64,000 nt of DNA from Thermodesulfobacteriota bacterium (lineage in GTDB: Bacteria > Desulfobacterota_D > UBA1144 > Nemesobacterales > CSP1-2): assembly GCA_035559815.1 (NCBI GenBank), contig DATMAT010000012.1:1-64000 (forward strand). Reading direction: 5' to 3'. Below, in pieces: positions 1 through 64,000 of the stretch. The stretch's first letter is position 1, and each line of letters starts with the position of its first letter. The notes beneath the pieces were generated by a model. It saw only the letters and a program-made list of their open reading frames with translations, did no database searches and had not been told where the DNA came from. The translations under genes and the position numbers were made by a program.

Positions 1-255
1 CCATGTAGCCTTTTTAGTACCGGTTCCGGCACCTGTCACCAAGTAGTTAGAGCCATAACAGACGCCGGAAACACATGAATAGGTAGTCCAGGTGCCTACC
101 CTAGAAAAACCAGAGTCGGTATTGTCGATTATTATCGGGGCGCGATTCGCATCTGGAACTGCAGAATGATACGGATATAAGAAGACACAGATTAGACATA
201 AGATCCATATTATGCGCTTTGCACACCCGATTATTATTTCTTTTTCTCGATACAT
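1..255 (-). CDS. Exported protein with golvesin-type domain (3' end beyond window)
   Basis: Reading leftward from ATG at 255 gives 85 codons with no stop before the window edge, so the gene is partial and its C-terminal part is missing. Residues about 10-30 form a basic-then-hydrophobic signal segment (KRIIWILCLICVFLYPY). The following stretch has IIIDNTDSGFSRVGTW and, further on, YGSNYLVTGAGTG then ATW. That is the pattern of the golvesin/Xly carbohydrate-binding-like beta domain found in secreted proteins. Its role is probably extracellular carbohydrate contact, but what lies further downstream is unknown. It has its own candidate promoter at 280-307. The domain assignment is by recalled pattern only; the signal peptide and open frame are seen directly. 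Confidence 0.6.
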   Translation of the reverse strand, partial: MYREKEIIIGCAKRIIWILCLICVFLYPYHSAVPDANRAPIIIDNTDSGFSRVGTWTTYSCVSGVCYGSNYLVTGAGTGTKKATW

Positions 256-279
256 GGGACCCCATCCTCATGTACGGAA

Positions 280-307
280 GTTATAGAGAAAGACTTTAGT
301 CATTCAA
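280..307 (-). promoter_or_regulatory. Candidate promoter of the golvesin gene with ACTAAAGTC in the spacer
   Basis: On the minus strand TTGAAT (307-302), 16 bases, then TATAAC (285-280) precede the ATG at 255. The spacer contains ACTAAAGTC (300-292), the same nine bases found next to the -35 boxes of the upxY, receiver and ugd units. Here the element lies between the boxes rather than upstream of them, so membership of the same family is weaker. Confidence 0.4.
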
Positions 308-387
308 ATGATAAGGTGTTTCGTCGCCCCTGGTCAACCTGGACTTTGGTATTATTAAGAGGAGAAAAAAGGTCTAATTGTAGAAAT

Positions 388-421
388 AGATTAAACCTCA
401 AGGCTTAATCTATACTTGAGG
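388..421. other. Two overlapping inverted repeats (alternative hairpins)
   Basis: AGATTAA (388-394) pairs with TTAATCT (405-411), while CCTCAAG (396-402) pairs with CTTGAGG (415-421). The arms interleave, so only one hairpin can form at a time. It lies in the 275-base gap after the DUF4185-like gene and before the golvesin promoter. No tight T-run follows on either strand, so it is not a textbook terminator. Nothing else was seen in 308-530. Confidence 0.35.
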
Positions 422-530
422 AGTAGCTTCAAAGATCACACTCTCAGAAGAAGGCTAGTCCTATAGTGTCGTAAAAACACATGGTTGGATGACTTTCTAA
501 GAGAATGGATGGACTAAGCGAACTAGCTAA

Positions 531-1622
531 CTACTTCGATAACAAGAATGTGCCTTCTAGGGTATTCCAAGAGTCGTTGAATTCTTTTCCGGTAAAGACA
601 AGCACGAAGTTCCTTCCATCTGCGCTCAGCCACTTGTTCGAGAAGTTCCAATAGAATGTGTTCGGTTCTATATTCGGGGCTCCAAATGCCATTTCATAAA
701 GCACTGTTCTCCAAGGACCCCAGGGCTCGTCGGCTTCGAATATACCTATATTTCCTTTAGCTCTACTAACATGCTCGGTGACGAGAAAATACTTATCCAG
801 GGGTTGATTATAGCTTACACTGGTCCTCATCACACCGTTGGGGTCCTGAAACACCGGCTTGCGGTTGTTAATATTAGACGTCCAGGTTGGATTTCCATTG
901 TCATCCAAGCCAGAAAAAAACTCATACTCACCCTGATTTTCAATGGCGGCTATCGGTACCCTCATCAGAGTTATCTCGCCGGGGAACTGAACGTCCCATT
1001 GAAGTTGTTTAATATTGGGAGCGTAGATATAAACGAAATTGTCCCTAGCACCCTTATAATCCTGCCCAAACTGCAAAAAACAAGGAGCGAAGAAACCCAG
1101 ATCAGCCTGTGTTCCTTGGTTAAACTCCACCCCGGTATACGTCCAGGTTGCACCACGATTGGTCGATTTATAAAGCCTGGAGAATTTAAAGGCGTCGCTG
1201 CCTGACCCATCGCCATTCCGCCACATGTATAGCGAGCCCCCGATTGAAATGATCCCTTCGCTTTTGCCCTCAAACTGAGCTGGGTTTTCTGCATTCTTCC
1301 CACCCCAGACATTAAACCCCTTGTAGTCGTTCTTAGACCCCTCTATTCGGGCAACACCTAGAGATACACGTCCGTCTTTATTGGTACCCCCAAAACCGCC
1401 GCCATCGCCCCAGACTGTATATTGATGACCATCATCTGCCCAGGTAATTGCCCAATTATCACTGCCTGGAGCCAGCCTTTTATGGGTTGACCAATCAAAG
1501 GAGATACCGGTAATTAGCAAACTCCGAGGATGAGGAGAACTAAACGATTCTGCTCCATCCCTGCCATCTCCACCGCAACCAATTATTACAAATAGAATGA
1601 TACATAAACAAATATTCCTCAT
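531..1622 (-). CDS. DUF4185-like secreted lipoprotein
   Basis: 363 residues. The N-terminus is a lipoprotein signal: MRN, a hydrophobic run, then VIIGCGG, with Cys16 as the likely lipidated residue. The mature part has repeated aromatic/Gly motifs such as YTVWGDGGGFGG, GVARIEG, RLYKSTNRGATWTYTG and EADEPWGPW. This is the style of DUF4185 and of five-bladed propeller glycan-active proteins, where each blade reports a bound sugar or substrate. A cell-surface carbohydrate-binding or hydrolytic role is inferred from the fold style and from its position beside polysaccharide genes. No catalytic residues can be named. It sits 58 bases after the serine hydrolase gene and may be transcribed with it. 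The lipobox is clear; the family name is moderately sure. Confidence 0.6.
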   Translation of the reverse strand: MRNICLCIILFVIIGCGGDGRDGAESFSSPHPRSLLITGISFDWSTHKRLAPGSDNWAITWADDGHQYTVWGDGGGFGGTNKDGRVSLGVARIEGSKNDYKGFNVWGGKNAENPAQFEGKSEGIISIGGSLYMWRNGDGSGSDAFKFSRLYKSTNRGATWTYTGVEFNQGTQADLGFFAPCFLQFGQDYKGARDNFVYIYAPNIKQLQWDVQFPGEITLMRVPIAAIENQGEYEFFSGLDDNGNPTWTSNINNRKPVFQDPNGVMRTSVSYNQPLDKYFLVTEHVSRAKGNIGIFEADEPWGPWRTVLYEMAFGAPNIEPNTFYWNFSNKWLSADGRNFVLVFTGKEFNDSWNTLEGTFLLSK

Positions 1623-1680
1623 AATTCCCCCCTTAAAGATAACTATTAAATTTAATTATAACAGTGCATGTTCTTGTTTT

Positions 1681-2829
1681 CTAAATATTAAAGTACCTAA
1701 TCGAACATTTCATTTGCTTTTCTGAGATAATAAGCTGAATCATCTCTTTCTGAGCATCAAAGACCTTACTCATCCCTACTCTGGAAGATCGATTACCCAA
1801 TATATCCATTAGAGGCCTGAATAAGTAATTCTCCAAATTTCTCCAGAACGCACCACCAAGTCCAGGTAACTGACCGCTGCCGAGCGATCCTCCAAACCGT
1901 ACTAGCACTAGCTCGAGGCTAGGAACCACCAGCAAAATCTGGTGTCCTCCACCAGCAGCGATAAAGGCATCATGGGGGAGAGAAGTTAGAGCACCATTTG
2001 AGTTCACCCACCAATAGAAACCGGGTTCGGGATGGCCTAATGGTATCTCAACCTCCGGTCCGCCGCCAAATGATGACAACGCTCTGTCGACCAATACCGG
2101 GTCTAAGAGTTGTTTTCCTTTCCATTCACCTCTATTCAGCATTAGCTGCCCTACTTTTGCTCCGGGATTGCTATAAGCATACCTAGAACCGGGAGGGAAA
2201 ATTACGGGCGCTTTAGTAATGGCGATCGGAAATCGCTCAGACAGATTTCGCCAGTAGGTTCCTTTCCATTCCGTTAGTTCTTCTTTAGGTTTTCCTGGTT
2301 CATTCGCATCCTCGATTCCCGAAGTATGTGTGATCAGATGACGGATTGTTATATTAGATTTAAACGGGTGGTCCTTCCATGCAGGTATATAATTCCAAGC
2401 AGGATCATCTATAACGATTCGTCCATCTCCTAACACAAGGAGCAATAACATACTACCGGCAAGAACCTTTGCTAACGAAGCGGTCCCATGCAAAGTGTTC
2501 GGTCCGTAACCTGGCGCATACCACTCTAAAATGATCTTATCTTTCCTCACCAGCAATAAGGCTCTTGTTTTTCTGGCAATTAAATCGTCTTTGAATAGGT
2601 TAAGCCTTCGACCGTCAACCCCCATGCTTTCCGGCGTAGCCATCTCCCACTTCGTATTGGGACTGGTCCAAGGAAATGTTAGGTTGTACTTACTGAGGAA
2701 TTTAGAAAATTTTTGGTATGTAGGAAAAAGATTAAAACCTATTATAAGAGCTATCACAAAGGCTAAAAAAGCTAGTATTGCCAGCGCAGTTGACATATTT
2801 ACCCTCGATAAAAGGAAAAGACGCTTCAT
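1681..2829 (-). CDS. Beta-lactamase-family serine hydrolase, apparently internally shortened
   Basis: 382 residues with one N-terminal membrane segment at about 12-33 and the rest likely periplasmic. The class C beta-lactamase/PBP-like active-site motifs are visible: S118-L-A-K121 (SxxK), HTSG at 168-171 and Y219-S-N221 (YxN), with GGGH near 293 replacing the third KTG-like box. These enzymes act as acyl-serine esterases, peptidases or transacylases. After YSNPG (219-223) the sequence passes straight to AKVGQLMLNRGEWKGKQLL. Relatives normally have a helical subdomain of some tens of residues between these two blocks, so an in-frame deletion is likely. The gene is 26 bases downstream of the GMC oxidoreductase and probably co-transcribed. 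Family is certain; activity after the deletion is doubtful. Confidence 0.8.
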   Translation of the reverse strand: MKRLFLLSRVNMSTALAILAFLAFVIALIIGFNLFPTYQKFSKFLSKYNLTFPWTSPNTKWEMATPESMGVDGRRLNLFKDDLIARKTRALLLVRKDKIILEWYAPGYGPNTLHGTASLAKVLAGSMLLLLVLGDGRIVIDDPAWNYIPAWKDHPFKSNITIRHLITHTSGIEDANEPGKPKEELTEWKGTYWRNLSERFPIAITKAPVIFPPGSRYAYSNPGAKVGQLMLNRGEWKGKQLLDPVLVDRALSSFGGGPEVEIPLGHPEPGFYWWVNSNGALTSLPHDAFIAAGGGHQILLVVPSLELVLVRFGGSLGSGQLPGLGGAFWRNLENYLFRPLMDILGNRSSRVGMSKVFDAQKEMIQLIISEKQMKCSIRYFNI

Positions 2830-2855
2830 AGCAAGAAACTCCCATCCCGGGTATA

Positions 2856-4427
2856 TTATATATTTTCATCCCTCAATCTTGCAATGAGATGATCCGCTAA
2901 CCTGTGGGATAATGCGGTTATAGACAATGTAGGATGGGCTGCACCGCCTGTCACAAAAACCGCACTGCTTGCAACATAAAGATTTGGTGAATCATGAACA
3001 CGGAGGTTCCGGTCCACGACGCTTCTTTTGGGATCATCACCCATACGACAGGTGCCAATGTGGTGATGCGACCAGGACATTGGCTCCTCCTGGACATCCC
3101 CGCCTCCAAGCTCAGAATAGATGCTCTTAACTAACGACCGGGCATGATCCATAGTCCTGATGTCATCATCCGAGAAACTGAGAGAAACGTCCAGCCCAGG
3201 GCTACCAAAATAATCTTTCAAATCCGAGGCGAGAGACACTAGGTTTTTGTCCATGGGGCGCATCTCCAATGTGGCCGCAATTTTCAGAATCCCTGGTGTC
3301 TTTGGCTCCCAGTAGAAAGCCAAAATCACACTTCCCATACCCTGCTTCTTAAACTGCTCGTAGAACTGATGGCTACGGCCCAACTGGAAGTGAGGGGGAG
3401 GTTTATCGTAGGTAATCTTTCCGCTAAAAATCAGATTCGGGTGCTCGGTAAAACAGCTCCCGACCAGATTATATCTATTACCTATACCCTCAGGAAATGT
3501 TTGCGAACGAGAAAGGAGAAGGAGACGGGTGCTTTCCAGGGCTCCGCAAGCGATTACATAAACACGCGCTCTTATCTGTCTGCTCTCCCCGTCCAGAGTT
3601 TTAACCACCACATTCACAATTCGACCGTCTGGATCAGGAACCAGTTCGGTAACCGTAACTCCGGATATTATTCTGGCGTTGGGAGATATGGATATATCCG
3701 GGAGTAAATCCCTAGCTGTCTTGACCGGTCCTTTCCCAAACCTTCCGGTAGATGTTGACGAGTAGTCAACCGTGATGCCCGCTTTTCTCATCAACGACTT
3801 CAGCGCAGCGATGTCTGTATCAGGGGGTAAAGGAAGGGCATTTTTCCTAGGGGGATGATAATTTGATAAATGTCCTCCCCGTACACGCAACGTCTTTTCT
3901 GCCCTCTCGTAATAAGGCTCGAGTTGGTCGTAGGTGATTGGCCAATGGGCGTCGTCAGGTGTATAAGCATTCTTCTCGAAATCTAAGGGGTGAAGCCGGG
4001 AGCACCTTCCGGTCCAGAGGTTCGATGCACCGCCCAAGGCACGTAACCGGGTCGCTACCACCGGGTACGTGACAGGACCTGAACTGCGGTAAACATCGAG
4101 CTTTTGGACCCGTGGATCAGAATGACTCAAATCCAGCCCCGACTCCAGAATTAGTATCTTAGAACCATTATGGGCTAAGCTCATAGCCAGCACCGACCCG
4201 GCTGGTCCAGAACCGATGATGCAAACGTCAAACTGACCGGATTGATTTAGGTCTTTTGGCGAATATAGGCGCAGGCTGGGACTGGGTAGATTGCCCGGTT
4301 TTTGTAATAACCTATTGTATAAGCCTGGGAATAATTCCCTTAACCGAGGGAACGAAAGCCAACTGGCAACTGCGGAGGCAGCACCAGCCAGGCCGATCAG
4401 AAAAGACCTGCGGCTAAGTTTACGCAT
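2856..4427 (-). CDS. Tat-exported GMC-family FAD oxidoreductase
   Basis: 523 residues. The N-terminus has a twin-arginine signal (LSRRSFLIGLAGAASAVA), implying export of a folded FAD enzyme. The Rossmann FAD motif GSGPAG lies at 72-77, followed by the acidic turn LILESG. The C-terminal GMC block has H454-H-H-I-G-T-C-R-M-G and, near 498, AHPT; these supply the paired His/Asn-type catalytic residues of the glucose-methanol-choline family. Its substrate is probably a sugar or polyol alcohol, which fits the polysaccharide neighbourhood, but specificity cannot be read from sequence. Length is normal for the family. It starts 122 bases after the flippase-like gene and leads the serine hydrolase gene. 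Confidence 0.85.
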   Translation of the reverse strand: MRKLSRRSFLIGLAGAASAVASWLSFPRLRELFPGLYNRLLQKPGNLPSPSLRLYSPKDLNQSGQFDVCIIGSGPAGSVLAMSLAHNGSKILILESGLDLSHSDPRVQKLDVYRSSGPVTYPVVATRLRALGGASNLWTGRCSRLHPLDFEKNAYTPDDAHWPITYDQLEPYYERAEKTLRVRGGHLSNYHPPRKNALPLPPDTDIAALKSLMRKAGITVDYSSTSTGRFGKGPVKTARDLLPDISISPNARIISGVTVTELVPDPDGRIVNVVVKTLDGESRQIRARVYVIACGALESTRLLLLSRSQTFPEGIGNRYNLVGSCFTEHPNLIFSGKITYDKPPPHFQLGRSHQFYEQFKKQGMGSVILAFYWEPKTPGILKIAATLEMRPMDKNLVSLASDLKDYFGSPGLDVSLSFSDDDIRTMDHARSLVKSIYSELGGGDVQEEPMSWSHHHIGTCRMGDDPKRSVVDRNLRVHDSPNLYVASSAVFVTGGAAHPTLSITALSHRLADHLIARLRDENI

Positions 4428-4549
4428 TTCCGAGTTACGTCCTTTTTATTCTGAGAATAATACCGATGAAAAGGCTAAATAACTGAATATTGGAGGCCGA
4501 TCCAAATAAACTTCTCGTGGACTTCAAGCCTGAATAAACCACTATTACC

Positions 4550-5632
4550 TTATTTCTCGCTTAAAACATCTTTTTTCAAGTCTGCAGATATCTGGGATAA
4601 TTCTCCTTCTCCCTCATATCGTGGTATACGAAAATTAACCCCACTTACACAATACAATACAGCTCCGGGCAAAACAGACATAACCGCTATAATATGGCTT
4701 GAAATACCCAAAAGGAGCCCCTCAGACTTTGCTACGCCGATAAGCGCTAGAAAATATACGAAGGCACCCTCCTGAATTCCGATGCCATCGAAAGAAATAG
4801 GTAGACGCACTAGCACTAGCACTATAGGGATCAAGATGAAAAAGTATAAAAGTGGGACTTCAATGTTAAAGGCCAACGACAGCGAATAGGTCCACAAAAG
4901 CGGAAACAGGTTTTCTACCAAAGAAAGAAGCAGAAAAATACTCAAAGTAGTCCTATCGTCCTGAAAGCTTCTATACGATATGTAAACCTCTTTTAGCTTT
5001 TGAACTATTCTATATTTATGAATTCTTTCAAACCAGCGAAACAAAAAACCTAAACGGTTCAAAGCAGATTCGCTAAAAGAAAAATAAATTAAGAAAATAG
5101 ATAAGACCAAAAGCACTAAAAACAACCAAAACAACTTCCATATACCTTCGAAAAAGTTTTGTCCGAATACAAAAATGCTCAGCACAATACTTATCAGGAC
5201 AAAGATGAAAAGGGCTATAAAACCCAACGCTCTTTCTATAATGATTGAAGAAATAACGTTAGTTGCGCTATGTCCCTCTTTCGATACAGCATAAGCCCTG
5301 AGTGCATCTCCGCCAATCGTAGCGGGCAGAAATAATCCCAGGAAGGTAGAAATTAGATAGGTACCGGTGATATTTATTAGAGGAATCCTTATACCTTTTG
5401 CTTTCAGCAGAATGTTCCACTTGTAAGCCATAAGGACGCGGTCGCATAGGGCAATAAAATAAGCTAGTAGCACGTAAGTGAAATTACATCGCGAGACGAT
5501 ATCAGCGATTTCCCCGAGGTCGATTGTGTAAAGAAGAAAAAGGATCAAAACCACACTCAGAAATATTCTCAACCATAGAAATTTTCTACCGCCTTTTTTC
5601 GTCACCGCATGAGTATGACCATACTGACTCAT
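4550..5632 (-). CDS. Flippase-like integral membrane protein (LPG synthase TM region / UPF0104)
   Basis: 360 residues with roughly eight hydrophobic segments, starting at about 20-40 and repeated to about 335. The family marks are YFIALCDRVLMAYKW near 60, LGLFLPATIGGDALRAYAVSK near 95-115 and LPISFDGIGIQEGAFVYFLALIG near 275-300. These belong to the lysylphosphatidylglycerol-synthase membrane-region family (YbhN/AglD-like), whose members move or modify lipid-linked substrates in the inner membrane. There is no C-terminal transferase domain. In polysaccharide loci such proteins often accompany glycosyltransferases. The exact lipid or sugar substrate is unknown. Confidence 0.8.
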   Translation of the reverse strand: MSQYGHTHAVTKKGGRKFLWLRIFLSVVLILFLLYTIDLGEIADIVSRCNFTYVLLAYFIALCDRVLMAYKWNILLKAKGIRIPLINITGTYLISTFLGLFLPATIGGDALRAYAVSKEGHSATNVISSIIIERALGFIALFIFVLISIVLSIFVFGQNFFEGIWKLFWLFLVLLVLSIFLIYFSFSESALNRLGFLFRWFERIHKYRIVQKLKEVYISYRSFQDDRTTLSIFLLLSLVENLFPLLWTYSLSLAFNIEVPLLYFFILIPIVLVLVRLPISFDGIGIQEGAFVYFLALIGVAKSEGLLLGISSHIIAVMSVLPGAVLYCVSGVNFRIPRYEGEGELSQISADLKKDVLSEK

Positions 5633-5715
5633 ATATCTTTTATCCTATTTTCTCTTCTTTGTATAAGCTATCTTGTACTCATCCATTCCCGAATCTGTAA
5701 ATGTTGGTAGAAGGG

Positions 5716-6279
5716 CTAATCGATCGTTTTAACCACCTTGGCGGGTACTCCTACAGCTATTGATCGAGGGGGTATGCTCTTCGTAACAACCGCCCCAGCG
5801 CCGATAACCGCATAGTCTCCAATTTCTACCCCAGGCAATATTGTAACATTTGCCCCAACCCATACACCTTTCCCAATTACCACGGGTTTAAAGCTCGTTT
5901 CCAAATGTCCTCGGTAATCATGGTCCGTGGTAGTAATAAGACAGCAGGGACCGATTTGCGTATCTTCGCCGATCTCGATAGACCCATGGCCAAACAGCCG
6001 GCAGAAGCCGTTTATGGCAGCGCGGTCTCCGATTATTACCTTTCCTTCAGTACCAGCTCTAATATAAATGGCCTCCTTCAACAGACAGTCGTTACCGATG
6101 CGCACATTTGCGGAATTTATAATCTCGGTTTTTGGCTCGACTATCGTTCCTTTGCCTACGCAACGCTTCAGATAGCGATATTTAGCAGTTGTTAGGCCGA
6201 TGCTCACCAGTCGAAGCAGTTCAGAAGGATTGCTCTTAACCACCTGAACAAAATATTTATATTTATCGAGCTTGTACAT
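5716..6279 (-). CDS. Left-handed beta-helix (hexapeptide) O-acyltransferase
   Basis: 187 residues made largely of hexapeptide repeats ([IV]G-x4), e.g. [76 protein letters not shown]-bearing [10 protein letters not shown] near 118-127 is the usual catalytic loop of sugar O-acetyltransferases (WbbJ/NodL group). It probably acetylates a sugar nucleotide or glycan in the cytoplasm. Its first 17 bases overlap the end of the asnB-like gene, so the pair is translationally linked. Substrate not determinable. Confidence 0.85.
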
Positions 6280-8221
6280 GATTTTGTTCTGACGGTAAGC
6301 CGGTAGGGTTAACCAGCTGCTCTTTCAGTCGCTCTCTAGTCCAACCTTCGATACCCATTCGATACCAAATCTCCGCATTGCATAATAGCCAGAGTCGATT
6401 GCCATGATCCACTTTTCTCTGTAGATGTTCTGCAAGCAGATGTCTTATTGGTTCTTCTCTTAAGTAGCCGTCATGAACTAGGTGAGAATCAGAGAGAAAA
6501 GTCTCAAAAAGTTTCTGAAATTCGTTTGCGAGCAAGTAAGGAAGAGCCGATGAAAACCCTTGTTTCTTCCTTTGCAACAACTCAATTGGCAAATATCTCC
6601 CCGCTAACCTTGTCTGGATATAGCGTAGCGTGTGGCCTCGCACTTTCAACGACGCCGGGATACGCGCAACAAATTCCGCCAGTTTATGATCCATGAAGGG
6701 GGAGCGAGCCTCAAGACCGTGGGCCATGGTGGTACGATCAAGTATCATCACAGAATGGTCGGGCAGGCGAACCATGCTATCAGCAAACAACATTTTATCC
6801 AAAGGCTCTGATGCATTGTCACAATCGAAGTAAGAACGAATGATTTCGAGCGGGTCAAATCCATCTAATCCATGGTGTAGCCGGTCGCCGTAGAGAATCT
6901 GACGGTATTCCTCCGTGAAGTAGAAATAACTCAAACTTTGGGCGTAGCGCAGTCCTCCTCGCAAGAAAGATAACTGATTTAACCACTTCAGCTTGTGACT
7001 CAAGCTCTTGTACCAAAAGCCATCGGGCATAAGACGTAGGACTCGGCTCATAACATGTCTACGAAGGGTTTCAGGTAATATTGCATAATACTCCACGTAC
7101 CTGTTTCCGTAGTATCGATCATACCCTCCGAAAAGCTCATCGCCGCCGTCACCACCCAATACTACCTTCACTTCTCTGTGTGCCATCTCCGAGATGTAAT
7201 ACATACAAGCGGAGAGAGGATCAGAGGGTTCGTCCAAGTGCCAAATCAATTCCGGCAACACCTTGATCAACGAAGGGTAAATAGTCTCTTCAAAATGATC
7301 CGTATGATACTTCTTCGCGACCATTTGGGCAAAGGGCAGCTCGCTGTAATTCTCATAGGGAACACCCACAGAAAAGGTTTTTATAGGTTGCTTGGTCATT
7401 CTACTCATCATGGCTACAACCAGGCTTGAGTCCATCCCCCCGCTGAGAAACGCCCCTACTGGTACGTCGCTGATCATGTGGAGACGAATCGTCTCCAGCA
7501 TTTTCTGCTCGAGCTCATCTAGCAGGTCATTTTCATTCTTGAAACGAAACTTGGGCTCATAACGCAAATCCCAGTAGCGTTTGATTATAATTTGTCCATC
7601 CTTAAATTTAAGCGTATGCGCAGGAGGCAGTTTATAGATAGAAGAGAACATGGTTCGCGGTGGAGCTATAATCCGCAGGGTCAAGTACTGATGGAGCGCT
7701 TCACAATTCATTTCCCTTAGCGACGGCTCAGCCACGAGAAGCGCTTTGATTTCCGATGCAAAGGCAAATCGGCCTCCCTGATGAGCATAGAAAAGCGGCT
7801 TCTGTCCAAGATGATCCCTAGCTAGAAAAAGCGAACGTTCCTTAGCATCCCAGATCGCAAACGCGAACATGCCGCGCAGTTCTTCTACGCAGCTTTCTCC
7901 CTTTTCTTCGTAAAGATGCAGTATAACTTCGGTATCGCTGTTAGTAGAAAAACGATGAGAATCTTTGAGACCTACACGAATTTCTTCATAGTTATAGATC
8001 TCGCCATTAAAAACAATCCAAAGGGAACCATCTTCATTAGTCATAGGCTGGTGCCCTCTACCGAGGTCGATAATAGAGAGTCTACGATGCCCCAAGCCGG
8101 TCATGGTATCGATATAGATGCCCTCATCGTCAGGACCTCGGTGACCAAGGATATCGGACATGGCCTTTATTTCCTCTCTGGTCACCCCTTGTGGATTTAT
8201 CTTTCCACATATTCCACACAT
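6263..8221 (-). CDS. asnB: Glutamine-hydrolysing asparagine synthetase-type amidotransferase
   Basis: 652 residues. The N-terminal Ntn glutaminase starts with the nucleophile Cys2 ([10 protein letters not shown]) and has HRGPDDEG (27-34) and FNGEIYNY (71-78). The synthetase domain has the PPi loop SGGMDS at 260-265 and [15 protein letters not shown] near 356-370. Known members make asparagine; homologues inside O-antigen loci amidate uronic acids. Here it overlaps an acetyltransferase gene and lies in a locus that also encodes Ugd, so uronic-acid amidation is a plausible alternative to amino-acid synthesis. All key residues seen are intact. Confidence 0.9.
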
Positions 8222-8239
8222 CTTATTATTTTTCTCCTA

Positions 8240-8818
8240 TTAGTTTGAACCGCTTGCAATAGTCCTTTTCCTATACAACCGCCCAAATAGAATAAGAGGT
8301 ATAATCAATATAACTTCAAGAGCTATGGCCACAAGATTGTGCGAGTCAACTATACCCCTAATCCATTCTACAGTAGATGCATGAGTGGCGCTGGCGTGGC
8401 GAACCCCCAAAAAAACGGATACAGGAGAGACAAAATAATCATCACTAAACGGCCAGAAAATGGGTATGCCAAAAGGCGGGCGCTCGGCATCCGGAGAGAA
8501 AAAATCTATGATCAGATGCGACAAATATGAGAAAAAACACAGGATAAACACTGAAGAGAATGACCACCGCTTGCTTATAGCTCTATATACGACGGTCGCG
8601 ACAAGGCTGACAGTTAGAGCAAACCCAATGCTGTGGGTAATTCCCTGGTGATATAAGGCCGGCTTACCCTTGAGAATACCGGGTAAGAAATCAAAATCCG
8701 GGATGTTCGCCATAAACACACACAGTAGGATCAAACTAAGTTGTATGCGACTATTCCTCGGTGAAAGAAGACCATAAACGGCCAGACCAGCCAAGGAGTG
8801 ACCTATCGGAGTGGCCAT
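8240..8818 (-). CDS. YdjM/DUF457-like membrane-bound metal-dependent hydrolase
   Basis: 192 residues from the ATG at 8818, chosen because GGGAGG lies 7 bases upstream; an in-frame ATG at 8845 lacks such a site. It starts MATPIGHSLAGLAVYG and has FMANIPDFDFLPG, YHQGITHSIG and FFSYLSHLIIDFFSPD. These His/Asp motifs in and between membrane segments define the DUF457 (YdjM) family. About five hydrophobic segments are visible. Its chemical role is not established, though family members are linked to envelope or DNA-damage responses. It sits 18 bases before the asnB-like gene and is likely in the same transcript. Confidence 0.8.
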   Translation of the reverse strand: MATPIGHSLAGLAVYGLLSPRNSRIQLSLILLCVFMANIPDFDFLPGILKGKPALYHQGITHSIGFALTVSLVATVVYRAISKRWSFSSVFILCFFSYLSHLIIDFFSPDAERPPFGIPIFWPFSDDYFVSPVSVFLGVRHASATHASTVEWIRGIVDSHNLVAIALEVILIIPLILFGRLYRKRTIASGSN

Positions 8819-8950
8819 AACTAGACCTCCCATAAAATTGACCATTCATTGATGGAAACACCAAAACCCTGAATAGCAATTAGAATAAAATAAATAAGCC
8901 AATTTGGAGCAATGACGGAAAGGAAGACGCTTTTACCAACCGGGTGTAGA

Positions 8951-10129
8951 TCAGACAGTTATTGTTCGCCTTACCTTTTCCTTTGCTCGAATAGCTTTAT
9001 CAAATACATTTTCGTACATCAAGGCACACTTATCTATATAAAAGGCCTCGACTCTTTGCTTATTATTCTCGCCAATAGTCTTGCGAAGCGAGCGATTTTC
9101 GACGAGCAGTTGAAGCTGTTTTCTGAATAGATCTTGATCGTTCAGTGAAACCACATATCCGGTTTCTTGGTTTATTAAAAAGTCCGTCTGCCCGCCATGA
9201 TCATAGCATACTATTGGAAGTCCACAGGCCATCGCTTCTAAGAAAACTAAGCCGAATCCTTCATGCTGGCTCGTAGAAACATATATATCGCAAATCTGCA
9301 GTATAGAGAATTTGTTAGATTCCTCAACATGACCAAAGAACAAAACTTGGTCGTCCAATAGCATCCTCTGGGTCTCTTTTTTAAGAAGATATTCCTGAGG
9401 CCCCGTCCCCAGAATCAGCAAACGCAACCTCTTATCTTTTAGAATATGTATCATCTGTATGAGCTGAGTTATAGCCTTACGAGCCACGAGCCGACCAACC
9501 GTAACCAATAGGACATCATCTTCTTTGAAACCATAATCTCTACGAAACGATGAGACAACCATTGGCTTACGTATTCCTAATGGAATTCGTATTCCTTCGA
9601 TTTCCGGCGTATAAAAACGACGCATGTTATCCAGTGTATTGTTCGATTGTCCCACAACCATATCCGCTCGCCTCAGTAGACGTTTTACCCAAGGCCGAAG
9701 GAGTGGGTTACGATAGGGTGAAATTAGGTTGCTCGGATCATACAAATCACCTCCATGCAGCGAAAGCACATTTGGTATGCCGCTAAAACGAGATAAAGCG
9801 TCTCCCACCGGTCCAGTCGGAAGGACAAAATGTGTGTTGATGACATCAAATTGTGCAGACCTCAGAAGCTTCTCACCTACCCTGATCCCCATAGGAATAA
9901 ACGCCAGCATGGAAAGCAGATTGGCTACAGCCTCCTTCCTCCTGAAGAACACCGGGGTTCTGATGATCCTTACTCCGTTCTCAACACTCTCCCGTGGCAA
10001 ACCAAGCCCTTGAGAAGTCAGAACGGTTATCTCGTGACGCTTGGCCATCTCCTCCGCAAGAAGAGCGTTAACTACGCCACCACCTCCTCCTAACGGAGGA
10101 TATTCGTAGTTGCAAAAAAGCACCCTCAT
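8951..10129 (-). CDS. GT4-family glycosyltransferase
   Basis: 392 residues, GT-B fold. The N-terminal acceptor half begins MRVLFCNYEYPPLGGGGGVV with the Gly-rich loop typical of GT4 enzymes. The C-terminal donor half has LLVTVGRLVARKAI near 210, ILGTGPQEYLL near 245 and the EX7E element in STSQHEGFGLVFLEAMACGLP near 287-307. It transfers a sugar from a nucleotide sugar to a lipid-linked glycan at the cytoplasmic face. Donor and acceptor are not predictable. It stands 132 bases from the YdjM-like gene and 65 bases from the SDR-methyltransferase fusion. Confidence 0.88.
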   Translation of the reverse strand: MRVLFCNYEYPPLGGGGGVVNALLAEEMAKRHEITVLTSQGLGLPRESVENGVRIIRTPVFFRRKEAVANLLSMLAFIPMGIRVGEKLLRSAQFDVINTHFVLPTGPVGDALSRFSGIPNVLSLHGGDLYDPSNLISPYRNPLLRPWVKRLLRRADMVVGQSNNTLDNMRRFYTPEIEGIRIPLGIRKPMVVSSFRRDYGFKEDDVLLVTVGRLVARKAITQLIQMIHILKDKRLRLLILGTGPQEYLLKKETQRMLLDDQVLFFGHVEESNKFSILQICDIYVSTSQHEGFGLVFLEAMACGLPIVCYDHGGQTDFLINQETGYVVSLNDQDLFRKQLQLLVENRSLRKTIGENNKQRVEAFYIDKCALMYENVFDKAIRAKEKVRRTITV

Positions 10130-10194
10130 CTACTTTTAGGATTCCTCAACACGATATCTGGCTAAAAACCTAACCACTAAGAATCCTGCTTAGA

Positions 10195-11952
10195 TCACTT
10201 TCGGCAAACTGCTGCTATTTTTTTAGAGAATATTTTGTTTGACTTGCCATATAAAATGAAATTAAATCTAAAAAACAAGGCGTTCAATTTATCGAGTAAA
10301 AGGCCTACATAATTTAGCGGGTTATTATAAAATACGTAAAGGTTAAGTGGAAATACTCTTATCTCATGAAAATCTGAATATTCCAGAACCTGTCTGAGAC
10401 TGTATTCGGTAAATGTATTGTAATGGTCAAAATTTTGGGCCAGTGCCTCGGCGCCAGTTATCGGATTTGCTCCATTCAGGGAATGGACTATTAAGATTCC
10501 ACCATCCTTAAGGTTTTTTCTACATAATTTGAGGAACAACAATATTTCATCCTTGGTCAAATGATTTATCTCTTGTTCTCCAAAGATGACATCAAAGGGA
10601 TTATGGTTGTTCTCCAAGAAATCGAAGGCTCTTTCCACTCGACAGTTAAGATTCTTTTCTTCCGCAAAATTTACTTTTTCTGCGTACGAGTCTATTCCTA
10701 TAACATTCGTATATCCCTCCTGGTTCAACATATTGACGAAGTACCCAGGGCCACAGCTAATCACAAGTATGTCTACCTGTTTGTCAGCCGGTAAGTATTT
10801 TAGATAATTGCTTCTGTAAAACTTACCGAAAGTGGAGTAACCTTTTTCCACATCTTCTGGCCCTTCCCAAAAAGTGTCAAATTCCTCAATTTTAGCGGTT
10901 AAATCAAAACTGGATTTCATCATGCCCATCTCGCTTTTTTTCGGTTTCTCATTATTCTTTAACTTTAAAGACAGTCCCTTTTCCTTGTACCATTTGGCCG
11001 TCTCGAGTATTCCCTCCTTGAAACTAACTTTGGGCACGAATCCCAAGATATTTGCGGATTTTTCCGGAGAAAAAGTAAAACTCTTCTTGAAGAAGTCCAT
11101 ACGTCGTCTGTGAAGCGGGGGCTGTATACCAACCGGCCGCAATAACTTCTCTAGGATCGTGGCGACTATCAGTAACGGATGAAGAGGAATACGGAATTTG
11201 GGCACCTTTCTGCTTATTTGCCCCGCTATAGTCCTAACCATATCATCAGTGGTGATAGCTTCTTTGCCAGCAAGTACGAATATCTCTCCAATTGCTCCTT
11301 CAGTCGTGGCAGCTAATAATAGACCATCTATTAAATCGTCAATATATATCGGATGGTGCAAGTTTTTCCCGTTACCGAGCATCAGAAACATGTTTTTATT
11401 TATCGCTTTGAAGAGTTTCATTAGCCTACGGTCTCCGGGTCCGTAAGTCTCAGGAATACGAACAACAACCACATGGAGTTTTTCTTTGAAGGAGAGCACA
11501 AGCCTTTCTCCCTCCAGTTTTGTTATTCCATATATATTATCCGGTTTACAAGGAGAATTTTCATCAATCATACCCTCAGGGGATCCATAAACACCTATCG
11601 TGCTGCCATGGACAAAGCGCTTTACCCCAGCGTTCAATGAGGCTTCCAGCATATTCTTGGTCCCGGTAACATTCACATCCCAGAACCTCTGATCGGGTAT
11701 GTTCATTTCATGCTGTGCCGCGGCAAGATGAAACACTATATCGGCCCCCTTCACTAGCTCCAGCAGTGACTTTCTGTCCGTAACCGATGTCAAAATTACT
11801 TCAGCGCCTTTTTGTTCAATTAACTTTCTGTTCTCCGATTCCGCAGGAGTGTTTTCTTGTCCTAAAACCCTGACGGAGTACCCCTGTTCAACACACCTTA
11901 GAGCCAACCTAGAACCGATGAATCCTGTTCCGCCGGTAATTAATACTCTCAT
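10195..11952 (-). CDS. NAD-dependent epimerase/dehydratase fused to a SAM methyltransferase
   Basis: 585 residues in one uninterrupted frame. Residues 1-325 are an extended SDR: GGTGFIG at 7-13, STIGVYG with Ser/Thr at 117-123 and Y141-GIT-K145 (YxxxK). Residues 355-585 are a class I methyltransferase: motif I ILVISCGPGYF at 395-405, the acidic IGIDSY near 418-423 and NLKDGGILIVHSL. A charged linker (326-350) joins them. The likely outcome is oxidation, reduction or epimerisation plus methylation of one sugar nucleotide or glycan, all in the cytoplasm. GGAG lies 10 bases before the ATG. An 18-base palindrome lies 79 bases upstream. No frameshift or base-composition break was seen at the join, so the fusion looks genuine. 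Confidence 0.88.
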   Translation of the reverse strand: MRVLITGGTGFIGSRLALRCVEQGYSVRVLGQENTPAESENRKLIEQKGAEVILTSVTDRKSLLELVKGADIVFHLAAAQHEMNIPDQRFWDVNVTGTKNMLEASLNAGVKRFVHGSTIGVYGSPEGMIDENSPCKPDNIYGITKLEGERLVLSFKEKLHVVVVRIPETYGPGDRRLMKLFKAINKNMFLMLGNGKNLHHPIYIDDLIDGLLLAATTEGAIGEIFVLAGKEAITTDDMVRTIAGQISRKVPKFRIPLHPLLIVATILEKLLRPVGIQPPLHRRRMDFFKKSFTFSPEKSANILGFVPKVSFKEGILETAKWYKEKGLSLKLKNNEKPKKSEMGMMKSSFDLTAKIEEFDTFWEGPEDVEKGYSTFGKFYRSNYLKYLPADKQVDILVISCGPGYFVNMLNQEGYTNVIGIDSYAEKVNFAEEKNLNCRVERAFDFLENNHNPFDVIFGEQEINHLTKDEILLFLKLCRKNLKDGGILIVHSLNGANPITGAEALAQNFDHYNTFTEYSLRQVLEYSDFHEIRVFPLNLYVFYNNPLNYVGLLLDKLNALFFRFNFILYGKSNKIFSKKIAAVCRK

Positions 11953-12030
11953 TCAACGATATCTCCGTTATGTAACTATAAAACCATTATCGCAAATCAT
12001 CCTTAGTAATGTATCTCCGATTGGTGACCC

Positions 12031-12048
12031 GTTAACCCTTGGGTTAAC
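12031..12048. promoter_or_regulatory. Perfect 8+8 palindrome, candidate operator
   Basis: GTTAACCC-TT-GGGTTAAC, with 8-base arms around a 2-base centre, lies in the 206-base gap between the glycerol-3-phosphate dehydrogenase gene and the SDR-methyltransferase fusion, 79 bases before the latter's ATG. The size and symmetry suit a dimeric repressor site. The regulator is not identified. Confidence 0.45.
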
Positions 12049-12158
12049 ACCGTGAGTAACTTTTCCCCACTGAGTAGACAAAGTATTAAACCACGAATCA
12101 TGACAAACAAGCTTTACAACATAAATAATACAATGCAACTGGCTTGAAATCTTGACGT

Positions 12159-13832
12159 TTAAAATTCCGGAAACCTAGTCTTAACCTCGCTTAGTTCCCT
12201 CTGAACTCGACCTTCATCCCATCCCAGCTCTGCCGCCATAAGATAAGCACACCTTTGCAGGGCAGCTTCTCCGGGATGCTCTCCCGTAGCCAGGTCGGTT
12301 CGCCTGAAAATAACGTCCCCAAGTTTTTGCGCCATCTCTTCCCGAACAGCATGCACCACCTCCGCCTCAATCACTGTTGACTCACCCAGGGTCTCCGACC
12401 AAGCTGGGTTTTGGTCGATGTATTTGAGCACATCGGTATAGGCAGAGCCGTAATTATGGATTAGGGCAGGTATAAGCCTGGGATTCAAGGCTTTCGGACA
12501 GGATTCCACGGCCATACGGAGATATTCATCAAAGCATTCTATTTGACCCCCATGGACAGGTGTTACCGCCGTGGCCGATGCTCGAGCCCTCTTTCCTAAC
12601 TTTTTGAAAACCATATCCAACGCCTTCTCCGCAATACCCCTAGCCGTTGTATAACGCACCCCGATCAGCGTAATCAAGCCTTCAACATTGCTGTCTTTTG
12701 CGTGATCAACTATGAGCGATCGTTTACCAAAGCTTAAGTCAGCCGCATTTTGTCTGCTATCACCAAATAGAATAAGCCCGGCATTCCAAATCGAAACGTC
12801 ATTGGGGGTAAGCTCAAGCCTTGGATAAGCCTCATTAACTTCGTCGATAAATTTTTGAACTTCCTGACCAGTTAAAACAAACTTATCCGGGGCATCGTTA
12901 AAAACCTTATGCCAGACCCCGATGAGCGTGTAGTCGCGCCAAGGAGCAATAAAGAGATGTCGATTGCCCCTGCTGAGTAAGGCGTCTGGGTCTCTGGTTT
13001 TAGCAGGCACGGCCAGCGCGTACTTCTCACTTAGAAGTTTACGCCTGACTACAAAGCAGGCATCTCTGGAAAATGAGGGCTCTGGCGTCAAACCAAACCC
13101 CATAGAGTGTTTCAACAACCAGTTAGCCCAAGGGCCGGCGGCATTAATTACCACCTTGCCCCTGATCTCAAAGGTATTTCCATTGAGTGTGTCTTCCACC
13201 CTGACACCGGTTATCCGATTGTCGGTACTGATGAAGTCCGTCACCTGCACATAATTAGCTACATCGGCACCGGCGTCAACAGCGGACCGGAGAAATGAGA
13301 TGGCCAATCGTGTTGGATTATACATCTGACCGTCATAAAAAATCGCTGCACCGGTCAAGCCTTCACGATTTAAACCCGGGAATATATCCAAGCACTCCTC
13401 TCTGGAAATAAACCTGCCCCTGGGTATATGCCGTCCCGGATCATTGACTCCTCGGTTCCGGTCAAAGGTGAGAAGATCATACAGAAGTAAACCAATGTTT
13501 AATATTTCTTTGCCCTGTAAGCCGTGACCATAAGTTGGCATGACTATTGGAAGAGGACGCACAAGGTGAGGAGCGATGCGCAGGAGCGTAGTTCGTTCTT
13601 TGCAGGATTCGCGTACCCGTTTGATATCGGCGTGCTGAAGGTATCGTATTCCCCCATGCACAATCTTGAATGAATTTGCCGAGGTTGCGCCAGCAAAATC
13701 ACCTTTTTCTACCAGCGCAACGGATAAACCCCGCGACGCAGCCTCCCAAGCAGCGCAAATACCGAAGATTCCTCCCCCCACTACAACCATATCGTAAGAA
13801 CTTCTCGATAACTGAACCAAGTCTCTTTTCAT
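12159..13832 (-). CDS. glpD: FAD-dependent glycerol-3-phosphate dehydrogenase
   Basis: 557 residues, the usual size of aerobic GlpD. The FAD-binding motif GGGIFG is at 19-24, followed by ALVEKGDF and ATSANSFKIVHGGIRYLQ, a characteristic GlpD/GlpA block. VINAAGPWANWL near 226 and a C-terminal helical domain with HAVREEMAQKLGDVIFRRTDL complete the family pattern. It oxidises glycerol-3-phosphate to dihydroxyacetone phosphate and passes electrons to quinone at the inner membrane. It is unusual inside a polysaccharide locus: it lies between uxs and the SDR-methyltransferase fusion. It could supply or recycle glycerol phosphate, or just be a passenger. AGGGA precedes the ATG. Confidence 0.88.
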   Translation of the reverse strand: MKRDLVQLSRSSYDMVVVGGGIFGICAAWEAASRGLSVALVEKGDFAGATSANSFKIVHGGIRYLQHADIKRVRESCKERTTLLRIAPHLVRPLPIVMPTYGHGLQGKEILNIGLLLYDLLTFDRNRGVNDPGRHIPRGRFISREECLDIFPGLNREGLTGAAIFYDGQMYNPTRLAISFLRSAVDAGADVANYVQVTDFISTDNRITGVRVEDTLNGNTFEIRGKVVINAAGPWANWLLKHSMGFGLTPEPSFSRDACFVVRRKLLSEKYALAVPAKTRDPDALLSRGNRHLFIAPWRDYTLIGVWHKVFNDAPDKFVLTGQEVQKFIDEVNEAYPRLELTPNDVSIWNAGLILFGDSRQNAADLSFGKRSLIVDHAKDSNVEGLITLIGVRYTTARGIAEKALDMVFKKLGKRARASATAVTPVHGGQIECFDEYLRMAVESCPKALNPRLIPALIHNYGSAYTDVLKYIDQNPAWSETLGESTVIEAEVVHAVREEMAQKLGDVIFRRTDLATGEHPGEAALQRCAYLMAAELGWDEGRVQRELSEVKTRFPEF

Positions 13833-13962
13833 CAGTCCCTAATAAATAAGCTGTTTTGCAAATATTCAAAAAAGGCAGTGTCAAAACTTCAGCCTTCGGC
13901 CAGCGTCTACTAATTTCCAACATTAAAAGGGATTGAGTGATGGAATGACTCTGTACCCGGAT

Positions 13963-14976
13963 TCAAGCTTTGGGAAATAATATATCCTTAAAATATCTGA
14001 TTGTTTCAGACAAACCCTTTTCGATGCTGACCTTGGGTTCCCAGCCGAGAAGGGTCATAGCTTTGGTGATATCAGGCCTTCGAACCCGGGGGTCATCCAC
14101 GGGCAATGGCTTAAACTCAATTTTGCTTCTACTTTTTGTCAAGCCCAGAATCATGTTGGCGATATCGAGAACCGTAAGTTCAATTGGGTTTCCAATGTTT
14201 ACCGGATAGTGTATCGAATTCTGTCCATCACTTGAATTCCCTGGTCCAGGGTTATCCGGTTCCGCGAATAAAAGCCTAACTATTCCCTCAACCATGTCCG
14301 ATATATAGCAAAAACTCCGGGTTTGTTTCCCGTCACCGTACACAGTCAAAGGCTCTTCCCTCAAAGCCTGGACTATAAAGTTCGAGACAACCCTTCCATC
14401 GTTTGGCCTCATATGCGGTCCATAGGTGTTGAATATCCTCACTATCCTGGTATCTAAGCCATGATACCTATGATAGGCCATGGTAATAGCCTCTGCAAAG
14501 CGTTTAGCTTCATCATAAACCCCTCTCGGGCCTACCGGATTAACGTTTCCCCAATAGTGCTCGGGTTGTGGGTTTACCAGCGGATCTCCATAGGCTTCCG
14601 ATGTGCTTGCCAGTAGATATCTTGCCCCTTTAGATTTGGCCAGCCCAAGGGTTTTATGCGTACCCAAAGCACCTACTTTCAGAGTCTGTATTGGGAATTC
14701 CAGGTAATCTATGGGGCTTGCCGGGGAGGCAAAATGGAGTACGGCATCTACATGTCCATCGATATGAATAAAATTGGTTACATCATAATTTATGAATTTA
14801 AACCGTTCGTTTCCCATTAAACTAGCCACGTTATCAGCGTTTCCAGTAATAAGATTATCGATGCAAACTACCTGGTGACCCATTTCTACCAGTTTGTAAC
14901 ACAAATGGCATCCCAGAAAGCCGGACCCGCCGGTAACCACGATTCTCCAAGGTTCGTTTAATCTCGTATGCTCCAT
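13963..14976 (-). CDS. uxs: UDP-glucuronate decarboxylase (UDP-xylose synthase)
   Basis: 337 residues. Extended SDR with GGSGFLG at 16-22, SEAYGDPL with Glu127 at 126-133 and Y154-DEA-K158. [20 protein letters not shown] and [18 protein letters not shown] are hallmark blocks of UXS enzymes. It decarboxylates UDP-glucuronate to UDP-xylose using tightly bound NAD. It lies 37 bases downstream of ugd, which makes its substrate, so the two form a pathway pair. The main alternative, dTDP-glucose dehydratase, is less likely because the SPASP segment favours UXS. Confidence 0.9.
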
Positions 14977-15013
14977 ATGAATTCCCAGTGTTTTTTGTTA
15001 TCTAATACATAAC

Positions 15014-16327
15014 CTAACTTACAACATTTCCTATTCCAACTCCGTAATATTGAAATCCCATGATCTCCAACCTCTTGGGATTATAAAGGTTCCTACCATC
15101 GAATATCACCGACGACTTCATGAGCTTCTTCATTTTTTCAAAATCGGGTTGTCTATATTCATTCCATTCCGTGTGAATAACTAGGGCATCCGCTCCAGAA
15201 CAAACATCATAATTTGACCTAGCATATTCGACTCTATCCCCCAAATATTCTCTGGCCTTTTCCATTGCTACTGGGTCATGCACATGAACCTCCGCCCCAA
15301 AAGATAGCAGCTTATCTATGACAAAAAGTGATGGGGCCTCCCTCAGGTCATCCGTTTTTGGCTTAAAAGAAAGTCCCCAGATCCCTAATTTCTTCCCCTT
15401 TAACTCTCCCTTAAAATGCATTTTTATCTTTCTCCAGAACACCTCCCTCTGCATCATATTAACCTCGTCCGTTACCCTGCATATTTTAAGGTCATAATCA
15501 AGTTTCTCCGCAGTCTTAATCAGTGCTTTGACATCTTTGGGAAAACAAGATCCGCCATATCCAACACCAGGGAAAAGAAAAGAATTTCCTATTCGGGCAT
15601 CTGAACCTATTATTACTCTTATCTCCGAGGCATCCGCTCCTAACAGCTCACAGAGATTTGCTATCTCGTTCATGAAGGAAATCCTGCTCGCAAGCATGGC
15701 GTTTGCTGCATACTTGGCTAACTCCGAAGATCTTATACTCACACTAATAACCGGGTTACTTGTCCTGATGAATGGAGAATATAGTTCTTTGAGAACTGCA
15801 GCGACAGATGCCTTGTCCGTCCCAATTACAACCCGGTCCGGCTTCATAAAATCCTCGACGGCGGCCCCTTCTTTCAGAAACTCAGGGTTTGAAGCTACGT
15901 CAAATTCAATATCGGTTACCCCTCTTATAACATCACGAACCTTTTCTGTCGTTCCTACAGGAACAGTGCTCTTGGTGACGATGATTTTGTAATCATTCAA
16001 GCTCTCTCCTATTACTCGTGCCACTTCTAATACCGCACCTATATCTGCAGAGCCATCGCCATTTGGTGGAGTACCAACTGCAATAAATACAATGAAGGAT
16101 TTTTGTATAGCCTCTTTGATGTCAGTAGTAAAACTCAAACGGCCTTCCTTTGCATTCCTCCTGACTAGCTCTTCGAGACCGGGTTCATAAAAGGGGACGC
16201 TACCCCGGACTAGACTTTTGATCTTTTCCTCATCGATATCAACACATGTCACATTATTCCCGCTTTCCGCGAAGCAGGCCCCCGTCACCAACCCTACATA
16301 CCCGGTTCCTATTATACCGATATTCAT
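15014..16327 (-). CDS. ugd: UDP-glucose 6-dehydrogenase
   Basis: 437 residues, typical length. The NAD motif GTGYVG is at 7-12, EPGLEEL at 48-54, SNPEFLKEG near 147-155, and the catalytic block GYGGSCFPKD has nucleophile Cys261. The C-terminal UDP-binding domain has GLSFKPKTDDLREAPS. It makes UDP-glucuronate from UDP-glucose with two NAD+. GGAGGG lies 7 bases before the ATG. A copy of the ACTAAAGTC element is about 220 bases upstream, so this gene may lead a transcript running through uxs and beyond. Confidence 0.95.
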   Translation of the reverse strand: MNIGIIGTGYVGLVTGACFAESGNNVTCVDIDEEKIKSLVRGSVPFYEPGLEELVRRNAKEGRLSFTTDIKEAIQKSFIVFIAVGTPPNGDGSADIGAVLEVARVIGESLNDYKIIVTKSTVPVGTTEKVRDVIRGVTDIEFDVASNPEFLKEGAAVEDFMKPDRVVIGTDKASVAAVLKELYSPFIRTSNPVISVSIRSSELAKYAANAMLASRISFMNEIANLCELLGADASEIRVIIGSDARIGNSFLFPGVGYGGSCFPKDVKALIKTAEKLDYDLKICRVTDEVNMMQREVFWRKIKMHFKGELKGKKLGIWGLSFKPKTDDLREAPSLFVIDKLLSFGAEVHVHDPVAMEKAREYLGDRVEYARSNYDVCSGADALVIHTEWNEYRQPDFEKMKKLMKSSVIFDGRNLYNPKRLEIMGFQYYGVGIGNVVS

Positions 16328-16682
16328 TATGCATCCCTCCTACTGCCTTGAATTTAACTTAATATTGAGCAAAACTAATGCCACAATCATAAAGAACTTT
16401 ACACTGCGTTATATTCAACTGAATAAAAATTATCACGGTTTCTCCGCTAAATTCAAAGCTCCGCACCTTCACTTACATAGCTGAAATACTGCGGAGCGGT
16501 ATCTTAAGGTGAATAATTAAAGAAGTAATATACCCCGGATAATTATCAATTGGACTTTAGTTAGGTAAATCATCCAGAAAAGTTTTAAATTGGTGATTAT
16601 GTAATACCTTAGGCTTACATATTTAAAATGAACAGTCAAAAGTATTAATTATATACTAATCCCCTCTAATAATCCCCTTTAA
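16328..16682. other. 355-base intergenic region between glmS and ugd
   Basis: A/T-rich, with no credible ORF. It holds the ACTAAAGTC element (16544-16562) and the probable long 5' leader of ugd. A long untranslated leader would suit an UpxY/NusG-type antiterminator, but no recognisable JUMPstart or ops sequence was seen. No intrinsic terminator for glmS was identified. Confidence 0.5.
16544..16562 (-). promoter_or_regulatory. AACTAAAGTC element plus -35-like box upstream of ugd
   Basis: The minus strand reads AACTAAAGTCCAATTGATA from 16562 to 16544. The first 18 bases are identical to the copy at 19250-19233 upstream of the receiver-only regulator. TTGATA (16549-16544) would serve as a -35 box three bases after ACTAAAGTC. 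The matching -10 is poor (ACTTCT at 17 bases, TACTTC at 16), which may mean activator dependence. Confidence 0.5.
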
Positions 16683-18518
16683 TCACTCGACGGTGACGCT
16701 CTTAGCTAGGTTTCTCGGCTGGTCTATATCGCACCCTCTTTTTCTGGCCATAAAATAAGCAAAAAGCTGAAGGGGTATCGTATAGAGAACAGGAGTAAGA
16801 AAATCATTAGTTTTGGGCAAGTAAAAAACATGGTCTATTTTCTGTCCGATTTCACCACAATCTTCATCGGTTATGGCAATGACTTTAGCGTCTCTGGCTT
16901 TTACTTCCTCTATGTTGCTTAACATCTTCTCATAAACAGAATTACGAGGAACAAGAGCAATCACAACCATATCTTTATCAACAAGAGCGATAGGTCCATG
17001 CTTCATCTCACCGCCGGCGTAGCCTTCTGCATGGAGGTATGATATTTCCTTCAATTTGAGTGCCCCTTCCAAAGCGATAGGATACACAATTCCCCTTCCC
17101 AGAAAGAAAAAGTCCCGTTTTTCCCAGTAAAGATCGGCAAGTCTTTTAATCTCTTGTTCCCTATCGAGTATTGCCTCAATTTTTTTGGGAATAGTAGTTA
17201 ACTCCTCCGCCATCGTAGAAAAACCATCATGGGATATCAAATCCTTTGCCCTTCCCAAGCGAATTGCCAGTAGATATAAGGCGACTAGTTGGGACGTAAA
17301 AGCCTTCGTGGATGCTACTCCGATCTCCGGTCCGGCATGGGTGTATATTACGCCGTCTGCTTCTCTTGTGGCACTACTTCCTACAACATTGCATATTGTG
17401 AGAATACGCGAGCCTTCTTCCTTGGCCTTTCTTATTGCTCCGATCGTATCTGCAGTTTCCCCAGACTGGGTTATACCGATAGTTAAGGTATTGTGGTCGA
17501 CAAAAGGAGCTCTGTACCTAAATTCTGAGGCCAAGTCCACTTCCACCGGTATACGGGCTAGGGTTTCAATCATAAATTTCCCAACCAGTGAGGCGTGCCA
17601 AGAAGTCCCGCACGATACAATGTGAATCCTAGATATCTTCTTAAGTCCTTCCGGGGATAAATTAGCTTCTTCCAGAATCATGTCTGCTTCATCTGTTACT
17701 AATCTCCCGGCATAGGTACTTTTAACAGCTTGGGGTTGTTCGTGAATCTCCTTTAGCATGAAGTGAGGATAGCCATTTTTTTCGGCAAGCTCTAAGTCCC
17801 ATGGTATTTCATAAATTCTTTTTTCCCTTTGTTCGCCGCTAGACATATCTATTATCTCAGTTCCATCTTCACGAAGAACTACCAATTCATTATCATTAAC
17901 AAATATGGCATTCTTGGTAATGTTCAGGATAGCTGGTATATCCGACGCAACCATCCATTCTTTCTCTCCATGTCCGATTATTAGAGGGCTACCCTTCCTC
18001 GCTGCGATAATGCTGTCCGGGTCAATACTACTTATAACTGCGATGGCATAAGTTCCCTCTATCTCACTTAACGCCCTCCTTACCGCCTCAGATAAATTAC
18101 CATTGTCCAGGTACCTTTCGATAAGATGAGCAATAACCTCAGTATCCGTCTCCGACCTAAAAATGTGACCTTCAGAAATCAGCACCTTCTTCAATAGAGC
18201 ATAATTCTCGATAATGCCGTTATGCACGACCATAAGTCTGCCGTGGCAATCCGAATGTGGGTGTGAATTTATCTCCGTAGGCTTTCCATGCGTGGCCCAA
18301 CGGGTATGGCCAATTCCAATGTGGCTTTTATAGCCTTGATTTCCGAGAGCGGATTCGAGGTTAGACAACTTCCCCACGGTTTTCTTCAAAACAATATTGC
18401 CATTCTCGTAAAAAGCCATTCCTGCTGAGTCATATCCTCTGTACTCCAGCCTTCTGAGTCCGCTTAGGAGTATTTGTACAGCATCGTTGTTTCCTATATA
18501 GCCAACTATTCCGCACAC
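16683..18518 (-). CDS. glmS: Glutamine-fructose-6-phosphate aminotransferase
   Basis: 611 residues, full length. The N-terminal glutaminase begins MCGIVGYIG with nucleophile Cys2 and has RRLEYRGYDSAG and GHTRWATHG. Two SIS domains follow, with SCGTSWHASLVGKFM, ITQSGETADTIGA and the C-terminal DQPRNLAKSVTVE. It makes glucosamine-6-phosphate for peptidoglycan, LPS and the polymers encoded here. The start is GTG at 18518 with GGAGGT 8 bases upstream. The gene follows the receiver-only regulator by 39 bases, so it may be transcribed with it. Confidence 0.96.
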   Translation of the reverse strand: MCGIVGYIGNNDAVQILLSGLRRLEYRGYDSAGMAFYENGNIVLKKTVGKLSNLESALGNQGYKSHIGIGHTRWATHGKPTEINSHPHSDCHGRLMVVHNGIIENYALLKKVLISEGHIFRSETDTEVIAHLIERYLDNGNLSEAVRRALSEIEGTYAIAVISSIDPDSIIAARKGSPLIIGHGEKEWMVASDIPAILNITKNAIFVNDNELVVLREDGTEIIDMSSGEQREKRIYEIPWDLELAEKNGYPHFMLKEIHEQPQAVKSTYAGRLVTDEADMILEEANLSPEGLKKISRIHIVSCGTSWHASLVGKFMIETLARIPVEVDLASEFRYRAPFVDHNTLTIGITQSGETADTIGAIRKAKEEGSRILTICNVVGSSATREADGVIYTHAGPEIGVASTKAFTSQLVALYLLAIRLGRAKDLISHDGFSTMAEELTTIPKKIEAILDREQEIKRLADLYWEKRDFFFLGRGIVYPIALEGALKLKEISYLHAEGYAGGEMKHGPIALVDKDMVVIALVPRNSVYEKMLSNIEEVKARDAKVIAITDEDCGEIGQKIDHVFYLPKTNDFLTPVLYTIPLQLFAYFMARKRGCDIDQPRNLAKSVTVE

Positions 18519-18557
18519 TTCAACTTACCTCCAGCGAAACAGGTCTCGCAAAACTAC

Positions 18558-19025
18558 CTACAAGCCTTGAACTACTGGTATAGAATTACTTACGGGATGA
18601 GAAAATTTAGAAATGACCTTGGCCATGATTTTTCTTTCAATCCAAGCTTCACCATTAGTTAAAGCTCTAATCGACCTAATCAACTCAGATGCACTGGCAG
18701 TTTTAAGTATATATCCCAAAGACCCCGCACATATAGCTTCTATAATCCTATCCTCATCGTACCTTTCAACTAGTAAAAGTACTATTAAAGCGGGTGTTTT
18801 TTCCCTTATCAACCGCAACGTGCCCAGCAAATCCAAATAAGGCATATCTAGGTCTAAAATCAAAAGGTCGGCTTTGATTTTACTAAGGATAAGTTTTTCA
18901 ATATCTCTAGCCCTGGAGAGTTGAGCCACTATTTCTAAGTCGTCCTCAGAAGTTAGTATGTTAGAAAGAGCTTCTCGATCTAAAGCATACTCGCACGCTA
19001 AAATTATCCTTCTGTAATCCGGCAT
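18558..19025 (-). CDS. Receiver-only response regulator lacking the HTH domain
   Basis: 155 residues. A complete NarL-type receiver is present: probable phosphoacceptor Asp58 (LLILDLDMP), VLLLVERYDED and GYILKTASASEL with the conserved Lys. The frame stops just after NGEAWIERKIMAKVISKF, where the neighbouring full-length regulator (19483-20175) has the same WVERKMMLKV segment before its LuxR-type HTH. No HTH remnant fits in the 39 bases before glmS. It may be a truncated paralogue, or a stand-alone receiver acting as a phosphate sink or dimer partner. It has its own promoter-like element at 19208-19250. No histidine kinase gene is in the window. Confidence 0.82.
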   Translation of the reverse strand: MPDYRRIILACEYALDREALSNILTSEDDLEIVAQLSRARDIEKLILSKIKADLLILDLDMPYLDLLGTLRLIREKTPALIVLLLVERYDEDRIIEAICAGSLGYILKTASASELIRSIRALTNGEAWIERKIMAKVISKFSHPVSNSIPVVQGL

Positions 19026-19482
19026 TTCTTCTCCCTAGAGCCTGAATAAGCAGGTTTTATCCCAGCTTTAACCGACATAGGATTGAGAATTGGCAATATG
19101 AACCTTGTAGATATTAACCCGAGAATTAAACCAATGATTCGTGATATATTCATAAGCTCCCGCGTTTCACTTACAGTGAATTCTGACCTCAGTCCAAACT
19201 TAGATATATTTATCTCACTGTCATATGACCAAATCAATTGGACTTTAGTTGAATTGATTATAAAAAAAGAAGTATGATCAATGGTACACTATATAACTTT
19301 GGTTTGAAAAACTATATAACTATAGTCGGTAATTAACGATCACCTTTTCCAAAAGCGCTGGTCTGTATTGGAATCTGGTAAGCCGACTTGACCAGCAGTT
19401 TATCAACACCTACTTCGATGTTCTAGAAACTAGGGGGCATGGGAGGATGAACTACCAAAACACGCCATCGGACGGTCGCAAA
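19026..19482. other. 457-base intergenic region between the two response regulators
   Basis: Contains the ACTAAAGTC promoter element and, downstream of it, a probable leader of about 180 bases for the receiver-only gene. A 77-codon open frame (19004-19237) overlaps the receiver start but begins inside the putative -35 box and resembles nothing, so it is not called. Bases 19251-19482 show no convincing feature. Confidence 0.45.
19208..19250 (-). promoter_or_regulatory. Candidate promoter of the receiver-only regulator with ACTAAAGTC element
   Basis: Minus strand: AACTAAAGTC (19250-19241), CAA, TTGATT as -35 (19237-19232), 17 bases, then GATAAAT-type -10 (19214-19208). The element shares 18 identical bases with the ugd copy and sits at almost the same distance from the -35 as in the upxY promoter. 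This suggests an activator or alternative holoenzyme contact just upstream of -35. Confidence 0.5.
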
Positions 19483-20175
19483 CTAGCTTACAAATCCGTT
19501 TCTAAAACCATACAGTATAAGCTCTGACCTATTCTTAACAGAAAGCTTCTTAAAAATCTTGTATAGGTGGAACTTAACCGTTTTCTCGCTCAGATACAGA
19601 TCCTTAGCTATATCTCTGTTGCTAAGACCGTTCAATACTAACTTCACAATTTTAGCCTCAGTCTCGGTAAGGTCATAAATTGGGCTTTTCCTCTTTCTAC
19701 CTTTACCCTTGGGAGAAGAAGAAAAAGCCTCTAACACTTTTAGCATCATTTTTCTCTCCACCCAAAGTTCCCCGTCGTGCACCGACTTGATGGCTTTAGT
19801 GAGGTGCTTAGACTCAGTATTTTTTAGTATATATCCCCTTACGCCCGACCGAATAGCGCTTATTAGCGTGTTTTCGTTATAATCATTATCGACAATCAAA
19901 ACCACTTTAGCGTTTTTATTCTTCTTCAATAACTGAAGGATCTTGGTGAGGTTTAACCCCTTAAGATCGACGTCAAGGAGTAAAATATCAAACTTGCAAT
20001 CTTCACATGATTGAACCAAATCTAGTAGATTCGAAACCCTATCTACAATTTCTATATTTTTATCGTCTTCGATTATCTTTGATATGCCCTCCCTCAGTAG
20101 AGGATAATAACAAGCCACCACTACCTTTATAATGTCGCTATCTTTATCGATATAATCCGAGTTTTTAACTTTCAT
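19483..20175 (-). CDS. NarL/FixJ-family response regulator
   Basis: 230 residues. The receiver domain (about 15-130) has the probable phosphoacceptor Asp68 in ILLLDVD and GYILKNTES with the conserved Lys. A basic linker (GKGRKRKS) leads to a LuxR-type HTH at about 165-225: LTETEAKIVKLVLNGLSNRDIA and SEKTVKFHLYKIFKKL. It is a DNA-binding transcription regulator probably controlled by an unlinked kinase. It follows upxY by 36 bases, hence the same transcript. It is a natural candidate to bind the ACTAAAGTC elements in this region, which is inference from position only. Confidence 0.9.
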   Translation of the reverse strand: MKVKNSDYIDKDSDIIKVVVACYYPLLREGISKIIEDDKNIEIVDRVSNLLDLVQSCEDCKFDILLLDVDLKGLNLTKILQLLKKNKNAKVVLIVDNDYNENTLISAIRSGVRGYILKNTESKHLTKAIKSVHDGELWVERKMMLKVLEAFSSSPKGKGRKRKSPIYDLTETEAKIVKLVLNGLSNRDIAKDLYLSEKTVKFHLYKIFKKLSVKNRSELILYGFRNGFVS

Positions 20176-20211
20176 GTTTTATCTCCCTTGGTTCAAAACA
20201 CCTAGGGTTCC

Positions 20212-20748
20212 CTAGAGTGGTTCTATGTCTAAAACATCAACTTCTATCGAAACTGACCTCTTTATTAGGTCTATGGAAATTATGAGCGTATGCCTGGCCG
20301 ACTTCTTCTTATCCACTATTTTACCTACTATGCCCTGTAACGGTCCTCTTTTTATTAGGACGTCTCTTCCCACATCCAAATAAGGATAAGGATCATACTT
20401 TAGTTTGTTTTGAACCACCTTAATCACAGCTTCAATCTGCTCTGTCGGGACCGGCACTGGAGTACCATTACATCCAACCAGCCTCAAAACACCCTTAGTA
20501 TACATTACATTTTGAATATCACTCAGACCCACTCTCACAAATAGGTAAGACGGGAAAAGGGGAATATTTATTATCTTCTTGCGGTCTTTCCATTGCGAAA
20601 GAACTTCCCTCAACGGCAGAAACACATTAATACCTCTATTTTTCAGCGACACCTCGGCAACTTTTTCGTGACGGCTTTTAGTATGTACAGCATACCATTT
20701 TGGTTCATCGCATATATCAGTGAGTGTGAGCGCCCCTTCTGGCAACAT
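20212..20748 (-). CDS. UpxY/NusG-like transcription antiterminator
   Basis: 178 residues from ATG at 20748. An upstream in-frame TTG at 20760 abuts the GGGAGG Shine-Dalgarno and cannot be the start, whereas the ATG lies 12 bases from it. The NGN domain is clear: WYAVHTKSRHEKVAEVSLKNRGINVFLPL, then FPSYLFVRV and GVLRLVG. The C-terminal KOW-type segment has GRDVLIKRGPLQGIVGKIV. Such specialised NusG paralogues (UpxY, RfaH, LoaP) ride with RNA polymerase and allow full transcription of long polysaccharide operons. Its place at the head of an all-minus-strand surface-sugar locus fits that job exactly. Confidence 0.88.
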   Translation of the reverse strand: MLPEGALTLTDICDEPKWYAVHTKSRHEKVAEVSLKNRGINVFLPLREVLSQWKDRKKIINIPLFPSYLFVRVGLSDIQNVMYTKGVLRLVGCNGTPVPVPTEQIEAVIKVVQNKLKYDPYPYLDVGRDVLIKRGPLQGIVGKIVDKKKSARHTLIISIDLIKRSVSIEVDVLDIEPL

Positions 20749-20798
20749 ATTGTAATCCAACCTCCCTTAGTGATAAGTAATTTCTAACTTTTATCTTA

Positions 20799-20861
20799 AT
20801 TAAAATGCAAAACCAAACAAAAGTCAACAGACTTTAGTTAGTTTGAGAATTAGACTAAAGT
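20799..20861 (-). promoter_or_regulatory. upxY promoter with paired inverted ACTAAAGT arms
   Basis: Minus strand: TTGACT (20827-20822), 17 bases, TTTAAT (20804-20799), a good sigma-70-type promoter for upxY. ACTAAAGTC (20838-20830) lies two bases upstream of the -35. A second arm in opposite orientation, ACTAAAGT on the plus strand at 20854-20861, makes an 8-base perfect inverted repeat with a 15-base spacer. That layout suits binding by a dimeric regulator about two helical turns wide. Confidence 0.6.
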
Positions 20862-20871
20862 TATACTCGGG

Positions 20872-21978
20872 CTACTTCAGGTTCCTGGTCTTAAAAATCT
20901 TCCCAGGCATCTGCACTATTAGCCCCTTAAGCTCCAAAGATAAAAGCACGGAAAGTGCTCTTGCCGAATCAATGCCGGCTAGTTGTGTAATTTTGTCAAT
21001 ATGAAGAGGCTTATCTTTTATTACCGAACATATCAACCCCTCTTCCCTACTCAGTTCAGAGAAGTGAGCGTCACTTTCTTTCGATGATTGGTGTGTTGGG
21101 AGTCTTCTTAAAGACTCTATCTCAACCAATATGTCTTCGACGGACTCAACCAATTTAGCGCCCCTTTTTATAAGTTTATTAGTTCCTTGGCTCAGCTTAG
21201 TCCCAATGTTTCCGGGAACCGCAAATACCTCTCTATTCTGTTCAATGGCAAAAGTAGCAGTGATTAGAGAACCACTCTTATCCGAAGCCTGAATAACGGC
21301 AACACCCAAAGATAGGCCACTTATTATTCTATTTCTCTTGGGGAAATTCAAGGAATCAGGAGTAGCTCCAATAGGTAATTCCGATATAACTGCCCCTTGT
21401 TTTGATATAGCATCGTATAGTCTCTTATTTTCAGGAGGGTAGATAACGTCCAGACCTGAACCTAAAACAGATAAAGTCCTTCCCCCTCTTTTCAATGCCC
21501 CAGCATGAGCTATTGAATCGATCCCGCGGGCCATTCCACTCACGATGGTAACCCCCCTAGCAGCCAGCTCTTCCGCCAGGTTATCAGTAACAAATCTCCC
21601 GTATCTATCCGGAACCCTAGTTCCAACGATAGCTATCGCCATATCATCCCCTGGCAAGATATCTCCCTTTACGTAGAGAAACGGTGGAGGATTATAAATG
21701 TTAAAAAGGTTTGGGGGATACTTTGAATCAGTCAAAGGTATGAGCTTGAAACCTAGATTCTTAATTTTTGAGACTTCGTTCTCGGCCCTATCCCATTCCC
21801 TGAAATTTCTGATAGCCCGTATTGTCTTTTCCCCTATCCCATCTACCGTCTGAAGTTCAGCCGGCTTAGCCTCAAAAACATTCCCAGGTGTCCCAAATTT
21901 CAGGACAAGATTCTTGAATAGAACTTCACCTACATTGGGTACTAGCCTGAGCGCAATCCAATATTTCAGGTCATCCAT
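20872..21978 (-). CDS. dprA: DNA processing protein DprA
   Basis: 368 residues. An N-terminal helix-hairpin-helix-like region (GTPGNVFEAKPAELQTVDGIGEKT) precedes the Rossmann-fold DprA core: AIVGTRVPDRYG, VSGMARGIDSIAHAGAL, LGSGLDVIYPPEN, FPKRNRIISGLS and SGSLITATFAIEQNREVFAVPG. A C-terminal winged-helix region follows (LSREEGLICSVIKDKPLHIDKITQLAG). It loads RecA on incoming single-stranded DNA during transformation. It lies 123 bases upstream of upxY and 43 bases after the radical SAM gene. Complete and of normal length. Confidence 0.93.
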   Translation of the reverse strand: MDDLKYWIALRLVPNVGEVLFKNLVLKFGTPGNVFEAKPAELQTVDGIGEKTIRAIRNFREWDRAENEVSKIKNLGFKLIPLTDSKYPPNLFNIYNPPPFLYVKGDILPGDDMAIAIVGTRVPDRYGRFVTDNLAEELAARGVTIVSGMARGIDSIAHAGALKRGGRTLSVLGSGLDVIYPPENKRLYDAISKQGAVISELPIGATPDSLNFPKRNRIISGLSLGVAVIQASDKSGSLITATFAIEQNREVFAVPGNIGTKLSQGTNKLIKRGAKLVESVEDILVEIESLRRLPTHQSSKESDAHFSELSREEGLICSVIKDKPLHIDKITQLAGIDSARALSVLLSLELKGLIVQMPGKIFKTRNLK

Positions 21979-22021
21979 CGCAACGATGATTCAACTTAAA
22001 TGGCACGGAGTCAAGACATTG

Positions 22022-23017
22022 CTAGGTTTGCCGTTTAAACAGTCTTCCTTGATATGTGTCTCTCTTCTCCAGTTCCATTTCGATTCCGCGCATTATATCG
22101 TTATGGGATTTATTCCAAAGAGGAGCTATAAGAAGATCTTTGGGGGTATCGGTAAAGAGCCTTTCCACTACAATTTGGGGTGATAATCGCTCAAGAAAAC
22201 GAGAGATAAAATCGAGATACTCTTCATAACTAAAGAGACGAAACGGCCTTTTGGAGTACATTCCAGCTAACGCTGTATTTTTGATTATGTGCAAGTTATG
22301 AATCTTGATAAAATCTATGTCTAGTTTTGAGACCTCGCCGGCAGTCCTGATCATCTCATCTTCACTCTCGGTCGGCAAACCAAGTATTATGTGTGCACCT
22401 ATGTATATTCCTCGGTCTTTAGTCAGTCCAATCGCATCGATTACCGATTGATAATCATGCCCCCGGTTCATAAAGCGTAGGCTTTTATCGTACACCGACT
22501 CGATTCCATATTCCAATGTTATAAAAAAATCCCTGGCTAGATTCTCCAACAGCTCAATCTTTTCTCGGTCTATACAGTCTGACCTGGTACCTATGGTCAG
22601 TCCTACAACGTCATCATGCTTGAGCGCTTCACAGTAAAGCTTTTCTAGTCTATCAACACTAGTATAAGTGTTTGTATAAGCCTGAAAGTAAATTATGAAT
22701 TTCTGGGCCTTGAATCTTCTTCGCAGATATTCCATCCCCGTTTCAATCTGATAGTCCATTGAAAAACGGCTTCGTGCATAAGGGGGAACAAAGCTTTCGT
22801 TGTTGCAATAAATACATCCCCCTCGTGCTACCTTACCGTCCCTATTTGGACAGGTAAAGCCCATGTCCACCGAGACTTTCTGAACCCGACAACCGAATCT
22901 CTCTTTTAGATAATTGCTATAAGAGTTATAACGCCTCTTCATAAATTCTATGCCAACTGCACAGATAAAATACAACCGATGAGTAGCTCCAAAGAATTCG
23001 TAAAATTCAAATGACAC
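22022..23017 (-). CDS. TIGR01212/YhcC-type radical SAM protein
   Basis: 331 residues from a GTG at 23017, which has AGGA 8 bases upstream. An internal ATG at 22942 (MKRRYNSYSNYLKERFG) matches where most relatives begin and is the alternative. The cluster-binding pattern is CPNRDGKVARGGCIYCNN, the long CX9-12CX2C spacing of this family. LEYGIESVYDKSLRFMNRGHDY and ILGLPTESEDEM are further family blocks. The reaction is not established. It is next to dprA and apparently the same strand unit. Confidence 0.85.
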   Translation of the reverse strand: MSFEFYEFFGATHRLYFICAVGIEFMKRRYNSYSNYLKERFGCRVQKVSVDMGFTCPNRDGKVARGGCIYCNNESFVPPYARSRFSMDYQIETGMEYLRRRFKAQKFIIYFQAYTNTYTSVDRLEKLYCEALKHDDVVGLTIGTRSDCIDREKIELLENLARDFFITLEYGIESVYDKSLRFMNRGHDYQSVIDAIGLTKDRGIYIGAHIILGLPTESEDEMIRTAGEVSKLDIDFIKIHNLHIIKNTALAGMYSKRPFRLFSYEEYLDFISRFLERLSPQIVVERLFTDTPKDLLIAPLWNKSHNDIMRGIEMELEKRDTYQGRLFKRQT

Positions 23018-23263
23018 TTAGCATTCCTATATTCATACTGAAAAATGGTAATTAGATGTTCTAGTTTTTTCTTCTGGTATCTACGCTCTCATTCCCAGAA
23101 GGTGTTTTCCCTTTGTCCAACTTTAAAATCCCCGAATACTTCTTCATACGGTCAGAAAAACCAAGATAGGAGATGTAGCAATAAGATATCCTACCTTGCT
23201 AATAAATGGCAATAAGCACTATTTTTCTCAGCTAAATAAGATGGGGATTACCGAATTGCAGGG

Positions 23264-23530
23264 TTAATCTTTTCGTGCCGGGGTAAGACCGGTCTTTCCA
23301 TCAAAGAAGCTTTTATTCTTCTCTATAAACTGTTTCCACTTATCCGGAAGCTCATCCTCGTGATATATTGCATCTACAGGGCATGGGTCAACACAAGCAC
23401 CGCAATCTATGCACTCATCCGGATGAATAAAAAGTTGGTCCTCTCCTTCGTATATGCAGTCCACGGGGCAAGCTTCTACACAGGCCTTATCCTTCACACC
23501 TATGCACGGCTCTGCAATTATATAGGCCAT
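23264..23530 (-). CDS. fdxA: Seven-iron ferredoxin ([3Fe-4S][4Fe-4S])
   Basis: 88 residues with Cys at 9, 17, 21, 25, 40, 43, 46 and 50. The CX7CX3CP start and later CX2CX2CX3CP match 7Fe ferredoxins of the Azotobacter FdI/Thermus type: Cys9, 17 and 50 for 3Fe-4S; Cys21, 40, 43 and 46 for 4Fe-4S; Cys25 free. [20 protein letters not shown] and the tail [16 protein letters not shown] are also typical. It is a cytoplasmic low-potential electron carrier. Stand-alone; the 246 bases before the radical SAM gene (23018-23263) show nothing further. Confidence 0.93.
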
Positions 23531-23672
23531 ACTTAAAGCACCTCCTGGAGTCAGTAATGATAAAAATACATAATGCCAGCCTTAGATGCAAGTAACCGCT
23601 AATAGGGTTTCTTCTAACCCTTATATCTCTTTTAATCGAGAATTACAGTATGTATTTTATTTAATTGTCGCT

Positions 23673-24089
23673 TTATTTACTCTCCGAATCGGGTTCCTGA
23701 ATCTTATCTTGCTTTTGAGGTACGTCCGATTCTTTAATTCCTTCCGGCTTGGTAGAAGTAGCCTCGGAAGGATTCTGCATATCTCCCCTGGACTCGGCCT
23801 CGGATTTCTGCTCGACTGATACGGGTGTCTGCTCCTTGACCACCGACGACTTGATGCCTTGTGTAGAAAAATAGCCAAGAGTCAACGAAGAAATAATGAA
23901 AAGAACCGCAAGGACCCTAGTTACCTTGGTGAGAAATGGAACTGCACCGCTTGCACCAAAAATCGATTCGGTTGTTCCACCAAATACCGATCCGATATCC
24001 CCTTTACCAGGCTGAAGAAGCACGGTTATGATGAGAAGTATGCTCACAAGAATGTGAATAGCCTTCACCACACTAAAGATTATGTCCAC
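23673..24089 (-). CDS. secG: Preprotein translocase subunit SecG
   Basis: 138 residues. Two membrane segments, about 5-25 and 55-75, flank the conserved loop VLLQPGKGDIGSVFGG and a Ser/Gly-rich segment, as in SecG. The C-terminal 60 residues are a hydrophilic Glu/Lys/Ser-rich tail of low complexity, commonly seen in proteobacterial SecG. It is part of the inner-membrane SecYEG channel. One base separates it from tpiA, so the two are in one operon. Confidence 0.92.
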   Translation of the reverse strand: MDIIFSVVKAIHILVSILLIITVLLQPGKGDIGSVFGGTTESIFGASGAVPFLTKVTRVLAVLFIISSLTLGYFSTQGIKSSVVKEQTPVSVEQKSEAESRGDMQNPSEATSTKPEGIKESDVPQKQDKIQEPDSESK

Positions 24090-24090
24090 T

Positions 24091-24849
24091 TTACTCTCCT
24101 GCTATTTGAACTATTTTTGCAAAAGAATCCGCCCTAAGGCTTGCCCCCCCTACCAAAGCCCCATCAGTGTTTTCTACTGCTAGGATCTCCCCTATGTTAT
24201 CCGGGTTGACGCTACCGCCATAAAGAATTCTTACCTCGCCTGCAATCTCCCCGAGAATTCTGCCCAATATCTCACGAATAACTCCATGAACATGCTCTAT
24301 CTCCTCCGGAGTGGCATTATTCCCGGTCCCTATTGCCCAAACCGGTTCATAAGCAATCACAAGCTCATCCGAATCGATAAATCCTATACCATAAAGCGCA
24401 TTTCCTATTTGTCTCTCGATGACTTCTATAGTATTCCCTTGTTCCTTCTCCAGTATATTCTCACCAACGCAAACTATGGGAATAAGACCAGCCTCGAGGG
24501 ACATCTTAATCTTCCTTTGCACCATTTCATCAGTCTCATTCAGCAGGTTTCGCCTCTCCGAATGACCAATTATTACCCATCTACATCCAATATCGGTGAG
24601 CATGTAAGGCGAAATTTCGCCAGTAAAAGCACCCCAGGCCTCCCAGAATACATTTTGCGCACCTAGTTCCATGGGCGTCTCTCGGATTACTCGACCCACT
24701 ACATCGAGAGAGATATATGGGGCAGCCAACACCACATCCACTCGACCTAATAAATCAGAAAGCAGTTCGACCATATTTTCTGCCAGTGCCATTGCCTCCC
24801 TTCTTCGCATGTTCATCTTCCAGTTGGCAACTATTAGCTTTTTCCTCAT
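24091..24849 (-). CDS. tpiA: Triosephosphate isomerase
   Basis: 252 residues, standard length. The substrate-binding motif VANWKMN has the conserved Lys, IGHSERR carries the electrophilic His, and AYEPVWAIGTGNNATPE carries the catalytic Glu with flexible loop 6. ILYGGSVNPDN is the phosphate-binding segment. It interconverts dihydroxyacetone phosphate and glyceraldehyde-3-phosphate. Its start overlaps the end of pgk by 4 bases. Confidence 0.97.
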   Translation of the reverse strand: MRKKLIVANWKMNMRRREAMALAENMVELLSDLLGRVDVVLAAPYISLDVVGRVIRETPMELGAQNVFWEAWGAFTGEISPYMLTDIGCRWVIIGHSERRNLLNETDEMVQRKIKMSLEAGLIPIVCVGENILEKEQGNTIEVIERQIGNALYGIGFIDSDELVIAYEPVWAIGTGNNATPEEIEHVHGVIREILGRILGEIAGEVRILYGGSVNPDNIGEILAVENTDGALVGGASLRADSFAKIVQIAGE

Positions 24850-26042
24850 TTGAACTTTCTTTCTAGAGCTTCTAGAGCTGGGAGTCTTTTGCCCTGGATA
24901 AACTCTAAAGCAGCCTTACCACCCCTCGACAGGAACGAAATTTTATCTTCATAACCCGTTTTTTTTATTGCCATAATTGTGTCCCACCCCACCGCCACAC
25001 TGAAAGCACCGGAGGCGGCTATGGCCTTTGCTACGGCTGCGGTTCCCTTCGCAAATTCATCATTTTCGTAAATTCCTACTGGCCCATTCCAGAATATCGT
25101 CTTCGCCTTGAGAATTCTAGAAGTAAACGAATCTAGTGTATTCGGCCCCAAGTCAACGACAGTAGCATCTCCTGGAACTATATTCCCTGACATTATAAAA
25201 GAATTAGAGTAACTCTTCAAATCACCTTCTATTAGAACTAGGTCATCTGGAAGAACTAACCTTATATTACGCGCTGAGGCCGAAGAAACCAGCTTAGCCG
25301 CACTATACAAAGCTATTTGATCGGTAACCGACTTTCCGAGCTGCCTTCCCAAAGCCTTCAGGAAGGTATTAGACACCGCTCCACCGATTAGAATTGTATC
25401 TAACCTATCCAGCATGCTCTCCATTATGGGAATTTTTTCCGGAGCGCTTCGGCCACCAAATACGGCAACAAATGGACGAGAGAAGTTATAGACAAGACGT
25501 CCTAAATTTTCAATCTCCTTTTTAAACTCAAGCCCGACGCAAGCAGTTTGAAAAAAGTCCAGAATACCAACAACCGAGGCATGGGATCGATGCGACATAG
25601 AGAAGGCTTCGTTCACATAAATATCTGCAACCCCGGCGAGTTTCTTGGCAAATCGGGGGTCGTTTTCCTCTTCCCCCTTATGAAACCGGAGATTTTCCAG
25701 CAGCATGACGCTGCCCGGAGGCATATCTGTGGCCACCTTCTTCACCGCATCTCCTACACTATCTTCCGGGAAAAACACCTCCCCGTCGAGAATCTCCGAT
25801 AGTTTTCTTCCCACCAGTTCTAGCGATAGTTTTGGATTTGGTCTTCCTCCGGGCCTTCCCAAGTGCGAGGCTATTATTACCCTAGCCTTCTCCCTTAGGG
25901 CGTGTCGTATAGTAGGAAGCGCTGCCCGTATTCTGGCCTCATCCAAATACCCCCCTTCTTTTGTCAGGTGAACGTTGAAATCAACCCTAATGAATAAGCG
26001 TTTTTCCTTGATATCTACTTCGTCTATGGAGATCAGGTTCAT
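24846..26042 (-). CDS. pgk: Phosphoglycerate kinase
   Basis: 398 residues. N-domain blocks RVDFNVHL, SHLGRPGG and LLENLRFHKGEEEND; C-domain blocks FWNGPVGIYENDEFAKGT and the nucleotide loop SRGGKAALEF. It transfers phosphate from 1,3-bisphosphoglycerate to ADP in glycolysis. VAVFGGRSAPEKI differs from the usual GGAKVSDKI in having Arg and Ala-Pro, a variant of the nucleotide-binding strand. It is 9 bases after the aminotransferase gene. The gapA gene that usually precedes pgk is not here. Confidence 0.96.
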   Translation of the reverse strand: MNLISIDEVDIKEKRLFIRVDFNVHLTKEGGYLDEARIRAALPTIRHALREKARVIIASHLGRPGGRPNPKLSLELVGRKLSEILDGEVFFPEDSVGDAVKKVATDMPPGSVMLLENLRFHKGEEENDPRFAKKLAGVADIYVNEAFSMSHRSHASVVGILDFFQTACVGLEFKKEIENLGRLVYNFSRPFVAVFGGRSAPEKIPIMESMLDRLDTILIGGAVSNTFLKALGRQLGKSVTDQIALYSAAKLVSSASARNIRLVLPDDLVLIEGDLKSYSNSFIMSGNIVPGDATVVDLGPNTLDSFTSRILKAKTIFWNGPVGIYENDEFAKGTAAVAKAIAASGAFSVAVGWDTIMAIKKTGYEDKISFLSRGGKAALEFIQGKRLPALEALERKFK

Positions 26043-26051
26043 TTAACGTCT

Positions 26052-27230
26052 TTATACTGTCTTTCCATCCAAGTATATTCTTAGTCTTCTTATTCCCTCG
26101 TCTATATTTTCGGACGAGTTAGCATAGGAAAACCTCAAATAACCCTCTCCCCCCTGTCCGAAATCAATCCCTGGCGTTACCGCTACATGGGCTTTTTCCA
26201 GTATATCGAAGGCTAACCGATAGGAACTATTACCCAACTTTTCAGTATTGACAAACAAGTAGAACGCCCCACGGGGTTCATAGCGTATTTCGAAGCCAAG
26301 CTCCCTTAACCCTTCCATCATCCTGTCTCTTCTTTCACCGAAGATCTTGACTACCTCTTTCACTTTAGCCTTAGCACTATGCAAAGCCAAGATCCCTGCC
26401 CTCTGGACAAACGGATTAGGGGAGATGAAAAGGTTCTGTTGGAGCTTCTGAATCGGACGAATAAAATCGGGAGGCACAATTAGGTACCCGAGCCGCCACC
26501 CAGTCATACGGTACAGCTTAGAAAATCCATTAACTACAAATGCCTTGTCCGTAAATTCGTAGGCCGAATGTTCTACTCCATCATAAACCAGTCCGTGATA
26601 TATCTCGTCGGAGATTAAGTATAAGCCCAGCTCCGATATTTCCCTCATTAAATCCGGCTCTAGAACCACCCCGGTTGGATTTGATGGAGAATTGATCAAT
26701 ATGGCCTTCGTCCTTCTGGAGATTGCCTTTTTTACCCTATTCAGGTCAATCTGGTAACCCTCTTCTTCGTAGATTCTTACCGGTTTAGGCACCCCCCCGG
26801 CGATTTTTATAATCTGGGGGTAACAGGCATAATGAGGGTCGGTAATTATGACCTCGTCCCCAGGGTTTAAAAGCGATGCCATTGCCAAGAATAAAGCGGG
26901 AGAGCTACCCATGGTAACGATGACCGTTCCCGGGGAGACTTCGACCCCGTAGTTTTCTCTGTAGTCAGAAGAAATCGCCTCCCTAAGCTCGGAAATTCCC
27001 AAGCTCGAGGTGTACTTGGTGTCCCCCTCCCTGATACTCCTTATAGCTTCATCACAGATTATTCCAGGAGTCGGGAGATCTGGTTCCCCTACCTCAAAGT
27101 GAACAACTCTCCCTCCCTGGGCCTCGATCTCTTTGGCCCGCTCCAATACATCCATGACGAAGAATGGCGATATCTCTTCAGATAGCTTGGACGGCATGTT
27201 GATTTTTATTCTAAGTAATGCTTGCTGCAT
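26052..27230 (-). CDS. Class I PLP-dependent aminotransferase
   Basis: 392 residues from ATG at 27230; Met12 (MPSKLSEEISPF) is an equally possible start because homologues begin near there. Fold type I features include VHFEVGEPDLPTP, SSPALFLAMA, INSPSNPTG, LISDEIYHGLVYDG and the PLP lysine in VNGFSKLYRMTGWRLGY. It is probably an aspartate- or alanine-type aminotransferase using 2-oxoglutarate. Exact substrate is undetermined. It heads the operon leading into pgk, tpiA and secG. Confidence 0.88.
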   Translation of the reverse strand: MQQALLRIKINMPSKLSEEISPFFVMDVLERAKEIEAQGGRVVHFEVGEPDLPTPGIICDEAIRSIREGDTKYTSSLGISELREAISSDYRENYGVEVSPGTVIVTMGSSPALFLAMASLLNPGDEVIITDPHYACYPQIIKIAGGVPKPVRIYEEEGYQIDLNRVKKAISRRTKAILINSPSNPTGVVLEPDLMREISELGLYLISDEIYHGLVYDGVEHSAYEFTDKAFVVNGFSKLYRMTGWRLGYLIVPPDFIRPIQKLQQNLFISPNPFVQRAGILALHSAKAKVKEVVKIFGERRDRMMEGLRELGFEIRYEPRGAFYLFVNTEKLGNSSYRLAFDILEKAHVAVTPGIDFGQGGEGYLRFSYANSSENIDEGIRRLRIYLDGKTV

Positions 27231-27265
27231 TGTCCAGGAAAGAAAAGCTATGATACCTCACCAGC

Positions 27266-27294
27266 TTGAAATAGCCTATTTCCCTAGGTATATT
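27266..27294 (+). promoter_or_regulatory. Candidate promoter of rpmB
   Basis: TTGAAA (27266-27271), 17 bases, TATATT (27289-27294), 37 bases before the rpmB ATG. Good sigma-70 spacing in an A/T-rich gap between divergent genes. Confidence 0.55.
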
Positions 27295-27330
27295 CAAGCT
27301 ACTTTAAATGATAAGGACGGAAAATAGGAT

Positions 27331-27525
27331 ATGGCCCAGGTTTGTGTAATATGCGGGAAAAAACCGCTTTATGGACATAATGTAAGCCACGCAAACAACA
27401 GAACCAAAAGACGCTGGAACATAAATTTAAGGAAGATTAAAGCACGTCTCCAGAGCGGTGAGGTAAGAAGAATAAGGGTCTGCACTGAATGTATTAAATC
27501 CGGGAAGGTTCAAAAGGCAGCATAA
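27331..27525 (+). CDS. rpmB: Ribosomal protein bL28, zinc-binding form
   Basis: 64 residues. [29 protein letters not shown] is the bL28 N-terminus with a CxxC pair. [11 protein letters not shown] near the end gives the second CxxC, so this is the four-Cys (C+) zinc-ribbon form. It belongs to the large ribosomal subunit. Its last 16 bases overlap the end of the convergent def gene. Confidence 0.95.
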
Positions 27526-28034
27526 CCCTCTTTTCCAAAAGCCTTTTCTATTTTTTTCTTGAGAAGCTCCCTCTTTAGCTTTCCCAGCCGGTCAATGAAA
27601 AGCACCCCGTCCAGATGGTCTATCTCATGCTGCAAAGCACGAGCAAGAAGGCCAGTTCCATCTATCTCTAACCGCTCTCCTTTTCTATCAACCGCCCGAA
27701 CCTTTACTCGCGCCTTCCTTTTAACATCGCTCAAGAATCCGGGGATACTCAAACAACCCTCCTCCGCAATCTGTTCACCCTCGGCGGACAAAATCACCGG
27801 GTTTATGAGTTCTATAAGACCAGGGGAACCCTCTTCCCTGGGAGAAATGTCTATAATACATACCCTTAGATTGACACCAACCTGAGGGGCAGCCAGTCCT
27901 ATACCCGGCGCATCGTACATGGTTTCTGCCATATCGTCGAGTAGTTTTTCAATTTCACCGTCTATCTTTTCTACAGGGGCAGATTTTTTTCTCAGTTTTG
28001 GGTCAGGATAAGTGAGAATTCTTAGAATCGCCAT
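27510..28034 (-). CDS. def: Peptide deformylase
   Basis: 174 residues. All three deformylase motifs are present: [19 protein letters not shown] (metal Cys) and QHEIDHLDG (HExxH metal site). It removes the formyl group from nascent N-terminal methionine using Fe2+. The fmt partner gene is not in this window. The C-terminal tail [16 protein letters not shown] is a normal basic extension. Convergent with rpmB with a 16-base overlap. Confidence 0.96.
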
Positions 28035-28163
28035 ACTATGATAGAATCCTATACGAAACTATAGAGTTGTCAAAATTGGGCGAAACGCTGTTGGAAAAAT
28101 TAGATAACTTTTTATCGTCGAGAGTTAACTAACAACGGATATTGCCAAGGAAACTAAATCAAG

Positions 28164-28451
28164 TTAAGCGCTCTCATCCTCATTCAACTTCTTGATCAGT
28201 TCCTTGCTGGGCCTGAAATGAGGTAGCTTCTTGGATGGAACCTCTATTGCCTCACCCGTTCTTGGGTTCCTACCACTGTACGGTTTATAGCCCTTTGTAA
28301 AGAAGCTGCCAAAGCCTCTGATTTCGATCCTGTCGCCGCTTTGCAGCACCTCGGTCATATATTCAATAATAGTGTTAATAATCTGTTCCGACTGTTGGGG
28401 CTGAAGATTGAATTTATCGGCCAATTCTTTTTCCAGCTCTGATCTTTTCAT
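28164..28451 (-). CDS. IHF/HU-family DNA-bending protein
   Basis: 95 residues. MKRSELEKELADKFNL begins the helical dimerisation part. DRIEIRGFGSFF and RNPRTGEAIEVPSKK form the beta-arm with the intercalating Pro, and FRPSKELIKKLN closes the fold. Features such as EIRGFGSF are closer to IHF-beta/HU than to MDP1-type proteins. It bends DNA in nucleoid organisation, transcription or recombination. A good promoter lies at 28499-28527. Confidence 0.92.
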   Translation of the reverse strand: MKRSELEKELADKFNLQPQQSEQIINTIIEYMTEVLQSGDRIEIRGFGSFFTKGYKPYSGRNPRTGEAIEVPSKKLPHFRPSKELIKKLNEDESA

Positions 28452-28498
28452 CTTAAGTCACCTTAAATTCTGAATAATTATGAACAAGTTAGGAATCC

Positions 28499-28527
28499 AC
28501 TTTATTTAATTTACTCCGGTTTGTCAA
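28499..28527 (-). promoter_or_regulatory. Promoter of the IHF/HU gene
   Basis: Minus strand TTGACA (28527-28522), 17 bases, TAAAGT (28504-28499), 48 bases before the ATG. The -35 is a perfect consensus. Confidence 0.55.
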
Positions 28528-28848
28528 TAGTGAGTTCATTGTTTTAGGGCAGTTATGGTTAATATGGTATTCCCTTTCGCTATATATATATTTGAAAGGC
28601 TGGACATTAATCCAATTTATCATATTTCTTTTCCCGGCAAAGGACCCTAATTTCAACAACGCCGCCGCATTAAAAGAACACCTTCAAACAAGTTAGCAAA
28701 ATGATCGTATGCGCATATTTGTTATAGTTCCCGCAAAAAGGAATAAACAAGGATAATTTCAGACTATTCAAGGAACCCTATTTAAAACCATATCATCGAG
28801 CCAGTGAATATACTCAGTCTACTCAAGAATTTTCGTACTTTAGTCAAA
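28528..28848. other. Intergenic stretch with an A/T-loop hairpin
   Basis: No ORF of note. CCTTTC (28573-28578) pairs with GAAAGG (28594-28599) around an alternating T/A loop. The hairpin could end transcripts but lacks a T-run. A lone ACTTTAGTC at 28838-28846 resembles the locus-1 element but is not followed by a -35 in the same arrangement. Confidence 0.3.
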
Positions 28849-29058
28849 TCATTTCTTCCTTCCTTTTTGGCTCTCTCCGACGTTAAAATACTCCCTCAAA
28901 GCCACATCCGAAACATACCATCTTCCCGCGACCTTCTTGGCTCTGAGTTTACGCTGCTTAATATAATTTCTGAGCGTCCTCGAAGTTACTTTTCCCTTGA
29001 GTTTTTCCGAGATCTCTTTGAGCTCGTAAAGAGTTATACCGGCTATCTTTATAGGCAT
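28849..29058 (-). CDS. Small MerR/excisionase-type HTH protein
   Basis: 69 residues from ATG at 29058; the longer frame would begin with a TTG inside the upstream AAGGAGG, which is the likely ribosome site. ITLYELKEISEKLKGKVTSRTLRNYIKQRKL gives an HTH_17-like winged helix. LRAKKVAGRWYVSDVALREYF is the typical wing and excisionase signature. It is probably a DNA-binding accessory protein. No recombinase is adjacent; the nearest is at 32945-33661. Function beyond DNA binding cannot be stated. Confidence 0.7.
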   Translation of the reverse strand: MPIKIAGITLYELKEISEKLKGKVTSRTLRNYIKQRKLRAKKVAGRWYVSDVALREYFNVGESQKGRKK

Positions 29059-29333
29059 TTCCTCCCATCCCTCCTTCAAGATACAACAAAAATTGAACCG
29101 CCAGGACTAAAGCGTTAGGTCAACAATGAAACGAGCATCTCATCAGCCGTATATTTAAAAGATGTTAAGGCTTTTAATAACCCGACTGAGTATGATGTAC
29201 CACTTGATTACAGGTTTACTAACTACCGTCCCTGCTTTTAATCCTTCCGGTTGCCGAAGACCCGGACACAGGGTTGGATTTCCAAAGTACCCGGTCGGCA
29301 AAAAGCACAGAAGTGCGCTTTAATATCTAATCC

Positions 29334-29804
29334 TTAATTACCATCCGCATTAATATCAACCGGCCTCAGTCTACCACGAAGCGCAATTTCATCCCTTACC
29401 TTGGCAAATAATAATCTTATTATCCTTTCGATAAATTCCTTATTGGGAGAGCTGAGGTCAATTTTAACCTCGGTTATTTTTTTGGCCTTAGCCACGATTC
29501 TTGGCCAGCCATTCAGGTCAATTGGTATAATTGCAAAGCGGTCGGCGTCTTTTGAGCATCTAACATGGTACAAAAACCGGGTCGGATTTCTAAAACCCAT
29601 CAGGCTTGGCCATTTTCCACACTCAGCTAAGACGAACCCTTCTTTTCCAACCCGGTAAGCGGCTATGTTGACCTCAGAGTCAAAACACCATTCAGCACCG
29701 GTCCTTCCCTCTCCCCGGTCTTTCAGGCCGGGATGACCTTCTATGTCGTTCAAGAATCGCCTAGCCGCATCTTCGTATGTTTTTAAACTGTGGTAGGACG
29801 ACAT
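29334..29804 (-). CDS. Hypothetical protein, 156 residues
   Basis: I do not recognise this protein. It is soluble, with no signal or membrane segment. It is rich in conserved-looking aromatic and Gly positions (GAEWCFDSEVNIAAYRVGKEGFVLAECGKWPSLMGF), followed by a mixed alpha/beta half ending RLRPVDINADGN. Codon usage is like its neighbours and GGAG stands 12 bases before the ATG, so it is likely real. It stands alone between the small HTH gene and another hypothetical. Confidence 0.55.
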   Translation of the reverse strand: MSSYHSLKTYEDAARRFLNDIEGHPGLKDRGEGRTGAEWCFDSEVNIAAYRVGKEGFVLAECGKWPSLMGFRNPTRFLYHVRCSKDADRFAIIPIDLNGWPRIVAKAKKITEVKIDLSSPNKEFIERIIRLLFAKVRDEIALRGRLRPVDINADGN

Positions 29805-29902
29805 CTTATCGATTAGCTCCGCCGGTAATCGTTGTTAATTCGGGCCAGTTTTACCATTTTAATACGTTTAAAGGTAAATAACAAGACTCCATTTACCGCT
29901 AC

Positions 29903-30154
29903 CTACCTTTTAATTACCCTAATACGGTGATAAGGAGCGTATAAATCGCCGGTCACGTCATAGTTAAGGGGTGGATAAGGGCGATACACAACCTTCTTAC
30001 AGCCTACGCGTCTATCTGGTTTGAATTGACTTCCCACCGACTGACCAACCCCCAAAGGAAAGCTTCTACCTTTGGAATTAGGGACTCCAGCCGGGGTGCA
30101 TTAAGATAATAAGCGGTTAACTGATATCAGGTCGCCTTGTAGTTTGAAATCCAT
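29903..30154 (-). pseudogene. Possible small gene broken by one in-frame stop
   Basis: From ATG at 30154 the frame gives MDFKLQGDLISVNRLLS, then a TAA at codon 18 (30103-30101). It then stays open for 65 codons to a TAG at 29903, including VVYRPYPPLNYDVTGDLY. The aromatic-rich second half looks protein-like, but no family is recognised. It could equally be a chance open frame. The rest of 29805-30294 (490 bases) shows nothing else. Confidence 0.25.
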
Positions 30155-30294
30155 ATGTATTCTCTCAAACCTACAAAAGAGCGGAGCTATAATCAACTTC
30201 AGAAATTACCTTTTTATTAAAAGTCTTAGGGTTTGAGATGATTTCTAAAACCACCCGCCTCGATTATAACGAAAACTGCCTAGTATCGACCATA

Positions 30295-30762
30295 TCAGGA
30301 AACCCGGCTAATCAGGTCACTCAAATCATCAGGCAACCCCATAATACGCCTAAAGACTTTTATCTCTTCCAGCGCCTGTTCCCATCTCTCCCTTAGGCGC
30401 TGGTTAGTACGCTGAGCCTTCTTCATGACCTCGGCTTTGGACGGCAGATTTAACGGTTTTCTTTCCAGATTTTGGGATTGAGCAATATCATCTGTTGATT
30501 TGTCGTAGAAATAAAACAACTTATAGTCCTGGTCAGAAATAAAATTATCCAAGAATAGATAACTCTCTTCGAGTATCTGTCTTCTATCCATATCTGTTTC
30601 TTCCAGCAAAAGCAATGCGATAGAACGCCTAATTAAGTTTTTAGGATATCGCAGAAGGGACTCCGGGAGGGCCGAAGGCACCGAATCCAATGGTTCTAAA
30701 TCATCCCTGTCCAGGACTTCGGCAAAAGCCTTTACGATATCACGGGCCGTTTTGTCGTTCAT
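30295..30762 (-). CDS. Hypothetical protein, 155 residues
   Basis: Unrecognised. It is a mostly helical, acidic, soluble protein with no signal. LESVPSALPESLLRYPKN-like text at about 22-42 is followed by a long helix (RRSIALLLLEETDMDRRQILEESYLFLDNF) and a Lys/Arg/Glu-rich C-terminal helix (KAQRTNQRLRERWEQALEEIKVFRRI). It is divergent from uvrC, sharing a 299-base gap. No good Shine-Dalgarno is seen. Probably real on length and composition; function unknown. Confidence 0.5.
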   Translation of the reverse strand: MNDKTARDIVKAFAEVLDRDDLEPLDSVPSALPESLLRYPKNLIRRSIALLLLEETDMDRRQILEESYLFLDNFISDQDYKLFYFYDKSTDDIAQSQNLERKPLNLPSKAEVMKKAQRTNQRLRERWEQALEEIKVFRRIMGLPDDLSDLISRVS

Positions 30763-31023
30763 GCTCGAAAAAACTTAACCTTAAATAAATTCATAGCTTA
30801 CATCGAAAGAATACCAGGAAGCACGTATAGTATTAGACGCCGTGTGGAGAAATTCAAGACTTCAAAATATCATCCGCGGGAAGTATGGTCTTAATCATCT
30901 ATTATTACCCCACCATGGTTTGATATGAAGTAATTCAATTAATTATAACCCTGGTCAATCGGATTAGGAGAAATTTTTTCTAGATTATGAGAAATGCCTA
31001 GAGAGCACATCTTCACCACTTTT

Positions 31024-31052
31024 TTGGATATAAAATTTCCATCCTTTACAAT
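31024..31052 (+). promoter_or_regulatory. Candidate uvrC promoter
   Basis: TTGGAT (31024-31029), 17 bases, TACAAT (31047-31052). Transcription would begin near 31059, only about 3 bases before the first ATG (31062) or 12 before the second in-frame ATG (31071), so the message would be leaderless or nearly so. No Shine-Dalgarno is present, which agrees. The remaining bases 30763-31023 show no other feature. Confidence 0.5.
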
Positions 31053-31061
31053 ATATCTTTA

Positions 31062-32882
31062 ATGAATTCTATGAAAGAAGAGTTAGACTCTATTCCTTCC
31101 TCCCCCGGTGTATACCTGCTGAAAGACGAGAAAGGGAAGTCAATCTACATCGGGAAAGCTAAAAACCTGAGAGTCCGGCTGCGCTCTTACTTTCATCAGA
31201 GCCTGGACAATGAGCTAAGACCACAAATACCCTATCTGATGCGTGAGGTAAAAGACATCGATTACTTAGTCACCCAGACCGAGCGCGAAGCCCTGATGCT
31301 GGAGAACTCCTTAATCAAGAAAAACAAACCTAAATACAACATCCGTTTGAAAGACGATAAAAACTATTCTTCCTTGCGCCTTGATTCCAGAGAAAGGTTT
31401 CCAAAGCTTACATACACCCGGCGAATATTGAAAGACGGGGCTTTATATTTCGGCCCTTTTGCCTCTGCCCAGGCATTGAGACAAACCAAACGGCTTATTC
31501 ACCGAATCTTCCCCCTGCGGGATTGTACCGAAGAAAAATTCAAGCGCCATTCCGGGAGGCCCTGTCTTAATTACTTCATGAAACTCTGCTCGGGACCGTG
31601 CGCCGGGATGATCGATGAAGAAGAATATGGAGAAATCGTCGAACAAACCAAGATGTTTCTTCGAGGAGAAAGGAAAGAGATTTTAAAACTTCTCCGTGAA
31701 AAGATGAGTCAAGCTTCAGAGGAGCTTAGGTATGAGGACGCAGCGCACTACCGCGACCAGATTAAACTCCTGGAAAAACACCTAGATACCCAACTGCACA
31801 TTTCAGCAAGCCTAATGGATAAAGATATAGTGGCATTCTACCGGGAGGGTCAGTATGTAGAGTTTGTAGTTCTCTTCAGCAGAGGCGGGTCGATAATCGA
31901 CAAAGCCCAGTACTCCTTCGAGAAGGCTACATGGGAGGATGAGGAGATACTCCGGGAATTCATCACCCAGCTTTACGGGGGAGATCGCTTTATACCCCAA
32001 GAAATCATAATTCCTCTAGAATTTGAGGGAATAAACGCTTTATCCGAGTGGTTCTCGGAAAAACAGGGCAAGAAGGTAAGAATTACTGTTCCGGAGCGGG
32101 GATTTAAGGTAAAACTCCTGGAGATGGCAAGTAGAAACGCCGAAGAGGGCTTCAAGAGAAAATCCGTCGATAGGCAGGAAAGCTATCATCTATTGAAGAA
32201 AGTTCAGCACGCCCTCTCCCTTTCCAGACCCCCTCGGAGCATCGAATGCTTCGACATATCCAACATCCAGGGAGACCAAGCCGTAGCTTCGATGGTCAGG
32301 TTCGAAAACGGCAAACCGGCAAAGAAAAGGTACAAAAAATTCAAGATAAAAACGGTCCTCGGGGCAAATGACTACGCCATGATGTATGAAGTGCTGTTTA
32401 GAAGGTTAAGCAGGGCCGGTCAGGAGGGTTGGGAGATTCCCGACCTTATCCTTATCGATGGAGGAAAAGGACAGTTAAACATTGCCTATCAAGTCCTCGA
32501 CGAAATCGGGCTCCGGGAAAAGTTAGACTTAGCCTCCATCGCCAAAGGAAGAGACGAAGGAGAACCGGACAAGATTTACATTCCTGGAAGAAAAGACCCC
32601 GTTTCCCTTTCCCGGAATTCTCAGGAGTTATTCCTACTAATGAGGGTCCGAGACGAAGCTCATCGCTTCGCTATTACTTACCACAAGAGGCTGAGGACCA
32701 AAAGAGCCTTTGAATCGGAACTGGACTCCATATCTGGAATCGGAAAACGGAGAAAGGCAGTACTGCTCAAACACTTCGGCAGTTTATCGGCAATAAGAGA
32801 GGCTTCACTGCAGGAGATTTCGTCGATGCCCGGATTTAACAAGAAGGTTGCGGAGATGATTAAACAGCGTCTCCGCCAATAG
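31062..32882 (+). CDS. uvrC: Excinuclease ABC subunit C
   Basis: 606 residues, full length. The GIY-YIG nuclease is at the N-terminus (SSPGVYLLKDEKGKSIYIGKAKNLR, about 13-37), followed by KPKYNIRLKDDKNYSSL. The UVR/UvrB-binding motif is near 220 (LRYEDAAHYRDQIKLLEKH). The C-terminal RNase H-like nuclease has IECFDISNIQG and LILIDGGKGQLN. Two HhH motifs at the end include SISGIGKRRKAVLLKHFGS. It makes both incisions in nucleotide excision repair. It may start at Met1 or Met4. Confidence 0.97.
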   Translation: MNSMKEELDSIPSSPGVYLLKDEKGKSIYIGKAKNLRVRLRSYFHQSLDNELRPQIPYLMREVKDIDYLVTQTEREALMLENSLIKKNKPKYNIRLKDDKNYSSLRLDSRERFPKLTYTRRILKDGALYFGPFASAQALRQTKRLIHRIFPLRDCTEEKFKRHSGRPCLNYFMKLCSGPCAGMIDEEEYGEIVEQTKMFLRGERKEILKLLREKMSQASEELRYEDAAHYRDQIKLLEKHLDTQLHISASLMDKDIVAFYREGQYVEFVVLFSRGGSIIDKAQYSFEKATWEDEEILREFITQLYGGDRFIPQEIIIPLEFEGINALSEWFSEKQGKKVRITVPERGFKVKLLEMASRNAEEGFKRKSVDRQESYHLLKKVQHALSLSRPPRSIECFDISNIQGDQAVASMVRFENGKPAKKRYKKFKIKTVLGANDYAMMYEVLFRRLSRAGQEGWEIPDLILIDGGKGQLNIAYQVLDEIGLREKLDLASIAKGRDEGEPDKIYIPGRKDPVSLSRNSQELFLLMRVRDEAHRFAITYHKRLRTKRAFESELDSISGIGKRRKAVLLKHFGSLSAIREASLQEISSMPGFNKKVAEMIKQRLRQ

Positions 32883-32944
32883 GTTTTCTCCATAACTTAT
32901 TTAAATTTAAACAGTATGAAAGCCACAATGCCCGATAGCCCTGG

Positions 32945-33661
32945 CTAGAACTCCAGCCTTTTCATAGCATTTTGGTATTTATTCTCCACGTCCTGTAATG
33001 ATATATGCTGGTATATCTTCAAACTTTCCTTGGAACTGTGACCGGTAATAAGCATAAGCTCGGCATCATTGAAGCCATTTTTGGTTAGCCAGGTTATGGC
33101 CTGATGCCTGAAGGTATGTGGGGTAGCCTTGATCCCCGCTTTCTCCGCGTAATATTTGACTATCTGCTGGATTCTTCTCGTTGTATACTTGTCATTCAAC
33201 CTGGTCTGGAATAGATACCTGTTTTTAGGGTTATTTTTCATGTAAACCTTCAAGGCCATCTTGAAGTCCTGGTTGAAAAGCACATACCTGTCTTTATCGC
33301 CCTTTCCCCCCTCTATAAAAATCTTATTTTCATCCAGATAGACATCGGCCATCCTGATGTTCACCAATTCCTGGTTGCGCACCGCAGTATAGAATAGCAG
33401 CTTCAACATGAGCTCATGCCGAAGGTTGTCCGCTTTCTCCACCTCTTCATAGAATCTTTTAAAACTCTCCTCGGAGAGGATCCGTGGAAGCCTCTTTGGC
33501 TTTTTGCCCGGTTTCAAGCCCAGCTTTTCTCTTACTCTTCGATAGACGTAACTAAAATCCTCGTAATCCCACCCCTCCTTCCTGGCTATCCTTATTATCT
33601 TCTCAATCGCCTTTTCCTTCTCACTTTTTATATAGGTCACTGAATAGTTTGGTTTATTCAA
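32945..33661 (-). CDS. Tyrosine recombinase (phage integrase family)
   Basis: 238 residues. The catalytic residues are all visible: R95 (YTAVRNQELV), K120/K123 in GGKGDKDR, H182-xx-R185 (HTFRHQ), H208 (ITGHSS) and nucleophile Y217 (IYQHIS). The SAM-like core-binding part at the N-terminus is short (about 10-60), as in compact XerA-like or integron/plasmid recombinases. It cuts and joins DNA through a 3'-phosphotyrosine. No phage or plasmid genes flank it. A 46-base hairpin lies 159 bases upstream. It could be a chromosomal Xer-type enzyme or the last gene of a lost element. Confidence 0.88.
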   Translation of the reverse strand: MNKPNYSVTYIKSEKEKAIEKIIRIARKEGWDYEDFSYVYRRVREKLGLKPGKKPKRLPRILSEESFKRFYEEVEKADNLRHELMLKLLFYTAVRNQELVNIRMADVYLDENKIFIEGGKGDKDRYVLFNQDFKMALKVYMKNNPKNRYLFQTRLNDKYTTRRIQQIVKYYAEKAGIKATPHTFRHQAITWLTKNGFNDAELMLITGHSSKESLKIYQHISLQDVENKYQNAMKRLEF

Positions 33662-34182
33662 TTATCTATACCTCCGTCGAAAGCATAGCACAGCTTTAAT
33701 AATTCGTGAAGATTACCTATACACGAAATTAATCCTGCCCTTTTGCCACCACTATCACAAACAACGTTTACATACTAAGAAACTTTATGATTCGGCATAA
33801 TAATAAATACTCCAAAAAGAAGAAGACCAAACCGTAACCTGGTTGGGAAACGGTTCAGTCTTCTTTGCATTCCTAGAAGGTATGGAGAGCTATATGAGTG
33901 ACCGCATTTCGAGATTCAACACAGTAAAATTTGGCTATAACTATGCCAGCTCTTTATAGGAATTTGCCAAGTTTTCGGTCGGTCACGTTGAGATCACTCA
34001 CCAACGAGCTTAATTGTTAAGCATAAGTGGTAAAAAAATGACAGCTCAAAGGAAATAGAAAAAACCCTTCACGTCTTACTGATTTCAATTGAAACTTAAA
34101 TGGGGTTTTGTTAAGATTAGGCATTCATCGTGACCTATTCGGCCGGTATAATCAACAATTGCTCAAGAGGTATGCATAAAGT
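33662..34182. other. 521-base divergent intergenic region with a 46-base hairpin
   Basis: AAGAAGAC-CA-AACCG (33820-33834) pairs with CGGTT-CA-GTCTTCTT (33851-33865): two perfect stems separated by a symmetric CA/CA mismatch around a 16-base loop. It is A-rich on the left and T-rich after the stem on the minus strand, so it could terminate minus-strand transcripts, yet no minus-strand gene feeds into it. It could be a recombinase site, a small RNA or a remnant. A TATAAT at 34147-34152 is a likely -10 for the DUF853 gene. Confidence 0.45.
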
Positions 34183-35640
34183 ATGGCCCAACCGATATTA
34201 ATTGCTAAGGGTGAAAATGAGCTTTGTCTCCTGCCCAGAATGGCCAACCGCCACGGTCTTATTGCCGGAGCCACCGGTACGGGAAAGACCGTAACGCTAC
34301 AGGTATTGGCCGAAAACTTTAGCCGAATCGGAGTACCGGTATTTGCAGCGGATATTAAGGGAGACCTCTCCGGCATCAGCCGACCGGGGACGGAAAAACC
34401 CAGAATAGTCGAGCGGATAAAGCAGTTGGGACTCGCAGATTTCCACTTCGCCGGTAGCCCGGTGACATTCTGGGATGTCTTTGGTGAGCAGGGACACCCA
34501 GTGCGCACCACCATATCAGAAATGGGACCACTTTTGCTGAGCAGGTTGCTCAATCTTAACCAGACCCAGAGCGGTGTGCTGACGATTGTGTTCAGGATAG
34601 CCGATGACAATGGCCTTCTCTTACTCGACCTAAAGGACCTCCGGTCGATGCTTCAGTATGTAAGTGAAAGTGCCAAGGAATTCACTGCACGGTACGGCAA
34701 TGTTTCCGCGGCAAGCGTTGGAGCAATCCAGAGAGGGCTCTTGGCACTCGAAGAACAGGGAGGGGACAAGCTCTTTGGCGAGCCGGCTATGAACCTTCAT
34801 GACCTCATGCAAACCGACACCAATGGGCATGGGATGATAAATATACTTTCGGCCGATAGACTCATGCAGTCGCCTAAAATTTACGCCACTTTTCTTCTGT
34901 GGTTATTATCCGAATTATTCGAACAATTGCCGGAGGTGGGTGACCCGGAGAAACCTAGACTCGTTTTCTTCTTCGATGAAGCCCATTTACTATTCGACGA
35001 TACGCCCGAGGCCTTACTGGATAAGATCGAGCAGGTAGTCCGTCTCATCCGTTCTAAGGGTGTAGGGGTATACTTTGTCACCCAGAACCCGTTAGATATC
35101 CCGGATACCGTGCTCGGACAGATGGGCAACCGTGTTCAACATGCGCTACGCGCCTACACCCCTCGCGACCAGAGAGCGGTTAAGGCCGCAGCCCAGACCT
35201 TTAGGAGCAATCCAAAACTCGACGCAGAAATGGTGATAACCGAGCTTGGAGTTGGAGAAGCTCTGGTTTCACTACTTGATGAGAAAGGGAGCCCGGGCAT
35301 CGTGGAACGCGCATTAATTTGCCCTCCTAAAAGCCAGATCGGACCGATTACACCGGAGGAAAGGCAACGGATTATCAGTCAGTCGGTTTTATACGGCCAC
35401 TACGAAAAGACCTTTGACCGACAATCAGCTTATGAAATGCTAAGAGGTCGCGCAGAAGAAAACACTCAAACTATGGCTACACTGCCTAAGACTTCGCCAC
35501 CAAAAGAGAAAGTTGGACGGCAACGTGAAAGTATATACGAAGCTATGGCCAAAAGCGCAGCACGCACCATCGGCACGCAATTAGGCCGACAAATCCTCCG
35601 CGGTGTGTTGGGCTCAATACTTAGCGGGACTAAACGCTAA
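34183..35640 (+). CDS. HerA-like/DUF853 ATPase
   Basis: 485 residues. P-loop GATGTGKT at 29-36 and Walker [16 protein letters not shown] near 258-272, then the arginine-rich block [15 protein letters not shown] and [19 protein letters not shown]. This is the DUF853 (YjgR) branch of the HerA/FtsK ATPases. Members are presumed DNA or protein translocases; the E. coli homologue has no firm role. The C-terminal part ends with a Gly/Leu amphipathic helix ([21 protein letters not shown]) resembling a membrane or oligomer contact. A second ATG at 34172 is out of frame. Confidence 0.9.
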
Positions 35641-35758
35641 CTTTCTAGATGGTGTATCATTGCTGCTTTCTTTTGGCGGCGAAGCAATCTCTCATTTTGG
35701 ATAAGAACGCATTAAAGCCATTTGTCAGAATAATCAAGCTCTACAAGTGGACTGGCTG

Positions 35759-35787
35759 TTGATACGTCGATTAAAAAAGTTGATAAT
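35759..35787 (+). promoter_or_regulatory. Promoter of the PA0069-like radical SAM gene
   Basis: TTGATA (35759-35764), 17 bases, GATAAT (35782-35787), about 38 bases before the TTG start. Strong sigma-70 match. Confidence 0.55.
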
Positions 35788-35825
35788 ATTATTTGTAATA
35801 AACCTGTTTAAATCCGGGTGAAGAT

Positions 35826-36887
35826 TTGGATAGTGTCAGATTGGTGCCCAAAATAAAGGGTCGCGGGTCTTCTGAAAATCCGCCCAATCGTTTCGAGAAG
35901 ATAGAGTACGTTCCTGATGCAGACGAGATTGCTGAAGGCATTTCACCTAAAACCATTTTCTATAGGGACACCACCAAGTCCATCATCGCTTACAACGAGA
36001 GCCCGGATGTAGGGTTTGAAGCCAGCATTAATCCATACCGCGGATGTGAGCACGGCTGTATATACTGCTATGCCCGCCCCACCCATGAGTACTTTGGTCT
36101 ATCCGCCGGATTAGATTTCGAGACAAAAATATTCGTCAAGGAAGATGCACCAGAATTACTCAGAAAGGAACTGTCTTCTCCCAAATGGGAGCCAAAGCCC
36201 ATCGCCATAAGCGGGGTTACAGATTGCTATCAGCCTGCTGAGAAGCATTTCCGCATAACCCGGAGGTGCTTAGAAGTCCTGGCCGAGTTTCGTAACCCGG
36301 CGGGAATCGTCACAAAAAACTATTTGGTAACCCGGGACATAGATATCTTGAAGGAATTAGCCGAGCATCATGCAATAATAGCCGCGCTCTCTATCACCAC
36401 TCTGGACCCTAAGCTGGCCAGAGTTATGGAGCCCCGGGCCTCCCAGCCCGATTTACGCTTGAAGGCGATCGAAAAGCTGTCCCAAAACGGTATTCCGGCG
36501 ATGGTAATGGTTGCGCCTGTTATTCCGGGACTTACCGACCATGAGCTTCCTAGGATCATCCAGAAGGCAGTTGAAGCAGGCGCTTTACAAGCAGGGTACG
36601 TGATGTTAAGGCTACCCTACGCCGTCTCAGGACTCTTCCAGACCTGGCTTGAGCAGCATTTTCCAGAGAAGAAGAACAAGGTATTGAACAGGATTCGGTC
36701 TATACGAAAAGGCAGGCTTAATAGTCCCGAATTCTATGAACGCATGAAGGGTGAGGGCATTTTTGCCGAGCAGGTCAAAACGCTATTTCAGGTCGCTTGC
36801 AGAAAAGCGGGGATCGACAAGAATAAGATTCGCCTTTCATGCGATTCGTTTCGCCGGCCCGGAGGCATACAACTGAAGCTTTTTTGA
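35826..36887 (+). CDS. PA0069/SplB-related radical SAM protein
   Basis: 353 residues from a TTG at 35826 with a GGTGA site upstream. The radical SAM cluster is C74-EHG-C78-IY-C81 (GCEHGCIYCYARPTHEY), preceded by SINPYRG, the signature of the PA0069 family. ISGVTDCYQPAEKHFRITRRCLEVL, TKNYLVTRDID and MVMVAPVIPGLTD follow. The family reaction is not settled; some members are annotated as DNA repair photolyase-like. It stands downstream of the DUF853 ATPase but with its own promoter. Confidence 0.87.
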   Translation: MDSVRLVPKIKGRGSSENPPNRFEKIEYVPDADEIAEGISPKTIFYRDTTKSIIAYNESPDVGFEASINPYRGCEHGCIYCYARPTHEYFGLSAGLDFETKIFVKEDAPELLRKELSSPKWEPKPIAISGVTDCYQPAEKHFRITRRCLEVLAEFRNPAGIVTKNYLVTRDIDILKELAEHHAIIAALSITTLDPKLARVMEPRASQPDLRLKAIEKLSQNGIPAMVMVAPVIPGLTDHELPRIIQKAVEAGALQAGYVMLRLPYAVSGLFQTWLEQHFPEKKNKVLNRIRSIRKGRLNSPEFYERMKGEGIFAEQVKTLFQVACRKAGIDKNKIRLSCDSFRRPGGIQLKLF

Positions 36888-36960
36888 TTTCTAAAACCTC
36901 TTCGCCTTACAACTGTTTTATGATAATTTGTCCCGGACGCAGGGGGAAAATATTTCCGGG

Positions 36961-37516
36961 CTCAAATTTAAACCACTAAACCAAGAAAACTGGGATGACC
37001 TTGAAACACTATTTGGTGATCGGGGGCTTCCGGAGGGTGCTGGTGCATGTGGTGGCGACTAAAGCGTTCTGAGTACGAGAAGAACAAAGGCAATAAAAAC
37101 AAAGAATTTATGAGAAGCATCGTGAATTCAGGGGAGATTCCCGGCTTGCTAGCTTATCTCAAAGATAAGTCTATAGCATGGTGCTCGGTGGCACTGAGAG
37201 AGAAATTTTCATCTCTGTAACGGTCGAGGGTGCTAAAACGAATCGATGATAAACCGGTATGGTCGATAGTGTGCTTTTTTGTGGACAAGGATTACAGAAA
37301 CAGGGGAATTACCGTATAATTGCTCAAGGCATGCATTGAGCATGTAAGGAAGAAGGGTGGAAAAATCTTGGAGGGTTATCCCATAGAACCTAAGGAAGAG
37401 AAAGATCTTCCGGCATTTGCCTGGACCGGTTTACCAGCGCCTTCAAAGGCGCAGGTTTTGTGGAATGCCTACGCCGCTCGGAAAGACGCCCCTATCATGA
37501 GATACTATATAGACTA
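36961..37516 (+). pseudogene. Decayed GNAT-family N-acetyltransferase
   Basis: The reading frame can be followed only with repairs. Bases 36961-37035 encode LKFKPLNQENWDDLETLFG. A frameshift near 37026-37040 leads into WCMWWRLKRSEYEKNKG. In-frame TAA stops follow at 37218 and 37317, between LREKFSSL and RSRVLKRIDDKPVWSI, and between RNRGITV and LLKACIEHVRKKGG. Near 37438 a one-base loss moves GFVECLRRSE out of frame before the end IMRYYID. VDKDYRNRGI is the acetyl-CoA loop of GNAT enzymes. At least two frame changes plus two stops mean no functional product. No start codon is clear. Confidence 0.85.
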
Positions 37517-37675
37517 GGAAAAATGAGGGGGCAAGTCGAAGACTGAAGTCCTGTTTTTTTCCCACAATTGCTGATAATACTTGGATATCGTATTCAAAAA
37601 ATTTTGATACACATGCTTGCGCCCATGCATCTTCATAATTCACAACCTAAGACTCGACTTTTTTTCAAATCAAGG

Positions 37676-37702
37676 TTGACAAAAGCGATTATTTAGTATA
37701 AA
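37676..37702 (+). promoter_or_regulatory. Candidate pdaD promoter
   Basis: Consensus TTGACA (37676-37681) and TATAAA (37697-37702), with a short 15-base spacer; a TAAAAA two bases later would give 17. It lies 32 bases before the TTG start. Confidence 0.45.
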
Positions 37703-37734
37703 AAAATGCATTTAAAACAGGGGGAAGAAAATAA

Positions 37735-38280
37735 TTGTTCGTACCGAAACATGCCTTCGTAACCAAGGGCGTAGGAAAACACAAAGAAAAACTGACCAGC
37801 TTTGAGATGGCACTCCGTGATGCGAAGATTGCCGAATTCAATCTGGTCAAAGTCTCTAGCATATTCCCCCCAAACTGCACATTGATGACCCAATCGGCCG
37901 GACTCAAGCGCCTTAAGCCCGGCCAGGTCGTCTATGTAGTGATGAGTGAGAATGCCACCGACGAGCCCCACCGCCTGGTTGCCGCATCGGTAGGAATCGC
38001 CATACCCAAGAAATCAAACCATTACGGATACCTTTCCGAACACCACAGCTTCGGTCAGACCGATAGCGCCGCTGGTGATTATGCCGAGGACCTGGCTGCA
38101 TACATGTTGGCCACCATACTGGGAGCGCCGTTTGACCCGGATAAAAGCTACGATGAGCAAAAAGATATCTGGAAGATAAGCGGACATACGGTGCAGACTA
38201 GAAACGTCACTCAGTCCGCCGTAGGGGATAAATACGGCATATGGACCACGGTGATTGCCGCCGTGGTGTTTGTCCCATAA
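37735..38280 (+). CDS. pdaD: Pyruvoyl-dependent arginine decarboxylase
   Basis: 181 residues, beginning with TTG at 37735 after a GGGGGAAG site. It matches the archaeal/chlamydial PdaD family throughout: FVPKHAFVTKGVGKHKEKLTSFE, VKVSSIFPPNC, GYLSEHHSFGQT, AGDYAEDLAA, VQTRNVTQSA and GIWTTVIAAVVF. Self-cleavage between Ser41 and Ser42 in VSSIFPP would create the pyruvoyl group. It converts arginine to agmatine, the first step of polyamine synthesis. The other polyamine genes are not in the window. Length is complete. Confidence 0.95.
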   Translation: MFVPKHAFVTKGVGKHKEKLTSFEMALRDAKIAEFNLVKVSSIFPPNCTLMTQSAGLKRLKPGQVVYVVMSENATDEPHRLVAASVGIAIPKKSNHYGYLSEHHSFGQTDSAAGDYAEDLAAYMLATILGAPFDPDKSYDEQKDIWKISGHTVQTRNVTQSAVGDKYGIWTTVIAAVVFVP

Positions 38281-38306
38281 AAAAGTTAAGAGTTGTAAGT
38301 TAAAAA

Positions 38307-38330
38307 TGAGAATTGATTATTGACTTCTCA
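38307..38330. terminator. Weak hairpin between convergent pdaD and recN
   Basis: TGAGAA (38307-38312) pairs with TTCTCA (38325-38330) in the 65-base gap between two gene ends. The gap is made of short A/T-rich repeats (GTTAAGAGTTGTAAGTTAAAA) like those around the four-helix-bundle gene. There is no T-run, so termination is only a guess. Confidence 0.3.
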
Positions 38331-38345
38331 CTCTCAGCCATTTGG

Positions 38346-40004
38346 TTATTCCCTGAGCATTTCCTGAGCCACTTCCAGTGTTTTTTCGGTGACCTTGAGA
38401 CCGCCAAGCATGCGAGCCAGTTCCTTTACCCTCTCCTCATAACTCAGGGATCTGACCTCCACCCTAGTCCTGCTGTCTTCCGTTAAGGTCTTGGTGACGG
38501 TGAAATGGGTATCGGCAAACTTTGCCACCTGCGGAAGATGGGTAATGCAAATAACTTGGTGCGATTGTGAGAGGTTTTTGATCTTGCGGCCAACCGCCTC
38601 GGCAATCGCCCCGCCTATCCCGGAGTCCGCTTCATCGAATATCAGAACCAAACCCCCTTCCACTCTTGCCAGAACCTCTTTCAAAACAAGCATTATTCGG
38701 GAAAGCTCCCCTCCGGATGCTACCCGGGTAAGGGGCTTGGGATTCTCGTCAGGGTTTCCGGAAAAGAGGAAGGCTACCTTATCACCACCATTATAGGAAA
38801 GCTCTTTTGTGGTAAGATCTACCACGAACCTGGCGTTCTTGATCCCTATCTTCTCCAGTTCCTTCTCAACTGCCTTCATCAGTTTTTGTGACGAAGCCCG
38901 CCTTTTCTCGGATAGCTCGTAAGCCCTCTTATTGAGAACCAGTTCGACTGCCTTGAGCTGATTCTGCAGGTCTTCCACCTTTCCCTCATAGCCTGAGATA
39001 TCCCCTAGCTCCTCCTCCATGCTCTTTCTCTTCTGGAGAATTTCCTCTATAGTCCCGCCGTACTTTTTTTTAAGCCTCCTTATTTCCTGAAGCCTGCTAT
39101 CCACATAATTGAGTCTATCCGGGTCAAAACTTATATTCGCCGCATATTGGCGTAGTGTAAAGGAAGCATCCTGAATCTCCACAACTCCCTTCTCTATGGA
39201 CTTCGCCGTCTCCAACAGGGTGTCGTCAATCTTCACTGCCTCTTCCACCCGGTTAGCGATTCTCTTAAGGGTATCAAAGACCGATTTCTCCCCTTCGTAA
39301 AGTGCCTCATAGGCCTCCTGGGTTATGGAATATAGCCTCTCCGCATTGGCCAGTCTTTTCCTTTCCTCTTCCAGCATTTCATCCTCGGAAACCTGGAGCC
39401 TGGCAGCGTCGATTTCTGCACACTGAAACCTAAGGAAATCCTCTCTCTCGACCTGCGTTCTCCGGTTACTTTCGCATTCTTCGAGCTCTTTTTTAAGCCT
39501 AATGTATGCCCGATAAACCTCACCGACTTCCTCCGTGTGCACCCTTAGGCCTCCGAACTCGTCGAGCAACTGCAGATGCTTATCCTCTTTCAGGAGTGTC
39601 TGATGCTCATGCTGGCTGAACACATCGACTATGCCTTCCGTCAGTTGTTCAAGCATTGAATACGTGGCTATATTGCCGCCGATAAACACACGGCCTTTAC
39701 CCCTACGGGAAAGTATGCGCCTAATTAAGAGCTGGTCATCCCCCGCCTCAAACCCCAGAGATTCCAGTTTATCCTTTAAATGTTTATTATCACCTATATC
39801 GAATAAGGCCTCGACCTGAGCTTCATCCTGTCCGGATTTTATAAGGTCAGACGAGGCCCTGTCGCCGAGGATGATATTTATGGCATCAACTATGATGGAT
39901 TTCCCGGCCCCGGTCTCACCGGTGATGATGTTTAGGCCTTTCCCGAAATCGATAGACAGGTCATCTATGATGGCAAAGTTCTTCAGGTTGAGTGAAAGGA
40001 GCAT
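38346..40004 (-). CDS. recN: DNA repair protein RecN
   Basis: 552 residues. SMC-like ATPase: LKNFAIIDDLSIDFGKGLNIITGETGAGKSII with the P-loop at 29-36, HEHQTLL near 137, coiled coil from about 160 to 390, the ABC signature VASGGELSRIMLVLK and Walker B VLIFDEADSGIGG. It acts at double-strand breaks as a cohesin-like clamp. Five bases separate its start from the end of the sigma-factor gene, so the two are in one unit. Confidence 0.96.
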   Translation of the reverse strand: MLLSLNLKNFAIIDDLSIDFGKGLNIITGETGAGKSIIVDAINIILGDRASSDLIKSGQDEAQVEALFDIGDNKHLKDKLESLGFEAGDDQLLIRRILSRRGKGRVFIGGNIATYSMLEQLTEGIVDVFSQHEHQTLLKEDKHLQLLDEFGGLRVHTEEVGEVYRAYIRLKKELEECESNRRTQVEREDFLRFQCAEIDAARLQVSEDEMLEEERKRLANAERLYSITQEAYEALYEGEKSVFDTLKRIANRVEEAVKIDDTLLETAKSIEKGVVEIQDASFTLRQYAANISFDPDRLNYVDSRLQEIRRLKKKYGGTIEEILQKRKSMEEELGDISGYEGKVEDLQNQLKAVELVLNKRAYELSEKRRASSQKLMKAVEKELEKIGIKNARFVVDLTTKELSYNGGDKVAFLFSGNPDENPKPLTRVASGGELSRIMLVLKEVLARVEGGLVLIFDEADSGIGGAIAEAVGRKIKNLSQSHQVICITHLPQVAKFADTHFTVTKTLTEDSRTRVEVRSLSYEERVKELARMLGGLKVTEKTLEVAQEMLRE

Positions 40005-40009
40005 TAAAC

Positions 40010-41362
40010 CTATTCAAGAAAGCTTTTTAGCATTCCTCCGATATCCGAATCTTCGAGCTTTTCCAGTGCTCTTTTCTCTATCTGCCGTATGCGCTCACGG
40101 GTGAGGTTAAAATACCGGCCTATCTCATCTAAGGTATAAGTGGTCTCGTAACCAATTCCAAACCGCATTTTCAGTATCTGCTCTTCCCTGGTTGTAAGGT
40201 TGGACAGAGCATCCTTTATCTTACCGGTGAGCATGGCCTTTGCCACAGCCGAATCGGGAGTGAGGGCAGTCTCGTCTGGAATGAATTCAAGGAGGGTGGT
40301 TTTTTCCCCGTCAACTATGGGTGAATCTAGATGAAATACATCTTTGGTAGCGTCCAGAACCCTCTTCACTCCCTCGATTGAAATGCCGGATTTTTGGGAT
40401 ATTTCCTCGGGAAGCGGTTTTCTCCCCTTTTCTTTATGAAGCATGGAACTGATCCTGTGCACCTTACTTGCCTGCTCCAGCACATAAACTGGAACCCTTA
40501 TCGTCCTAGTCTGGTCGAGTAATGACCGGGATATAGCCTGGTGAATCCACCAGGAGGCATAGGTCGAGAATTTGTATCCCTTCGTGTGGTCGAATCTTTC
40601 CACCGCCCTCATCAGACCTACGTTACCCTCTTGAATTAAATCGGGAAGCGGCAGCCCCCGACCCATATATCTCTTGGCTATGCTTACTACCAGCCTGAGG
40701 TTGGCCTTGACAAACCGGTCCTTAAACCGCCTGGCCGTTTTAAGACACGCTTTTGTCAGTATGCCACGCTTTTTAACGTGATTAGGAGTCACTCCGTCTT
40801 TGAAGCCTGTCCTCCTCGACGCCCTTTTTCTGAGCCTTCTCAGGGTTCTCTCTATGCTTCTTATGGAAATACCATCTATCTCGGCAATAGTGTCATCCAG
40901 AAAATCACCCAGCTTTTTGTCGAATATCCGCTCCAGGACCCTTTTCACGTCCCTAGCTTTAGCCTCGCATTTTTTGATCTTAGCCGATACCTCCACTTCC
41001 TCCCTGGCGGTCAAAAGGGGTTCATTCCCCATTTCCTTGAAATAGACCTGAAGAAGCCTAAATTCCTCGTCCGGAGTCCACTGTTTTCCCTTCTCTTCCG
41101 CTTCGCCCCTTGGCGATTCTACCTGGAGGTCAAACTCTGACTCCGCTAATTCGGTTATAATTTTGTCCTCGATATCAATGGTGATAAAAAGCTCTTCCGA
41201 CCCGTTAATCTCGTCGAGTTGATTATCCGAAAACTTTTTATAGTTATTGCCCTTAGCCCGTTTATTCTTTTGCTTTGGGGCCGGCTTAGAACTAGGCTTA
41301 ACTCCAGACATTCGCTTTGAAATAGGAAGAAGTGCACCTGTTTCCAATCTTCCCTGTCTCAC
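40010..41362 (-). CDS. Sigma-70 family RNA polymerase sigma factor (RpoD/SigA type)
   Basis: 450 residues from GTG at 41362. AAGGAGG lies 7 bases before it, whereas the in-frame TTG six bases earlier is too close. Residues 1-95 are a Lys/Ser-rich variable leader with no clear region 1.1. Region 1.2 is LLQVYFKEMGNEPLLTAREE. Region 2 holds SIAKRYMGRGLPLPDLIQEG and YKFSTYASWWIHQAISRSL. Region 3 follows, and region 4 has TLDEIGRYFNLTRERIRQIEKRAL. Group 1 or group 2 sigma cannot be decided from this alone. Transcribed with recN. Confidence 0.9.
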   Translation of the reverse strand: MRQGRLETGALLPISKRMSGVKPSSKPAPKQKNKRAKGNNYKKFSDNQLDEINGSEELFITIDIEDKIITELAESEFDLQVESPRGEAEEKGKQWTPDEEFRLLQVYFKEMGNEPLLTAREEVEVSAKIKKCEAKARDVKRVLERIFDKKLGDFLDDTIAEIDGISIRSIERTLRRLRKRASRRTGFKDGVTPNHVKKRGILTKACLKTARRFKDRFVKANLRLVVSIAKRYMGRGLPLPDLIQEGNVGLMRAVERFDHTKGYKFSTYASWWIHQAISRSLLDQTRTIRVPVYVLEQASKVHRISSMLHKEKGRKPLPEEISQKSGISIEGVKRVLDATKDVFHLDSPIVDGEKTTLLEFIPDETALTPDSAVAKAMLTGKIKDALSNLTTREEQILKMRFGIGYETTYTLDEIGRYFNLTRERIRQIEKRALEKLEDSDIGGMLKSFLE

Positions 41363-41385
41363 TCCCAATCCTCCTTGAAAGCTTT

Positions 41386-42678
41386 TTAGGTTCTTATCTG
41401 CCCATCGCCATAAATAATAAATTTTGTGGTGGTCAACTCCTCAACGCCCATCGGGCCAAACGCATGTAATTTCGACGTACTGATTCCTATTTCCGCACCT
41501 AAACCGAGCTCATATCCATCGCTGAATCTGGTAGACGCATTCACCAGAATCGTCGATGAATTCACACTATTCAGGAAATACTGGGCATTTTTATAATCCC
41601 GGGTAATTATCGCTTCAGTATGCATGGACCCATATTTTTCCACGTGGTCTATGGCTTCGTCTATTCCCTTAACCACTCTTACACTAAGTATAAGGTCAAG
41701 GTATTCCGCATACCAGTCCTCTTCACTTGCCTCTTTGACCCGAGGGACAATCTCCTTGGTGCGTGGGCAACCCCTGATCTCAACACCATTTTCCTCAAAT
41801 TTTTTTACCATCCGTGGCAGGAATTTTTCTGAAACCCCTTCGTGTACCAGGAGCGTCTCCATCGAATTGCATACACCAGGCCGCTGCACCTTGGCATTTA
41901 AGCAAATATTTTCAGCCATCTCCAAGTCGGCAAATTCGTCCACAAATATGTGACAAACCCCCTTATAGTGCTTTAATACCGGGATTTTTGAGTTTTCCGA
42001 TACAAACCTTATCAGACTCTCACCGCCTCGGGGAATAACCAGGTCTATATAATCTTCGAGCTTTAATAGCTCCAGGACCAAAGCCCTGTCCGTGACCGGA
42101 ACAATTTGAACGGCCTCCCGGGGCAGGCTGTTCTTTTCCAGAGCATCTCCTAATACGGACCCTATAGCCATATTAGACCTTATGGATTCGGACCCGCCCC
42201 TCAAAATTACCGAATTTCCAGCCTTCAGGCATAAACCGGCGGCGTCAGCGGTCACGTTCGGTCTTGCTTCATATACTATAGCAACCACCCCTAGCGGGAT
42301 CCTCATCCTTCCCACCAAAAGGCCGTTGGGTCTCCTCCACATCCGTATCACTTCGCCGACCGGGTCCGGAAGCGAGGCTATTTGTTTTAACCCCTCGGCC
42401 ATCGACTTGATTCGGGATGGGGTAAGGGTGAGGCGGTCGATAAATGACGGGGATAGACCCCTTTTTTGAGCATCCTCTATGTCTTTATTATTTTCCTCGG
42501 CTATGAAACCGGAGTGAGAAATAAGCTCCTCAGCCATAGATATTAGAGCGCTGTTTTTGGATTGGGAAGGAATCTTAGCTAATACTCGAGAAGCCTCTTT
42601 GGCCCTTTCTGCTATTTTTGTTGCCAGTTGAATAAATTCGGAGTTAGTAGGTAATATAGTAGCTTTCGATCTCGACAT
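41386..42678 (-). CDS. proA: Gamma-glutamyl phosphate reductase
   Basis: 430 residues, ALDH-like fold. The catalytic cysteine is C270 in [44 protein letters not shown] (about 132-162) and the C-terminal [22 protein letters not shown] are diagnostic. It reduces gamma-glutamyl phosphate with NADPH in proline synthesis; proB is not adjacent. It lies 23 bases upstream of the sigma-factor GTG. Confidence 0.95.
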
Positions 42679-42831
42679 TTAGTCCGGAATTAATTCCTTG
42701 CCTTATCATGGGCTTTTTTTAAGATGATAATATATCTGTAAACGCATTGTCAAGCTAAATTTTCATACACCACCGATAGCGACATAGAGAGATATCAGTT
42801 TTTTATCGGGTAACTCAACAACGCAATAAAA

Positions 42832-42871
42832 AACCCCCAATAACGTAAAAAGTATTACATCAATGGGGGTT
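42832..42871 (-). terminator. Intrinsic terminator of the second polysaccharide locus
   Basis: AACCCCCA (42832-42839) pairs with TGGGGGTT (42864-42871). Read on the minus strand, the G-rich arm is followed at once by TTTTTT (42835-42828 region). It lies 50 bases after the fcl stop and separates locus 2 from proA. Confidence 0.75.
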
Positions 42872-42921
42872 ATAATCGGATTAGATTTACCAGAATAATT
42901 AGTTAGCAAGCACTCATACTG

Positions 42922-43889
<968 letters not shown>

Positions 43890-43900
<11 letters not shown>

Positions 43901-44288
43901 AATTTCCGATAGAATTAATTAAACTCGAAATCTTTCTCCCAACCTCACTACCGGAGCCTTTTAATTCATCGAGTTGGGCTCCATCAATCCAGTTTTTCTT
44001 ATGAAGTATCATTAATAAAGTAATAGTTTCGTATAAAGAACCACGAGCGATGTAAAGAAACTGAATAAATTCCCGCTTTGAATATCTGCCCTTACCCTCA
44101 GCTATATTCATTGCTATAGAGGTTGCCGATGATTCCAATTGCTCAACCAGCCTATAGTGTTTTCTGTTGGTATTATTGAGTTTATCTCCAATATCTATAA
44201 CCTTATCGGCAAAATTAATCGCCTTCTGCCACACTTCCAGATCTTCAAACCCGAATTTAACATTGTTAGCTCTAAACTTTTTGCCCAT
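43890..44288 (-). CDS. Four-helix bundle protein (23S rRNA IVP / S23 family)
   Basis: 132 residues. FEDLEVWQKAINFADKVIDIG, QLESSATSIAMNIAEGKGRYSKREFIQFLYIARGSLYETITLL and ISSLINSI are the hallmark blocks of the S23/IVP four-helix bundle family. Members are found in 23S rRNA intervening sequences, and scattered in genomes as orphans related to the Avd protein of diversity-generating retroelements. No rRNA or retroelement is here; the gene splits the gmd-fcl pair. Function unknown; it looks like a mobile passenger. Confidence 0.88.
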
Positions 44289-44360
44289 CTTTGTACCCGT
44301 TCGATAATTCCTACTTCATAACTAATACTATCAACTATGAACCATCAACAATGAGCAGAA

Positions 44361-45404
44361 TTAATCCACTTTCCACCACCTGTTTGGAAATTTCTCCCTT
44401 AGCACCCGGTCACCTTCCCCCACCGGCTCAAGGCCCATCCTTCTCATGTCCGCATCAACCATAATTCTTACTAAATCGCGAAAACTAACCTTTGGCTCCC
44501 AACCTAGCGCTTCCCTGGCTTTGGATGAATCGGCCCTCAATGCCTCGACCTCGGTAGGACGAAAATACTTGGGGTCGATCTTTACATGCTCCCTCCAGTC
44601 GAGCCCCACGTAGGAAAAAGCCTCCTCCAGGAACTCCTTGATAGAATGGCTCTCGCCCACACCGATGACAAAGTCATCGGGCTCGGGCCTCTGGAGCATT
44701 TTCCACGTCATTTCCACATATTCCGGGGCAAATCCCCAATCCCTCATCGGGTCGAGGTTACCCAGAAAAATGTATTTGTATTTACCGGAGAGTATCATTG
44801 CAACCCCCCTGCTAATCTTCCTGGTGACAAAGGTTTCGCTTCTTCTGGGGGATTCGTGGTTAAAGAGGATCCCGCTGACCGCAAACAGGTTATATCCATC
44901 CCGGTAGTTAATGGCCGTCCAGTGGGCCATCAACTTAGCACAGGCATAAGGGCTTCGCGGTTGAAAGGGCGTTTCTTCACTCTGAGGCGGTGGGGACATC
45001 CCAAACATCTCGCTGCTGGAGGCTTGATAAAATCGGCAATTGTTGCCGCTCTTGCGTATAGCCTCCAAAATCCTTATCGTCCCCAGCCCGGTTATGTCTC
45101 CGCTGTATTCCGGCATGTCAAAGCTCACCCGCACATGGCTCTGTGCGGCCAGATGGTAGATCTCCGCAGGCCGAATATTATAGATCAGGTTGGTGAGCTG
45201 GCCGGAATCGGAAATATCACCGTAATGGAGAAACAGCCTCGCCTGTGGCTCATGCGGGTCGACATAAAGGTGTTCCAACCTTTCGGTGTTGAAGGTGCTG
45301 GATCTCCTGATCAAGCCATGAACCTCGTAGTCTAACGAGAGCAGCAGCTCCGCCAGATAAGAGCCGTCTTGGCCGGTTATACCGGTGATAAGCGCCTTCT
45401 TCAT
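44361..45404 (-). CDS. gmd: GDP-mannose 4,6-dehydratase
   Basis: 347 residues. [15 protein letters not shown] at 8-22, [36 protein letters not shown] and the YxxxK block [10 protein letters not shown] are all standard GMD features. It converts GDP-mannose to GDP-4-keto-6-deoxymannose with NADP. With fcl it supplies GDP-L-fucose; without fcl it could also feed rhamnose or perosamine pathways. It is 80 bases after the carbamoyltransferase gene. Confidence 0.96.
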
Positions 45405-45483
45405 CCCATATTCTCCATAATCCGGTTGATTTTAATAGTTGCTGATTCACTTAATCTTACAGTTTGTATAAAGAACGTATTGC

Positions 45484-47208
45484 TCACACTTTACAATAGT
45501 AATTGCCCATGACCAGGACATCCATTTTAGTCCTCGAAAAACAGTTTGCCGCATCGGCAGGCGTATTCACTATAGGCTCGTTTTCGTTGAATGAAGTGTT
45601 AAGCAGCATTGGAACCCCGGTTAAATTGAAGAACTCACGAATTAGACTATAGTATCTTAAATTTGTACTTCTGGAAACCGTTTGTAATCTTCCAGTACCA
45701 TCCACATGCACTACAGCCGGTATAAATCTTCTTTTTTCAGCCTTTACCACGTATATTTTTTCCATGAAAGGAACGGGCGAGGCCCCTTCAAACCATTCCG
45801 ACACAAAATCCTCGAGCACGGAAGGGGCAAAGGGTCTAAAGCCCTCTCTTCTTTTTATCCTCTCATTCAATATAGTCCTCATACCCTCTTTTCTCGGGTC
45901 GACGAGGATGCTTCTGTTTCCCAAAGCCCTCGGCCCCCATTCCGTCCTCCCCTGAAACCATCCAACTACCCTGCCGTCGGCTATATCCTTGGCCGTTTTC
46001 TCATAAAGCTCCTGGTCGTTTAATTTAATGTACTTAAGACCATACTCGTTCAAGGCTATCTCTATCTGCTCATCGGAAAACGTAGGTCCCCAGTAAGCGC
46101 TATCCATCACAAATCCTCTATCGTTGCCCAAGAATACACTCCACAGCCAAACGGCAGCGCCGATTGCCGTACCGGCATCGTAAGAGGCAGGTGGGATATA
46201 CAACTCTTTAAACGGAGTCATATCCCCTATCTTCCCGTTCGCCAACGAGTTCTGGATGCAGCCGCCGGCTAGGGCAATTTTATCCGTCCCCGCCTTCCGA
46301 TGGACGTGGTTCAACATGTGGAAAAAAGCCTCCTCGTACATGGCCTGCATCGAGGAAGCGATATCCTTATGGCGTGCGGATATACTTTCACCGCTCTGTC
46401 TAGGGCTTCCTAAAAGCTCGATCAACTTGTCCGAAAAAAGCCTCCCCAGAGTAGGCTCCCCGTTTTCCCAGACCATATCCACCCCTTCCTTGTGATGGAC
46501 AAAAAAGGAGGTATCCAACTCAAAAAGGCCATTGTCTTTGAGCTTCACTACTTTTCTCATCTCGTTTAAATAAGCCGGCCTACCGAACGAGGAGAGCCCC
46601 ATCACCTTGTATTCGTCCCCGTATTTCCAAAACCCCAGAAACTGGGTCAAGGCCGTATAAAAAATCCCTAATGAATGAGGGTATTCCACCCAGTCCAGAA
46701 TTTCGATTTTATTTCCACTGCCTATCCCCCTCATGGCGCTCAGAAAATCGCCGAACCCATCTACCGAGACACAGGCGGCACGGTCGAAAGGAGATACCAG
46801 ATAGGCGCTTCCCAAATGGGCCCTATGATGCTCAACATTCTGAACCCTTGCTCTTATACTCGAAGCTTTAACCCCAAAGGCACGAGCTAGGCCCTCTTTG
46901 ACGTCGCTAATCCTAGACACGCTCTGCAACCTGTCCTTGAGAAAACCGATTCTGGGCGTTTTCGTCAGCACCCGAAGAATCTTTTTGTGAATGTGTGCAG
47001 ACGGGTTTCTGGAAATGGCGATATAATCGACTTCCCCGATGTCGATGCCGCCATACTGGAGACACCATTTAACGGCCTCGACGGGAAGCCCCGCCCAGTG
47101 TTTTATCCTTCGAATTCTCTCCTCCTCGATAGCACAGACCAGCTCTCCGTCTGACAACAGACAGGCCGATGAATCGCCATGATAGGCGTTTACACCCAGT
47201 ATGTACAA
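45484..47208 (-). CDS. NodU/CmcH-family carbamoyltransferase
   Basis: 574 residues from TTG at 47208, with AGGAGG 6 bases upstream. The N-terminal ASKHA-like domain begins YILGVNAYHGDSSACLLSDGELVCAIEEERIRRIKHW. LAGGCIQNSLANGKI and the C-terminal GWFQGRTEWGPRALGNRSILVDPR, TFNENEPIVNTP-type blocks are diagnostic of the NodU/CmcH/TobZ family. It moves a carbamoyl group from carbamoyl phosphate to a sugar hydroxyl. In this cluster it may carbamoylate fucose or another residue of the polymer. Confidence 0.92.
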   Translation of the reverse strand: MYILGVNAYHGDSSACLLSDGELVCAIEEERIRRIKHWAGLPVEAVKWCLQYGGIDIGEVDYIAISRNPSAHIHKKILRVLTKTPRIGFLKDRLQSVSRISDVKEGLARAFGVKASSIRARVQNVEHHRAHLGSAYLVSPFDRAACVSVDGFGDFLSAMRGIGSGNKIEILDWVEYPHSLGIFYTALTQFLGFWKYGDEYKVMGLSSFGRPAYLNEMRKVVKLKDNGLFELDTSFFVHHKEGVDMVWENGEPTLGRLFSDKLIELLGSPRQSGESISARHKDIASSMQAMYEEAFFHMLNHVHRKAGTDKIALAGGCIQNSLANGKIGDMTPFKELYIPPASYDAGTAIGAAVWLWSVFLGNDRGFVMDSAYWGPTFSDEQIEIALNEYGLKYIKLNDQELYEKTAKDIADGRVVGWFQGRTEWGPRALGNRSILVDPRKEGMRTILNERIKRREGFRPFAPSVLEDFVSEWFEGASPVPFMEKIYVVKAEKRRFIPAVVHVDGTGRLQTVSRSTNLRYYSLIREFFNLTGVPMLLNTSFNENEPIVNTPADAANCFSRTKMDVLVMGNYYCKV

Positions 47209-47330
47209 GGAACCCCTCCTTACGACAAATCGAAATTATCGATACGATAGCTGGGGAAATAAAGCCGGATGGTTTGTGATAGCTACAATAAAATGGATAA
47301 AAGCCAAATTTAAATAGGCTTACTCTAATA

Positions 47331-48167
47331 TCAAAGCTTATTCCCTCTCGATTCCCACTTAGCCCTGAGTGTAATCCAGAGGGAGAGCAGGATAAACCTG
47401 AGGTCCATCTCCAGGCATTGACGTCTTAAATATATGAAGTCATACCTGAACTTCTGTCTTCTAGAGATATCCCTTGGGGCATAGATCTGGGCTACCCCGG
47501 TAAGACCCGGTCTTATGGAGTGGCGCTTACTGCAACCTGGTATCATTTCAAGCGGAATAGGTCTATTGCCGTTTGAGGGAGACGCCTTTACTTCTATCTC
47601 CGCAGGAAGAAGGGCACGTGGACCCACGATGCTCATGTCACCCTTGAGAACATTCCATAGCTGGGGGATCTCGTCCATGGCCGTGGCTCTCAGCACCCGG
47701 CCGACCCGGGTTATTCTTTTGTCGTTTTGCCCCGCTTGAAGTGGGCCGAAACGTACATCAGAGTCTGCCACCATAGTGCGAAACTTGTAGGTTCTAAAAA
47801 ATCTGCCACCTAGGCCAACACGCTCCGAGCAGTAGAATATGGGCCAGCCATCCTCAAGCCAGATAGCCAGGGCGATGATTATGGAGATAGGAAAACTAAA
47901 AATAAGTCCAAGTAAGGATACGGCAATATCCAGGTATCTCTTTAAAGAATACTCCCTGACCCGAACCGTCGTGAATAACCCATGCGTATAGGAGTTATCA
48001 TAACTTCCGTTAAGCTTGGCTGGATAGGTATCAGTAACACTGTAGACAGCCTTATGATTAAACCCGGAAACATCAGCCAGCTCATTAGAGTGGCTGCCAG
48101 AATAAGCGGTGTCCCAGACTGCCCCTATATCTCCATCGGTTATTCGTAGCTGGTCTTCTTTATACAC
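47331..48167 (-). CDS. Initiating sugar-phosphate transferase (monotopic PGT)
   Basis: 278 residues from GTG at 48167, with AAGGAG 7 bases before it. About 75 variable residues are followed by one reentrant membrane helix (SLLGLIFSFPISIIIALAIWL), then the catalytic small PGT core: FYCSERVGLGGRFFRTYKFRTM, DEIPQLWNVLKGDMSIVGPRAL and SIRPGLTGVAQI. It transfers a sugar phosphate to undecaprenyl phosphate, beginning the repeat unit. It lacks the four-helix N-terminal domain of WcaJ/WbaP. Palindromes lie 128-160 bases upstream. Confidence 0.93.
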   Translation of the reverse strand: MYKEDQLRITDGDIGAVWDTAYSGSHSNELADVSGFNHKAVYSVTDTYPAKLNGSYDNSYTHGLFTTVRVREYSLKRYLDIAVSLLGLIFSFPISIIIALAIWLEDGWPIFYCSERVGLGGRFFRTYKFRTMVADSDVRFGPLQAGQNDKRITRVGRVLRATAMDEIPQLWNVLKGDMSIVGPRALLPAEIEVKASPSNGNRPIPLEMIPGCSKRHSIRPGLTGVAQIYAPRDISRRQKFRYDFIYLRRQCLEMDLRFILLSLWITLRAKWESRGNKL

Positions 48168-48294
48168 CCTCCATCTCCTTCAAGAGTTGGGGACCAATTA
48201 GGCCCTGTCGTGTGGCTACTCAAGAGATCACGCTCGACGAATTACCCTCGCGCTATCGCCTTAAGTCTTTTATCAAAACCTGAAGGTTAAAACA

Positions 48295-48327
48295 ATAGTA
48301 CTATGGGAGTAATTTAGTACTAGTACT
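48295..48327. promoter_or_regulatory. Two tandem perfect palindromes upstream of the initiating transferase
   Basis: ATAGTACTAT (48295-48304) and AGTACTAGTACT (48316-48327), both self-complementary, lie 128-160 bases before the GTG of the transferase and 50 bases past the GT2 stop. Their centres are 22 bases apart, about two helical turns. A repressor or regulator operator is the simplest reading; no promoter was confidently placed. Confidence 0.4.
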
Positions 48328-48376
48328 GGTCCACAGCTAAAAAGGGATTATATGAAGAAGACCGGGGTTTACCCCC

Positions 48377-49132
48377 TTATCTTGTGAAGAACTGGGGAAT
48401 CTTGGAGAGGTTCTTAGACAATAGCGTTAGAATAGCTAGGTTTAGACCATTAATTCTGAGGGCCCTATAGTCCTCGACTGTTTTTCTCACCAAGCCCTTT
48501 ATGCTACCGTTACTTATTCCACCCGTCCTCATCTTGATTAAAACCTCCGGTATATAGCAGGTAGTTATCTTTTGCCTGGCCAACAACCTCAACACCATCT
48601 CATAATCGGCGGCGATTTTGAGGTTCGTATTAAAGCGACCGTATTTTTCATAAACTTCCCTTTTTACAAAAAAGGTGGGATGTGGAGGCATCCAACCCCA
48701 CCTGAGCATACCTTCCTTATATTCTCCGGCCCTCCAGTATCTTATGAGCCTGCTGCCGTCTTTATTCACATAAACCAGGTCGCCATAAGCGCTTTGAACA
48801 TCGTACCGGGCAAAGGCCTCCGCCATTTTTTCTATAACCCTGTCGCTGGCGTAGAAATCATCGGAGTGTAAGATCCCGACGACATCTCCCGTCGCCATTC
48901 CTATACCTTTATTGATGGCATCATAAATTCCCTGGTCGGGTTCGCTTATCCATTTTGAAATTCCGTGCTCATATTTTTTTATAACGTCCAGAGTCCCATC
49001 CGAAGATTTGCCGTCAATCACTATGTATTCTAGATTTTTATAAGTCTGCCCCAGCACACTTTTTATACACTGTTCTATGTTGATTACATTATTAAAAACA
49101 ACAGTTAATATGGAAATCTTCATGTTCGCCAT
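48377..49132 (-). CDS. GT2-family glycosyltransferase
   Basis: 251 residues. GT-A fold: ISILTVVFNNVINIEQCIKSV near the start, YIVIDGKSSDGTLDVI, the donor segment ISEPDQGIYDAINKGIGMATGD and the metal-binding region HSDDFY (DxD-like). It has no membrane segment. WcaA-like glycosyltransferases of this pattern extend lipid-linked sugars in the cytoplasm. Donor unknown. An internal Met4 could also be the start; neither has a good Shine-Dalgarno. Confidence 0.9.
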   Translation of the reverse strand: MANMKISILTVVFNNVINIEQCIKSVLGQTYKNLEYIVIDGKSSDGTLDVIKKYEHGISKWISEPDQGIYDAINKGIGMATGDVVGILHSDDFYASDRVIEKMAEAFARYDVQSAYGDLVYVNKDGSRLIRYWRAGEYKEGMLRWGWMPPHPTFFVKREVYEKYGRFNTNLKIAADYEMVLRLLARQKITTCYIPEVLIKMRTGGISNGSIKGLVRKTVEDYRALRINGLNLAILTLLSKNLSKIPQFFTR

Positions 49133-49296
49133 GTTAAAGTGGGGATATTGTATTGCGAAGTAGTTTGTACCCGGCCGTTCAGATTATCAGTGCGGGCAAA
49201 AGTGGTTAATGCAAACAAAACCCATATTTCCCCCGAGGACATATCCTAAAACCGCGGTTGTTGATTCATTATCGGGATATACTAAGCCCCCCGGTT

Positions 49297-50037
49297 TCAG
49301 CCAAAGCGAGCAAATAATTCAAAGCGATTCTGGCCGAGAAATTCAATCTTATAGCCAATGGCTCTAAGAAAATGGAGAAGTGGAACTTCGTTTTTCTGGT
49401 CGTCGATGGCTATAAAAAGCCTAGGCTTATATTGCCTTAAAGTCCTCTCCGCGCCGAGTATCACATCCAGCTCAGCCCCCTCCACGTCTATTTTAATTAT
49501 GTCAGGAGGCTTTATAACCCCGGCAGCAAGGAGATTATCCATACTATCCACTGGCACGATAAGTTTTGTCGGTTCTTGGCTTAAACATCCTACTTCCGAG
49601 CCACAACTATCGCTGAAAAACATATACTCTCTTTTCCTTCCCAATGCTATCGGAGAAATAGCCACATTAGTAACGCCATTCATATCCATGTGTTTTCGCA
49701 AGTACACAAGATTCCTGGGATTCGGCTCGAATGCATATACAAATCCGTCGCTGCCACACAATCTTGCGAATAGTAGTGTAAAAAACCCGACATGGGCCCC
49801 TACATCGTATGCTATCATACCATTCCGGGAATGACTCGAAATGGCCTTTTGCTTGAAGAATTCATAGTCTCCGAACCAGTATCCATGAACACCACTGCCC
49901 ACTATCCAGTAATAGTTCCTATTGTATCCCTGTAGGATTTTTATCCGGGAAGATTTAGGAATAACATTAAGTGGAAATCTCAATACCCTCCCGATAAAGC
50001 TTTTATTGTCTATTTTAGAAACATTAAAGACCTTCAT
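49297..50037 (-). CDS. FkbM-family methyltransferase
   Basis: 246 residues. MIAYDVGAHVGFFTLLFARLCG is the SAM motif I of FkbM proteins, followed by VYAFEPNPRNLVYLRKHMDMNG and VDSMDNL...PDIIKIDVEGAELDVILGAERTL. It is probably an O-methyltransferase acting on a sugar of the polymer. It lies 28 bases after the beta-helix gene. An AGGGTG site lies before the ATG. Confidence 0.88.
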   Translation of the reverse strand: MKVFNVSKIDNKSFIGRVLRFPLNVIPKSSRIKILQGYNRNYYWIVGSGVHGYWFGDYEFFKQKAISSHSRNGMIAYDVGAHVGFFTLLFARLCGSDGFVYAFEPNPRNLVYLRKHMDMNGVTNVAISPIALGRKREYMFFSDSCGSEVGCLSQEPTKLIVPVDSMDNLLAAGVIKPPDIIKIDVEGAELDVILGAERTLRQYKPRLFIAIDDQKNEVPLLHFLRAIGYKIEFLGQNRFELFARFG

Positions 50038-50064
50038 ATGGCACCCTGGAGCCGTTGCCCATAT

Positions 50065-52086
50065 TCATCGAATCTCTTTTAAAAGCGAGTTATAAATCTC
50101 GACCCCCGTCGCACTCACGCTGGCACTATAGTTCATGTCGATACTGTTAGCCCGTTCATCGATATTTTTTATCCTAGCATCGTCCGGTATTCCTCGGCCG
50201 AAAATCCAATCTCCGACCTGGAAATTATCGATGCTAGAAACATTGGTTATTCGATTACTAGCCTTGGCCAAGTCCCCAGTTGCTATTATGTTATTAACAA
50301 AGTTGGCACGAAGTATGTTAACCGATGATGGAGTGTAGGATGTATCAATGTCCGTCGCTAGCAATTTTGACGTTATCATATTACCGTCGACAGCCGACAC
50401 CCGTAATACTGGCAGCAACCAGGTGTACCCGAGCATTGAACGCTCCCTGGGCTGGAAAAAACTGAAGAGAAAGTGACGTAGGAACTCGACGTAGTCAAAG
50501 CTTCTTCCCGAGGGAGCATAACGGGATTGCCAATATAAATAATCTCCCACTTGAAACTTTTCTGGATAGTCAGTCTTAAAAGAGATGCTGTTTGAACTGA
50601 GAGCGATGCCGGATATAGCCACACTAACATGATGAGAAGGTCTTTTAATTTGAAACCTTTTTCCGGTATCGGACTCGATTATTTCATATGTGTTTGGGGA
50701 TATGGACAATCTCCTTGGAACAACCTTGGTTTTATGGGTATCAGATATCGCTTTTAAGGGCGGGTCAAAGGAAAGAACCGAGCGCTGGACGTTCAACTTG
50801 TATTCACCGTACAGTTGAGAATTTACAAATCGGCTGGGGGCTTTGGTCAAATCTACAAAAGAGGAATTTTCCAGCGTTATACTACCGTTACCATCGGCGA
50901 CCATATTAAACAACCCCTCATACGTATAGAAATTGCAAGAGGAAAACTTGAGAATAGTGAACGTAGCCACGTATCTACTAGGCCTATAATTATCAAACCG
51001 GTAAGCATATAGATTGGAATTGGATATGGTAGCAGGGGACGTGACGGACGAAACTCCCTCACCAAAGAGGCCTATTTCCGCAAAACTTTCCGCATCGATC
51101 TTGTCTATGTTTACCGCTCCCCGGTCTCCGGTTGATTCGAAAAGCCGGAAAGATAAGCCGAAGGTGCAGTTGTAAACGAAAGGAAACTGCCCGTTCCGCC
51201 TTCCGTGCCTTAAAGTAGTGATTGCAACATATGAGCCGGCAATACCAACGTTCTCCAAAGCCACATTTCTTTGCTGTGCACCCCCAACCGAGACTCCAAA
51301 TGTGTTGTGGATGATCGTGCTGTCTTTTATCTTGATATTTTCCGCGTTTTCATCGTTATCCGAGGGCTTTACAGCGACACCGACGACAAAATAAGAGATA
51401 GTTACATCTTCGATAACAACTGCGGAGCTGTGCGACCGATTATAGGGGTCATTAGGATAGGCATCCCAGGGCGACTCTCCGGAATATGCATCTATAGTTA
51501 TTCCAGCATACGGAGAGTGCCTCTTGTTAGAACACCCGGACGAGACCCAGTCATCAATGTTTGTGGCGATGATATTTTTAGCGGCCATATCTTGTACCAT
51601 CTTTCCCGGCGCGATGTTTTTCCCGGTTATCCTCAAGCCTTTTATCCGCACACCCCTAGCCCCCTGAATGTTAATGGCCGGTCTATCCGTAAAGTCAGCC
51701 TTTAATTCAACGTATCCAAGAAAACTAGGTAAACCTTCTATGCTGATACTTATATATTGGTTATCTCCATAGCCTGCTTTGATCGTATCGGTAATCCGGT
51801 ATCGGCCTGCAGGAAAAAATACCTTAGCCATTCTGTTGGTTATGGCATGGTCGATAGCCGATTGTATAGCCTTTGTATCGTCGGCTTCTCCATCCCCCTT
51901 GGCCCCAAATAGCCGAACATCGGCAACCTGTCTTCTATCGTGCTCCAGTTCTCCACTTATGAGCAATCCAGTAAATGTTAGCCTCTCACTCCCAACCATA
52001 AAGACTGCAAGAAAGATCTCAAACAATAACAAATAAACCAAGGCTGAGAATATGCATATTTTTTTCACGGTTGGGCCTGGAGGCAA
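50065..52086 (-). CDS. Pectate-lyase-superfamily right-handed beta-helix protein
   Basis: 673 residues from TTG at 52086; a GTG at 52068 (VKKICIF) is an alternative. Neither has a good ribosome site. A signal-type hydrophobic segment (FSALVYLLLFEIFLAVFMVG) is followed by VRLFGAKGDGEADDTKAIQSAIDHA and VFFPAGRYRITDTI, the Pectate_lyase_3/GH28-type start of a beta-helix. Many Asn/Gly-rich coils follow. The C-terminal part (about 470-670) is a separate beta-rich region. In polysaccharide loci such exported helices serve as lyases, epimerases or binding proteins. The substrate could be the cell's own polymer; catalytic residues cannot be identified. Confidence 0.8.
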   Translation of the reverse strand: MPPGPTVKKICIFSALVYLLLFEIFLAVFMVGSERLTFTGLLISGELEHDRRQVADVRLFGAKGDGEADDTKAIQSAIDHAITNRMAKVFFPAGRYRITDTIKAGYGDNQYISISIEGLPSFLGYVELKADFTDRPAINIQGARGVRIKGLRITGKNIAPGKMVQDMAAKNIIATNIDDWVSSGCSNKRHSPYAGITIDAYSGESPWDAYPNDPYNRSHSSAVVIEDVTISYFVVGVAVKPSDNDENAENIKIKDSTIIHNTFGVSVGGAQQRNVALENVGIAGSYVAITTLRHGRRNGQFPFVYNCTFGLSFRLFESTGDRGAVNIDKIDAESFAEIGLFGEGVSSVTSPATISNSNLYAYRFDNYRPSRYVATFTILKFSSCNFYTYEGLFNMVADGNGSITLENSSFVDLTKAPSRFVNSQLYGEYKLNVQRSVLSFDPPLKAISDTHKTKVVPRRLSISPNTYEIIESDTGKRFQIKRPSHHVSVAISGIALSSNSISFKTDYPEKFQVGDYLYWQSRYAPSGRSFDYVEFLRHFLFSFFQPRERSMLGYTWLLPVLRVSAVDGNMITSKLLATDIDTSYTPSSVNILRANFVNNIIATGDLAKASNRITNVSSIDNFQVGDWIFGRGIPDDARIKNIDERANSIDMNYSASVSATGVEIYNSLLKEIR

Positions 52087-52157
52087 GGGTCAACGATGGC
52101 GGTCAACTAAGGGTGGTAGGACCGGTGGGATGGGAAGCAAGCCCAACCACCGACGTT

Positions 52158-52817
52158 TTACCGAGCTGGCTTAATCCAGATAGCAGTATCCCAAACGCCG
52201 TTAGTAGTCCAGATATACCGCCAGTTGCTAACCTGGGCATTGAACCCTGCCCAATAAGGAGAAGCCGGCCCTTGCCAATCGGTTCGTGAACTGGGGGAGC
52301 GAGTTTGGCAGGGTAAATACCAATTGACGTTGTCTATCATCAAAACTCCACCCGGCTTGAGCAGGGGCAAGACGGAGAAGGCACAAAGGTCACGCAAGGC
52401 TCCGTCCACCAGGACGAAATCCAGGGAATGATGTGAGAATTCATCAACAATTCTTACGTAGCTGGAATTCAGGCCCTGGTCTAAATCCGATTTATATAAA
52501 TAGGTTATGTTGTCTAAATGCAATTCATCTATTTTCCTAACTAGCCTATTGAACCATTCCTCACTATGCTCGACGCTGGTTAAATGCTTAATCCTACGGG
52601 TCAGCCAGAGGGTCGAGCGGCCGGAGCCCCACTCCAAGCCTATGTGGTCAGTGCTAAGCCAGGATTGCAAGAATTCAACAGCCGTTTTGGTCAGCCAGGG
52701 AGCGTCCGGGTTCTTAAACTGAAACCACATTACCGCAAGACGGTCGTAGATGTAACGGGGGGTCCAATGTCCGTATGAATGCCGGAGACGTCGAGGAATA
52801 AACCCGTTAATTTTCAT
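52158..52817 (-). CDS. Class I SAM-dependent methyltransferase-like protein
   Basis: 219 residues. DHIGLEWGSGRSTLWLTRRI carries a motif-I-like Gly-rich loop, then LTSVEHSEEWF and LDFVLVDGALRDLCAFSVLPLLKPGGVLMIDNVNW. This is a SAM-binding fold, probably a sugar or lipid methyltransferase, though some relatives have no proven activity. It begins 2 bases after the GT2 stop at 52820, implying translational coupling. Confidence 0.78.
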   Translation of the reverse strand: MKINGFIPRRLRHSYGHWTPRYIYDRLAVMWFQFKNPDAPWLTKTAVEFLQSWLSTDHIGLEWGSGRSTLWLTRRIKHLTSVEHSEEWFNRLVRKIDELHLDNITYLYKSDLDQGLNSSYVRIVDEFSHHSLDFVLVDGALRDLCAFSVLPLLKPGGVLMIDNVNWYLPCQTRSPSSRTDWQGPASPYWAGFNAQVSNWRYIWTTNGVWDTAIWIKPAR

Positions 52818-52819
52818 TC

Positions 52820-53788
52820 TTATATTCTTGTTTTAGATTCTTGAAGAGCGGTAGAGACCTTACCGGACTCTAGCCTTCCACTCTCTACACCAGATTCGAG
52901 CATTTCGCAGATTATTTCTCCTACATTTCTATCCTCTGCCCTGGCTCTCATTTGAACCTCATATATTTTTGCATCCACCAGGAATCGATACCAGAGACCC
53001 TGCAGGAAGTGCCATATTAACCCCTCTTTCCCGTCTAAAAATCCGAGCCTTATTACATATCTGTAGATAAAGTACAAAAAAGGCCTAAGGAAGAGTGGCA
53101 TATTGGCGTAGATTGTTTGCTTGAGCCACCTCTTTCTCTGCTCTTGGGTCCCAAACAGCTTAGTCGGCACGGTGTCGTAAATCACAAATTTGTGTTTAAG
53201 GTTAAGAAGATCTATAGCTTCTCTGGTAGCGTAGCTATTGTGTTTGCCAATCCACCAATGTAGTTTGTTGTGATTATCATCGATAATATCGTTCTCCAAG
53301 AATAGGACTTTTCCCTCCCTGATTTTTATATGTTCGTCCATCCACCTTTCTTCACAATGGGCTTTTCCCCTTCTCCATATTCTCAAAAGCCATGTAGGAT
53401 AATAACCTCCGTGCCTTATCCATCTGCCCATGAAGTAAACCCTTCTTTTCATGTATAACCCAGTTACCTCGCCGCTTAAATTGGGCAGTTTTTCTAAAAT
53501 TTCGTTCTTTAATTCTGGAGTCACTTTCTCGTCTGCATCCAATCGCAATATCCATTCGGTTTTAAAAGGTAGATTACATAATGCCCAATTAAGCTGTCTT
53601 GCCTGGTTTTCAAAAGGGTGACTATATATATTGTTCGTGTACTTTTTGACAATTTCTAAAGTTCTGTCCGTAGAATAGGAATCCAATATAAATAAATGAT
53701 CTGTCCAATCAAACACACTCTGGAGACAAGCCTCAACATTGTTCTCTTCGTTGTAGGTTAGGACGATAACGGAGATTGAAGGTTTCAT
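52820..53788 (-). CDS. GT2-family glycosyltransferase (WaaE/KdtX-like)
   Basis: 322 residues. ISVIVLTYNEENNVEACLQSV, DHLFILDSYSTDRTLEIV, FENQARQLNWAL and WILRLDADEKVTPEL show the GT-A fold with the DxD motif. YMKRRVYFMGRWIRHGGYYPTW, LLRIWRRG and HCEERWMDEHIKI are shared with WaaE-like beta-glycosyltransferases. Hydrophobic stretches near 230-250 may attach it to the membrane. Acceptor is unknown. Confidence 0.9.
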   Translation of the reverse strand: MKPSISVIVLTYNEENNVEACLQSVFDWTDHLFILDSYSTDRTLEIVKKYTNNIYSHPFENQARQLNWALCNLPFKTEWILRLDADEKVTPELKNEILEKLPNLSGEVTGLYMKRRVYFMGRWIRHGGYYPTWLLRIWRRGKAHCEERWMDEHIKIREGKVLFLENDIIDDNHNKLHWWIGKHNSYATREAIDLLNLKHKFVIYDTVPTKLFGTQEQRKRWLKQTIYANMPLFLRPFLYFIYRYVIRLGFLDGKEGLIWHFLQGLWYRFLVDAKIYEVQMRARAEDRNVGEIICEMLESGVESGRLESGKVSTALQESKTRI

Positions 53789-53810
53789 AATCCGTCCTTT
53801 AACCGTCTAA

Positions 53811-54455
53811 TCACTTTATAGCTTCTACGAATAAGCTATAGTCCTTGTATTCGTCCTCGGAGGGTTTTATCCTCTCGTAGGTCTCGGCATCCAGGAATGA
53901 GTTTCCCCAGCTTAACTTATGGATTCTCTGAAAGCCCAAACTATTCAATATCTCCTTCATGAAATCAAAATCAAATGCCATTTTGTGCTGGGCATCACAG
54001 AACAGAAAATTGGTAAATCTACCTCCCATACTCTTGAAACTTCTCGGAAAATCTAGAAAAAAATCATAATCTTTCTCTAGATAGGCCTTTGTGGATTTCT
54101 CTAAGTCCGGAACAACTATCCTTAAGACTCCATCCTTTTGGAGCACCCTATAAAACTCTTTAAGAATATTTGATAACTCGTCAGGATAAAAGTGTTCCAG
54201 AGTACCACCACTATATATAAACTTCACCGAGTCATTGCTAAAAGGTAACCTGACCCTCACATCGTATAGCAAATCCGACTTGGCTAAGGGGTTAGCATCT
54301 ATATTCACCAACCCCGGTATTTTTTTCTTTCCGCAGCCTATATGAAGACCTAAGTCCTTGGACTTATCAAATTTTATTCTAAATAAAGGGTAAGACACCA
54401 AGGAATATAGACCTACGCCGTAAAATAATAAGTCCTTCCATCTTTGATGTACCAT
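53811..54455 (-). CDS. SAM-dependent methyltransferase
   Basis: 214 residues from ATG at 54455, chosen because GGGAG lies 6 bases upstream; the longer frame would run into the preceding gene by 55 bases. LGLHIGCGKKKIPGLVNIDANP is motif I, FSNDSVKFIYSGGTLEHFYPDELSNILKEFYRVLQKDGVLRIVVPDLEK carries the Glu-His motif and the post-motif strand. It probably methylates a sugar nucleotide or glycan. One of five methyltransferase genes in a row. Confidence 0.85.
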   Translation of the reverse strand: MVHQRWKDLLFYGVGLYSLVSYPLFRIKFDKSKDLGLHIGCGKKKIPGLVNIDANPLAKSDLLYDVRVRLPFSNDSVKFIYSGGTLEHFYPDELSNILKEFYRVLQKDGVLRIVVPDLEKSTKAYLEKDYDFFLDFPRSFKSMGGRFTNFLFCDAQHKMAFDFDFMKEILNSLGFQRIHKLSWGNSFLDAETYERIKPSEDEYKDYSLFVEAIK

Positions 54456-54496
54456 AATTCGCTCCCTTTGACTCGACCGGGATAACCTAGAAACCT

Positions 54497-55186
54497 CTAC
54501 AAATTCCCATCTAAGCCAATCTTCTGAGCCACTATTACCATCGATTTCCACAAATAAGGGAATCTTCCGCTGCCAAGAAAACCAACCGGCTCAAAAGCGG
54601 TGTCTTCGAGCATGGTATAAAGAGTGTGCTTAGAGAAGAACTTTATGTGCCCACCTTCCCATAGAGGATTAAAGTGGAGGTCAAATTTATTCAGCAAGGC
54701 AATAGCCAAGGTTTTCAAATAGCCGTTATAAGGCGTGGTGACAATTAGGTACCCTTTTTCCTGGAGCCAATAGTTTATGTTTTCCAAGTATTTTTTGGGA
54801 CTGTATAAATGCTCTATCACTTCTGTCGACAAAGCCAAATCATAACCGCCGCTGGGAAACGATTCCGGAAGTTTTTTATCATAGCAGTCGTGGACCGCAA
54901 ATTTTTCCTTAATCTCCGAAAATTCGTCTTTAGAAAGCATTATTCCATCCTCGGCTATATCAAAACCCCAGATATTCCGGTAACCGTCAGTATAAAGCTC
55001 ATGCAGGATATATCCGCCGCCGCAGCCGACATCCAGAATTTGAGCCGTTTTAGGTACCTTAAGCTCATCCAAAATTCTTCTAATGCTTTTTATGAGATAG
55101 CCATGAGCATGGACTCTTGATTCATTCCAGGCCCAATTTCTAATAAATCCTTTATCCGGTGGAATAATAGAAGGCTCGCTCTTCAT
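54497..55186 (-). CDS. SAM-dependent methyltransferase
   Basis: 229 residues from ATG at 55186, fixed by an ATGA overlap with the stop of the preceding gene. ILDVGCGGGYILHEL is motif I, then IWGFDIAEDGI, YDLALSTEVIEHLYSPKKYLENI and the post-I segment GYLIVTTPYNGYLK. This is a Ubie/Coq3-like class I fold. Substrate unknown. Translational coupling suggests its product is needed with that of the neighbouring methyltransferase. Confidence 0.87.
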   Translation of the reverse strand: MKSEPSIIPPDKGFIRNWAWNESRVHAHGYLIKSIRRILDELKVPKTAQILDVGCGGGYILHELYTDGYRNIWGFDIAEDGIMLSKDEFSEIKEKFAVHDCYDKKLPESFPSGGYDLALSTEVIEHLYSPKKYLENINYWLQEKGYLIVTTPYNGYLKTLAIALLNKFDLHFNPLWEGGHIKFFSKHTLYTMLEDTAFEPVGFLGSGRFPYLWKSMVIVAQKIGLDGNL

Positions 55187-55848
55187 GGTCTTACCGCAAA
55201 TAATATGATATGTGCTCCCAAGAAAGGGCATAGACTCCCCAGGAATTCAAATATCCTCCCTATGTACTTGCTTCTGCGGGATGATATTAATATATGAGAT
55301 GAGGTAACATGTCTAACGCTAAAGCCGCAACTTCTAACCATCCTGTATAGAGTGTCTATGTCATAGAAATGGTAATGGTATTGCTCATAGGCGAAGTAGG
55401 GCATTTTCCCGAAGGGAAATAAAATACGATTAACCAGAAAAAATAGGTTGGGAGTAGTTAATGCTAAGACTCCCCCCGGTCGAAGTACCTTGTAGCATTC
55501 CCTTAAAAATTTCTCATCATCAAATAGATGCTCAATTACCTCACCGGCAAACAGGATATCGAATAGCTTTCCGTCGAAATCCGGCAGTCCTTGGTTACAA
55601 TCGTATCTGTAGAAGGTTATATCCCCCTCGCCGGTTCTGTCGTTTATGTCGACTGCGTATTTTTCTACATTCTTGTACTCGTCAAGGTTATCGATTAAAC
55701 CGCCTCTAGCATATCCTATCTCCAGAAGAGAAATCTTTCTTCCCGGGTCCAGGTATCGATTTCTCCGTAGCCAATTCCTTACCTTCAAGACCCGTCCCCG
55801 GTCCGGGACCCGGAATTCATCGAAAATCCTCTGCCTATGGTCTAACAT
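55183..55848 (-). CDS. SAM-dependent methyltransferase
   Basis: 221 residues from ATG at 55848, with GGAGGAG 7 bases upstream; the in-frame TTG six bases earlier is not used. KISLLEIGYARGGLIDNLD is a motif I variant (GYARGG in place of GCGxG), then VDINDRTGEGDITFYRYDCNQGL, LFAGEVIEHLFDDEKFLRECYKVLRPGGVLALTTPN. The changed loop may alter SAM binding. It ends in the ATGA overlap with the next gene. Confidence 0.85.
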   Translation of the reverse strand: MLDHRQRIFDEFRVPDRGRVLKVRNWLRRNRYLDPGRKISLLEIGYARGGLIDNLDEYKNVEKYAVDINDRTGEGDITFYRYDCNQGLPDFDGKLFDILFAGEVIEHLFDDEKFLRECYKVLRPGGVLALTTPNLFFLVNRILFPFGKMPYFAYEQYHYHFYDIDTLYRMVRSCGFSVRHVTSSHILISSRRSKYIGRIFEFLGSLCPFLGAHIILFAVRP

Positions 55849-55939
55849 GAGCAAACTCCTCCACCTGCCTTAATCACTATATAAGCAACCTTGTCTATAT
55901 GGCCATACCGGTTTCTTCCGCGCCCGTCATACGCTCCTC

Positions 55940-56761
55940 CTACGCACGCTTCTGGGCAATTATCGAAAAGGTATTCTCCATTCCCAATAACTCCCCTATG
56001 TGTTGAAATACCAAAGCTTGGGTACTGAAGTAACACACGATTTTGCAATCAAAACCCTTCTCTTCGAAAAGGTCGGTGATAGCCTCTTGGTCAACGCCGT
56101 TTCTAACCGCATGGTATTCCACGTTGTCCGCCGGACAATCGCTCAGGTAAATCCCCCGGCTGCGCCGGACGCGCCTTTTCAATCCTTCCACCAAGTCTCC
56201 CCTAAAGACACGCCAGGAGAAGTAGGCCACCTTGTTGAATGCAGTGGTAAATCCTCCAAGCGAATCATGCCGCAGCGGATCCTGAAAAGAAAAGAATTGT
56301 CCATGCGGGGTCAGAAGCGTAATTGCTTCCCGGATCATGCCCAGATAGTCCGGTATATGGTGCAGGAATGAATTCACTACGATAATATCATACGAGTTAT
56401 TATTCGATTTGAGGGTTTCGTTTATGTCCTCACATCGCACCTGAAGCCTGTCCCCGAAACGCTCGCACCTACTCCGCAAAGCGCTTAATTGACTCTCGGA
56501 AATATCGACTGCGGTCACCCTTGCTCCGAGCTCCAGAAAGGGCAAAGTGGCCGAACCCTCACCCGCTCCTAGGTCTAATACATTCGGATTGCCTGTATAT
56601 ATAGTCGCAAAATCATAAACCCCAACCAGCAATTCGCCGTAGAGCTTTCTCAGAGAGGGGTGTTTTAGGTGGGGTGCACCGTCAATATATCCTCTGGTTG
56701 CCTCTTCATCATAAACGGCGGCATTAGCTAGGGCGGCCACCCAATTTATTCTTTCGTCCAT
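55940..56761 (-). CDS. SAM-dependent methyltransferase
   Basis: 273 residues from ATG at 56761 (MDERINWVAALANAAVYDEEA); a TTG at 56818 is possible and neither has a strong Shine-Dalgarno. NVLDLGAGEGSATLPFLELGARVTAVDISESQLSALRSRC is motif I, NSFLHHIPDYLGMIREAITLLTPHGQFFSFQDPLR the post-I part. A C-terminal helical extension of about 90 residues may bind substrate. The 91 bases to the next gene hold no clear element. Confidence 0.85.
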   Translation of the reverse strand: MDERINWVAALANAAVYDEEATRGYIDGAPHLKHPSLRKLYGELLVGVYDFATIYTGNPNVLDLGAGEGSATLPFLELGARVTAVDISESQLSALRSRCERFGDRLQVRCEDINETLKSNNNSYDIIVVNSFLHHIPDYLGMIREAITLLTPHGQFFSFQDPLRHDSLGGFTTAFNKVAYFSWRVFRGDLVEGLKRRVRRSRGIYLSDCPADNVEYHAVRNGVDQEAITDLFEEKGFDCKIVCYFSTQALVFQHIGELLGMENTFSIIAQKRA

Positions 56762-56862
56762 TGTCTTTGTTTTCCCAAGACGGTGATAACTATCCGGTGA
56801 TAGGGGGTTTCGACCCAAATTCTATTGTTCTTTCCAACTCCCGTCCACCGTTTTAGCGGTAG

Positions 56863-57585
56863 CTAAATTTTTCTGAATACTCCTAGAATATTAGAACGAA
56901 TAAACTTGAGGATCTCCGCAGAATTAACGATTCTTTCGTATAATACCCCCAGAAGGAAAGCAAAGGTATTAAACACCAGATAAGACGGCTCTTTTTCGAT
57001 TAGTTCCAGGCGTTCAGTGGCAAAGCCTTTTTTTTCTAAGATACTTCGTAAGAGCCCGGGTCTATTCATTTTGTAAATTACCGGGAAGGTCTTTTCTTCC
57101 GTGTCTATGCTTCGGACAAAGTTAGCCAGTAGTGATTTGGAACGGTTAGGCACGATTCGCGCAATGGAAGGGACGTAGTGATAAAGATTCGGAGTTCTAA
57201 ATATGAAATATCCCCCCTTTCTGAGCACTCGCCTAACCTCCGTTAAGAATGCATCGGGGGCATCGACGTGCTCAAGCACAAAGTCGGTGTATATAAAATC
57301 AAAGGAGCACTCCTTGAAAGGCAAAAAATAGGCGTCGCCTATGACTTTAAAATCGACAATTCTATTTTCGCTTATTTCCGAGTCCACATCCAACCCTACC
57401 ACCAGCCTATCCTTTCCCCTTAATGAGTAATTATGGGGCTTTCCCCTTCCCGCTCCAGCCCCGAGGTCCAAAACTAACGCCCCAGGCTGGCAATATGCTT
57501 TTAGGAGGTTCACAAACTGAGTAGTACCGTCGATCCATCCTTTCTTAGGATTGTAAAAAAACCCAAACAGCCTCGGATTAACCAT
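56863..57585 (-). CDS. SAM-dependent methyltransferase
   Basis: 240 residues. VLDLGAGAGRGKPHNY is motif I, VVGLDVDSE, then FDFIYTDFVLEHVDAPDAFLTEVRRVLRKGGYFIFRTPN. It starts 64 bases after the GT4 stop. The C-terminal hydrophobic stretch (AFLLGVLYERI) may contact the membrane. Substrate unknown. Confidence 0.86.
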   Translation of the reverse strand: MVNPRLFGFFYNPKKGWIDGTTQFVNLLKAYCQPGALVLDLGAGAGRGKPHNYSLRGKDRLVVGLDVDSEISENRIVDFKVIGDAYFLPFKECSFDFIYTDFVLEHVDAPDAFLTEVRRVLRKGGYFIFRTPNLYHYVPSIARIVPNRSKSLLANFVRSIDTEEKTFPVIYKMNRPGLLRSILEKKGFATERLELIEKEPSYLVFNTFAFLLGVLYERIVNSAEILKFIRSNILGVFRKI

Positions 57586-57649
57586 ATTTGAACTTCCGGT
57601 ATATCTCGTTCTAAAATGTTAAGATTCTTCTCTATCCTCGATATGGAAT

Positions 57650-58837
57650 TCAGCCGGGTCTTATTATCTCTCGGTAAACCTTTATAACCATATCCGCTAC
57701 CTTATCTATATCGTAATATTCTTCCACCATCTTTCTTCCATTTGTGCGGACTTCTCTTTTCAACTCCTCGTTATCGAGTAGAGCTCTTATTCCCCTGCTT
57801 AAACTATCCGGGTTGGTTTCCACGATGATACCCCCCCTATTCCGTTCAACCTCCCGGTGAATCCCTACTTTATTCGAGATAACCACCGGTATTCCACAAG
57901 CCATCGCCTCCACTACCGCCATCCCAAAATTCTCCGAGTAGGAAGGCAAGACGAAGACTTCGGCATCGACAAAAGCCTCCAGTTTGTCTCTTTCCCTGAG
58001 CATTCCGGTAAATATCGTCCTTTCTAAAAGGCCGACATCCTTCAACCGTCTCTTAACTTCCTCTTTGAACCCCTCGTTGCCTTCGTTCGCCCCTACTATC
58101 ACCAGATATAAATCTTTATATGCTTTGGCGATTTCTCCAAATGACTCTACCAATATATCAAGCCCTTTCTTGATGTTTATACGGCCCAAGAATAAAATAT
58201 ATTTTCTATTCTTTAAGGCCGCATATCTATTCTTAAAGGAACCCCTCCGGGGCAATTCCTCGAAACCGGACAAGTCAAATCCAATCGGAACCACAAAAGC
58301 TTTATTTCTTATATCAAGGAAACCTATAGCGTTTTCTTTCTCGTCTTGAGTGGTGAAGTGGATTGCAGAAGCTCTTTTAATATAGTATTTCGCGATGAGG
58401 TTATAATAGAACATTTTCTTATTTTTGGATTTTATACCAATCGCCTCCGGGTAGATAGAACCATGTGGAGAAAGTATATATGGTTTTTTATGCAATAGGC
58501 TGGCTATACCGCCGGCTAGAACGGGGAAATTCCATACTGAAGTTATATGCACTAGGTCATAAAATCTAGTATCTTTTAAGAGCTCCAAAAATATCTTTGG
58601 AGAAAACGTATAGCGCTCATAGCCGTAACACCTAAAATATCTAACCCTTATGCCATCTAATTCCTGCCACTCATCTCTAGGAATAGACTTCCCATTTTCC
58701 AAACCGGTATCCGTGGTGAATACATCGACATCTATTCCCTTCTTAGCTAACGCCTTATTCAATAGATGAACGGCCTCTATAGGGCCGCCATATTTGAAAG
58801 CTGGAAAGTAGGAGGGAGTTATGTGAAGCACTCTCAT
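57650..58837 (-). CDS. GT4-family glycosyltransferase
   Basis: 395 residues from ATG at 58837; a TTG four codons earlier is less likely. MRVLHITPSYFPAFKYGGPIEAVHLLNKAL is the acceptor half, YILFLGRINIKKGLDILVESF and the EX7E block VLPSYSENFGMAVVEAMACGIPVVIS the donor half. GT-B fold enzyme acting on the lipid-linked repeat unit. Donor not predictable. Confidence 0.9.
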   Translation of the reverse strand: MRVLHITPSYFPAFKYGGPIEAVHLLNKALAKKGIDVDVFTTDTGLENGKSIPRDEWQELDGIRVRYFRCYGYERYTFSPKIFLELLKDTRFYDLVHITSVWNFPVLAGGIASLLHKKPYILSPHGSIYPEAIGIKSKNKKMFYYNLIAKYYIKRASAIHFTTQDEKENAIGFLDIRNKAFVVPIGFDLSGFEELPRRGSFKNRYAALKNRKYILFLGRINIKKGLDILVESFGEIAKAYKDLYLVIVGANEGNEGFKEEVKRRLKDVGLLERTIFTGMLRERDKLEAFVDAEVFVLPSYSENFGMAVVEAMACGIPVVISNKVGIHREVERNRGGIIVETNPDSLSRGIRALLDNEELKREVRTNGRKMVEEYYDIDKVADMVIKVYREIIRPG

Positions 58838-58973
58838 CGAACTTCGCAATATCTAGCTTTAATTCCTTATATATACTTTTAAGAGTCGTTCCGTTTGTGG
58901 AAAGAGCCGTGAACAAGATGAAAGAACCAACCGGCAAATATAGATTCCGTTATTTAAACAGTGCCTGCCGTCT

Positions 58974-60464
58974 TTATTTATGCCTTGTAACGAAAGGTAA
59001 AAATGCCACCAATAATATGAAATAGAATCTTAACAAGCCAGAGAACCAACCGGCAAAGGTATCCCCTACTATGATCGTCTGCAATGTGAATGCATACACC
59101 ACCGTTCCCAGCGTATTTGGCTTCCCATTTCTAAAAAAGTAAAGAAAGATAAACCGGTATAAAAAGCCATAAATGAGGGGAACAAAAATCCCAAACCACC
59201 CAAAATTAATAAACATCTCTCCTATCCAGGTCATGCCGACCGAAGTGCTTTCATCGAGTGGGTGAAGAAACCCATAATCCCTTCCAAATTCGTTTGCAAA
59301 ACTAACCGAAGGCTTTCCCGGCCAGAGAACCCTGGGAATTAAAGAGGGAAAAAACAGGATATAGGTAGACCCGAATTTAAAGTCGCTAACACTGGGCGTA
59401 TTATCGACTATCACGCCCACTATGGAGGCATAGTTTAACCTCTCTCCAAAGACGCTAAAAAGAACCTCCCCTACCATAGATTTATTCGAGCCGAAGAACG
59501 ATTTCCAATAAATTTTAAACCCTTCCATAAGATCAAAAAAAACATCGCCGGTATAGTTAAGCCTGTATGTGTTGATTAAAGGAAAGATAAAAAATATGAA
59601 TATAATAGAAGCTATGATGAAAAGCTTGAATGGAGTCTTTTTCTTGATTGAATAAATTATCAACAAAATAAAGATAGGCAAGATAGCCTTTGCCTTACTC
59701 CCTATCGGAAAATTAAAAGCCATCTCCGATGCCAATATCAATATCGTGACCCATAAGAGCGCAATTCTTTTGTTTTTTAGATATTCGGAATAGACGATGG
59801 ATAGGGCTAATAAAGGAAACAGCGACCCAAACCCTAAAAACTGAGCCAGATATGCATAATCGGTGTTGATTAAATCGCTTCTCCCGGCCCCTACAAAATA
59901 ATAGGCGCCAATTTCTATCAAAAACAGCCTGGACAACCAACCTATCAAGAGAAGTACTACAATCACTAAGGGCAGCCTTCTGATGCTCAATTCAAACTTA
60001 TGTATGTTTGGTATGGATTTTATTGCCCTTCCGGTCAAGGCTGCGGCAAGTTTGCTATAGTCAAAAGCGTAATACCCAAACAGAAAGAATAGAAAGCATA
60101 ATATGCTGAAACTCAATCCTTTATTTAGAGCGGTTAAGTCAAGCCCGGCGTTGTAACCCAACCTATTAAACGACTCCGGATACAACAATACGTATAACGA
60201 ACCTAGGCAGAACATTATAAAATAAAGCATAGACACGCTTAAGACCGGGTTAGTGACCTCGCGGACCCTTTCCTTGAAGAAAGGAATAGCACAAAGAAAT
60301 GCAAGAAAACTTATCTCCAGGATCGTGAGAATCTCGTCATAATCAAGCTGGCTAACTAAGAGGAGGGAAATCAACAAAGGGATCGTTACTGCAACAGAGA
60401 GAACCGCTCCGGATAGCTTCTCTTGTCGAAGAATCCTTAATGGTTGTCCAAAATGTGCCGGCAT
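58974..60464 (-). CDS. wzy: O-antigen/oligosaccharide repeat polymerase (Wzy-like)
   Basis: 496 residues with about 11-12 hydrophobic segments and a large loop in the second half (about 300-400). RLNYASIVGVIVDNTPSVSDFKFGSTY and LIPRVLWPGKPSVSFANEFGRDYG are characteristic of O-antigen polymerases. MTWIGEMFINFGWFGIFVPLIYGFLYR follows. It joins flipped repeat units on the periplasmic side. Low sequence conservation is normal for Wzy, so the call rests on topology plus these motifs and on its Wzx neighbour 46 bases away. Confidence 0.8.
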   Translation of the reverse strand: MPAHFGQPLRILRQEKLSGAVLSVAVTIPLLISLLLVSQLDYDEILTILEISFLAFLCAIPFFKERVREVTNPVLSVSMLYFIMFCLGSLYVLLYPESFNRLGYNAGLDLTALNKGLSFSILCFLFFLFGYYAFDYSKLAAALTGRAIKSIPNIHKFELSIRRLPLVIVVLLLIGWLSRLFLIEIGAYYFVGAGRSDLINTDYAYLAQFLGFGSLFPLLALSIVYSEYLKNKRIALLWVTILILASEMAFNFPIGSKAKAILPIFILLIIYSIKKKTPFKLFIIASIIFIFFIFPLINTYRLNYTGDVFFDLMEGFKIYWKSFFGSNKSMVGEVLFSVFGERLNYASIVGVIVDNTPSVSDFKFGSTYILFFPSLIPRVLWPGKPSVSFANEFGRDYGFLHPLDESTSVGMTWIGEMFINFGWFGIFVPLIYGFLYRFIFLYFFRNGKPNTLGTVVYAFTLQTIIVGDTFAGWFSGLLRFYFILLVAFLPFVTRHK

Positions 60465-60510
60465 GTTGATGCTCGCAAAAATCCCGGCCTAGCAAAGACC
60501 GGAATTGGCT

Positions 60511-61839
60511 TTATCTAACCTCGGTCCCCACCTTGTAATACCCAAAAAGATTTCTTATAGCCTTACAAAACTGCCGCACCGTCGCAGGAGTGAGCCCCCA
60601 GCACTGCCGGAGTTCTACCCCATGGTTTTGTTTTAGATAAAAACCCAGATAGAATAAAGACGCCATATTCGCCATAATTAATGCGACGGCTACCCCTGCC
60701 ACATATAGCCTGGCGGAAAGGGGCCATACTATGACCAAGAATAAAATCACCGAGAGGCCTTGAGCCGTTGCCCCCGGTAAACCCTCTCCGAATCCCCTAA
60801 GACTCCTTATCACTATTGTCTTGAGGGCAATAAGGAAATAGGCCAAGAGAAGAAAAACTGAAAGCATGCTAGCGGGCCTAAAATCTTCACCGAAGAGCAA
60901 GGGGACAAGCTTGGGCGCCAAAACCATAAGAGGCACCGTAATCACAAACAGCAGAAACATAGCCTGCCGTATTCCCTCCATTAGTTTAAAGGTTCGTAGA
61001 TTTTTCTCCTGAGTGTTGACCAAGGTCGGAAACAATACGGTGTGAAAAGTACTGCCCACCAGATTCAATGCGGAAGCGGCGACGGTAAAAGCAGCCATGT
61101 ATAAACCAATTATCTTATTATCCCATAGCCTTAGAATCACAAATATATCCGCTTGATTGGCCGCTATTATTAAAAGGGTAGCCAGATGAAAACTCCATCC
61201 GTCTCTCAACAGCCCCCAGGCCTCGGAAAAGCTAGGCCTATATAAAAGCGCCGTCCCAGCCAAGAAGACCCGGATAAGCGCCGCGATTACGGTAGCTGAC
61301 GCATTCATGGCCACTATCCAAGCCACGGTTATATGCCCGGTAATCCAAAGAAGCACCAATCCCAGAAGATAAATAACTGGACCCAGCAGGCGCAGCCTAT
61401 TATATATGGAAAATCGAAGTCCCCCCTGGTCGATGGCCAGAAGGGTCAGGCCAATAAAATTGAATGGGATGAAAACTAGCAGATAAAGCTTGCTGATGTT
61501 CCAGAGTTCCTGGCGCTTAATGCCCAGCAAGGATGGAATAGCCATATAACCTAGGGTGGTAACAATAAAGGACAAACAAATGGCCAACCAGAAAGCCGTC
61601 GAAATTATCTCACTGGCCCTCTCCGGCCAGCGGCCAATCCGATAGGTGGTAGCCTCGGGTAGACTCATAATACCTATTCCAGCAGTCAATTGAGACCAAA
61701 AAATCACCGCGGCTAAAGCTCCCCGCCCCTCCGGGAGAAGAAATCGGGCAGTCAAAACACCGGTGATAAAGCCACAAGCTACAATAACCAGGTTGGTTAT
61801 AAAAGTTCCCATCCAGGCCCACAGTACGCCTCTGGACAA
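60511..61839 (-). CDS. wzx: Oligosaccharide flippase (Wzx-like, MOP/polysaccharide exporter)
   Basis: 442 residues with about 12 membrane segments spread along the whole length. FITGVLTARFLLPEGRGALAAVIFW near 20-44 is the MATE/PST-type N-terminal repeat. LFPTLVNTQEKNLRTFKLMEGIRQAMFLLFVITVPLMVLAPKLVPLLFGEDF is the typical mid-protein block. It moves the undecaprenyl-linked repeat unit across the inner membrane. Followed by wzy, as in Wzx/Wzy-dependent loci. Confidence 0.87.
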   Translation of the reverse strand: MSRGVLWAWMGTFITNLVIVACGFITGVLTARFLLPEGRGALAAVIFWSQLTAGIGIMSLPEATTYRIGRWPERASEIISTAFWLAICLSFIVTTLGYMAIPSLLGIKRQELWNISKLYLLVFIPFNFIGLTLLAIDQGGLRFSIYNRLRLLGPVIYLLGLVLLWITGHITVAWIVAMNASATVIAALIRVFLAGTALLYRPSFSEAWGLLRDGWSFHLATLLIIAANQADIFVILRLWDNKIIGLYMAAFTVAASALNLVGSTFHTVLFPTLVNTQEKNLRTFKLMEGIRQAMFLLFVITVPLMVLAPKLVPLLFGEDFRPASMLSVFLLLAYFLIALKTIVIRSLRGFGEGLPGATAQGLSVILFLVIVWPLSARLYVAGVAVALIMANMASLFYLGFYLKQNHGVELRQCWGLTPATVRQFCKAIRNLFGYYKVGTEVR

Positions 61840-61900
61840 TTCAATCTCCCTAAATCCGACTACACGCTGAAAGGTTTGGACGGGCTATTCATCCAGGCAG

Positions 61901-63085
61901 TTAAAAGCATCCTGAACCCTCGAGTATCCCCCCGATAGTTCTCTCATAAGAGTAACTTTCAATTATCTTTAGCGATTCCCTACCCAAGGCTTTTCTCGTC
62001 TCCGGGCTCTCGATGAGCATTTCCAAAAAACCAGCCAGTTGAGCAATATCGCCCGTTTTGAATACAAACCCATTCTCCCCGTGTTTTACCAAGTCCTCTC
62101 GACACCCGACCAAATCGGACACAATTACAGGAAGTTCAAAATTCATTGCTTCGTTAACCACTAATCCCCAGGTTTCACCCAAACCGGAGGGAAGAACGAA
62201 GATATCCGCCATAGTGTAATAATAGGGAAGTTCCGTCTGGTTCTTGATCCCGACGAAATAAACGTTCTTTAATTTTTTCTCCACCACGTAGTCTTCCAAT
62301 TCTTTCCTCAAGTAGCCGTCTCCCACAAATATCAGGGTTTTCTTATCCGATTCCACTTTTTCAAAAGCCCTAAGAAGGTCAAAGGGTCTTTTCTTATCGA
62401 TGAGAATCGCCACAAAAATAACCACAACTCCGTCTTCATTTAATCCCAGTCCCTTTCTCAATTCATTCCTTTTATGCTTAAGCCTTAGATATTCGCCGTG
62501 GAATCTTTCGTTTTCTACACAGTGAGGCGCAAAGATTAGCTTCCAATCCGGAACATTATAGTATTTATAAAAATTTCTGTTTGCCTCTCCCACATACAAG
62601 AATACGTCTACAAATTTAAAAATCCCATATTGTAAGACACCCTTTTTAATCCACCTCTTCCAATCGGGCTTTAGCAGCTCATGAGACAGGGGATTGTCTC
62701 CCCTCAACATTACTTTTTTGCCAAAAAACTTTGCCGCTACCAGCGCCAGGATATTGGTGAAATAGTTCCAGCCGTACACGATAACGACATCGTACTCTCC
62801 CTTTCTTAATTCATTTACTATTCCCAAATTCATTAATCCGAAAAACACAGTGAATACGGAAGGACTTGGTGAGTAGTTCTTCAAGAATTTGTACTTATAG
62901 CCTTCGAGGAGAGGAATATCCCAGGCCGGAATAGTACCCACTTCCGAATGATGTCTTTCTTGGATTCCATAGCTCTCACAGTATAAAACGGTCAGTTCTA
63001 TACCGTTTGCAGAAGATAACTTTCTGAAAAGTGGAGCTAAATACTGTATGGGATGGGATATTAGAAATGCTACTTTTTTATTCAC
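61901..63085 (-). CDS. GT4-family glycosyltransferase
   Basis: 394 residues. VAFLISHPIQYLAPLFRKLS opens the acceptor half. VVVIFVAILIDKKRPFDLLRAFEKV starts the donor half and VLPSGLGETWGLVVNEAMNFELPVIVSD is the EX7E block. A typical GT-B enzyme of surface-polysaccharide clusters. Its first 8 bases overlap the end of the preceding gene, so translation is linked. Sugar donor unknown. Confidence 0.9.
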   Translation of the reverse strand: MNKKVAFLISHPIQYLAPLFRKLSSANGIELTVLYCESYGIQERHHSEVGTIPAWDIPLLEGYKYKFLKNYSPSPSVFTVFFGLMNLGIVNELRKGEYDVVIVYGWNYFTNILALVAAKFFGKKVMLRGDNPLSHELLKPDWKRWIKKGVLQYGIFKFVDVFLYVGEANRNFYKYYNVPDWKLIFAPHCVENERFHGEYLRLKHKRNELRKGLGLNEDGVVVIFVAILIDKKRPFDLLRAFEKVESDKKTLIFVGDGYLRKELEDYVVEKKLKNVYFVGIKNQTELPYYYTMADIFVLPSGLGETWGLVVNEAMNFELPVIVSDLVGCREDLVKHGENGFVFKTGDIAQLAGFLEMLIESPETRKALGRESLKIIESYSYERTIGGILEGSGCF

Positions 63086-64000
63086 TGACTCCCAGAATAT
63101 CCTTTAGAGTTTCTTTGTATTTCTCATAGGCGAAATCTCTCTTCACCTTTTCCCTTCCGTAATTTCCCATCCTAAGTCTTAAGTTCTCATCCCGGTAGAG
63201 TAGTTTTATTCTCTCCACAAGCTCATCTAGATTACGCGGCGACACTATAAAACCATTTTTCCCCTCTTCAACTGCGTCAACCGAGCCATCCTCGTCACCC
63301 ACTAAGATAGGCTTTCCACAAGCCGCGGCCTCGATAGGCGTGAGCGGCAATCCTTCTCCTTCGTATTTTCCTAATCTAGTGACCAGGACAAACAAGTCAG
63401 CCATTCGATAAAAATCAACAAGTTCCTCTTCCTTTACCCTTCCGGTAAAAGTTACCCTGCTTTCTAAATTCATATCCTTTACCAGCGATTTTAGGTATGA
63501 CACCAATCTTCCACCCCCCACTATCACATACACTATATGCTCCGGAAGCTCTTTCAGAGCCCTGATTACAAGCTCATGTCCCTTATAGCCATCATCGACC
63601 CTGCCCACGGTAAGAATTATAAATTTACTCTCCGGTATTCCGTGCTTTTCCATCAATTGGACATTCTTAGGAGCAGGCTTAAACCTGTCGACATCAACGC
63701 AGTCATGAAGCAAAAAGATTTTATCTTTATCCACGCCCAGGGCACCCTTACAGTAATTAAGGATAAAGTTACAATCCCCTATTATTTTATCCGCGTATTT
63801 CAAAGAAATTTTTCGAAAGGAATTTAAAAAACCCCATGTTTCAAAACCATATACATTCACAATGTAGTTAATGCCCAATACACTCTTTGCCAATAAACCT
63901 ATCGATGACAGATTTACCAGGTTTATAATCAAGAGGTCTATTTTCTTCTGTCTCATAAATTTTATGGCCTGGAGGGTAAAATCAATTTTACGTAAGACAC
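63078..64000 (-). CDS. GT4-family glycosyltransferase (5' end beyond window)
   Basis: The frame is open to the window edge: codons upstream of the ATG at 63956 read VLRKIDFTLQAIKFMRQKK, which fits a GT4 acceptor half, so the real start is outside and the gene is partial. IIGDCNFILNYC, FIILTVGRVDDGYKGHELVIRAL and the donor block GKYEGEGLPLTPIEAAACGKPILVGDEDG are clear. The apparent 292-residue protein would be too short for a complete GT4. Sugar donor unknown. Confidence 0.88.
   Translation of the reverse strand, partial: VLRKIDFTLQAIKFMRQKKIDLLIINLVNLSSIGLLAKSVLGINYIVNVYGFETWGFLNSFRKISLKYADKIIGDCNFILNYCKGALGVDKDKIFLLHDCVDVDRFKPAPKNVQLMEKHGIPESKFIILTVGRVDDGYKGHELVIRALKELPEHIVYVIVGGGRLVSYLKSLVKDMNLESRVTFTGRVKEEELVDFYRMADLFVLVTRLGKYEGEGLPLTPIEAAACGKPILVGDEDGSVDAVEEGKNGFIVSPRNLDELVERIKLLYRDENLRLRMGNYGREKVKRDFAYEKYKETLKDILGVSE

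Follow-up and report, generated by a model that had tools for sequence, protein, structure and literature searches.

A run of five class I methyltransferase genes in a predicted Wzx/Wzy-type exopolysaccharide locus of a Thermodesulfobacteriota bacterium

The window analysed in the present study, a stretch of 64,000 nucleotides (positions 1 to 64,000 of contig DATMAT010000012.1, assembly GCA_035559815.1), carries five consecutive genes for class I SAM methyltransferases (MT1-MT5), which raises the question of what a single locus would modify with so many enzymes. A sequence-only reading of this DNA had predicted a polymer methylated at many positions or a methylated capping system, with a carbamoyltransferase adding further hydrophobic groups.

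The run and its surroundings

The five genes occupy 53811-57585 on the minus strand, and the earlier assignment of methyltransferases to 53811, 54497, 55183, 55940, and 56863 was borne out by ORFs and Pfam, each product exceeding at least one Pfam cut-off. Some starts are overstated by the longest ORFs; those at 54455, 55186, and 55848 are likelier, that at 56761 is less sure, and these were adopted in the following list.

63078..64000, minus strand: family 4 glycosyltransferase, identified through BLASTP similarity to the two other family 4 enzymes; cut by the window edge (370 aa in stretch L086)
61901..63085, minus strand: family 4 glycosyltransferase; PF00534, 120.8 bits
60511..61839, minus strand: Wzx-type flippase; PF13440, 60.3 bits, and PF01943, 43.4 bits
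58974..60464, minus strand: candidate Wzy polymerase, a multi-pass membrane protein, from its hydrophobic sequence and position beside Wzx
57650..58849, minus strand: GT4c, HpsP/XYAG1-like family 4 glycosyltransferase, the upstream glycosyltransferase of the conserved module; NF038295
56863..57585, minus strand: MT1, class I SAM methyltransferase, 240 aa; motif I DLGAGAG; PF08241, 57.1 bits
55940..56761, minus strand: MT2, class I SAM methyltransferase, about 273 aa (start at 56818 in the longest ORF); motif I DLGAGEG; PF13649, 64.6 bits
55183..55848, minus strand: MT3, class I SAM methyltransferase, 221 aa; motif I EIGYARGG; PF13489, 55.7 bits
54497..55186, minus strand: MT4, class I SAM methyltransferase, 229 aa, central gene of the GT4-MT-GT2 module; motif I DVGCGGG; PF13489, 79.7 bits
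53811..54455, minus strand: MT5, class I SAM methyltransferase, 214 aa; motif I HIGCGKK; PF08241, 29.5 bits, covering only the model's C-terminal half
52820..53788, minus strand: GT2a, family 2 glycosyltransferase lying downstream in the conserved module; PF00535, 57.3 bits
52158..52817, minus strand: weak Methyltransf_24 family protein, 219 aa; PF13578, 27.0 bits (cut-off 26.3)
50065..52086, minus strand: pectate-lyase/epimerase-like protein; PF12708, 49.3 bits
49297..50037, minus strand: FkbM family methyltransferase; TIGR01444, 100.5 bits (cut-off 37.7)
48377..49132, minus strand: family 2 glycosyltransferase; PF00535, 93.4 bits
47331..48167, minus strand: priming sugar-phosphate transferase; PF02397, 190.2 bits
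45484..47208, minus strand: NodU-like carbamoyltransferase; PF02543, 174.2 bits, and PF16861, 230.6 bits
44361..45404, minus strand: GDP-mannose 4,6-dehydratase Gmd; TIGR01472, 498.7 bits (cut-off 415)
42922..43863, minus strand: GDP-L-fucose synthase-like reductase (Fcl-like); NF047922, 285 bits, below the cut-off of 500

All five methyltransferase genes are full length, with no internal stop or frame break in any ORF, a point that bears on the possibility, allowed by the sequence-only reading, that several might be inactive remnants. With the likelier starts, the ATGA coupling that it had noticed is a 4-base overlap of MT3 and MT4; the other gaps from GT4c through the gene at 52158 are 2 to 101 bp on a single strand, the spacing being -4 to 101 bp inside the run, 22 bp to GT2a, and 2 bp from GT2a to the gene at 52158. 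A glycine-rich motif I was found in MT1-MT5 and is distinct in each, as previously described, including the unusual GYARGG of MT3, in which the sole replacement is alanine for the second glycine. The sixth methyltransferase and the FkbM protein that had been placed nearby were also recovered, the former as the weak Methyltransf_24 match and the latter through TIGR01444.

Scans of 49000-62000 found 16 promoters against 23.4 expected and 13 terminators against 14.1 expected, counts that are therefore uninformative on an operon. In a PADLOC scan for defence systems, six of seven proteins matched a single model, mad2, in what was taken as its methyltransferase part, and MT4 gave a 19.9-bit Type II methyltransferase match. 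The GC content of MT1-MT5 is mixed (0.386 to 0.494), and no argument was drawn from it.

Based on its gene content, the locus appears to be of the Wzx/Wzy-dependent exopolysaccharide type, which it resembles in its PF02397 priming enzyme, five glycosyltransferases, and flippase, and in the Wzc-like and Wza-like export proteins (PF02706 and PF02563) that are encoded past the window in L086 together with a sulfotransferase and a hexapeptide transferase; Wzy is represented by a candidate. This candidate gave no Pfam or NCBIfam match, and a PF04932 protein is present in L086, outside the window. The protein at 45484 scores below the NodU equivalog NF041651 (165.1 against a cut-off of 1000) and belongs to the broader PF02543/PF16861 carbamoyltransferase family.

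The density of methyltransferases is unusual in a kind of system that is already known, and their substrates are putative. The genome contains 40 PF08241 matches in 3.97 Mb, which would place approximately 0.04 in 3.8 kb if evenly spread, against the five observed. Methyltransferases cluster in polysaccharide loci, and a fairer control was provided by 31 comparison stretches, 25 of which carry a homologue of the 54497 gene (MT4) and two of which are other loci of the same genome; three of the stretches, L041, L042, and L083, come from one and the same G020 locus, with L083 sharing sequence with both L041 and L042. In contrast to the five consecutive genes here, the longest same-strand run in these stretches was three (L085, same genome), followed by five runs of two, one of which (L039) has the appearance of one gene broken across two reading frames; the profile behind these counts was seeded with the five window genes and could overlook divergent methyltransferases in other loci, and a run can be truncated where a stretch is short.

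Origins of the five genes

The closest pair among MT1-MT5 shares 29% identity over 185 residues, and a single clade for the five was rejected by the AU test (p 1.9e-52). The phylogeny, which had been proposed as a means of distinguishing duplication from separate capture, thus points to separate origins. Tandem duplication was rejected from the low pairwise identity, the tree, and the AU test; MT3 and MT4 alone may share an old common origin. In the tree, MT5 is sister to an Anabaena gene that itself adjoins an MT4 homologue, MT4 groups with G020, MT1 groups with four rows labelled only 'same domain', and MT2 and MT3 have no firm placement. In L037 and G020, homologues of MT4 and MT5 are direct neighbours, with glycosyltransferases nearby.

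At 1e-15, MT1 has relatives in at least five of 289 other genomes (26-37% identity, the best nine or fewer candidates per genome being scored). Because no relative of MT2 was found at 1e-15 among the best eight or fewer candidates scored in each of the 289 other genomes, it is its position alone that links MT2 to the polysaccharide; it matched 20 plasmid records, in each over less than 80% of its length. MT5 had no relative at 1e-20 in 280 other genomes. Regarding MT3, 47 stretches were found in a search of genome contigs for close homologues and none was confirmed, while relatives at E 1e-8 occur in four of 59 other genomes (29-31% identity) and in 12 plasmid records (28.6-40.5% identity among the eight matches listed), the gene contexts being mixed in the three examined. 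The MT4 family alignment, comprising 23 of the 26 members at hand, has 35 invariant columns including PYLWKSM.

Structural comparisons were generic. A Rossmann-like fold was predicted for MT3 and MT4, the two proteins considered in this respect, and fold searches of MT3 (Foldseek, VIA-align) and MT4 (Foldseek) returned generic class I methyltransferases of many functions, which name no substrate. Sequence searches of solved structures with MT2, MT3, and MT5 likewise gave only weak SAM-domain matches naming no substrate, the top match of MT2 being the D-glucose O-methyltransferase 6uv6 (E 2e-7), across the SAM-domain part only.

Possible targets of methylation

Five intact and mutually unrelated methyltransferases lie between glycosyltransferases inside a surface-polymer cluster with Wzx, candidate Wzy, Wzc, and Wza components, and the polymer is therefore probably methylated at several positions. 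This part of the sequence-only reading is the best supported. We consider it probable that the run supplies the methyl decoration in the Wzx/Wzy-type locus, MT1-MT5 most likely O-methylating one hydroxyl each of the lipid-linked repeat unit, with putative substrates and linkages. From the observed gene content, intactness, separate origins, and recurring core, we infer the sugar targets, positions, cellular place, and step order as follows. The priming transferase and glycosyltransferases would build up, on undecaprenyl phosphate, a repeat unit that probably contains L-fucose made via Gmd and the Fcl-like enzyme; MT1-MT5, perhaps with the Methyltransf_24 and FkbM proteins, would each O-methylate a particular hydroxyl in the cytoplasm, either on the lipid-linked unit or on a sugar donor; other groups may be added by the NodU-like, sulfotransferase, and acetyltransferase-like enzymes; and Wzx would flip the unit for polymerisation by the Wzy candidate and export by Wzc/Wza. 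The polymer would then carry carbamate and sulfate groups alongside several different O-methyl groups, and would come from a phylum with sparse sampling (57 genomes). Because carbamoyl esters are polar, the earlier statement that the carbamoyltransferase adds hydrophobic groups is chemically wrong.

The O-antigen of Rhizobium etli contains fucose and carries several O-methyl groups, with O-methylated fucose and 6-deoxytalose. By description, the predicted product resembles it as a fucose-containing surface polymer with multiple O-methyl groups. Several of the enzymes may instead act successively on one sugar, for example in the per-O-methylation of a single fucose, for which Gmd, above its cut-off, and the Fcl-like enzyme, below its own, would supply the precursor. 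A precedent exists in PGL-tb of Mycobacterium tuberculosis, in which Rv2954c, Rv2955c, and Rv2956, which share approximately 15% identity, place methyl groups on positions 2, 4, and 3 of the same fucose residue (PMC3594219). As described there, these SAM methyltransferases (241-321 aa) are also unlike one another, are encoded in a shared region with genes for the sugar moiety, and add one O-methyl group each (PMC3594219); they differ, by this description, in being three enzymes for one terminal fucose of a glycolipid, whereas five are found here in a Wzx/Wzy polymer locus. A terminal fucose would offer five enzymes only three free hydroxyls, and five glycosyltransferases and a priming enzyme provide other targets, which makes successive action on one sugar rather unlikely.

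The assignment of some of the five to other substrates (a lipid, a small molecule, or a protein), gathered by chance in a variable locus, would fit the lack of a firm tree position or close relative for MT2 and MT3 among the genomes searched, the mixed plasmid contexts of MT3, and fold comparisons uninformative on substrate. We regard it as improbable considering that all five genes lie between polysaccharide genes on one strand with short spacing, and that the MT4 and MT5 homologues in L037 and G020 are likewise neighbours near glycosyltransferases. A methylated cap halting chain growth, of the WbdD or WsaE type, appears very improbable. MT2 weakly matches WbdD structures (E 7.7e-4 to 9.7e-4), but across the common SAM domain, where 6uv6 and others rank higher, and a cap needs fewer than five enzymes. 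Caps such as WbdD are a feature of ABC-exported O-antigens, the present locus is of the Wzx/Wzc/Wza type, and Wzt_C was not found above its cut-off in the genome, the single match (22.3 bits, cut-off 30.4) being on another contig (C52); the capping system of the sequence-only reading is disfavoured on these grounds. Of very low probability is that some of the five are inactive remnants, as the alanine in MT3 could suggest, the second motif I glycine being retained by 16 of 18 other rows aligned with MT3 and by all three plasmid relatives. The genes are full length, and the remaining two rows also lack this glycine (GCYCG in L011, GSLPC in L004); catechol O-methyltransferase functions with a residue other than glycine at this position. 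The AlphaFold2 model of MT3 (mean pLDDT 81.5; 91 over residues 41-50, which contain motif I) also predicts a complete class I fold, aligned with 1vl5 by VIA-align at Z 19.7 and rmsd 2.5 over 162 residues.

A recurring glycosyltransferase-methyltransferase core

Under the preferred reading of a polymer methylated at several positions, the block would have grown about a conserved GT4-MT4-GT2 core, with MT1, MT2, MT3, and MT5 captured separately. In 12 of 25 loci, the MT4 homologue has those of GT2a and GT4c both within two genes; ten of these 12 are cyanobacterial and two come from Pedobacter, hence two phyla only in a sample dominated by cyanobacteria. The strict order GT4c-MT4-GT2a is seen in nine of the 25. 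Taken singly, GT2a is this close in 17 of the 25 and GT4c in 13. Among the eight loci without a nearby GT2a, seven have neither glycosyltransferase nearby, some being cut by contig ends, and in the remaining one (G020) GT2a is one gene further. Four further methyltransferases have been added to the core in the present locus, making it the most heavily loaded core among those sampled.

It is conceivable, and we suggest it tentatively, that GT4 (HpsP-like)-MT4-GT2a is a horizontally spread cassette making a methylated sugar motif in unrelated phyla, and that lineages tune this motif by slotting extra unrelated methyltransferases between the glycosyltransferases. To our knowledge, this cassette has no name. 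The core may help to predict which of the sugars receives the methyl group, and a polymer structure from a cultured carrier, such as Pedobacter or Nostoc, would suggest the role of MT4 elsewhere.

The proposed cassette is complete in loci of Cyanobacteriota and Bacteroidota and is enlarged in the present one; a carbamoyltransferase, sulfotransferase, or exosortase would sometimes accompany it. Both Pedobacter loci have a NodU homologue (approximately 52% identity) two genes after GT2a, and the Oscillatoriaceae locus L019 has a sulfotransferase beside the core that is 56% identical to that of the present genome, in which no exosortase match was found. GT4c matches HpsP (hormogonium polysaccharide) and XYAG1 (exosortase-associated) over its own full length (270.5 and 220.2 bits), but below both equivalog cut-offs (550 and 400), and the GT4 from the cyanobacterial stretch L018 has matches to the two models as well.

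The five methyltransferase genes and their relationships

Regarding the run of five consecutive methyltransferase genes proposed in the sequence-only reading, the analysis confirmed all five open reading frames, which are intact and follow one another on the minus strand, and each product scored above the cut-off of a Pfam class I methyltransferase family.

57650-58849, minus strand: GT4c, family 4 glycosyltransferase
56863-57585, minus strand: MT1, methyltransferase (PF08241)
55940-56761, minus strand: MT2, methyltransferase (PF13649)
55183-55848, minus strand: MT3, methyltransferase (PF13489)
54497-55186, minus strand: MT4, methyltransferase (PF13489)
53811-54455, minus strand: MT5, methyltransferase (PF08241)
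52820-53788, minus strand: GT2a, family 2 glycosyltransferase

Inspection of the sequence favors start codons at 54455 (MT5), 55186 (MT4), 55848 (MT3) and, less surely, 56761 (MT2). With these starts, the ATGA overlap claimed in that reading joins MT3 and MT4, and the remaining gaps, from GT4c through the gene at 52158, are 2 to 101 bp. The latter, put forward as a sixth methyltransferase, encodes a weak Methyltransf_24 protein, and the FkbM protein at 49297 was correctly named. A further methyltransferase domain (class I) lies at 10195-11952 in a 585-aa fusion with a sugar-nucleotide epimerase (PF01370).

On the question of duplication or separate capture, the five, a group fixed ahead of tree building, do not form one clade; the constraint costs 154.5 log-likelihood units and was rejected (p-AU 1.9e-52). 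The best pair by BLASTP was MT3-MT4 (28.6% over 185 residues), which may share an old common ancestor, and MT2 had no match to the other four below E 0.09. In the tree of 67 rows, in which many branches are long, MT5 grouped with an Anabaena gene (100/89), MT4 with a gene of G020, a genome of the same order (100/99), and MT1 with four rows of other families labeled only "same domain" (96/82). Neither MT2 nor MT3 took a firm position.

MT3 carries EIGYARGG as motif I, in which the first and third glycines are kept and the second is replaced by alanine. The second glycine is kept in 16 of the 18 other rows of the MT3 alignment (the exceptions read GCYCG and GSLPC) and in all three plasmid relatives; since alanine occurs in none of these, the exact change was seen in MT3 only. 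Catechol O-methyltransferase also has a non-glycine residue at this position. Structure prediction gave MT3 a complete class I fold (mean pLDDT 81.5, with a mean of 91 over residues 41-50) that aligned with 1vl5 in VIA-align (Z 19.7, rmsd 2.5, 162 residues). Taken together, these data give little reason to regard MT3 as inactive.

A conserved glycosyltransferase-methyltransferase core

Because PF08241 has 40 matches in the 3.97 Mb of this genome, approximately 0.04 would be expected per 3.8 kb under even scatter. Methyltransferase genes cluster in polysaccharide loci, and same-strand runs were therefore also counted, with a profile seeded by the five genes, in 31 stretches taken for comparison, of which 25 contain an MT4 homologue and three are pieces of one G020 locus. 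The longest was three, at another locus of the same genome, and runs of two occurred in five stretches, the pair in L039 looking like a single gene split between two frames. A run of five is the longest in this sample, although the stretches are few and MT4 carriers are overrepresented among them. The run of three (contig C24, L085:7322-10903) includes one methyltransferase within a 696-aa open frame.

The chief interest lies in a conserved core rather than in the five-gene run. A scan of genome contigs for MT4 gave 24 loci, out of 40 pattern-matching stretches, from Cyanobacteriota, Bacteroidota, Acidobacteriota, Kiritimatiellota and others; a search within the same phylum gave a match in G020, one of 56 other genomes. 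The family has 35 invariant columns, including PYLWKSM, in the 23 aligned of 26 members at hand. When each neighboring gene in these 25 loci was named by its best window protein (E 1e-8), GT2a had a homologue no more than two genes away from MT4 in 17 loci, GT4c in 13 and both in 12 (ten Cyanobacteriota and two Pedobacter). The strict order GT4c-MT4-GT2a was found in nine, and seven had neither, contig ends cutting some. Since the core recurs among these loci, and since a relative of MT5 lies directly beside MT4 in Anabaena and G020 (elsewhere within the locus in L036), the run looks like this core with MT1, MT2 and MT3 inserted in the GT4-MT4 interval and MT5 in the MT4-GT2 interval.

GT4c and its counterpart in L018 are similar to HpsP and XYAG1, GT4c scoring under both cut-offs. 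In both Pedobacter loci, GT2a is followed, after one gene, by a NodU homologue approximately 52% identical to that of the window; in the one scanned, an exosortase-like gene (PF09721, L017:9488-10069) lies between core and NodU homologue. An Oscillatoriaceae locus has a sulfotransferase (L019:5934-6716) beside the core. The sulfotransferase past the window end (L086:3007-3816; contig C12, 66007-66816) is 56% identical to it, which is high across two phyla. The highest best-segment identity among named MT4 relatives (56%) belongs to L039:7965-8608, on an uncultured Verrucomicrobiae contig, where the gene is apparently split across two reading frames.

The surrounding locus and a proposed route of methylation

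On the same strand are genes for a priming transferase (PF02397), five family 2 or family 4 glycosyltransferases (one of them identified from BLASTP alone), a Wzx-type flippase, a carbamoyltransferase, a Wzy candidate without a family match, Gmd (score over its cut-off) and an Fcl-like protein (score under its cut-off). The next twenty kilobases past the window end encode an aminotransferase, a hexapeptide transferase, the sulfotransferase, Wzc-like and Wza-like proteins and a PF04932 protein. This gene content predicts a Wzx/Wzy-type exopolysaccharide locus, unusually rich in methyltransferases, yet of a kind already known.

The sequence-only reading offered a polymer methylated at many positions or a methylated capping system, with further hydrophobic groups from the carbamoyltransferase. 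The Wzx/Wzy-type locus, together with the lack of any protein over the Wzt_C cut-off in this genome (the genome-wide check being through Wzt_C only), speaks against a cap from an ABC-type system, and a carbamoyl group would be polar. The polymer is retained, and cytoplasmic O-methylation at several hydroxyls is the best account. It would act on the lipid-linked repeat unit or on sugar donors, followed by flipping, polymerization and export. In PGL-tb (PMC3594219), several dissimilar methyltransferases each add one methyl to a glycan, which provides a precedent. About one methyl per sugar would be consistent with the enzyme numbers here, five methyltransferases against five glycosyltransferases plus a priming enzyme.

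An asparagine-synthase-like gene (5716-8221) adjoins a hexapeptide-repeat transferase gene and scored 546.5 bits against the XrtA/PEP-CTERM amidotransferase model, below the cut-off of 816.9; despite this gene, no exosortase match was found in the window's genome. Between gmd and the fcl-like gene, 43890-44288 encodes a four-helix "23S rRNA intervening sequence" protein (PF05635), with a 35% identical counterpart in the G020 region (L042:16819-17193).
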